Part shown: positions 1-32,243 of the stretch, in pieces
How the letters are laid out: each line of letters begins with the position of its first letter
Position numbering within the stretch: the stretch's first letter is position 1
NCBI GenBank assembly: GCA_001275005.1
Contig: JWZX01001282.1
Span: 1-32,243, forward strand
Source: Chrysochromulina tobinii
Taxonomy: Eukaryota > Haptophyta > Prymnesiales > Chrysochromulinaceae
DNA length: 32,243 nucleotides
Reading direction: 5' to 3'
Notes under the pieces: model-generated
The model's input: the letters and a program-made list of their open reading frames with translations, nothing else
Databases searched by the model: none
Told to the model about the DNA's origin: nothing
Made by a program: the position numbers and the translations under genes

Positions 1-554
1 TTGAAGGTGAGGGTGGTGGCGGCAGGGAGGGTGGCGGCGAGGGTGGGGACGGAGGCGGCGGAGACGGCGGGGACTTGCAAGCGTTCACCACAGTCGGCGC
101 AGTCCGTGGCGATGGCACACTGAGCCGCGACGCCATAGAGGGCAGTCAGCGAGTCTGGCCCGCCGTCCTGGCAGGCGCCGTTGTGTGCGAACTCACACGT
201 ATTGCTGCACCACATCGGTGGCGGCGATGGCGGTGGCAAGGGTGGCGGCGGCAACGGTGGAGGCGGGGGTGGTGGTGACGGCGACGGTGGCGGTGACGGC
301 GACGGCGGGGGTGGAGGTGACGGCGATGGTGGCGGTGACGGCGACGGCGGGGGCTGATGTGGAGGATAAGTACTCGTGGTAATGATGTCACGCACTGGAC
401 GCGGGCCGCAGTCGGTGCAGTCGGTGCCATAGGCGCAACTCGAGAACTCGGAGCCGGAGCCGCCGTCATTGCAGGCGCCATTTGACGCATATTGGGAACT
501 AAAGCTACCTGCTCCAACGCACGCGTCGGAGCAGATTAAGGAGGTGGGGCGCAT
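1..554 (-). CDS. Cys-rich/Pro-rich secreted or surface protein, 3' end beyond window
   Basis: Reading leftwards, the frame encodes two copies of a Cys-rich module separated by a Pro/Ser-rich spacer. The first copy (about 535-405) has CSDAC, NGACNDGGSGSE and GTDCTDCGPR; the second (about 215-85) has CSNTCEF, NGACQDGG and TDCADCGER. The spacer (about 400-215) is an (SPPP)n-type run, typical of hydroxyproline-rich cell-surface proteins of algae. The module is common in predicted secreted proteins of haptophytes and other algae; its function is unknown to me. The frame is still open at base 1, so the C-terminus is missing. The ATG at 554 is only the first in-frame Met before the first module. No signal peptide follows it, so a true first exon probably lies further right and was not resolved. 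After the second module the Pro-rich coding potential continues in a different frame. Confidence 0.7.
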   Translation of the reverse strand, partial: MRPTSLICSDACVGAGSFSSQYASNGACNDGGSGSEFSSCAYGTDCTDCGPRPVRDIITTSTYPPHQPPPSPSPPPSPSPPPPPSPSPPPSPSPPPPPPPLPPPPLPPPSPPPMWCSNTCEFAHNGACQDGGPDSLTALYGVAAQCAIATDCADCGERLQVPAVSAASVPTLAATLPAATTLTF

Positions 555-1326
555 GGTAAGTGACCGAGGCGCTCGTTGTTTCTTTGAAGAGGGAGCCCGT
601 GACTGCAATGTCCTCCGGTCACTCATCCTGGCAAGAATGGAGCCGCTGTCCGGCGGAACGCCGCGGAGTGGCGATGGCAGCCGTGGCGATGGCAGTCGTG
701 GTAGCGCTGTCACTTGTGCTTCAGGTAGCGCTGGCGTCCCAAACGCAGACGTAAGCGGTCGGATTTCATCCAAATTCCCCAAAAGCAGCAACCAAACAAA
801 GTGCCCCATGCTTGCGTGGGCGGCCTGCCGTGGCACGGTGAACCCTTGCGATTGCGATCTTGCTGCGTGAGCGCTGTGGCTCGTCACGCGGTAGGATTAC
901 ATGCACGAATTGCCACACGACGGGTTGTGTTTGGGCGGCAAGTCCATTCCGTCATGTCAGGACAAGTCCAGACAAGGCAAGTCAAGGCAAGGTGGACCTT
1001 TTATAGATGCATCCCCTCCGTCACCTCCGCCCACTCCCTTTCACCACAGCTGGCTTCCGGAGCACGTTCGATACAATTGTACGCTTCCGGACTTGACTTG
1101 ACATCGGCAGCAACTGCAGAGCCTGGTTGCCAACGGGCGCCGAACCTTGCTGTTTGCTCAGTGTGCGTATCCCCGCTGGCGCGCCCGCTGACAGTCGGTC
1201 GATTCGCCCCCCCGCTGGAAACTAATTCCACTTCACACTTTGGTTCATTTCGCTCGCTCTCGGGACCCGATTTCAAGAGGGGGTTCTCTTTAGAACAGGG
1301 GGCTCTCTTTAGAAGAGGGCGGCTCC
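555..1326. other. Intergenic region between divergent genes
   Basis: No gene is supported here. It lies between the leftward Cys-rich gene and the rightward kinase gene. Visible items are a TATA-like TTTTATAG near 999-1006, a Pro/Cys-poor GC-rich stretch, and an 18-nt direct repeat just before the kinase start (listed separately). A plus-strand frame at 674-751 encodes a signal-peptide-like hydrophobic stretch, but no continuation was found. Confidence 0.5.
1278..1314 (+). repeat. 18-nt tandem direct repeat upstream of kinase ATG
   Basis: AGGGGGTTCTCTTTAGAA (1278-1295) is followed by AGGGGGCTCTCTTTAGAA (1297-1314), 17 of 18 identical, only 13-49 nt before the ATG at 1327. It lies in the presumed 5' UTR or core promoter; a regulatory role is inference. 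Confidence 0.7.
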
Positions 1327-2745
1327 ATGCCGACCTCGTGCGTCCGCCTGCGCGGTGGTGGCCTGCAGGGCGGCATGCCATCGACGGTCGGCCGATATGC
1401 TGTCGGCGACAAGCTCGGTGAGGGCACCTTTGGCACCGTAATGAAGGGAGCGCATCAGCTCGCTGGCGAGAAGGTGGCGATCAAGGTGCTCGAGAAGCGA
1501 CGGATGCAGCAGGCGGACGACATCGAGCGGGTCGGGCGCGAGATCCAGATCCTCAAGCAACTCAAACACCCGCACGTGATTCGGCTCTGGGAGATCATCC
1601 ATACCTCCGACCGCATCTACCTCATCATGGAGTTTACCGCCCGCGGCGAGCTCTTCCAGCACATTGTAAAGGCGGGGCGGCTGAGCGAGGATGAGGGGCG
1701 GCGCTTCTTCAACCAGATCGTGGCGGGCGTCTCGTACTTGCACGCAAACAATGTTGTGCACCGCGACATCAAGCCCGAGAACCTGCTCCTCGACAGCGAG
1801 AAGACGATCCGTATCATCGACTTTGGGCTCTCGACCAAGTGCGCGCCGGGGCAGGTGCTCAAGCATGCGTGTGGCTCGCCGTGCTACGCGGCGCCCGAGA
1901 TGCTCACGCGCGAGGGGCAGACGCACGGCTACGTCGGTCACCCTGTCGACATCTGGTCCTCGGGCATCACCCTCTTCGCGATGATCTGCGGCTTCCTCCC
2001 ATTTGAGCATCAGAACACCTCACAGCTGTACAAGAAGATCATCGCGGGAGACTACGCGGCGCCGCCCTTCCTGACGCGCGAGGCGAAGGACGTGATCAAG
2101 CGGCTACTCACCACCGACCCGCAGCGCCGATGGAGCCTCGAGCAGATTGCGTCCCACCCGTGGTGCACGGCGGGCGGGGCCGCATCTTCGGTCATCCGCG
2201 CGGGCAGCAGCGAGGCCGGTGCGGTGGCGCAGCTTCTCTCGGAGACGACGCCGGACGGGCCGACGCTTGCCAAGATGGAGCAGCATGGGTACAAGGTGGA
2301 CGAGGTCACCGCTGAGCTGGGCAAGCACTCCGAGGGCGCGGCCACCTACTGGCTCATGCGTCTCCATGCGCTCAAGTCGGCTCGGCGCGACGGTGGCCCA
2401 CTCGCGCCCGCCGCACCAAACCAGGTGTCCGCGCGCGGCGTTCGGCCCGAGTGGGACGCGGCGCCACGCCCGCAGCAGCCGCAGCCGCCGAAGCCGCCGC
2501 CGCCGCCGCAGCAGCCGGCGGTCCCACGCAACGGCAAGGAGAACCACCCCCTCGCCCAGTCGCCGCTCGCGCCTCGCACACTCAAGCCGGCGGCAGACAC
2601 TCCGACAAAGGGCCTCACACGATCCCCCAAGCCTCTCACGCTGCTGACCGCGGCGTACGCGGCCAGCGGCGCCGAAGACACGCGCCGCTCGTCCCCCAGT
2701 CTCATGGGCCCTGTGGGTCCGGCGCACGCTGCCGCGCGCCACCGT

Positions 2746-2812
<67 letters not shown>

Positions 2813-3240
2813 AGGAGCCCCACCCCGACCCGCGATACGATGCGCTCGCGAGCTTCCGCGAGCGCATGCGGGCGGAGGCTGCCTCCAAGCCGCAGCCCGC
2901 GTCCGCGCGCGAGCGCGAGGCTGTGGACGACGCGGCTGCCCACTATCATCGCACCGCGCGGCCGCAGTCTGCGCGCCGGCAGCATCCCTCGGGATCCTAT
3001 GCGCCACGTCCTCCCCCCGAGCGCTCCGCGCCGCAGGCGCCGCCGCCGCAGCAGCAGCAGCAGCAACGGCCGCCCTCACGCTCCGTGTCACCGCGACACG
3101 TGGCGCCGGGCGGTCCGCGCGACCCGAGCCCGCGCGACCCGCGTCCTGAGGCGGCCTCGCGCCGTGGCGCCGACTTTCGCAGCCGCAAGTACGCAACGAC
3201 GGGGCAGCCTCGGATGGTGGGCCTCATTGCGCAGAAATGA
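1327..3240 (+). CDS. CAMKL/SNF1-family Ser/Thr protein kinase with UBA-like domain and polyQ tail
   Basis: This 637-residue single-exon protein has a complete kinase domain at about residues 24-279. It shows the glycine loop GEGTFG (31-36), the ATP-binding Lys in VAIKV (K53), HRDIKPEN with catalytic D147, DFG (D165) and CGSPCYAAPE (182-191). The CGSPxYAAPE signature and a UBA-like helical segment right after the kinase (about 298-354, MEQHGYKVDEV region) place it in the CAMKL group (SNF1/AMPK/MARK/MELK-like). The position of the activating T-loop Thr of AMPK (LRTSCGS) is occupied by His180 (LKHACGS), so the usual LKB1-type activation site is absent. Residues 355-637 are Pro/Gln/Arg-rich and disordered, with 21 consecutive Gln encoded by pure CAG and a later run of six Gln. 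M1 (1327) or M17 (1375) could be the start; both precede the domain. Confidence 0.93.
2746..2808 (+). repeat. Pure (CAG)21 polyglutamine tract
   Basis: Twenty-one uninterrupted CAG codons encode polyQ in the disordered tail of the kinase. A shorter CAG-rich run (six Gln, last codon CAA) lies near 3049-3066. Uninterrupted units suggest length instability between alleles. Confidence 0.97.
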
Positions 3241-4287
3241 GTGGCGCGAGGTTGCGGTGACCAGGGCACTAGCGGCGTTCGTGGAGGCGACCGCGGCACG
3301 TGCGGTGGAGGCCGATGGCGAAGGCGGCGACGTCGGCGTGGTCGCGATGGCGGCGACGGCTTCTCGGTCGCGATGGCGAGGAACCGGGTACGTTACGGGG
3401 GCACAGCCGTTACGGCTGCCGTTACGTCGGTACGTTACGGGGGCACAGCCGCAGAGGGATGCGGCAGCTGTGCGCGGCACCTGTCTCCGTTTGGCCTTGG
3501 CCGAGGCGATGGCGGCGCGAGGCGAAGGCGGCCCTGCTGCACGCGTGTGTTGTTTGAGGTGGGGGGAGAGCGGGTGTCTGCGGCTCGGGCTGAGGCCCCT
3601 GTGAAGCCCCCGAGACAGTGCGCCGAGGAGCGCTTATGACAGCATGACAGATCCATGCGGAGATGTGGAACAGCTTTGTGAGTGTGGATGACGATGAGCG
3701 ATGGCAGTTGGCACGGGGCTATCACCTAATACGTCATATCTCGGTCTCGAGGCATGCGAGATGCACGTCGTTGGAATGTTCAAAGCGAAGGGCGAAGGGC
3801 GCCGGGGCCGCGGATGATGCCCACAGAGTGAGGGCGCAACCGACCACGTGCGGAGCGGCGACCTCCGGACGCGGCGCGAGATCTTGGGTGTGATCGGAAA
3901 CCCATAACCGCGGAAGGCGCGATCTGCACGTTCATTGTTCGTTCTGGGTTCTGCCCCTTTTTCTCACCGATCCACCCCGCACGCACGCGCGCACCCGACC
4001 CGACACCCATAAACCGTACGCTACCGGAGCGTCGACCGGAGCGGATCGCTTCAGCGTGGGGCGTGCTCACACGGGGCGATTGCTGCACCGTCCCGCGTTC
4101 TCGCCTGGTCTCCCCACGCCTTCCCTCGCATGCCTGTTCGCAACACGTGGTTGCCCTCCTGTAATTTTCACGCACCTTAGATGGCATTCGATTATGCGTC
4201 CGCGCGGTGCCCCGGCGCGACGCGGGAACCAGTCTCGAGAGGAGAGTCAGGGGCGGAAGGTTTCGCAAAGGCGCAGGGAGGGCCGGT
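3241..4287. other. Intergenic region between convergent genes
   Basis: About 1 kb separates the kinase stop from the stop of the leftward gene at 4288. The open frames here are basic, low-complexity and mutually overlapping, with no recognisable domain, so none is called. The region holds a 22-nt direct repeat (3388-3451) and GGCGATGG-type short repeats around 3300-3380. No RNA gene was recognised. Confidence 0.5.
3388..3451. repeat. 22-nt direct repeat, 42-nt period
   Basis: A perfect 22-nt repeat beginning GTACGTTACGGGGGCACAGC occurs at 3388-3409 and 3430-3451. The spacer itself contains CCGTTACG and GTTACGTCG, partial copies of the same core, so this looks like the remnant of a small tandem array downstream of the kinase. 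Confidence 0.85.
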
Positions 4288-4748
4288 TTAGTGCATCGTG
4301 TCATCGACCACGGAGCACGGGGAGGGGGCGTGCGCCTTGGCAATAGAGGCCTCGAAGCGCTTGAGCTCGTGCAGCAGCCGATCGATGCGGTCCACGAGCA
4401 GGGGTACCTTATCGTCCGACCCACTCCCCACGAGCCCCCCGTACGAGAAGCCCCAGCGGGCGTAGCGCGAGAGGCAGTCGGAGGAGACCACGGACATGAG
4501 GACGACTACAAGCCGACGCTCGGGGTGGAGGGCGCGCCGCTCGGCGACCAGATCGCACAGAAGCCGGTACGCGGCGCCGTAACGGTCGGCCACGATCGCG
4601 TCAATGTACAGCAGCTCGTCGTCCTTCCCCGCGTTCACAAGCGAGCGAAGCAGTCGCTCCGCGGGGAAAGGAGTTTCGACGATGGCGGCGGCTACCGCGT
4701 CTCGGCTGCTACTGCCAGGGCTGCTGCCGCCGCCGCCGCCGCCGCCGC

Positions 4749-4791
<43 letters not shown>

Positions 4792-5511
4792 GCCACGGCG
4801 AGGGCTGGGCGGCACATCTGTGCTACTGCTGCTGCTGCTACCTGTGCTGCAGAGGGCATGCACGATGGCGTCCTGGCGTGAGAAGCGGTCATTGGACCAT
4901 CCCTCGTCGACGACAGGCATGGGTGCGCCGAGGAAGCTGAAGGTGGCATCCTGCACGAGCCGCCGCGCGTTGCGCAGCCACGGGGGTGTCGCAGCGGCCG
5001 AAGCTGGCGGCCCCGCAAATGAGCGTGCCTCCCACCCCTCACCGAAGCGCGAACTCGGCAAGAACTGCAGCTGCTTGATGGTGACGCGCGGCAGGTCAAC
5101 ACTCGTGCCTTTCAATCCGTACGCGCGCAGCGACACGCGCACGCCCGGCTGCAGCGGGGGCAGCGTGCGCCAGCACACGAAGCCCGAGGCATCGAGGCCG
5201 TCGTGAATGCCGGCGTGCAGCTGGACGATGCGCTGCTGCACGCGCGGCTCGAGGTCGTTCATGACGAGGCGTGCCCACAGGGCCGGCTCCGCGAGCCACC
5301 GGTAAAGCCGGTCCTCGTCGCCATTGAAGGGCGGGACGCCCTCCCAAAAGCCGCCAAGCATCACGAGCTGCCGCGGCGTCACCGCATAGGAGGCCTTGCT
5401 CGGCTCCTTGGTCTTGCGCGACTTTGCCGGGCGCGCATCCTCCTCCTCCTCTGCTGCGCGCTTGTTGCCACCCAGGCGGCTCACTATACTGGACCAGACC
5501 GTGCTTGGCAT
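4288..5511 (-). CDS. Nuclear-type protein with C-terminal GNAT-like fold, function unknown
   Basis: This 407-residue protein starts at the ATG at 5511; the frame extends further upstream only through a GTG. The N-terminus has a basic, bipartite nuclear-localisation-like segment (KRAAEEEED followed by AKSRKTK). The middle (about 55-235) has regular hydrophobic and aromatic spacing but no family I can name. A polySer/polyGly run encoded by AGC and GGC repeats follows (about 4712-4790 in DNA). The C-terminal part (LLYIDAIVADRYG, then YARWGFSYG) resembles the beta4-alpha3 and YxxxGF end of GNAT acetyltransferases. The acetyl-CoA loop (Q/RxxGxG/A) is not clear, so catalysis is uncertain. It is convergent with the kinase. 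Confidence 0.75.
4712..4790 (-). repeat. polySer/polyGly-coding trinucleotide repeats
   Basis: On the plus strand this reads as GCCGCC runs followed by an uninterrupted GCT/CTG run (about 4749-4791). On the coding strand it gives about 13 Ser codons and eight Gly codons in a linker before the GNAT-like part of the protein. Confidence 0.85.
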
Positions 5512-5965
5512 CAAACAGTGATAGGGCCGCGCGCGCCCGCGCTCCCTAGACGTAGGCGAGACTCCGCTCCTTCTGCCTTCTGGTTCTGTTTTTCTCGATT
5601 GCTTTTGCAATCGCACTTCTCTGCAAAACCGTTCAGGCGGCGGCGCGCATCACCACCGATACCGGAGCGCATGCCGCGTCGGCGCGCACCACCACCGTGG
5701 GGTACCGGAGCGCATGCGACGAGACGCGATGAGCATGCCGGTGCGATGCAATATCATGTACATTTTGCAGCATCATTGGGCGACCCCCTGGGGCCTGGGC
5801 GAGGCTTCCGGCCGGGCATAGATGCCGTTGTTGAGTGTTTAAGTGATGGCGCTGCACGTGCCACCACCATGTCAGCCGCTGCTGGTGAAGCATGCCCTCT
5901 TGCTCTCTCTCTCTCTCTCTCCTAGTTGTGCGATGGCGGTCTCAAAATCTGCTGCCCTTCGTCCA
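5512..5965. other. Intergenic region with imperfect duplication and CT run
   Basis: This 454-nt spacer lies between two leftward genes. It contains an imperfect duplication: GGCGCGCATCACCACCG...TACCGGAGCGCATGC (5642-5674) and GGCGCGCACCACCACCG...TACCGGAGCGCATGC (5681-5717). A (CT)n run lies near 5903-5922. No gene or RNA was recognised. Confidence 0.6.
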
Positions 5966-6610
5966 TTAGACGCATATTTCCTGCCTCGAAGACAGCTGAC
6001 TCTTGCGCATCGAGAGGCACGATTTGTCCACCTTGACCTTCTTTTTCTTCACTTTCTCCAAGTTGGCGTCGCGATTGCTCTTAAGCGCCGAGCCTGGAGA
6101 AGACTTCCCTGCCTTGCTGCTCGCGGCGGAGTCGGGCGGCGACTTCGAGCTCGTACGATGGCTCTTTTGCGCCTTGGCAGGGGGCTGCTCCGCCTTAGCC
6201 GGCAAGAACGACGTGCGCGAAAACATCCGCGTGCTGTCGGCACCGGCACGAGCTGAGTCAGGCGGCGACTCCGAGCCCGAGCGGTAGCTGCGAGCGGTGA
6301 CAGAGGCCGGGGGCATCGAGGGGGGGTCACCGAGGCATCCGCTGTCGGTAGGCGGCGCCGCGGCGCGGCGTGCGAGCCGCTCGGCACGCAGCGCCACCAG
6401 CGTCTCCTTCGAGAAGGCAGGCGCAAGCCTCGCAGGCTCAGGCGGCGGCAGCTCCGCAAGCTCGCCGTCCTCGTTGACTGTCCTCTGAACGCCACTCAGC
6501 ATCTGCAGCATCGCAGCGGGCAGCGCGCCGGGGGCGTCGGGCAGCGCAGCCACACGATCTTCCTCGTCCATGTCCCAGTCCTCGTCGGCAGGCGCGGCAA
6601 GGTGCGCCAT
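5966..6610 (-). CDS. Basic, Ser/Pro-rich protein of unknown function
   Basis: This 214-residue protein starts with MAHLAAPADEDWDMDEEDR at the ATG at 6610; the frame upstream opens only at a TTG. It has an acidic N-terminus, a short predicted helical segment (about 60-85, FSKETLVALRAERLARR), three SPPDSA or SPGSA repeats in a disordered middle (about 115-190), and a very basic C-terminus (EKVKKKKVKVDK). The FSKETLVAL stretch faintly resembles an eIF4E-binding Y/FxxxxLphi motif; that is a weak guess. No enzyme domain was seen. It sits 126 nt beyond the stop of the Trm61-like gene on the same strand. Confidence 0.65.
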   Translation of the reverse strand: MAHLAAPADEDWDMDEEDRVAALPDAPGALPAAMLQMLSGVQRTVNEDGELAELPPPEPARLAPAFSKETLVALRAERLARRAAAPPTDSGCLGDPPSMPPASVTARSYRSGSESPPDSARAGADSTRMFSRTSFLPAKAEQPPAKAQKSHRTSSKSPPDSAASSKAGKSSPGSALKSNRDANLEKVKKKKVKVDKSCLSMRKSQLSSRQEICV

Positions 6611-6736
6611 TGGTCCGACGTTTCGAGACTCTTCACTTTTGGCTCGCAAAATTACTGGCGGGGGTGTGGGGGGTCCGGGTATTCAGCCACATATCGCAAA
6701 TATTAGAGACCTCTTTATAATATCGCGCGGCTTTGT

Positions 6737-8068
6737 TTACCCCACGTGTTTTGAGCAGAACAGGAGGAAACCCGTGTGCCCTCGCATGTCAGAGTACGGT
6801 CGTGTCGATAGCTGCGCCGGCGGCGCCGTCTTTGGCAGTATTGCTGCTGCTGCTGCTGTTGCCGGAGGTTCTGCTGCCGGAGGTGCTGCTGTTGCTGCTG
6901 GCTCAGGAGACGCTTTGCTCTCCTTCGCGGGCGGTGCAAGGTCGTCGTCGCCGCCGTCCTCGACCCGTGGCCGCTTGGCCGCCGCCGCCGCCGCCGCCGC
7001 GGCCTCCCCCTCACCCTCACCCTCACCCTCCGCCGCCATAGCCTCCGCCGCCATGGCCTCCGCCGCCATAGCCTCCGCCGCCATGGCCTCCGCCGCCATG
7101 GCCTCCGCCGCCATGGCCGCCTCCGAGGTCCTCGGCTGGAGAGCGGCAGGGGCGGAGGCTGCCTGGGCGGCGGCCCGAGCGCCCTGGGCGAGCGCGAGCG
7201 CGAGCGCGGAGGACGCGTCCCCGCCATGCTGCTGGCTCACTGCATGCGTCCGTACAACCACTTCGATCACCTCTATGCCAGTGAAACCACACGCAACTAG
7301 TGCTTCTTGTGTGCGAGCTATCTGCTCGATGCAGGGCGAGAAGGTGCAGAGCCGGCCGCCCGGGCGCAGGTAGGAAGCCACGTGCCGCACCGCGTCCCAC
7401 GGCTGCGGCAGGTCGAAGATCGCCGCGTCCACCGAACCATGCGCCGTGTTGGCGTACTCCCAGCCGTCAGCACACACGTCGCCGTGCAGCGACGTGACAC
7501 GCCCGCCGAGCCCGTTGGCGGCAAACTCGGCGGCCGCGAGCTGGGCGCGGTGCGCGTTGAATTCGAAGGTGTGCAGGTGGCCGCGCGCGCCCACCGCACG
7601 CGCGAGCGCGTGCGAGAGCGAGCCCGAGCCCGTGCCTGCCTCGATGCACACGCTGCCTGGTTGCAGCTCAAGCTGCAGCACAATCATCGAGATGTCGGCG
7701 ATGTAGAGGATCTGCGTGCGGTGCGGCAGCGTCGCCGTCCATAGCTCCGGGCTCGGCGAGAGCAGGTACACGAACCCGCCGCGGCCGCGTGGCTCAGAGA
7801 CGCGCTCGCCGAAGCGGCGGCCCACAAAGTCGGCGTGAGGGAAGGAGCCGTGGCGGCTGTCGAATCTCGCCGGCGGTGCGACGCGCACCGCGTGCAGGGT
7901 TTTGAAATCCTCGTACACGATCACAAGGTCGCCGATCGCGATTCGCTGGCGCGGATTGAGGCAGGCCGTTGCGGAGCCGTCGATCGACGCTGCCATATTA
8001 CCACGTCGCAAAGTGCCTGCAGCGGTCGCAGACGTTCCCGTGCCCGTGGTCCCTGTGAAACAAACCAT
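6737..8068 (-). CDS. TRM61: tRNA (adenine-58-N1) methyltransferase catalytic subunit, Trm61-like
   Basis: This 443-residue protein matches the Trm61/GCD14/TRMT61A family, the SAM-binding subunit that makes m1A58 in the T loop of tRNA with Trm6. It shows an N-terminal beta-rich part, then HRTQILYIADISMI (117-129), SAM motif I EAGTGSGSLSHAL (143-155), the catalytic-site segment DLPQPW (219-224), SPCIEQ (244-249), and the family's C-terminal signature RPYSDMRGHTGFLLF. Between the core and that signature lies a low-complexity insertion of about 140 residues with six AMAAE repeats, a GE run, polyAla and an NLS-like AKRPRVED, consistent with nuclear localisation. The ATG at 8068 is 41 nt from the stop of the upstream same-strand gene; M25 is an alternative start. 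Confidence 0.92.
   Translation of the reverse strand: MVCFTGTTGTGTSATAAGTLRRGNMAASIDGSATACLNPRQRIAIGDLVIVYEDFKTLHAVRVAPPARFDSRHGSFPHADFVGRRFGERVSEPRGRGGFVYLLSPSPELWTATLPHRTQILYIADISMIVLQLELQPGSVCIEAGTGSGSLSHALARAVGARGHLHTFEFNAHRAQLAAAEFAANGLGGRVTSLHGDVCADGWEYANTAHGSVDAAIFDLPQPWDAVRHVASYLRPGGRLCTFSPCIEQIARTQEALVACGFTGIEVIEVVVRTHAVSQQHGGDASSALALALAQGARAAAQAASAPAALQPRTSEAAMAAEAMAAEAMAAEAMAAEAMAAEAMAAEGEGEGEGEAAAAAAAAAKRPRVEDGGDDDLAPPAKESKASPEPAATAAPPAAEPPATAAAAAILPKTAPPAQLSTRPYSDMRGHTGFLLFCSKHVG
7028..7117 (-). repeat. Six tandem 15-nt units encoding AMAAE
   Basis: Six consecutive 15-nt units (plus strand CTCCGCCGCCATGGC or CATAGC variant) encode (AMAAE)6 in the insertion of the Trm61-like protein. 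An adjoining CCCTCA hexanucleotide run encodes the GE repeat and a GCC/CGC run encodes polyAla. Confidence 0.92.
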
Positions 8069-8109
8069 TGGCTGTGAAACACTGAAACTTGTTTGTTCTG
8101 ATCTTCAGA

Positions 8110-9621
8110 TCAACGCTTGCTTCTCTGATGCAACCGCTTCCTCGCCTTCTTCGGCACCGTTTGGGCGCTGAAGCACGTCTCCTGCATCAGAGCGCGCATG
8201 CGCTCTGTGTACAGGAGGCCCGGCCGCTGCCGTTCCGAGGTCTTGCTCGCAGGAGGCCGATCGCACAGGGCCATGGTGCATGTCCACGTGGGATGCAGCG
8301 CGTCGTAGAGATCCGTGTACGTGTCATTGTCCTCGGACTCGGCGGCGGCGACGTGGCGGAGCTTGGGCTTCAAGGGGTCCTTGGGATGGACCGATGGGGC
8401 CCACGAGCCGTTGGGGGTTTGTTGAGAGAGCAGCCACTGCGTGCCCCGATCGAGCAGCGCGGGAAGTTCCTGCATGAACGCCGCGTGCTGTCGCTCTTGT
8501 GCGTCGGAAGTTGTGCCGAACTTGTTGGTACTACTGGCGCTGCGGCTGTGCTGCAGCCCGCGAAGCACATCGACACATTCGGCGAGGCCATCCAAGTCGA
8601 CGTACACCAGGCCATCAGTGGCCTCGCCCGCAATCCCTTGCGTACGGAGCTCGGCCTGCGCCAACCAAAACGCGAGCGTGTCGCGCACATACGCTACAAG
8701 CCATGGCGCATCACGTAGCTCCAGTGTGGCCGAGTACGCACTCAGCCAGTAGCACAGGTGGGTAGCCAGGTAATAGCCTTCGCCAAAGTCCGAGTCGGCC
8801 GCCACCTGGCACGGCGGCTCGAGGCTGTGCCGCCGCAGGGAAGCTAGCACCTCTCGCATGCCCACCCGCGGCCGAGGCTGCAAGCGCCCGGGGTGCACGA
8901 CCTCGCAATACTCGATGATGAAGACGCGGTACGCCACTTCGTACCAGTCGCAAGTGCAGAGCTGCCCGCTGCGCCAGTCGGCCAAAAAGCGCCCGGGCAT
9001 GGTGAGGCCTACCATGTCCACGTGTGCGATGGCCTCGTCGGCATGAGCCAGGAGCTCGGCTGAATCAAACCCAAGCGGTTCGTATCGAACAGCGCCAAGG
9101 ATCTCGAAGAGCTGCGTCACCGAGAGCGGCTGCGGCCACATCAGCCAGTGCTTGGCGAGCACTGTGAGCAGCGCCAGTGCCCATTCACGCGCTTGCTCGC
9201 ACAGAGCGGCATCTGTTTCGCTCAGGAAGACATCATAGAACATGGACACACACTGACCGCCGAGCCGCAGAAGCGGCGAGTAGTCGTCTCGCGAGAGATT
9301 GGTGTAGAGAAAGGAGAGCCCACGCTGCACAGCCGCTTTGCGGGCCTCATCCATGATGATTGTGACCGTCGCTCGTAGGCGTCGGGTCGACAGGCCTTGT
9401 GTGAGGAGGCGCGAAAGACCTGTGAACGATTTCTCCGGTGATGATTCCTCATCTCCTCCGCTCGGTGTTTTTGAAACTTGGTCAGAAGTTCTTTTTTTAG
9501 ACTCGTCGCGATCGCGCCAGGCCATTGCACCGGTCGTGGACCCAAGCCTGAGTGGCATGTACTGCGTCGTGAGCGCAGAGAATGGTCCATCAGCCAGCGC
9601 CGTGGGTGCAGAATGCGACAT
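8110..9621 (-). CDS. Large helical protein, alpha/alpha-toroid-like, function unknown
   Basis: With the ATG at 9621 the protein has 503 residues; M at 9558 or 9354 are alternative starts, and the folded part begins after 9354. Residues after the start are disordered and Ser-rich. The rest is helical. The C-terminal part has WLLSQQTPNGSW and then DLYDALHPTWTCTMAL, like the QW-type and final helix repeats of prenyltransferase/terpene-cyclase alpha/alpha-toroids. A central GYYLATHLCYWLSAYS segment carries a conserved-looking TH pair. No DxDD or metal-binding DDxxD is evident, so cyclase activity is not claimed. The C-terminus is basic (KKARKRLHQRSKR). It is head-to-head with the plus-strand SANT gene, with overlapping 5' ends. 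Confidence 0.78.
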   Translation of the reverse strand: MSHSAPTALADGPFSALTTQYMPLRLGSTTGAMAWRDRDESKKRTSDQVSKTPSGGDEESSPEKSFTGLSRLLTQGLSTRRLRATVTIIMDEARKAAVQRGLSFLYTNLSRDDYSPLLRLGGQCVSMFYDVFLSETDAALCEQAREWALALLTVLAKHWLMWPQPLSVTQLFEILGAVRYEPLGFDSAELLAHADEAIAHVDMVGLTMPGRFLADWRSGQLCTCDWYEVAYRVFIIEYCEVVHPGRLQPRPRVGMREVLASLRRHSLEPPCQVAADSDFGEGYYLATHLCYWLSAYSATLELRDAPWLVAYVRDTLAFWLAQAELRTQGIAGEATDGLVYVDLDGLAECVDVLRGLQHSRSASSTNKFGTTSDAQERQHAAFMQELPALLDRGTQWLLSQQTPNGSWAPSVHPKDPLKPKLRHVAAAESEDNDTYTDLYDALHPTWTCTMALCDRPPASKTSERQRPGLLYTERMRALMQETCFSAQTVPKKARKRLHQRSKR

Positions 9622-10792
9622 CTCAGCCAGCGGTGTGGGTGGCTTCGCGTCTGCCGGCGCGCCGAAAGTCACGAAGCGCGGCCGCAAGTCTGGCAGCAAA
9701 GTTCCTTGTGCTCCGTGGTCAGTCGAAGATGATATGCGGCTCAAGATGATCGTGGAGGCGTGGGACTCATCGGCAGGACCTAAACGACTTTTGTGGGCAG
9801 ACGCTGTTCAGCAGCTTGGCTCGCATCGGACGGTAGCGAGCGTGGAGCAGCACTGGTACTACATGGAGCGACAGCAGCGTGCAAAAGCGACGTCCCCAGC
9901 GACATGTGGTGCGAACAAGATGAGCTCACGCGTGCCTGCCGCGGCAGCGGAGGCCAGGGCCAAGGCTCCAACGGCAGTGGAGGCCGCCTCGGCCGCTCCA
10001 GTCGCGAAGCGCAAGAAGCATCCACGAAACTCGAGTGGAGAGAAGCTGTCCTTTGCAGGGCACTGTGCTCCAAACGGCTCAGAGAAACTCCAAACGGCGG
10101 GTATGGAGGCGATCGTGGGCGTGGCTCGCAACACAAGGACTGGGCCGTGGGGGTTTGCGGTCATGTGCCCAGGCTGCCGCACGATGGAGTTTCTGGAGCG
10201 TGGCCTTGTCCGGTCGGCCGCTCCACCATCGGAACGTGCGCGCGACGGGAACGGCCAGTCGTACAGGTGAGTCCCACTGAGTACCACCTACTAAGTGCCC
10301 CTCTCAGCTCCACCGTCTGACGGGAATGGCTTGTCGTACAGGTTCCCCCCCTGCCACCAGACGGACGCGGACGGTTTGGGCATGAGCGTCATCAGCTGTC
10401 GCTCCTGCGGACCGTTTCTCGTGCGACACCACCAGTACTTGTTCTGGGACGAGAACGAGGAGTGTACGGCTGTCGAGTGTGAGTGTGACGGTTGTGTCGA
10501 GCACGACAAGATCGGCCTGCCTGAGGAGGGTGCAGACGAGATGAGGTGGCTGGCCAAGTGCGACAGGGAGGGTCGCTGCTTCGAGTGCGGCGAGGCACAC
10601 CAAGGCCGCGCAGAGCCGTATTGGATCCCGCACCCCCAAGACGAGGACGAGTGCATCCGAGACGTGCTGTTCTGCTACCGCTGCTACGACGGCGTTCGCG
10701 ATGATCGTCGCCGCGGCCTGGGCATGTCGCATGGCTCGGACCGCGATGGTAGGAGGGACTCAGACGAAAGTGGGGGCGACTACTGGGACTAA
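9557..10792 (+). CDS. SANT/Myb-like domain protein with Cys-pair (zinc-binding) region, two exons
   Basis: The coding sequence is join(9557-10266, 10342-10792), 386 residues. The first exon has a SANT/Myb-like domain: APWSVEDDMRLKMIV, then WADAVQQLGSHRT and SVEQHWYYMERQ, with spaced Trp residues. A basic Ala/Lys-rich linker follows, then a CPGC pair. The second exon has CRSC, CECDGC, CFEC and CYRC pairs, which look like two or more structural zinc sites, and an acidic, Asp-rich tail. Splicing CAG|GTGAGT to TACAG|GTTCC keeps the frame (SYR|FPPCHQT), whereas the nearer CTCAG at 10307 would give a stop at once. The start is the ATG at 9557; the frame is open further upstream, with possible Mets at 9353 and 9356. 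A chromatin or DNA-binding role is inferred from the domain. Confidence 0.78.
10267..10341 (+). other. 75-nt GT-AG intron whose 3' end duplicates the upstream exon end
   Basis: The donor is GTGAGT directly after TCGTACAG and the acceptor is GTCGTACAG. The intron's last part (GCTCCACCGTCT, then GACGGGAATGGCTTGTCGTACAG split by one mismatch block) mirrors the exon end 10220-10266 (GCTCCACCATC...GACGGGAACGGCCAGTCGTACAG). Confidence 0.8.
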
Positions 10793-11338
10793 GCCCGATT
10801 GACTGGCATTGCCTCGCCGACAGCATGCGGCCAGCCGCACAGTAGTGCGGCGGATATTCACATTCACAGTAGTGCGGCGGATCGGACAGGCCGGTGCGAT
10901 GGCACATGACGCCGGCGGTCGGCTTCGGGCTTGGAACCTGCGGGGTTACTGTACGAGGGCGGCTGCCTGGGCAACCGCGTGGGGGGGAAAGAGAAGGGAT
11001 CCACCGGTCGCCAGCGGCGAAGTAAGGGTCAGAAGGCTGGATGCAGGCTACCGGTACCTTGCAGCGGCCCATGCAGCGGCCTTGGCGTCGATGAGCGTGT
11101 GAAGCGCACGCTAGCGAGACACCGGAACAGGTCGGTGTAGGTGAAGGAAGCCTTCGTACCGTAAAAATAACAACTACCAACTCAACGCCGGAACACTAGG
11201 GCCGCGTTGGGAACCTATACACTCGAGGACCGCGCTCAGACGCTTGGCGGCGGCGCGCTGTGCGTGCGCGGGTGGCGGCGGCGGTGAGAGGGCGCACCAG
11301 GAGGTCAGATATGATTCACAGTGACATTCACAGCTCGT
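10793..11338. other. Intergenic region with 18-nt direct repeat
   Basis: This is the spacer between two plus-strand genes. A perfect CACAGTAGTGCGGCGGAT occurs at 10838-10855 and 10865-10882 (27-nt period). The AT-richer stretch GTAAAAATAACAACTACC at about 11160-11177 may be part of a promoter or 3' flank. Open frames here have no recognisable domain. Confidence 0.6.
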
Positions 11339-13384
11339 ATGCGACTGCCTTTCCGGGCGAAAAAGGTGTTCGTGACGGTCGCACGGTCCCAAGTCATGTC
11401 CAAGTCGCTGGCCTCGCTCTTGCACGAGTACTGCGTAATGCGCCCTGGCTGGAGCGTGAGCTACGTCGACGTGAACCCGAGCGGACACTCAAGCGACCTC
11501 GAATCCCTGCTCGTAGAGCCTGTTCAACAACAGCCGACCCATCCATTGTACAAGACGCGGCTGTGCACGCATATAGGTCCATGCCCACGTGGTGATCGCT
11601 GCCCATTTGCGCATGGGCCGAGCGAGTTACGCGCGCCGAGAACGGCTCTTTCAGCACCAAGCTATCAGTTCGCAGTTGCTCTGCAACGGCCAGATCAACA
11701 CACGCTTGAGTTCTGCAACCTCGATGGACATCCACAAAAGTCAGAAGCCAAAGCGGACTGTGCCGCTCAGTGCATCCGTGCCCTCGGTCTTAAAGTCGCA
11801 GGGAACAAACTCGTGGACGATGACTCCTGGGTCACCGCAGGCACGCGGTCAGAGTCACCGCCGCTCTTCAGCAGTGCTTCGCTGCAGCACCACCCCACGC
11901 AGGATGGTGGCGCGAGGCCACCGATTCCTGCATGGAGGAAGCGCCAGCTTATTGAGTTGGTGGGCCGGTTGAACAAAAGTGAGACCGTGCGTGAGGCGGC
12001 AAGGGACGGATATGACCGATGGATAGCATGCATTGGTGGCATGTTTGGCTCTTCTGAGCCAAGGCTGGCACAGGCCCTGCGATTACATTACGGAAGCTTC
12101 AAGGAGTTTGTCAGCGTGCACGCCGGTCAGATCCCGCATCCAAGGCCTCCGGCACCGGTCGCATCACAGGACCACTCGGTGAGCACAGGTATCGTGAATG
12201 CCGGTGCTGCCGCTATCACCGATTTTGGTGCAACACGCGTTGCCATGCCTGCGGAATCGACCGCCGCGGGAAACTCGGGCATCGACCAGTTCGTCACGCT
12301 GCTATGCGCGTGGATCCGGACCAGGGGCGAGCAGCGCGTGACTGCCGCGCAGCTCGGCGATTTCTACGCCGCGCACCCTTCGGTAGACCGCTCTGTGCTC
12401 CCGGCGAACAAGAAGCTCGAGTATCTTTGCGGCCACGCTGAGGCACGCGGGCGCCTCTGGTTTCAGAATGACCCTAACGTCTCCGGCGGCGGATGGCTCG
12501 AGGCCGCACCGATTGAGAGTACCGACGATCCTTTGATCGTTTGGCTGACGTCAAATAGGAATTTGCACTTACCCGGAGAAGAGTTGCAACCTATGCAACA
12601 GCCACACCCAGCGGTCCTCGACCTTGTTCAAGCAGCCGGACCAGGCGGCATTGAAGTGGTCACGCTCGTTGGACAGCTCGAGCTGGGCCTGCGCCTTCGC
12701 AAGACAATCAAGACGTTCCGCTTAGTCGTATACCTCAAGGCGTGTCCTGCTGTTTTTCACGTGTCCGAGACAGCTGGAGTTGCAGGCATCATCCATAGGG
12801 TCCATGCACTGCATCTGGTGAGACCGAGCTCCTCAGCTGCATGGCAGCATGCGTCGCGGTTCACGCGAACTGACTCTGACGTGGCAAGCAGTCTTGACGC
12901 TATCTACGAGTTTCTTGACAGCCAAGGCATCAACCTGCAGACGATTGAACTCATGACGCCCAACGAGCTCGTCGGACTTGGCCTCGCACCCGACGATGCT
13001 CGACGTGTACTCTCTGAAGCCAGGCATGGTGGCGTGGAGGAGTACGATGGTGACGTCTACGCAGATCTCGAGGCGGCAGAATCTGCAGAGATTGCCGAGC
13101 TTCGAGGGCAAAACGCCTCTCTGCAACAGCGCGTGAAAGAGTTAATGCAACGCTGCTCGGATTTGCAGCTGCGCGTGAGCGTCCTTGAAGAGGCCCGGAT
13201 GTGCTGCATCTGCATGGAACGCAAGCGCGACATTGTGCTCATGCCGTGCATGCATGCCATGTTCTGCAGCACGTGTCTGCGTGGATCCGCGCGAGTGACA
13301 ATCTGCCCAACCTGCCGAGGCCCGATTGCTGGGCTGATCGAGTGTCGCTTTGACATGATCGATGAAGAACAGCAACAGGTCTAG
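11339..13384 (+). CDS. CCCH / dsRBD-like / LOTUS-like / RING E3-type protein
   Basis: The 681-residue protein starts at the ATG at 11339 (upstream frame opens with GTG; M at 11396 is an alternative). In order it has: a CCCH zinc finger in YKTRLCTHIGPCPRGDRCPF (C76, C82, C88, H92, spacing CX5CX5CX3H, with the YKTxLC lead-in of tristetraprolin-type fingers); a dsRBD-like segment ending in KSEAKADCAAQCIRALGL (about 108-151); an OST-HTH/LOTUS-like helical segment (about 313-393); a SAM-like helical segment (about 514-567, TPNELVGLGLAPDDARRVL); a coiled coil (about 579-617); and a C-terminal C3HC4 RING (C622, C625, C637, H639, C643, C646, C656, C659). The RING predicts ubiquitin ligase activity and the others RNA binding; the specific target is unknown. 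LOTUS and SAM assignments are tentative. Confidence 0.85.
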   Translation: MRLPFRAKKVFVTVARSQVMSKSLASLLHEYCVMRPGWSVSYVDVNPSGHSSDLESLLVEPVQQQPTHPLYKTRLCTHIGPCPRGDRCPFAHGPSELRAPRTALSAPSYQFAVALQRPDQHTLEFCNLDGHPQKSEAKADCAAQCIRALGLKVAGNKLVDDDSWVTAGTRSESPPLFSSASLQHHPTQDGGARPPIPAWRKRQLIELVGRLNKSETVREAARDGYDRWIACIGGMFGSSEPRLAQALRLHYGSFKEFVSVHAGQIPHPRPPAPVASQDHSVSTGIVNAGAAAITDFGATRVAMPAESTAAGNSGIDQFVTLLCAWIRTRGEQRVTAAQLGDFYAAHPSVDRSVLPANKKLEYLCGHAEARGRLWFQNDPNVSGGGWLEAAPIESTDDPLIVWLTSNRNLHLPGEELQPMQQPHPAVLDLVQAAGPGGIEVVTLVGQLELGLRLRKTIKTFRLVVYLKACPAVFHVSETAGVAGIIHRVHALHLVRPSSSAAWQHASRFTRTDSDVASSLDAIYEFLDSQGINLQTIELMTPNELVGLGLAPDDARRVLSEARHGGVEEYDGDVYADLEAAESAEIAELRGQNASLQQRVKELMQRCSDLQLRVSVLEEARMCCICMERKRDIVLMPCMHAMFCSTCLRGSARVTICPTCRGPIAGLIECRFDMIDEEQQQV

Positions 13385-13629
13385 GAACAAAAGCCTTCAG
13401 AATTTTAGGCGCGTCGCGCCGTCCGGTCGGCGCGTCACGACTCGGCACTCGCGTGACGCTCGTGTACAGGTCTGTGTAGCGTTGAGCTCTAGTGGCCTCT
13501 CTACTCATAGCATATAGTTTGAAATTTGCGCGTAGCCGAGGGCAATAAGAAATTCGGTCACATCACACATGTGTCACAAAAACTGAAGGAGAGCAGAAAA
13601 GACAAAGCCGTTGGAGGAGATGATCATCT

Positions 13630-14439
13630 TCATTGCCGAGGGCCCGTACCCTCCCACCACGAGCGCCCTGGAAGCGCCGCGCTGAACTCACCGACTCGCT
13701 TGAGCGAGATGACTCGCCCGGCTTGATTAGTGACCACGTGGCCCCCGAGCTCGGTGCGCGTGAAGAGCTCGTCAGGAGCGTCGGTGGCGCCTACGGGAAC
13801 GACTGTTCCGACCTGCTCCATCGAACCAATAGCAGCCATCTTCTGTGCAATGCGCTCCGCTAGAGCAGCAACGAGTGCCTCCCGTCTCGCGATCACTGCA
13901 GCTCCCTCGTGCTTTAGGCGGGCAGTCTTTTCCTCGACCATCCTCGCCTCGGACTCAGCCGCAGAGCTGCGCTGTGCGATCGCTGTGTTCGAAATCGCGT
14001 ATTGCGCGAGTGCGGTGTCAATACTGAGCATATACTCTTCCTCAATATACTTGGAGAGCTTTGCGCGGCGCGCAGAGCGACGCGCTGCGCCTTCTTCCAT
14101 TGGCTCGGATGTGAGCGCAGTTGTAGCGATTGGATTGTTGCCTTGCACGGCAACAGGAGGGAAGGCGGTGCCTTCTGAAGTACTAGCGGTGTGAACTGGA
14201 TTGGCTGTGGCAGAGAGCCGTTCGACGAGCTCGCTCTTCTTGCCTGAAACCGGCAAACCCGCTGCCCGCAGTCTGACCTTGAGCTGCGCGACTGTGAACA
14301 TGGACAGGTCCTCTCCAGGACCACCAGCATTCATGTGAGTGGCCACGCCACGGTGTACTAGTATGCAGTCGGCCCGTATTGCATTTGCAAATGCCGCTGC
14401 CGCGGCCGAGAAGCAGCCAACCAGCAAAAACAGCCGCAT
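13630..14439 (-). CDS. SAP-domain protein with N-terminal leader
   Basis: This 269-residue protein starts at the ATG at 14439. The N-terminus MRLFLLVGCFSAAAAAFANA is a signal-peptide-like hydrophobic stretch with an AFA motif followed by a basic region, as in bipartite plastid leaders of secondary-plastid algae. A SAP motif follows at about 46-77 (FTVAQLKVRLRAAGLPVSGKKSELVERL), the helix-extension-helix that binds nucleic acid in chromatin, mitochondrial and plastid nucleoid proteins. The middle is a Lys/Glu/Ala-rich helical region, likely a coiled coil, and the tail has no known domain. Plastid or organellar nucleoid function is inference. The gene converges on the RING gene, 245 nt apart. 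Confidence 0.82.
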   Translation of the reverse strand: MRLFLLVGCFSAAAAAFANAIRADCILVHRGVATHMNAGGPGEDLSMFTVAQLKVRLRAAGLPVSGKKSELVERLSATANPVHTASTSEGTAFPPVAVQGNNPIATTALTSEPMEEGAARRSARRAKLSKYIEEEYMLSIDTALAQYAISNTAIAQRSSAAESEARMVEEKTARLKHEGAAVIARREALVAALAERIAQKMAAIGSMEQVGTVVPVGATDAPDELFTRTELGGHVVTNQAGRVISLKRVGEFSAALPGRSWWEGTGPRQ

Positions 14440-14655
14440 CTACGTCCGAAATCTTCGTCGCGAACCTTCGGCGTTCCTGCCATGAACCACCGTGTGAACG
14501 GTGTCGATTGATCCCAACGGGAGATACACGTGGCAGATTGTGTACTATACTCGGCACCCCTGCACCTCGGGGGGAGTCGCTCGAAGCGCAATGTCGCGCA
14601 AGGTGTCGAGCTCTCCGTTGAGAGTAACGTAACTCCACGGTCTCCGCGCCTTAAT

Positions 14656-14690
14656 AATTCACACACATCACACACACACACACATCTTAA

Positions 14691-14722
<32 letters not shown>

Positions 14723-14725
14723 ATT
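14656..14725. repeat. (CA)n-(CT)n-(GT)n compound microsatellite forming an inverted repeat
   Basis: AATTCACACACA opens a CA run, then TTAA(CT)n, then a GT run closing with TGTGTGTGTGAATT. The CA and GT runs are complementary, so the whole can fold with the CT run in the loop. It lies upstream of the SAP gene and downstream of the giant gene. More GT/CT repeats occur at 14850-14886. Confidence 0.88.
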
Positions 14726-14883
14726 TAAAACAGGACCACACAGTGTACTACAGCGGCGCTCATGCGGGCGCGTCCCCGGGGGCGCGCTTACATGACTACT
14801 GGCAACAGGCCAGCAAGCGGGGCGCCGTTAAGGAGGTGAGATTTCCTGGATTGTGTGTGTGTCTCTCTCTCAGGGACTCTCTC

Positions 14884-17800
14884 TCAGTCGAGGAGGACCT
14901 TGACCGCAGCTTTCCTCTCGATCCCGCTCCCGGCCGCGCGCTCATCCGCGACCTCGACGAGGAGCGCCTTCGTGGCCTCGTCCAGTGAATTGAAGCGCAC
15001 ATCGACGAAGACGAAGGCTGCGTTGGTGCGCAACGCCTCGGCGACAGCCTTGCCGCCCTTGAGCCCGATGATGTTGCCGCCAATATCGAGCGCCGTAAGC
15101 GTGGCGCTGCCGCCAAAGGCGTCTCCGATGGCCTTGCCCCCCTGCGGCCCGATGCCATTGTAGCTCACGTTGAGCTCGCGCAGCGAGCGGCTCGCGCTTG
15201 CTGCCTGCGCGACGAGGCTGATGCCTTCAATGGAGGCGGCTCGCACTCCGTTGATGTAACTTACCCCAAGACAGTTCTGGCTCAGGTCAAGGGTAGTGAG
15301 CGAGCTGTTGGCCACCAGCGCGTCCGCTAAGGCGCCAATGCCCATGGGAGAGTATTCGCCTTCAAAGCGCCCATTGTCGAACCAGACGCCGCACAAATGG
15401 TTGGACGCAAGGTTGAGCTTGAGCAGCGACGTGCTCGCCCTGAGACCCTCGGCGAGCGGCAGCGCCTCGTGTGGCACGAGCGTGTTGTGCGCGAGTGCGA
15501 CTGTGGCGCACCCCAGCAGCAGCTGCGAGATCGCGAGCAGGCTCGTCGGCCGATCTCCTGCGATCTTGCTGTTCAGATCCAGCAGCTGGGCGCTCTCGCC
15601 CACGGCCATGAGTAACCCTCGCCCAAAGGCCTCGCCCATTTCCATGCCGAGTAGAAGCGTGTTGCGCCACCATGCGTCCCAACGCCACGGCGCGGCAGCG
15701 CTCGCGGGCAGCCGGCGGCCGAGGCAGATGGCGCACGCAGTGTAGTACTCTTGGAAGGAGAGGTGTGACGATTGCATCTGGAGCGGCTCGAGCTGAAGCA
15801 GCTTGAGCAGAGGCAGCCTGTCCTGCGTCACGCGCACGCGCATCGCACGGAGCGCTTCGAGCGTCACGGGTGGAAGCTGCTCGCACGCCGCACGTACCGC
15901 CGACCGCCGCTGCTGCCGCTGCCTTGCCTCAAAAGCACGTCCTGACTGCTCGTCGAGGCCCGACGAGCGGAAGTCGCTCTCGCGCAGCTCCTCACTGCTC
16001 GTGCCGTCGACGAAGCGCACACGGAACGGGCGGGCGCTCACGACGCCACGCTTGCCCACGCACGGGCCGGCGAGCACCTCGACGTAATGGCCCTGCTCGG
16101 CGCGTCCCTCAAACGGAGCCATGTCCGCTCGGATGGCATGGAGCACGTTGGGCCTCACCAGCCCGAGTGCCGCCTCATCTAGGACTGTTTCGTCAATGAT
16201 GCGCCGCTGCATTGCATGCGCCTCGAAGAAGGTCGCTTGGAGGAGCGCGCCGAGCTGAGCGAGGGCGGCCTCGTTGCCGGTCTCGGAGGCAGAGCTCTGC
16301 AACTCATCCACCTGCTCGGCGCAGGACGCCGCGGCGGCCGCGGTTGTGGTGCTGCCATCAATGACGCCAAGATCACGAGCGCTGACACCGCTGACGCCGC
16401 TCATCGTGGCCACATGGCAATCGCGTGTGACGATCAGTCCCTCGCGCTCAAGCACAGAACGAGTCGCAAGGTCATACAAGGCGACCGTGGTGGGCATCGC
16501 ATCGATCAGCTCGGCGGCCTCGGCACCTCCGTCCGCTCTGACGTTGCCGCCGCCGACGCGCTTGGCCATCCCATCGCGCTTGGCCTGGGAGAACGGTTGG
16601 CGCGATTGGAAGATGGTGAGGACCACCGAGAGCATCCACGGATTTCCGGAGACTCGCTGGCCAGTCTCGAGATCGACCGGCACCTTGTCCCTTAGGTATC
16701 GTTCCAGAACCGCGCTGCCGGCGGCCGCACCGGCGCTGGATGGAGCACCGCCTGCCACGCCGCCACTGCCCGCCACGCCGCCCACAGCTAGCTTGCCACC
16801 CACGCGCCGTTGAATGACCTCGAGCTGCTGTGAGTCAGAGAGCGGGGCGAGGCGCAGCCGCACAAAGTGCTCCGCGAAGAGGTCCCCCCGAAGCCCCGCC
16901 GGGCGCGACGTCACCACCATCGTGTGGCCCTGTGGAGCGAGAACGTCGACGATGTGGCGTTCGATGGCGGCGCGCGCCGTGCCACCCTCGTCGAGCCCAT
17001 CGATGAGCAGAAGCGCACGCCTCGCGAGCATCGCCTGGCGCAAGAATCGATAGATGTCGGTACCCGCGCCGTACTCGCTCTGCAAGAACGCATCGACCCA
17101 ATTCCACGAATGCGCAAAGAGTGTCCGGCTGCGCGGCTGGCTCAGCTTCGCTTCGAGCTCGTGCGAGCGCACGAGGATGGGCACGAGAGCGCACTGCTCG
17201 TCACGGATCATCCCTGTCACCAGCTGCGAGAGTAGGCACGTCTTACCCTCATACGGGCCCGCCGTGAGCAGCACGCACGCTGGTCGGCGCGAGTTGGCCG
17301 CGCGGCATCGCGTCGCGTGGGCCGCTTGGAGCCACGCAGCAAGGCTCGTGACATCCACAACGCTCTCGACCTCATCACTATAGTCACTGGGAACTCCCCG
17401 CACGCCGGAGGCGGTGGCAGCGTGCAGGAGGCCCCACAACCCACGTTTCCCCGCCTGCTCCGATGCCCCCGCTGTTGCCTGGGCGGCTGAAGCCCACGAG
17501 CCTGCTTCGGGTGCAGCAGAAGAGGAGGAGGCGGGCGCGGTAGTGGAGGCGGTCGTGGCGGCTGCTGCCCGCTGTCGATCCCTAAACAAGGTAGTCCCCG
17601 CTTCTTCCATGACGATCTCAATGGGCACGCACTGCTCAAGCACATCGAGTCGACGGCCAGAGAGACCATCGACGAGGGTTGCATGCTGCACGCGCATCGT
17701 GCGCGCGTGACGGGCGCGCACGTGGTCGAACCTGATGGTAGGCAGGTCGAGCGGCCCGTGGTTCCATGGATTGAGCACGAGCGACAGCTCGTGCCCGTCC

Positions 17801-20800
17801 GCTGTACGGACGACGTGTTCCCCCATCGGGCGACTCGCCTCTGGAGCAGCCATCACGGTTGCGTCGACCCACGTGTCACCGGGCCCCGCTACGATATCAG
17901 GGCAGCCTGCGTTGGTGCGGGGGGGCGCGGCGACATGGCGTTCGCCCTTTTTTGCCGCCGCCGTCGTCGCCTTGACGTCGGCTCCCGCCTCGCTCGCCTT
18001 CAACGTGCTGACCCCACCCGCCCGCCCATCGATGCGCACCATGAGACGCTGCCCAGCCGCATAGGCTCTCACGCCCGCTGCGCCTGTCTGTCGAAGCCGC
18101 TGCCACGCCCACGCCTCCACCACTCTCTCGAGCTCGCGTCGGTCGACGGTCACTGCCACGATGAGCGCCGCGTGGATCACTCCGATGGACGCGGCCATGT
18201 GCGCCGCCGCCGCGTGCGCGAGCGCCCTCTCCTTCGCTGCAGTCGCCTTAGCGGCTGCCTGCTCGGCGCTGGTGGCGACTTCACATATCGCGTGCGCCAT
18301 CTGGACCGTCTGCTCGACCGCCATCTGCGCGGCACTCACCTTTTCGCGCGCCGCCTGCGCCGCCTTGGCCGCCTCGTCCGCCTTCATTGCAGCCATGTTG
18401 AACCCACCGCCGCGCTTGGGCGCGCCGGCACCCAGCTTGGCGCCCATCTCGGCCGCCTTGGTGACAGCAGCTGTGAGCTCAAGCGCCTTGGCCTCGGCCA
18501 CATCGCGCTCGTTCCGTGCGGCGACCGCCTTCTCCTCGTCCGCCGCTGCCTGCTTCTCGGCAACCTTGGCCGAGGCTCTCCGCTGCTCCGCACGCTCGAT
18601 GGCCGCCACCTCCTCCTCCTTGGCCGCCGTCGCCATCCCCTCTGCAAGATTCGCCTGTGTGAGAGCGTCGGCCGCGTCGGCCTTGGCCTTTCTGATGCGC
18701 TCAATGAGGGATACGATCGGCAAGCGGAGCGGCTCCGACGCGTTCTGCAGCCTCGTGAGCTCGCGGCAGATCGCATCCGATGTCTCGCGAATCTTGGCAT
18801 GCGTCCCTGGGCCCGTCCACCCGCCGCTCTCGCCGCCGCTCTTGCCCCCGCTCTTGCCGCCCCTTCGACCATCGCTTCGCTCATCGTCATCATCGTCGCT
18901 CTCGTCGTTACCACCCTTGATCATACGCTTGGGCGTGCGTTGCATGCCACCGCCGCCCTTTGCCTCGTCCGCGATCGCGCCGTCGGCAGGTGGGATCATC
19001 GTCACCAAGCTGACGAGCTCTTGCAGCACGCCGTAACTTATGCGCATGTCTGCAAGCACCGCCTCGATGGCATCGGCCGGCGGCACGTGCCAGGGCAAGA
19101 CTGCATGGCTCAATCCATCAAGTGTCAACCTATGCTCGACGCTCGTGTCGCCAAAAAGTGGCCGGGCCGTCTGCGGCTTTGTCAGCGCGGGATGGGCCTC
19201 CGGAAGCGCCATGGATGGCTGTGCCGACGGGTCCGAGGCACGGATGCCGCCACCTCTGATGAGCTGGGGGTCGAGTGACACGCTGCCGCCGCCCTCCTCC
19301 TGCTCGCCCACGTGCGCTACCACGGAGCAGAGTTTCGTCGAGCCTTCGGAGCCCGCAAGCCGCGACTCTGGGTCGTCGAGCATGGCGACCCTCTGCCCTG
19401 CGGCCAAGCGCACCTCTTGCCGTCGCACCGTGCCGAGCTCGGGCGGGATTGTGGGCGGCGTGGGCAGGGCTGTGTGCAGCATCTGTGCGATGGAGCGCGC
19501 CATGTGCCACGCGAGGCGCTTCTGCCACTTGCCGAGTGTGGGCAGCAGTAGCCGACGCAGCGCACCACCCAGCATCGGGAAGAGCAGGTTGGCAATGTGG
19601 AGGTCGCTCGGGTTGCATGTAGCGGAGGACTCGCAGTGGGTACCAGGGGGAGGCTCCGGGAGGGAAGAGCCACGAGCGAGCTCCGCCGCGAGCGCCTCTG
19701 CCTGCGAGCTCTTGGCCGTCAGCTCGGTGGCGAGGGAGAGCACCGTGATGCAGAGCTTGAAGCAGTGCTGAGCGTGCGCTGTCCACTCGGCAGGGGGTGA
19801 GCGATGGCCGAGCTTCCAGAGCTGAGGCGTTGTGCTGCTGGTGCCGCCCGTTGTGTTCACCGGCCCGTTGCTGCCGCATGCATTTGCCATCCGCCGTCGA
19901 GCAGCTGCAGGGGATGCATCGACTTGCATGCCCCCATGCTCCGCGCGGACATGAGCGCTCTTGTCCTCCGTGCTTGGCTGTTTGCTCTCCTCGGCTGTGG
20001 CAGGGCTGTCAGCAAGCAGGGCGTCCACAACGGCAGTGGCCTCTTGCAAGCGTCTCAGGCTGCCTTTCTCGTCTGCGATCCTCGGCAAGATTCCCCACAG
20101 CTCATCATCGTTCGCACAGCCGGCGTGCAGGGCGCCGATGCTCTCGCACTCTCGGAGGTGCACGCGCAAGCGCACGGCCGCCGCCTCACTCAGCTGGAAC
20201 TGCTCGCAGAGCTCGTGCGCCGAGGCGCCGCGGAGCTCGGAGAGCTCGAGAGGCACCGGTTGCCACTCGAGCAGCATCTCGCACACGAGCGAGGCCGCAT
20301 CGAGCAGCGGGCTCGTCGCGGGCAGATCTGCAGCGCTGAAGTCGAGGAGCCATACCATGCCGCGCACGTCGGCGAGGATGGCCGAGGAGCACAAGCTGCC
20401 GTGCTGCAGCACCTCGAGCGGCCGCCAGCCGTGAAGCCAGGAGGAGGAGGGTGGCAAGCGCGAGCCCGTAGTGTCGTGGGCACTCCTGTTGCTATCCGTG
20501 CGAGGGGAAAGCTTCTCCCCGCGCGCTTGGGTGGAGATTCCGCTATCGCCGCTGCCGACGCCGACGCCGATGGTGCATGGGCGCTGGCGCGGAGTGGCGT
20601 TGGCGGCCCGCAGGTTGCGGGGGGAGAGCAACTGTCGTAGGCTAGAGGATCTCGGAGAGGGCGACGGTGAGGAGCGGGAGCGAGGAGAGCGTCTTGGAAG
20701 GGAAGGTGAGGATCGTCCAAAAAGGGAAGGCCGTGGTGAGGATTCAAAAGATCCCCTCACCACGGCCTCACTGCTGATTGGAGGGGGCACCGGCAGCGTG

Positions 20801-23800
20801 AGCGCTCGTAGCAGCGGCGGTGGCGGCGGCGGTGGGGGCGGCATCGGCAGCGTCCGGGACGCCGGCGTCGGAGGTGCCAGCACGGCTGGTGAACTGCGGC
20901 CGAATGCAGATCCAAACGCGAGGAGCTCGTCGTCGTCGTCGTCGTCGCCGAGGGACAGTAGCGTGGCCCTTGCAGCAGCGGCCATGTACGCAGCGTTTGA
21001 AGCGGCCTGCGATGCAGCGGTGGCGGCCGCAGCAGCGGCGGCGGCGGCGGTGGCGGTGGCAGTGGTGGCGGCGGTGGCGGCGGCGGTGGCGGCGGTGGCG
21101 ACGGCGTGAGCGTCCGGTGCAACGCCCCCTGAGCTCTGAGGCGACCTAGGAGGCACGAGGGGGGGCGATAGGAGGCTGCTACTGGCCAGCGAGGTAGCGA
21201 GCACGCGAGGGCTGAGCGCATTTGCGCTGCCGCCACGATGCGCGGCATGGCCTCTTTGGGGCGACCCCTCGGGCGACGTGATCCCAGCGGGCGCGCCGTC
21301 AGTGTAGATCGCATGCTGCAGCTGACCCGACGCTGCAGCTGACCAGCCGCGCGGTGTTGCGGCTGGAGTGAGCAACCTCATAGCCTCGGGCTGCCGCAGG
21401 CGGTGCAGCAGCTGCAGTAGCTCCACGAACGGTGAACATGCGATCTCGCCGATCTCGTCCGCCTCGGCCACGAAGGCGAAGCTCGAGGCGCTCGCCGCGT
21501 CGAGGTGGGCAGGGCACTGCACGTGCCCGTCAGCGCGGATCCGTATGCGGTGATCCGTCTCGCAAGTACCGGTAGCGCCCGTCTCGGAGGCCAGCTGCAT
21601 CAGGCACGCCCGCAACGCCTCAGGCATCTGCGGCCACTCAGGTGGCTCAGCCGAGCTGATCGAGCTTAAGGGCGGCGGTGGTGGCCGGAAGAGCGCCGCC
21701 AGGAGTCCGGCCAGTCGGTGTGCCTCGACGTCAAGCAGCCCACCAGTGCTCGTGGAAGCCACGTTAGCACGCCGGGGACCCGCCATGGCTAGGTTGTTGA
21801 GCGGCCCGCCAGCGCCCCAGAGCTCGCGGAGGATGGCTTCGAGCCCTTCCGGAGGGAATGGGGTGCCTGGAGGGAATGGGGTGCCTGCTCCGTCGCGTCC
21901 TCGACTGCCACTAGCATGCTGGCCAGCGCCAGGCGCGGGATTGTCAGAGGTGATGGGATCAGCTGAGGCGAGGGCGGAGCTGCCATGAAGGCCTCCTTGC
22001 CGCCCGCCGAGGGCGCCGCCCTGGCCGTTGGCATTGCGATTGCCACCCGCACCATGGCCGCCGGCGTTGAAGGAGTTTGACGGATGCTGGCGCGAGTGCT
22101 GTGGCACGGGCGGCTGCAGTGCGCTGCATGCCTTGAGCATGGATTGGAACGAGGAAAGAAGCTGGGCGCGCTCGAGTAACTGCGTGTGGTACTCAGGCAG
22201 CGCCCAACACGCATTGGTCACGCTGAGCACCGCGCCGCCGCAGCTGCCGCGCCCTCCAGCCCTACGTAGCGTCTCAGCCGTCGTGGCGGCGCTGCCGTCG
22301 AGCCGTCGGCCATCGACGGCTGCAAAGAGCGGCCCGCGCACCACCTTGATGGCCGAATCCATTCCGATGGTGATCCCGAGCGACCGGATGCGCTCGGTCT
22401 CGGACAGCAGCACGCCAGCCTCCCCGAGCATCGCCAGCACTGGTTCGTACGGCGCACCCTGTGCATCGAAGCTCGCAGCACGCACGAAGAAGAGCGGAGC
22501 CAACGCAGCGGCGGAGGCGGCAGTGGTGGCGGTGGCGGTGGAAGCGACGGCAGCAGCAGTGGCGGGTGCGATGGCGGCGTGTGATTGGCACTGATGCAGT
22601 AAGGTCAGCTCGAGTCGGGCGCAGTGCCGGAAGAGCTGCTCGAGCAGATGGATCATCACCCAATCGAGCATCAGACCTCCGTTGCACTCAATCACGAGGC
22701 TGATGTACTCTGGAGGAAGCACACCATCGCCTTCCACGCCATCGCAGAGCAGCTGCCCCTCGATGCGGCCCTGCCAGAAGACGATCCCATCGGCCATCGC
22801 GCGGTGGACATCGATCCACACAAACGTGTCATAGGGACGAAAGGGGAGCTGCTTGCTGCCGCGGTCGACGTTCCTCTCTGCAGACATCGCCGCAGCTGCC
22901 TCAGCCGCATCGCTCTCACGTGAAGGCAGTAGCAGCCCGTTTTCCTCGTCGTTATAAACGGACGCCTCGGCGGCAGCAAGGTTGCTGCTGCTGCTCAAGC
23001 TGCTGCTGTTGAAGCTGCTGCTGAAGCTGCTGCTGAAGCTGCTAGCCGCTCTGCCGCTGCCTCGGCCCGCATGCGGGCCGCGTTCCTCCTCGCCCAGCAT
23101 GCAAGTGCTCACCACGGCGCCCGATCCCTTCCCCACAGGTCGCCACCTGCCCGCATGCGTGCCGCGTTCGAGTCCTCCGCTGGCGCGGGCAGCTGCTTCG
23201 GCCGCACGCTCGAGCGGCGTGCGCACGAGGGGCGTCCGATGACGCAGCATGCGTGTGAGCCCGCCACGAAGGATCCTCGGCAGCTGCTCACCATACCATC
23301 CATGCACGGCACGCTCTGGAGCGCGCGCAGCAGACAGAGGGCTCGGCGCCCTCACGCTTCCTCGGCTGCCGATCCCGATCGTCGGGAGCGTGCGAGGCTC
23401 GCTAGCCGCCGGCGGCCAGCCAAAGGCAGCCGCCACCTCATTGGAGGTCCTAATAGGCATCAAGAGCTTAGCATCTCGGCGGCCAAGGCCATCAAAGGGC
23501 CGATAATACTGGCTCGCCACGATCGAGGGCGCTGCGAGCGCCTCACCGACGCTGCATTGGAATTGCAGATCGGGACGCAGTAGCGCTCCGCTGCCGCCGC
23601 CTGACAAATCGGCCGCTGCAGGCCCGGCGGCCATCGACGCGGCCGCCAGCACTCCACCGGCCGCCGCTGCGGCTTCCGACGAACCGCTGTGGGACCACGC
23701 TACCGGCGGAGCGAGGGATGACCTTCCCATGACAAGTCCATGTTCGTACGTGGCGAGCACGTCGCGCAGCATCGCCTCGGTGTACACGGGCGCGTCTGAT

Positions 23801-24600
23801 GCGCAGGGCGGCGCGCGCACTTGCTCGGAGGGGCCAACGACGAGCTCGTGCAGCGCCGCGCTGTTGAGCTGTATCAAAAGTTGTTCGAAGCTCACCCAAC
23901 CATCACTTATGTCGAGCGTGGCCCAGGCGGCACTGGGCACGATCGACGCGGGCGGTGGCGCTCGCGGCGCGCGGTGGCGCATGAGCTCGTCCAGCAGCAT
24001 CGCGCAGCGCACGTGCGGGTCGACAGCCGCGGCTGCCGAGGGCTGCGGCTCCGCACCGCCGTCACGCTTGGCTCCGGTGCTGCGTCGACGAACTCCGCTC
24101 GGCTTGCCGACAGCGCTGTTGCTGCCCTGCTTCTTTGGCGATGTGCGCGCCGGGTGCGCGGATGCGCGGAAGCTTGCTCGTGGCGAGTCGCTCGTGGCAG
24201 CTCGCGCGCGGAAGCTCGCTCGTGGCGAGTCGCTCGTGTCCCACGCGCTCAGGCCTACACGCGCACCTGTAGCGGAAGCGTGGTTGCTGACGCTGAGGAC
24301 AATGCTCGTTTGGGAACGGGCGAGCCCGGGCTTGGCGAGGCTGCTACTGCTGCTGCTGCGACCACTCGGAGGCGGCCACGCCGGGCTGCTGTGCCGACCC
24401 GTGCCGTGCTGCCGCTTTGAGGCCTTGGCAGCGGGGGTCGTTGCACCGGCCTCTGGCTGGGTGGCGGCAAGTGGCTCTGCAGTGGCTTTCGGGCCCACAT
24501 GCACGTCGAGCGTTGGGATAACAATGATGATGTCGTTGGTCATTTCGGGAGGGGGCAGTGGTGCCGTCCAGCGTGGTAGCACGGCCGGGTGCTGCCACAT
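14884..24600 (-). CDS. Giant NACHT-LRR (NLR/STAND-like) protein with Tpt1/KptA-like N-terminal module
   Basis: A single uninterrupted frame of 3238 codons begins at the ATG at 24600 (M20 at 24543 is an alternative). Residues 1-195 are Ser/Arg-rich and disordered. Residues 201-242 (LMRHR, then LDISDGWVSFEQLL), 431-459 (AVHGWYGEQLPRILRGGLTR...) and 590-635 (FVWIDVHRAMADGIVFW...LPPEY) follow the order of Tpt1/KptA RNA 2'-phosphotransferase, with long low-complexity insertions. Residues 1395-1440 (QHGSL...VWLLDF) resemble APH/kinase-like phosphotransferases. An Ala/Glu-rich coiled coil occupies about 1960-2135. A NACHT NTPase follows: Walker A GPYEGKT (2448-2454), Walker B LLIDGLDE (2531-2538), TSRP (R2566), and HLSFQEYY at 2946, typical of the helical region after NACHT. 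A KOW/Tudor-like patch is at about 2834-2866 and RI-type LRRs at about 3050-3215 (LKLNLASNHL, LTTLDLSQNCLG, LRELNVSYNGIG, LTALDIGGNIIG). It is predicted to be an intracellular sensor switch. Confidence 0.88.
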   Translation of the reverse strand: MWQHPAVLPRWTAPLPPPEMTNDIIIVIPTLDVHVGPKATAEPLAATQPEAGATTPAAKASKRQHGTGRHSSPAWPPPSGRSSSSSSLAKPGLARSQTSIVLSVSNHASATGARVGLSAWDTSDSPRASFRARAATSDSPRASFRASAHPARTSPKKQGSNSAVGKPSGVRRRSTGAKRDGGAEPQPSAAAAVDPHVRCAMLLDELMRHRAPRAPPPASIVPSAAWATLDISDGWVSFEQLLIQLNSAALHELVVGPSEQVRAPPCASDAPVYTEAMLRDVLATYEHGLVMGRSSLAPPVAWSHSGSSEAAAAAGGVLAAASMAAGPAAADLSGGGSGALLRPDLQFQCSVGEALAAPSIVASQYYRPFDGLGRRDAKLLMPIRTSNEVAAAFGWPPAASEPRTLPTIGIGSRGSVRAPSPLSAARAPERAVHGWYGEQLPRILRGGLTRMLRHRTPLVRTPLERAAEAAARASGGLERGTHAGRWRPVGKGSGAVVSTCMLGEEERGPHAGRGSGRAASSFSSSFSSSFNSSSLSSSSNLAAAEASVYNDEENGLLLPSRESDAAEAAAAMSAERNVDRGSKQLPFRPYDTFVWIDVHRAMADGIVFWQGRIEGQLLCDGVEGDGVLPPEYISLVIECNGGLMLDWVMIHLLEQLFRHCARLELTLLHQCQSHAAIAPATAAAVASTATATTAASAAALAPLFFVRAASFDAQGAPYEPVLAMLGEAGVLLSETERIRSLGITIGMDSAIKVVRGPLFAAVDGRRLDGSAATTAETLRRAGGRGSCGGAVLSVTNACWALPEYHTQLLERAQLLSSFQSMLKACSALQPPVPQHSRQHPSNSFNAGGHGAGGNRNANGQGGALGGRQGGLHGSSALASADPITSDNPAPGAGQHASGSRGRDGAGTPFPPGTPFPPEGLEAILRELWGAGGPLNNLAMAGPRRANVASTSTGGLLDVEAHRLAGLLAALFRPPPPPLSSISSAEPPEWPQMPEALRACLMQLASETGATGTCETDHRIRIRADGHVQCPAHLDAASASSFAFVAEADEIGEIACSPFVELLQLLHRLRQPEAMRLLTPAATPRGWSAAASGQLQHAIYTDGAPAGITSPEGSPQRGHAAHRGGSANALSPRVLATSLASSSLLSPPLVPPRSPQSSGGVAPDAHAVATAATAAATAATTATATAAAAAAAAATAASQAASNAAYMAAAARATLLSLGDDDDDDELLAFGSAFGRSSPAVLAPPTPASRTLPMPPPPPPPPPLLRALTLPVPPPISSEAVVRGSFESSPRPSLFGRSSPSLPRRSPRSRSSPSPSPRSSSLRQLLSPRNLRAANATPRQRPCTIGVGVGSGDSGISTQARGEKLSPRTDSNRSAHDTTGSRLPPSSSWLHGWRPLEVLQHGSLCSSAILADVRGMVWLLDFSAADLPATSPLLDAASLVCEMLLEWQPVPLELSELRGASAHELCEQFQLSEAAAVRLRVHLRECESIGALHAGCANDDELWGILPRIADEKGSLRRLQEATAVVDALLADSPATAEESKQPSTEDKSAHVRAEHGGMQVDASPAAARRRMANACGSNGPVNTTGGTSSTTPQLWKLGHRSPPAEWTAHAQHCFKLCITVLSLATELTAKSSQAEALAAELARGSSLPEPPPGTHCESSATCNPSDLHIANLLFPMLGGALRRLLLPTLGKWQKRLAWHMARSIAQMLHTALPTPPTIPPELGTVRRQEVRLAAGQRVAMLDDPESRLAGSEGSTKLCSVVAHVGEQEEGGGSVSLDPQLIRGGGIRASDPSAQPSMALPEAHPALTKPQTARPLFGDTSVEHRLTLDGLSHAVLPWHVPPADAIEAVLADMRISYGVLQELVSLVTMIPPADGAIADEAKGGGGMQRTPKRMIKGGNDESDDDDDERSDGRRGGKSGGKSGGESGGWTGPGTHAKIRETSDAICRELTRLQNASEPLRLPIVSLIERIRKAKADAADALTQANLAEGMATAAKEEEVAAIERAEQRRASAKVAEKQAAADEEKAVAARNERDVAEAKALELTAAVTKAAEMGAKLGAGAPKRGGGFNMAAMKADEAAKAAQAAREKVSAAQMAVEQTVQMAHAICEVATSAEQAAAKATAAKERALAHAAAAHMAASIGVIHAALIVAVTVDRRELERVVEAWAWQRLRQTGAAGVRAYAAGQRLMVRIDGRAGGVSTLKASEAGADVKATTAAAKKGERHVAAPPRTNAGCPDIVAGPGDTWVDATVMAAPEASRPMGEHVVRTADGHELSLVLNPWNHGPLDLPTIRFDHVRARHARTMRVQHATLVDGLSGRRLDVLEQCVPIEIVMEEAGTTLFRDRQRAAAATTASTTAPASSSSAAPEAGSWASAAQATAGASEQAGKRGLWGLLHAATASGVRGVPSDYSDEVESVVDVTSLAAWLQAAHATRCRAANSRRPACVLLTAGPYEGKTCLLSQLVTGMIRDEQCALVPILVRSHELEAKLSQPRSRTLFAHSWNWVDAFLQSEYGAGTDIYRFLRQAMLARRALLLIDGLDEGGTARAAIERHIVDVLAPQGHTMVVTSRPAGLRGDLFAEHFVRLRLAPLSDSQQLEVIQRRVGGKLAVGGVAGSGGVAGGAPSSAGAAAGSAVLERYLRDKVPVDLETGQRVSGNPWMLSVVLTIFQSRQPFSQAKRDGMAKRVGGGNVRADGGAEAAELIDAMPTTVALYDLATRSVLEREGLIVTRDCHVATMSGVSGVSARDLGVIDGSTTTAAAAASCAEQVDELQSSASETGNEAALAQLGALLQATFFEAHAMQRRIIDETVLDEAALGLVRPNVLHAIRADMAPFEGRAEQGHYVEVLAGPCVGKRGVVSARPFRVRFVDGTSSEELRESDFRSSGLDEQSGRAFEARQRQQRRSAVRAACEQLPPVTLEALRAMRVRVTQDRLPLLKLLQLEPLQMQSSHLSFQEYYTACAICLGRRLPASAAAPWRWDAWWRNTLLLGMEMGEAFGRGLLMAVGESAQLLDLNSKIAGDRPTSLLAISQLLLGCATVALAHNTLVPHEALPLAEGLRASTSLLKLNLASNHLCGVWFDNGRFEGEYSPMGIGALADALVANSSLTTLDLSQNCLGVSYINGVRAASIEGISLVAQAASASRSLRELNVSYNGIGPQGGKAIGDAFGGSATLTALDIGGNIIGLKGGKAVAEALRTNAAFVFVDVRFNSLDEATKALLVEVADERAAGSGIERKAAVKVLLD
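20990..21110 (-). repeat. Ala/Thr-coding GGCGGT-type simple repeat
   Basis: A run of GCGGTGGCGGT-like units encodes an Ala/Thr/Val-poor ATAATAAAT stretch of the giant protein (about residues 1165-1205). A polyAsp run (GTC repeats near 20930-20945) and an SR/SP-rich run (20650-20720) lie next to it. These linkers separate the Tpt1-like and kinase-like parts. Confidence 0.75.
24164..24238 (-). repeat. 33-nt direct repeat in the NLR-like gene
   Basis: GCGCGGAAGCTYGCTCGTGG... occurs at 24164-24196 and 24206-24238, encoding the repeated SDSPRASFRA in the disordered N-terminus. One mismatch separates the copies; the period is 42 nt. Confidence 0.85.
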
Positions 24601-24778
24601 CTACGGCAAGTACTGTCTTTTCGGGAGTTCTCGATCCAATCTCTGGTCTTCATGAAATGATGCGTCGTGGTGCATGCAAGTACCGGTAAGTCAGTAGGGG
24701 TTGCCTCTGCTCTCAAAAACTCTCAACATGAACTATAATAAGTGTCAAAAGAAGAAAAACCATTCATCCGTATCACAA

Positions 24779-25864
24779 TCACTGCGGCGAGCTGCCTGCG
24801 CCGCCAAGCAGCGTGTTGGGCAGCGCGAGGCCTGCCGCCGCGATGCGACGCTCGGTCTCCTCCCACAGAGCCTTCCGCGCCTTCCCCGTCTCATCAGCGC
24901 ACGCGGCGTTTGGCATGGCGAGGGCGCAGTCCATCAAATAAGCGCCGGCCGGCAGAGCCTCGGCGGGCGCAAGGCAGGCATAGAGCTGCGTCGACGCGCC
25001 TTGCGCCTCGTCCTTGTCGCAGTATACCTTGCTGATCAGCCACGTCGCCAAAAAGTTGCCGTGGCGCCAGAGCGGCGTGGCGATCACGCCAGGATGCAAC
25101 GACACGCTCACGATCTCTGAGTTTGCCTTGAGCAGCTCGTCCGCGAGGCCCTTGGCGAAGAGGATGTTGGCGCCCTTGCTCTGCCCGTACGCCCCCCACT
25201 TGGTGTACTTGCGCCGCACAAAGTCGAGGTCGGACGCGTCGACTTCCCCCATGCCATGGGCAATCGACGCAACTGTCACGACGCGGCCGTCGGGCTCCAT
25301 GAAGGGCAGGAGCAGGCGGGTGAGGGCAAAGTGGCCGATGTGGTTGGTGCCGATCTGCAGCTCGAAGCCTTGCTTGGTCTGCTGCTGCGGACACGCCATG
25401 ACGCCAGCATTGTTCAGTAGCAACGAGATGGACCTCTCCGTCTCGGCAATTTCCTTGTGTGCCGCCGCGATCGAGTTCAGATCAGCGAGGTCGAGCTGCT
25501 GCACCCGAGCCCGTGAGGTATCGACACCCTCGAGTGATGCGAGTGCGGCCCGTCCCGCGTTCGCATCGCGAGAGCACAGCACGACACGGCACCCGGCCTT
25601 AAGCAAAACTGCGACGGACTGCAAGCCGAGTCCCGAATTCCCCCCCGTCACTACTGCGGTGCCTCCCCGTTCGACATATGATGGAAGGCCTTTGGCACGG
25701 TACTTGGCCAGGACGTCGCTGCCCGTTGACTTGGGTCCGAGGGCGAAACCGGTTTCACGGAACTTGGCTAACACATCGCTGCTCGTTGACTTGGGCCCGA
25801 GGACGACACCGCTTGCAGCAGAGAGACCCAGGATTGCGACAGATGCGTGCAGCCTCCGTAGCAT
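24779..25864 (-). CDS. Short-chain dehydrogenase/reductase, retinol-dehydrogenase/WWOX-like
   Basis: This 361-residue protein starts at the ATG at 25864. It has a Rossmann fold with TGGNSGLG (73-80), the NNAG motif (151-154), catalytic Ser200 and the YGQSK motif (Y226, K230), then HPGVIAT (257-263), which is typical of the classical/extended SDR group that includes retinol dehydrogenases and WWOX. NAD(P)H-dependent oxidation or reduction of a lipid-like substrate is expected; the substrate is not predictable. The N-terminus (about 1-20) is hydrophobic and may be a signal or transit sequence. Residues 22-60 are two tandem copies of LGPKSTxSDVLAKxR, a 60-nt duplication not part of the SDR fold. 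It lies 178 nt left-to-right from the NLR-like gene start, same strand. Confidence 0.93.
   Translation of the reverse strand: MLRRLHASVAILGLSAASGVVLGPKSTSSDVLAKFRETGFALGPKSTGSDVLAKYRAKGLPSYVERGGTAVVTGGNSGLGLQSVAVLLKAGCRVVLCSRDANAGRAALASLEGVDTSRARVQQLDLADLNSIAAAHKEIAETERSISLLLNNAGVMACPQQQTKQGFELQIGTNHIGHFALTRLLLPFMEPDGRVVTVASIAHGMGEVDASDLDFVRRKYTKWGAYGQSKGANILFAKGLADELLKANSEIVSVSLHPGVIATPLWRHGNFLATWLISKVYCDKDEAQGASTQLYACLAPAEALPAGAYLMDCALAMPNAACADETGKARKALWEETERRIAAAGLALPNTLLGGAGSSPQ
25683..25802 (-). repeat. 60-nt tandem duplication in the leader of the dehydrogenase
   Basis: Two 20-codon units encode LGPKSTSSDVLAKFRETGFA and LGPKSTGSDVLAKYRAKGLP. The copies are clearly alike at DNA level (GTTGACTTGGGYCCGAGG shared), so the duplication is recent. 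Confidence 0.85.
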
Positions 25865-26390
25865 GTTTTTCGAAGAGGCGTGTGAACGAAGCCCTTCACG
25901 TTCACGTTAAATTGCCATCTGCAACGAAGCCCTTGATGTGAATTGCGGTGTGCATGTTGTTGTTGAGGGGCTCATGAGTGCGTCAAGGTGGTCCTGTCCC
26001 GGGACGCGGGAGCTCGGTGTCATCCCGTAGGAATCCTAGGTGTAGGCTAGAGAACACCATGATGGTGCCGAGGACCGTCACAGCCAAATATCTTTAGTAA
26101 AATATTTAAAACCGACTCGGACACTGTGCCCAGCGCTCGGAGACAGAGCTCAACAAAAAAGACCACCCTGCAGTCCGCCCCGGAACGATGCAAAACGAGA
26201 GCCACAGGCCACAACGACACGCACAGACCCACAGAGTCGCTGCTCGCACACGGCCACGCACAGACGCACACGACGACGTCGTAAAACCAGCGAGTCATCC
26301 AGCACGACACACACATGGTCACATGCTGAGGTTGGCGCATCATGACTCAGTGCAGAGCTCCTCGTCACGCCACGGACAGAAGGGCGCTGT
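25865..26390. other. Intergenic region, no gene recognised
   Basis: This 526-nt spacer lies between two leftward genes. AACGAAGCCCTT occurs at 25885-25896 and 25923-25934, and CACCATGATGGTG near 26056-26068 is palindromic. An AT-rich patch (ATATCTTTAGTAAAATATTTAAAA) lies near 26089-26112. No domain-bearing frame or RNA was seen. Confidence 0.55.
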
Positions 26391-27626
26391 TTAGCACCTC
26401 TCTGCAGCCCTGCACGATTGGCCAAGCTCCTGGATGTCCTCGTACAGCTGATCCCCAAACTGGGCCAAGGAGCCTTCAGCGAAGCGCGAGAGCACCGAGC
26501 CAGCGCTGAGCATCGGCGTGCCCATTCTGTCCGTGCCGAGCCACGCCACGTAGACGTGGGGCGCGCACACTTCGCTCTCGCTCGTGCAGCCGTTTTGCGG
26601 GATGCGCGCGTAACAGTCCTTGCATTGTTCGCCACCTGGGCACACAATGTCGGTGCGGTCGTGTAGGCACGTCACAACAGTGGATCTGGCTTTGCACAGG
26701 TTGCAGCTGCTATCCCACACGATCCGGTTGACAACGCCCTTCTCGAGGTGCACGATGGCCGTGAGCCCATTCGAGAGGTCGAAATCCTCCGTGATGACCG
26801 GCTTGTTGTGGGTGATCCATCCATAGCAACGCTTCCCGGGGTCGCCTTGAAGAGCCGCGGTGGCATTACATGTACCCGGGCCCGTCACCACGCCGGCATG
26901 CTGGCCGATGGTGCGCCGCCCGTTGAGGCCCACCCACATCGAGCTGTACTTGTGCTTGAGCGGGCTCCACACTTCACCCATGAGCGATCGCACTGCGGGG
27001 TGACGCGAGAGCAGCCGGGGGACACATGCGCTTATACGCGTGAGGTCGAGCGCGAAAGCGAGGCCGGGACGCACGTGCGCAACACGGGCGCTTGCAGAGC
27101 GGTGGCGTGTGCGGGGGAGGGGCGGCGCGCGCGCACGTGTGTCGACGCGCAGCTTCGAGAAGGAGTCCACCTTGACGCGGAAGAGCACCTTGCCGCCGTT
27201 GGCGGCACTGCCGTTGGATGGCTGGAAGCCCATGCAGAGAGTCACTTCGTCGCCGACCCGCACCTGGCCGCCGATACTGCCGCAGTTGGCGGGTTCCTGA
27301 ATGATGCCGCACTCCTGAGGAGTGCGGCAGAGGATGATGTCCGTGGTGGGTGCTGGGGGTGCGCTCGGCGGCGATGGTGGGTCGCTCGGCGGCGACGGAG
27401 GGAGGGGGGGCGTCGGAGGGGAGGAGGGAGGAGGGGCGGAAGTGGCGCTTGTCGATTGGTTCGTTTGCGACGAGCTTGTCGATTGGTTCGTTTGCGACGC
27501 GCTTGTCGATTGGTTCGTTTGCGATGCGCTTGTCGATTGGTTCGTTTGCGACGCGGATTGGTTCGTTTGCGACGCGGCGAGGGCGCATGTCGCCGCAAGC
27601 ACGACGGTCAGAAGACGCGGCGCCAT
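26391..27626 (-). CDS. Secreted Cys-rich protein with SQTNQST repeats, one intron
   Basis: The proposed coding sequence is complement(join(26391-26992, 27137-27626)), 363 residues. It starts at the ATG at 27626 with a signal peptide (MAPRLLTVVLAATCALAAS). Five Ser/Thr/Gln/Asn repeats (SASQTNQST) and a Pro/Ser-rich stalk follow, then a Cys-rich ectodomain with about 18 Cys. Notable pieces are CRTPQECGI, DEVTLCMGF, YSSMWVGLNGR, CYGWITHN, CNLCKARS, CPGGEQCKDCYARI and HVYVAWLGTDRMGTPMLSAG. The repeats are likely O-glycosylated. I do not recognise the family. Reading straight through the intron would insert 48 Arg/Ala/Pro-rich residues with no stop. Its start lies 110 nt from the end of the 5S rRNA gene on the same strand. 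Confidence 0.8.
   Translation of the reverse strand: MAPRLLTVVLAATCALAASQTNQSASQTNQSTSASQTNQSTSASQTNQSTSSSQTNQSTSATSAPPPSSPPTPPLPPSPPSDPPSPPSAPPAPTTDIILCRTPQECGIIQEPANCGSIGGQVRVGDEVTLCMGFQPSNGSAANGGKVLFRVKVDSFSKLRVDTRARAPPLPRTRHRSASARVAHVRPGLAFALDLTRISACVPRLLSRHPAVRSLMGEVWSPLKHKYSSMWVGLNGRRTIGQHAGVVTGPGTCNATAALQGDPGKRCYGWITHNKPVITEDFDLSNGLTAIVHLEKGVVNRIVWDSSCNLCKARSTVVTCLHDRTDIVCPGGEQCKDCYARIPQNGCTSESEVCAPHVYVAWLGTDRMGTPMLSAGSVLSRFAEGSLAQFGDQLYEDIQELGQSCRAAERC
26993..27136 (-). other. Putative 144-nt stop-free GT-AG intron
   Basis: On the coding strand the donor is ACAC|GTGCGC and the acceptor CCCCGCAG|TGCG, preceded by a pyrimidine-rich tract. Removal joins KLRVDT to LRSLMGEVWSP in phase. 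The intron is divisible by three and has no in-frame stop, so retention would be silent to the frame. Confidence 0.6.
27448..27575 (-). repeat. 27-nt tandem repeat encoding SASQTNQST
   Basis: Units of CTTGTCGATTGGTTCGTTTG plus CGACG recur about every 27 nt, with five copies, the last ones truncated. They encode the Ser/Thr/Asn/Gln-rich repeats after the signal peptide. Confidence 0.9.
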
Positions 27627-27732
27627 TTTCCTTCACGCGACGCGCTGTGAAATGGAACCGGCGAACTCGTGATTTTAAAAGCATTTTTCAAAAGAAGGAA
27701 GAGAAAGGAATGGAAAGTGCAGGGAAAAACTT

Positions 27733-27736
27733 AAAA
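27733..27736 (-). terminator. Pol III oligo-T terminator of 5S rRNA
   Basis: TTTT on the transcribed strand directly follows the closing stem of 5S rRNA. Confidence 0.8.
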
Positions 27737-27852
27737 CGTGCAGCATATCGCCTTCCCGCGTGGTCCCCCACCGCAGTACTACCGATACTCGAGGCAGCTT
27801 AACTTCGCTGTTCGGATGGGAAGCGGTGACCCTGCCTGATGTGGCCGCACGT
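27736..27852 (-). rRNA. 5S rRNA: 5S ribosomal RNA
   Basis: Read leftwards, this 117-nt stretch begins ACGTGCGGCCACATCAGGC and ends GCTGCACGT. The ends pair as ACGTGC/GCACGT to close helix I. It contains the conserved CCGCTTCCCATCCGAAC, GCGAAGTTAAGC, GTAGTACTGCGGTGGGGG and ACCACGCGGGAA blocks of eukaryotic 5S rRNA, which also hold the Pol III internal promoter (A box, intermediate element, C box). A TTTT run follows immediately (27733-27736 on the plus strand as AAAA), the expected Pol III terminator. It is a single copy here, not an array. Exact ends may differ by one or two bases. Confidence 0.95.
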
Positions 27853-27873
27853 ACAGTTACTTGATCCAAGTGT

Positions 27874-27882
27874 GTTTATAAA
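27874..27882 (-). promoter_or_regulatory. TATA-like element upstream of 5S rRNA
   Basis: GTTTATAAA on the 5S strand lies about 22-30 nt before the 5S 5' end, the spacing of upstream TATA elements seen in some Pol III 5S genes. It could equally serve the divergent plus-strand gene, since the motif is close to symmetric. Confidence 0.45.
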
Positions 27883-28121
27883 CTACTGTTTTTTAACACA
27901 CATCACACACGTTTTAGTTGCCGCCACAAGTGTTAACATCATGCAGCCGAGCTCTGACCAGTGCAGGGTTTCGGCCGCTATGATACGTGTAAAGTGGCGA
28001 ACGTTTGCTGGATGGAGTTCCTACTCTTGGGGGGCAACTTCGTGCCGCACTTTTGCACTCACAATCGCTGCGAGCTTTCAATCGCCGCGCGCCCTCAATC
28101 CGCGCCACTGGTCGTGGCCTG

Positions 28122-29051
28122 ATGGGCAACTCTCAGTCGCAGCAGCAGCTCGACGAGACCAAGAGCCAGCTCGCCGCCGAGAAGAAGCGCAGTGCTCAGC
28201 TTGCCGATGAAAAGGCGCAGCTCAGCGCGAGCCTGGCCAGGGAGCAGCAGAAGCTGGCGGAGCAGCAGAGGGCGCACGACGAGGCGCTCGAGAGCAGCAG
28301 GCAGGAGGTGCAGCAGAAGCAGGAGGCTCTCGCCTACGCGATGAAGCGGCAGGAGATTGCCGAGGGCCTGCGCCGCTCGGACGCGCTGCTCGCCAAGCGG
28401 CTGCTGGATGCGCAACTGCGCCTGGGCGCTGAGGAGTACGCCGCCGTCGATCCCGTGACCAAGGCGGCAGCGATGGCCCTCTCCGTGCACGACGAGCGCG
28501 AGCTGCGCGAGATGCTTGCGCTGCAGACGAGCGACCTCGAGGCCCTCAAGCGTCGAGCTGCGGAGCTCGAGCGCGAGGCGATGGCTGCACGGCAGGGGGC
28601 GCTGACGCGCGAGCTGTGGGTGCCGTCGTCGCCGAGCGACTCGTGCGTCTCCGTCGCGGTGCGCAGCTCACGCGGCATCGGGATAGGCGGCTTCCGCGTC
28701 AAGCCCTTCTCGCCCACACCCGTCTCGCCCATGCTCGGCTTCCTCTACCAGAGTGCTGAGCTCGATCATCCTCGGTGGGCGGCCATGGGTGGCTCTCTGC
28801 TCCTCGCGCAGGGGGAGCTCGCGGTTCGCGCGGGCGTGTGCGCGCAGCCTGCGCCCAACCAGCAAGTCGCCGTCAGCTTTGATCACAACCTCCTGAGCGA
28901 ACGGCAGACGGACGGCCCAGCGCAGACGGGCCTCAGCTTCAGCTACAAGACGCGGCGCGACACGTTAACCGCACGTCTCTTTGGCACGATCGACCTCACG
29001 GAGGGCCCCAAACAGACCCGCAGCGGCCTCGAGATCATCTACGACATGTGA
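28122..29051 (+). CDS. Coiled-coil protein with N-myristoylation-type start and beta-rich C-terminus
   Basis: The ATG at 28122 gives a 309-residue protein starting MGNSQSQQ, an N-myristoylation consensus (Gly2, Ser6), which supports this start; the frame upstream opens only at a TTG. Residues about 8-165 are a Lys/Glu/Gln/Ala-rich coiled coil. The C-terminal 130 residues have alternating hydrophobic and polar pattern (for example GLSFSYKTRRDTLTARLFGTID), suggesting amphipathic beta strands like those of outer-membrane beta-barrels. No named family was recognised. Membrane attachment is inferred from the start motif. Confidence 0.8.
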   Translation: MGNSQSQQQLDETKSQLAAEKKRSAQLADEKAQLSASLAREQQKLAEQQRAHDEALESSRQEVQQKQEALAYAMKRQEIAEGLRRSDALLAKRLLDAQLRLGAEEYAAVDPVTKAAAMALSVHDERELREMLALQTSDLEALKRRAAELEREAMAARQGALTRELWVPSSPSDSCVSVAVRSSRGIGIGGFRVKPFSPTPVSPMLGFLYQSAELDHPRWAAMGGSLLLAQGELAVRAGVCAQPAPNQQVAVSFDHNLLSERQTDGPAQTGLSFSYKTRRDTLTARLFGTIDLTEGPKQTRSGLEIIYDM

Positions 29052-29926
29052 GCGGCGCGCGCAAAGCGAGAGGCCGTTCGCCGGGGCGAGGGCGATGCAT
29101 TTCGTCTCGCGCGACGTGAACGCGACGTGTGCACGGCGGTACATGCGGCCGCGCGTCGCGTCGTATTTTATTCGCGGAGGTTTTCTGAAAAGCTGAAAAC
29201 CACCGCGCCTCTAGTACGCATTAATTATGCTGCGTGGGTGGAATACCATCGAGACACTGAGTGATGACCTGTGCGCCAGCGCGGGTCGAACGGGTCCCAT
29301 TGAGGCATCCCCGGCGCGGTGCCGGGTGCGAGTCTCGCGCGTGCGGCGGTGACGGCTGACGGTGACGCGACACGCGTCACGACGCGCTCACGTTCGGTTC
29401 ATGAAAGATGAATTCTCTTTCTCAATTCAACCGGAACCGCCGATTCCCAAGTCTAACATTCTATACCGGCAGAAGAGATGTCCGGCTCTTGACGCTGTTC
29501 ACGCTATCCCTCCCGCCCGCCGCCAACCCGGCCGCGCCATGCCGCTCCGTCTAATCGACCCACGACCAGAGTCCGGAAGGCGGACGGCGGACCGGTTGAC
29601 GCCCGTATCGGGCAATCGCCATCGGAACCACATGGGGACCGGACCCAATGGACGGGCCGAAGGAGCGAAGAGTGCTCGGGCCGCGGCGCGCGGGCGCCGG
29701 CGGACCGCGTCAGCGCTCACGCTCAGGCTCACGTGCCACGACACCTCCTCACCTCCTCCATCCTCCCCGCCCCACGCTCCAGCGAATCTGCATACGCGTT
29801 ACATCGGCCCTGGCCGCGTGGGCAGGGCCCGGCGCCTCCCCCCTGGACGCAGTGCAGGGCCCACGGCGCGTGCCACTTGCAGCAGCCTCTCCTCTTCACG
29901 CCATCGGCAACACCGCGGCTGCGCCG
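29052..29926. other. Intergenic region between convergent genes, with hairpins
   Basis: This 875-nt region separates the plus-strand coiled-coil gene and the leftward VPS9 gene. It has a strong hairpin at 29173-29207 and a smaller one, GTGACGCG-ACA-CGCGTCAC, at 29362-29380. The frames here are arginine-rich and without domains. No tRNA or snRNA was recognised. Confidence 0.55.
29173..29207 (+). other. 12-bp hairpin in the 3' flank of the coiled-coil gene
   Basis: CGCGGAGGTTTTC (29173-29185), a 9-nt loop and GAAAACCACCGCG (29195-29207) pair over 12 bp with one A-A mismatch, 122 nt after the stop codon. It may act in the 3' UTR; function is unknown. Confidence 0.75.
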
Positions 29927-31759
29927 TCATAGGACGAGCGCCTCGACGAGTTCGTCAACGGCGCGCTCTTGCTGGAGAAAGTCAACCAGCGCCTCCCGCT
30001 CCGCAACCTCCTTGGCGAGCACTTTGCTCGGCGTCAGCTTGGCCGTAGGCGCCGAGCCCAGCGCCCCGAGCGCCTGCTTGTCGGTGCGCATGGACAGGCT
30101 GCTGGAGAAACCGGCTCGAGCGCTCTGTGGTGGCGGCGTGGAGGCCCACGTCTGCTCACGAACGTACTCGAGTGGTGGAGGAGGAGAGGAAGGCGGCGCG
30201 ACCTCCGACGAAGCGCCACTGCCGCCGATCCAATCGGCAGCATCTGGCGCGCGCACCGCCTCAGGGCCCTGTGGGGAGTGAGGGCGGCTGGGCGGCTGCG
30301 CGTCGAGCGCGTACTCGCACGCGGCCTCGAAGGTAGCGAGATAATAGCCGAGCTCGGAGTGCTGATGCTCGCGCGTCGCGAGGGATTTGGAGTACTCGAG
30401 GGCGGCGAAGACATGCGGCAGGGGCGTGTTCACAACAGTCCAGACGAGCAACGGCAGCAGAGAGTCAGCCCCTATCTGATCGGGACTGACATGGGCTGTG
30501 GCCGCCGCGGCGGAGTGCACGTGCCCCACGGCCCGGTAGACGCATAGCAGCATGTCGGCCGGTACAGACAGGAAGCAAAAGTCGGAGAGGACGGAGATAG
30601 CCGAAGGTGGAGGCGCGGGCCCTCCGCGAGTCGAGGCGCCGGCGGCACCGCCCGGGCCGCTGCCACCGCCACTGCCATCGCCACTACCACCGCCAGGACC
30701 ACCGCCAGTACCACCGCCAGTACCACCGCGACCGGCGCTGCCGGCGCCTCCCTCGAGGAAGCGACTCTCGACACCGAGCTGCTCAGGGGGCAGCTGGCGC
30801 ATCCAGCGCTGCTGCGCACACATCCGCTCGTCGCGTGTACGGTTGCGCGCGCTCGCCGCATTCCACAACGGCGCCTGCACAGCGGGGAAGAGTAGCCGCG
30901 CGGTGCAGACGCTCACCTGCGGCAGCAAGCCAGAAAGACCATGCTGCGCCACGACCAGCCGCGACAGGTACACCACGAAGTCGAGCACCACCTGCGGCGG
31001 CGGCGTGTACATCTCACCGGCTGCGTCAGCGCCCTTGCGCAGCTGTTTCTCAAAGAGATCGACCCACTGGTGGAGCAGGCGCCCCTCGCGCGCGCGCCGC
31101 GCGCAGACGGCGGCCTCGAAGGACTCCTGCAGGGCGGGTTGTGGCGCGTGGATCACAATCTGCGCGTCCTCGTACACGCACCGGCACCGGCCAAGCGCCT
31201 CCACGAGCAGATGCATGCGCGCCCGCTTATCGCTCAGTGCCTCCGCCTGCGCCTGCGCGACCGCGAGCCGGCCCTGCAGCTGCTCGCACAGAATCATGAG
31301 CCCGCGTTCGCGTCGCCGGAGCAGCATGATAGGCGACTCCGTCATCGCGCTAGGCAGCGGCCGCTCGTTCTCGCTAAAGCCGCCGCCGCCGCCTGGTATT
31401 GTCGTGTGCAGCGACATTGCCGGCGAGTCGGCGAGGTCGGCTACCTGAGCTCGCGTCTTTGCGAGTGCCTTACGCGCCTGCGCGAGCGTACGCTCGAGGC
31501 GCAGGCACGCTGGCTGGTGCGACGCACGCCACGTGCGCAGCGTGGCGGCGATCTGTGTCTCGGTGGGCTCCTGCAGCGGCGTGGAAGGTGACCCAAAGAG
31601 CTTGTTCCAGAAGCTGCGGCGCTTGACCTCCGGTGGCGGCGGCAGCGGCATCGAGTCCATGAAGCTTGAGCCCGCGAGGGTCGCACGCATGACCGCCAGC
31701 CGCGCTGCGGCCTCGGCCCCGAACACCGTGTCGCTGCGCGCGTACGGGTCCGTCGCCAT
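29927..31759 (-). CDS. VPS9-domain protein, probable Rab5-family guanine exchange factor
   Basis: The 610-residue protein starts at the ATG at 31759 (MATDPYARSD). The VPS9 hallmark lies at about 410-485: LLCVYRAVGHV, then GADSLLPLLVWTVVNTPLPH (D432 and P436 match the conserved Asp and Pro), and SELGYYLATFEAACEYAL (Y472/Y473 and T476 match the conserved Tyr and Thr). VPS9 domains load Rab5-type GTPases in endocytosis. A helical bundle, partly coiled coil (about 70-330), precedes it, as in Rabex-5 and Vps9. A Gly/Ser-rich linker of GGGSGDGS type (about 345-390) sits between them. The C-terminus is Pro/Ser-rich then acidic-helical (EVAEREALVDFLQQERAVDE). Single exon. Confidence 0.87.
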   Translation of the reverse strand: MATDPYARSDTVFGAEAAARLAVMRATLAGSSFMDSMPLPPPPEVKRRSFWNKLFGSPSTPLQEPTETQIAATLRTWRASHQPACLRLERTLAQARKALAKTRAQVADLADSPAMSLHTTIPGGGGGFSENERPLPSAMTESPIMLLRRRERGLMILCEQLQGRLAVAQAQAEALSDKRARMHLLVEALGRCRCVYEDAQIVIHAPQPALQESFEAAVCARRAREGRLLHQWVDLFEKQLRKGADAAGEMYTPPPQVVLDFVVYLSRLVVAQHGLSGLLPQVSVCTARLLFPAVQAPLWNAASARNRTRDERMCAQQRWMRQLPPEQLGVESRFLEGGAGSAGRGGTGGGTGGGPGGGSGDGSGGGSGPGGAAGASTRGGPAPPPSAISVLSDFCFLSVPADMLLCVYRAVGHVHSAAAATAHVSPDQIGADSLLPLLVWTVVNTPLPHVFAALEYSKSLATREHQHSELGYYLATFEAACEYALDAQPPSRPHSPQGPEAVRAPDAADWIGGSGASSEVAPPSSPPPPLEYVREQTWASTPPPQSARAGFSSSLSMRTDKQALGALGSAPTAKLTPSKVLAKEVAEREALVDFLQQERAVDELVEALVL

Positions 31760-32243
31760 CTTTCACAAACTCCTCTCAATTCACTTTCTATGAATTCGCT
31801 ACGTTGGTGTGAAGGATCATGTGTCTCATATCGTCCTTTATTGTTTTCACGGTTGTGCTGCTTACATGTTGTGTGTATTCTGAGCGCGCTCGACTGCATG
31901 GCCATCGCGAGCGCCATGGCTCCGGGACGTCCGGCGAGGCGGCGACTTCGTTTTCAAGTTCGTTTTCCAGTCTGGCACTCAGTCTCTCCCGACTCACCGA
32001 ACGCTGACCGAACGCGACCTAAACGCGACCAAACTGACCGAACGCCGTTTCGTGGCCTTTACCAATCATAAGTAATTCATGAATATGGATATGAATACAC
32101 ACATCTATCACCCCCAACGAGGGTTAGGGGGGGGTTGTTATCGAGTTTGGGGGGGTTGTTATCAGGATACGTATCCTGATGTATCGTGATGTATCCTGCG
32201 TGTATCCTGAAGGATACATGTATCCCTAATGTATCCTGATGTA
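31760..32243. other. Upstream flank of VPS9 gene, no gene recognised
   Basis: The first 300 nt are less GC-rich and hold the presumed promoter of the VPS9 gene. GACCGAACGC occurs twice near 32006-32045. The right end is a minisatellite (listed separately). Confidence 0.5.
32127..32243. repeat. Palindromic GTATCCTGAT minisatellite and G-run repeat, cut by window edge
   Basis: GGGGGGGTTGTTATC occurs at 32128-32142 and 32149-32163. Then come copies of TGTATCCTGA in both orientations: ATCAGGATACGTATCCTGAT (32161-32180) is a perfect 20-nt palindrome, GTATCCT-GA-AGGATAC (32202-32217) an inverted pair, and GGATACATGTATCC (32212-32225) a perfect 14-nt palindrome. The array continues past the window end. 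Confidence 0.88.

Follow-up and report, generated by a model that had tools for sequence, protein, structure and literature searches.

The stretch of DNA analysed here (the window) comprises 32,243 nucleotides of a Chrysochromulina tobinii contig, JWZX01001282.1. On its minus strand, positions 14884-24600 hold one unbroken open reading frame of 3238 codons, from ATG to stop; the other five frames over this interval contain 27 to 93 stops each, and their longest opening is 595 codons. The single 3238-residue frame of the earlier note, which had left the strand unstated, is intact. Ten neighbouring frames were scanned with Pfam. Six of them match families that are common in eukaryotes, namely protein kinase, GCD14 tRNA methyltransferase, RING/CCCH, SAP, short-chain dehydrogenase and VPS9, and four have no match. 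The assignment of this DNA to a single-celled alga agrees with the 98% identity of residues 2240-3238 to P0021, a gene model labelled Chrpa1 (Chrysochromulina_OHIO), where Chrpa1 is read as the haptophyte Chrysochromulina parva.

The encoded protein consists of Tpt1-like, kinase-like, helical, NACHT and LRR parts, in that order, and is colinear with P0023, a protein of 3269 residues that is 87% identical to it over nearly its full length. All features of the window protein given below lie on the minus strand. The NACHT domain (residues 2416-2601, positions 16798-17355) has an intact Walker A (GPYEGKT, residue 2448), a NACHT-type Walker B containing DGLDE (LLIDGLDEGG, residue 2531) and TSRP (residue 2564). 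In the whole-protein Pfam scan it was matched at E 5.6e-5 and 23.5 bits, below the cut-off of 26.7, while in the search of its own genome it reached 29.6 bits, above it. A NACHT-associated helical and winged-helix region follows (residues 2635-2985, positions 15646-16698), containing a KOW-like insert (GHYVEVL...GKRGVV) and HLSFQEYY (residue 2946), and the protein ends in RNase-inhibitor/RanGAP-type LRRs (residues 2990-3215, positions 14956-15633; LRR_6 E 7.9e-11 in the whole-protein Pfam scan). Foldseek aligned the predicted model to NOD2 and NLRP3, with the fold running from NACHT through winged helix to LRR. These results bear out the NACHT motifs and the RNase-inhibitor-type LRR named in the earlier note, and structure prediction, which had been proposed there as a check, gave an NLR-type fold for the NACHT-to-LRR part and a Tpt1 fold for the NAD lobe described below. 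The KOW-like insert (window positions 16072-16092 and around) is more conserved than any other region compared, as 59 of its 60 residues are identical between the window protein and P0023 (98%); a KOW match was obtained in one relative only, P0024, at E 0.031, below the cut-off.

Between the N-terminal modules and NACHT lie a conserved region that looks helical by eye only (residues 1592-1874, positions 18979-19827; similar in C1990, C2166, C1389 and P0025), an Ala/Glu/Lys-rich stretch that on sequence alone is a probable coiled coil (residues 1990-2160, positions 18121-18633; 92% identical in P0023), and a conserved pre-NACHT domain (residues 2161-2340, positions 17581-18120; 32% identical in C1990, E 5e-21). 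In many other loci, too, NACHT is preceded by parts of this domain.

C1990, C2166 and C1389 are the three loci recovered by a profile search with PF01885 (E 0.01) of the genome (G000; 53.15 Mb in 2253 contigs), the window falling outside these matches. All three have the order Tpt1, kinase-like, NACHT and LRR, with a weak LRR in C1990. The Tpt1-kinase-NACHT-LRR family has at least four members in this genome, window included, and there are full-length relatives in public protein sets, so that the idea of a one-of-a-kind protein does not hold. C1990 is a single 2579-codon frame (Tpt1 106.7 bits, a kinase-like part, NACHT and LRR_6 at E 0.04). C2166 carries Tpt1, TCAD9 and the helical part within one 1312-codon frame; farther downstream on that strand, spread over several frames and reaching about 33.2 kb, follow coiled-coil, pre-NACHT, NACHT (E 2.2e-4), HLSFQEFF and LRR pieces (LRR_6 29.6 bits, above cut-off). 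C1389 has the same domain order across 547-9191, again in several frames (LRR_6 36.4 bits). The frame breaks in C2166 and C1389 look like introns, and a GT/AG pair seen by eye in C2166 may mark one of them. A reading of C2166 as a Tpt1-TCAD9 protein without NACHT, taken from its 1312-residue frame and once the basis of a decoy model, was dropped given that pieces of NACHT and LRR follow it on that strand, and so was a shared NACHT intron site in C2166 and C1389, as the breaks lie some 15 residues apart in the DNA. No free-standing Tpt1 was found in this assembly, which may be incomplete: all three PF01885 matches are linked to NACHT. On the C1990 contig, the Tpt1-NACHT gene is immediately followed downstream by a second NACHT match (C1990:21625-22128), in a frame at 3-5309 (minus strand, L052) with weak LRR matches at its start; this is either a tandem gene or an intron-interrupted continuation of that gene.

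The Tpt1-like domain of the window protein is found in pieces. An RNA-lobe-like segment (LMRH, SDGWV and YTE; residues 195-285, positions 23746-24018) was recognised in an alignment (A4) with C1990, C2166, P0019, P0003 and others, its model being of low confidence. The first half of the NAD lobe (residues 419-464, positions 23209-23346) reads HGW where Tpt1 has HGT, and contains GLTRMLRH; Pfam PTS_2-RNA matches residues 422-459 in the whole-protein scan at E 0.0012 and 19.4 bits, below the gathering cut-off of 26. There follows a Ser/Gly/Ala-rich insert of 121 residues (465-585, positions 22846-23208), present in P0023 and not in C1990, C2166, C1389 or P0025, and then the second half of the lobe (RPYD, VWIDVHRAMADGIVFW and LPPEY; residues 586-645, positions 22666-22845), modelled with pLDDT mostly of 80-92 and 36% identical to C1389 from residue 588. 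By VIA-align, the modelled NAD lobe matches Tpt1 structures in fold, whereas the best Foldseek match on its own is at E 0.11, without significance. The Tpt1 gathering score is reached by C2166 (169.2), C1990 (106.7), P0025 (34.8) and C1389 (30.7), and missed by the window protein and P0023 (16.8). The weak Tpt1 and kinase calls in the window protein draw their support from relatives: its paralogue C2166 scores strongly for both and aligns by blastp to window-protein residues 592-822 (E 5e-17) and 1387-1482 (E 6e-17). The earlier proposal that a Tpt1-like domain takes the N-terminal place of PYD/CARD is supported.

The active site is another matter. According to extracts of PMC6333775, the essential Tpt1 tetrad is Arg18, His19, Arg68 and Arg121, and the His and Thr of HGT contact NAD; an Arg in FYRS, which had been considered as the decisive residue, was dropped in favour of this tetrad. 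Tetrad and HGT are complete in C2166, C1990, P0002, P0003, P0019 (Noctiluca) and P0020, and incomplete in the window protein. In all four members of the window lineage (window, P0023, P0025 and C1389) HGT has become xGW, with the His kept in the window protein (HGW) and C1389 and replaced by Tyr in P0023 (YGW) and Ile in P0025 (IGW). The position of the GMR Arg is Phe in the window protein, Ser in P0023, Gly in P0025 and Pro in C1389, with an Arg one residue further on in 4/4. The RNA-lobe Arg-His pair is kept in the window protein, P0023 and P0025, the RNA lobe not being found in C1389 in the alignment, and the third tetrad position has an aligned Arg in P0025 and, out of its usual context, in the window protein, and a Tyr in P0023. 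From these motifs we regard the domain of the window protein as degenerate rather than proven dead, and the kept Arg-His may still allow weak binding.

The kinase-like part is split. Its N-lobe and TCAD9 middle (residues 660-850, positions 22051-22623) were assigned from the C2166 alignment, up to residue 822, and from motifs; the N-lobe has VLAML where intact members have VTKL, the Lys being replaced by Met (by Arg in C1990 and P0025). The C-lobe (residues 1387-1478, positions 20167-20442) is 35% identical to C2166 905-998. Although Pfam gave no direct TCAD9 match in the whole window protein at E 1, C2166 scores 57.5 bits for TCAD9 (cut-off 40) and 27 bits for APH, so that the kinase-like middle claimed earlier is homologous to TCAD9 through C2166. 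Intact members read HGDLNxxN with DFA: C2166 and all eight of P0006-P0013 have HGDLNxxN with DF. The window protein has HGSLCSSA and LLDFS instead, sharing HGSLCSSA and DFS with P0021-P0023; other variants are HGDLRPAQ/DLA in C1990, HGHLAATN/ELS in P0025, HGSLHGGE/DFS in C1389 and HGNLSGDN/DFA in P0024. By motif the window protein has a pseudokinase, which alone proves nothing on inactivity, because the archaeal RNA kinase ArkI is active with a non-canonical HGQ where HRD is usual (extract of PMC9095486). A PDB search with the C2166 kinase-like part returned one match, at E 0.96. When prokaryote and viral contigs were scanned with patterns from the kinase alignment (A5), there were 37 and 39 matches, among which tblastn recovered no relative; as each scan used two short motifs, this is weak evidence of absence. 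One legend in PMC10910872 links TCAD9 to bacterial vWA-MoxR-VMAP conflict systems, which extracts of PMC7159879 describe without using that name. Compared with TCAD9 elsewhere, the domain is here eukaryotic and stands beside NACHT and Tpt1, and the window copy has lost the HGD Asp and the paired Asn.

The full-length relatives in public protein sets include the colinear P0023. P0025 is a further relative, and an iterated profile added the partial P0027 and P0035; because that profile included the window protein itself, its matches are not independent proof. With the Tpt1-kinase part of C1990 as query, none of 7999 candidates was recovered as a relative at E 0.001. By precomputed domains, TCAD9 and NACHT occur without PF01885 in 8 of 19 listed proteins (P0006, P0009-P0013, P0016 and P0018) and all three together in two (P0005 and P0007); within this list, then, kinase-NACHT proteins more often lack Tpt1 than carry it. 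In P0005 and P0007 the parts come in another order, TCAD9, then half a Tpt1 each, then NACHT; the two proteins carry different Tpt1 halves at the same insertion site between TCAD9 and NACHT. One alignment (A2) was set aside, P0014 and P0020 being out of register. The NACHT and kinase trees do not settle the decisive forks, and no single origin of the fusion can be read from them.

A comparison of the window protein with P0023 gives 97% identity for NACHT and 96% for the LRRs. The kinase-like lobes follow at 93% and 90%, and the Tpt1 RNA lobe and second NAD-lobe segment at 90% each, while the HGW block, at 85%, is within the range of linkers and insert (83-87%). The switch has been held and the HGW block less so. 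The gene model P0021 omits residues 285-542 and about 1133-1317; we take it to be wrong at 285-542, or a splice form, because this stretch holds the HGW block and is in frame in P0023.

The genome is rich in NACHT domains. With the window NACHT as query, 57 matches were found at E 1e-4, a count in which one gene can appear as several pieces, and Pfam NACHT gave 34 at E 0.001. Among 13 frames scanned, NACHT is accompanied by ankyrin (L039, L040), DUF4062 and TPR-type repeats (L044, L046), TCAD9 (L053, L054, L056) or LRR (L042, L047), stands alone in L045, and was not detected by Pfam in L052, L055 or the NUDIX frame of L054. The TCAD9 matches of L053, L055 and L056 are, like that of C2166, above the cut-off of 40. 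L044 (2-4363, minus) and L046 (2776-8025, plus) are DUF4062-NACHT genes of nephrocystin-3/NWD1 type, one of them with EF-hands and TPR.

The domain architecture, the matches in fold, the family of four genes and the lost motifs are observations. The reading that we favour, with a probability of about one half, is a STAND switch with degenerate N-terminal enzymes, working beside better-preserved enzymatic paralogues. By analogy with NLRs, the C-terminal LRRs would hold the NACHT ATPase closed until a ligand or partner lifted this restraint, and exchange of ADP by ATP would lead to assembly, the N-terminal payload being presumably the Tpt1-like domain followed by the TCAD9 kinase-like domain. 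With key catalytic residues missing from both N-terminal sites, the most likely task of the window protein is that of a sensor, scaffold or regulator, and C2166 (both enzymes) and C1990 (Tpt1) would be the actors. Plant sensor NLRs operate alongside helper NLRs, and a similar pairing may exist here; the proteins may also oligomerise and take part in defence or cell death. Several observations pull the other way. The LRRs are among the most conserved parts, which speaks against an arms-race receptor; the kept Arg-His, third-position Arg and Arg adjoining the fourth position and the 90% conservation of the other two Tpt1 segments count on this side too, and the activity of ArkI with HGQ (PMC9095486) means that a changed kinase motif does not prove inactivity. 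Further points are the trees, without a single origin for the fusion, and the LRR matches of C1990, which are only weak.

The near invariance of LRR and NACHT would suit a conserved STAND regulator that acts outside immunity, for instance in RNA repair or stress signalling, and responds to a fixed self ligand. Fungal Tpt1 is a tRNA-splicing enzyme (extract of PMC6333775), and NPHP3/NWD1-like NACHT genes occur in the same genome. We hold this to be possible but clearly the less probable course, as the NACHT family is large and varied in its partners (LRR, ankyrin, TPR, TCAD9), as in recognition repertoires.

It is rather doubtful that ligand binding frees NAD-dependent or RNA-directed catalysis by the window's own Tpt1-like domain, as the earlier note had proposed. 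The fold of the NAD lobe, the retained RNA-lobe Arg-His, third-position Arg and HGW His, the displaced Arg found across the lineage and the intact motifs of two paralogues would fit such an activity; set against them are the loss of the NAD-contacting Thr in 4/4 and of the His in P0023 and P0025, the replaced GMR Arg, the linker-like conservation of the HGW block and the altered kinase motif (HGS..A). By sequence, the idea of a released activity may suit two paralogues better: C1990, which has an intact tetrad and HGT, and C2166, in which the kinase motifs are intact as well. About equally doubtful is an integrated decoy, in which the degenerate Tpt1-kinase module would mimic enzymes attacked by a pathogen such as a giant virus and NACHT-LRR would report the attack. 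Degenerate enzyme copies do sit on an intact switch, with the better-preserved C2166 in the same genome, but C2166 itself continues into NACHT-LRR, no free-standing host target was found among the PF01885 matches, and we know of no pathogen effector that would play this part. In plant NLRs, kinases are among the commonest integrated domains (extract of PMC9528084).

A bolder proposal, which we think very unlikely, would make the family an inflammasome-like receptor with an RNA-phosphate cycle as its output. In archaea, ArkI writes and KptA erases a tRNA 2'-phosphate (PMC9095486, in part); by analogy, the C2166 kinase might add a 2'-phosphate to RNA and its Tpt1 take it off again, so that an assembled pair would burn ATP and NAD+ and make a signal molecule, with the window protein as the triggering sensor. 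RNA as the substrate of a TCAD9 kinase is guesswork. Slightly less probable still is an annotation artefact, in which the frame joins separate genes or holds introns that happen to be open: P0021 omits two stretches and C2166 and C1389 are split as if by introns, but the HGW block within 285-542 is also present in P0025 and C1389, P0023 runs in frame across that stretch (15 residues longer, none shorter), and C1990 has the same order in one frame.

Animal NLRs (NOD2, NLRP3, NLRC4) share with the window protein NACHT, associated helical and winged-helix parts and RNase-inhibitor-type LRRs in the same order, with fold matches across the model, but they carry PYD/CARD where it has Tpt1 and TCAD9; the window protein further adds long helical and pre-NACHT parts and the KOW-like insert, in a haptophyte host. 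With Tpt1/KptA RNA 2'-phosphotransferases it shares RNA-lobe-like and NAD-lobe segments, and C2166 and C1990 keep Arg-His-Arg-Arg and HGT; the window copy differs in its sub-cut-off Pfam score, HGW, displaced GMR Arg, 121-residue insert and fusion to a receptor core. A NACHT switch beyond animals is reported for green algae and fungi (extracts of PMC4773052 and PMC4986451), where the partners given are WD40 in Chlamydomonas and, in fungi, WD, ANK and TPR without LRR, unlike the LRR found here. An extract of PMC2939053 records no LRR receptors in Emiliania. DUF4062-NACHT proteins (TEP1, NWD1 and NPHP3) likewise place an NAD-using or NADase-like domain ahead of the NACHT switch; according to parts of a preprint (PMC13174449), DUF4062 has recently been named a TIR-like NADase, and TEP1 alone was active among four human proteins. 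The DUF4062-NACHT proteins combine a TIR-like domain with WD40 or TPR, and the window protein Tpt1 with LRR. Among the best matches listed from the open-access literature, with most subscription journals outside its scope, there was no Tpt1-NACHT protein and no account of haptophyte NACHT-LRR, and neither phosphotransferase nor ADP-ribosyl appears as a word in the fungal NLR accounts PMC4986451 and PMC9815663.

A haptophyte alga has an animal-type NACHT-LRR core, with at least four Tpt1-kinase versions inside a NACHT family of dozens of matches. This suggests Tpt1/RNA-2'-phosphate chemistry as an NLR output and links NLR-like proteins of eukaryotes with a kinase-like domain known from conflict systems of bacteria. 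The set of intact and degenerate paralogues allows a direct test of sensor versus executor roles. On contig C1687 (L054), a NUDIX frame (416-2494, plus strand, E 2.8e-4) runs into a TCAD9-NACHT frame (2220-5567, plus strand), and NUDIX is possibly another N-terminal module of that gene.
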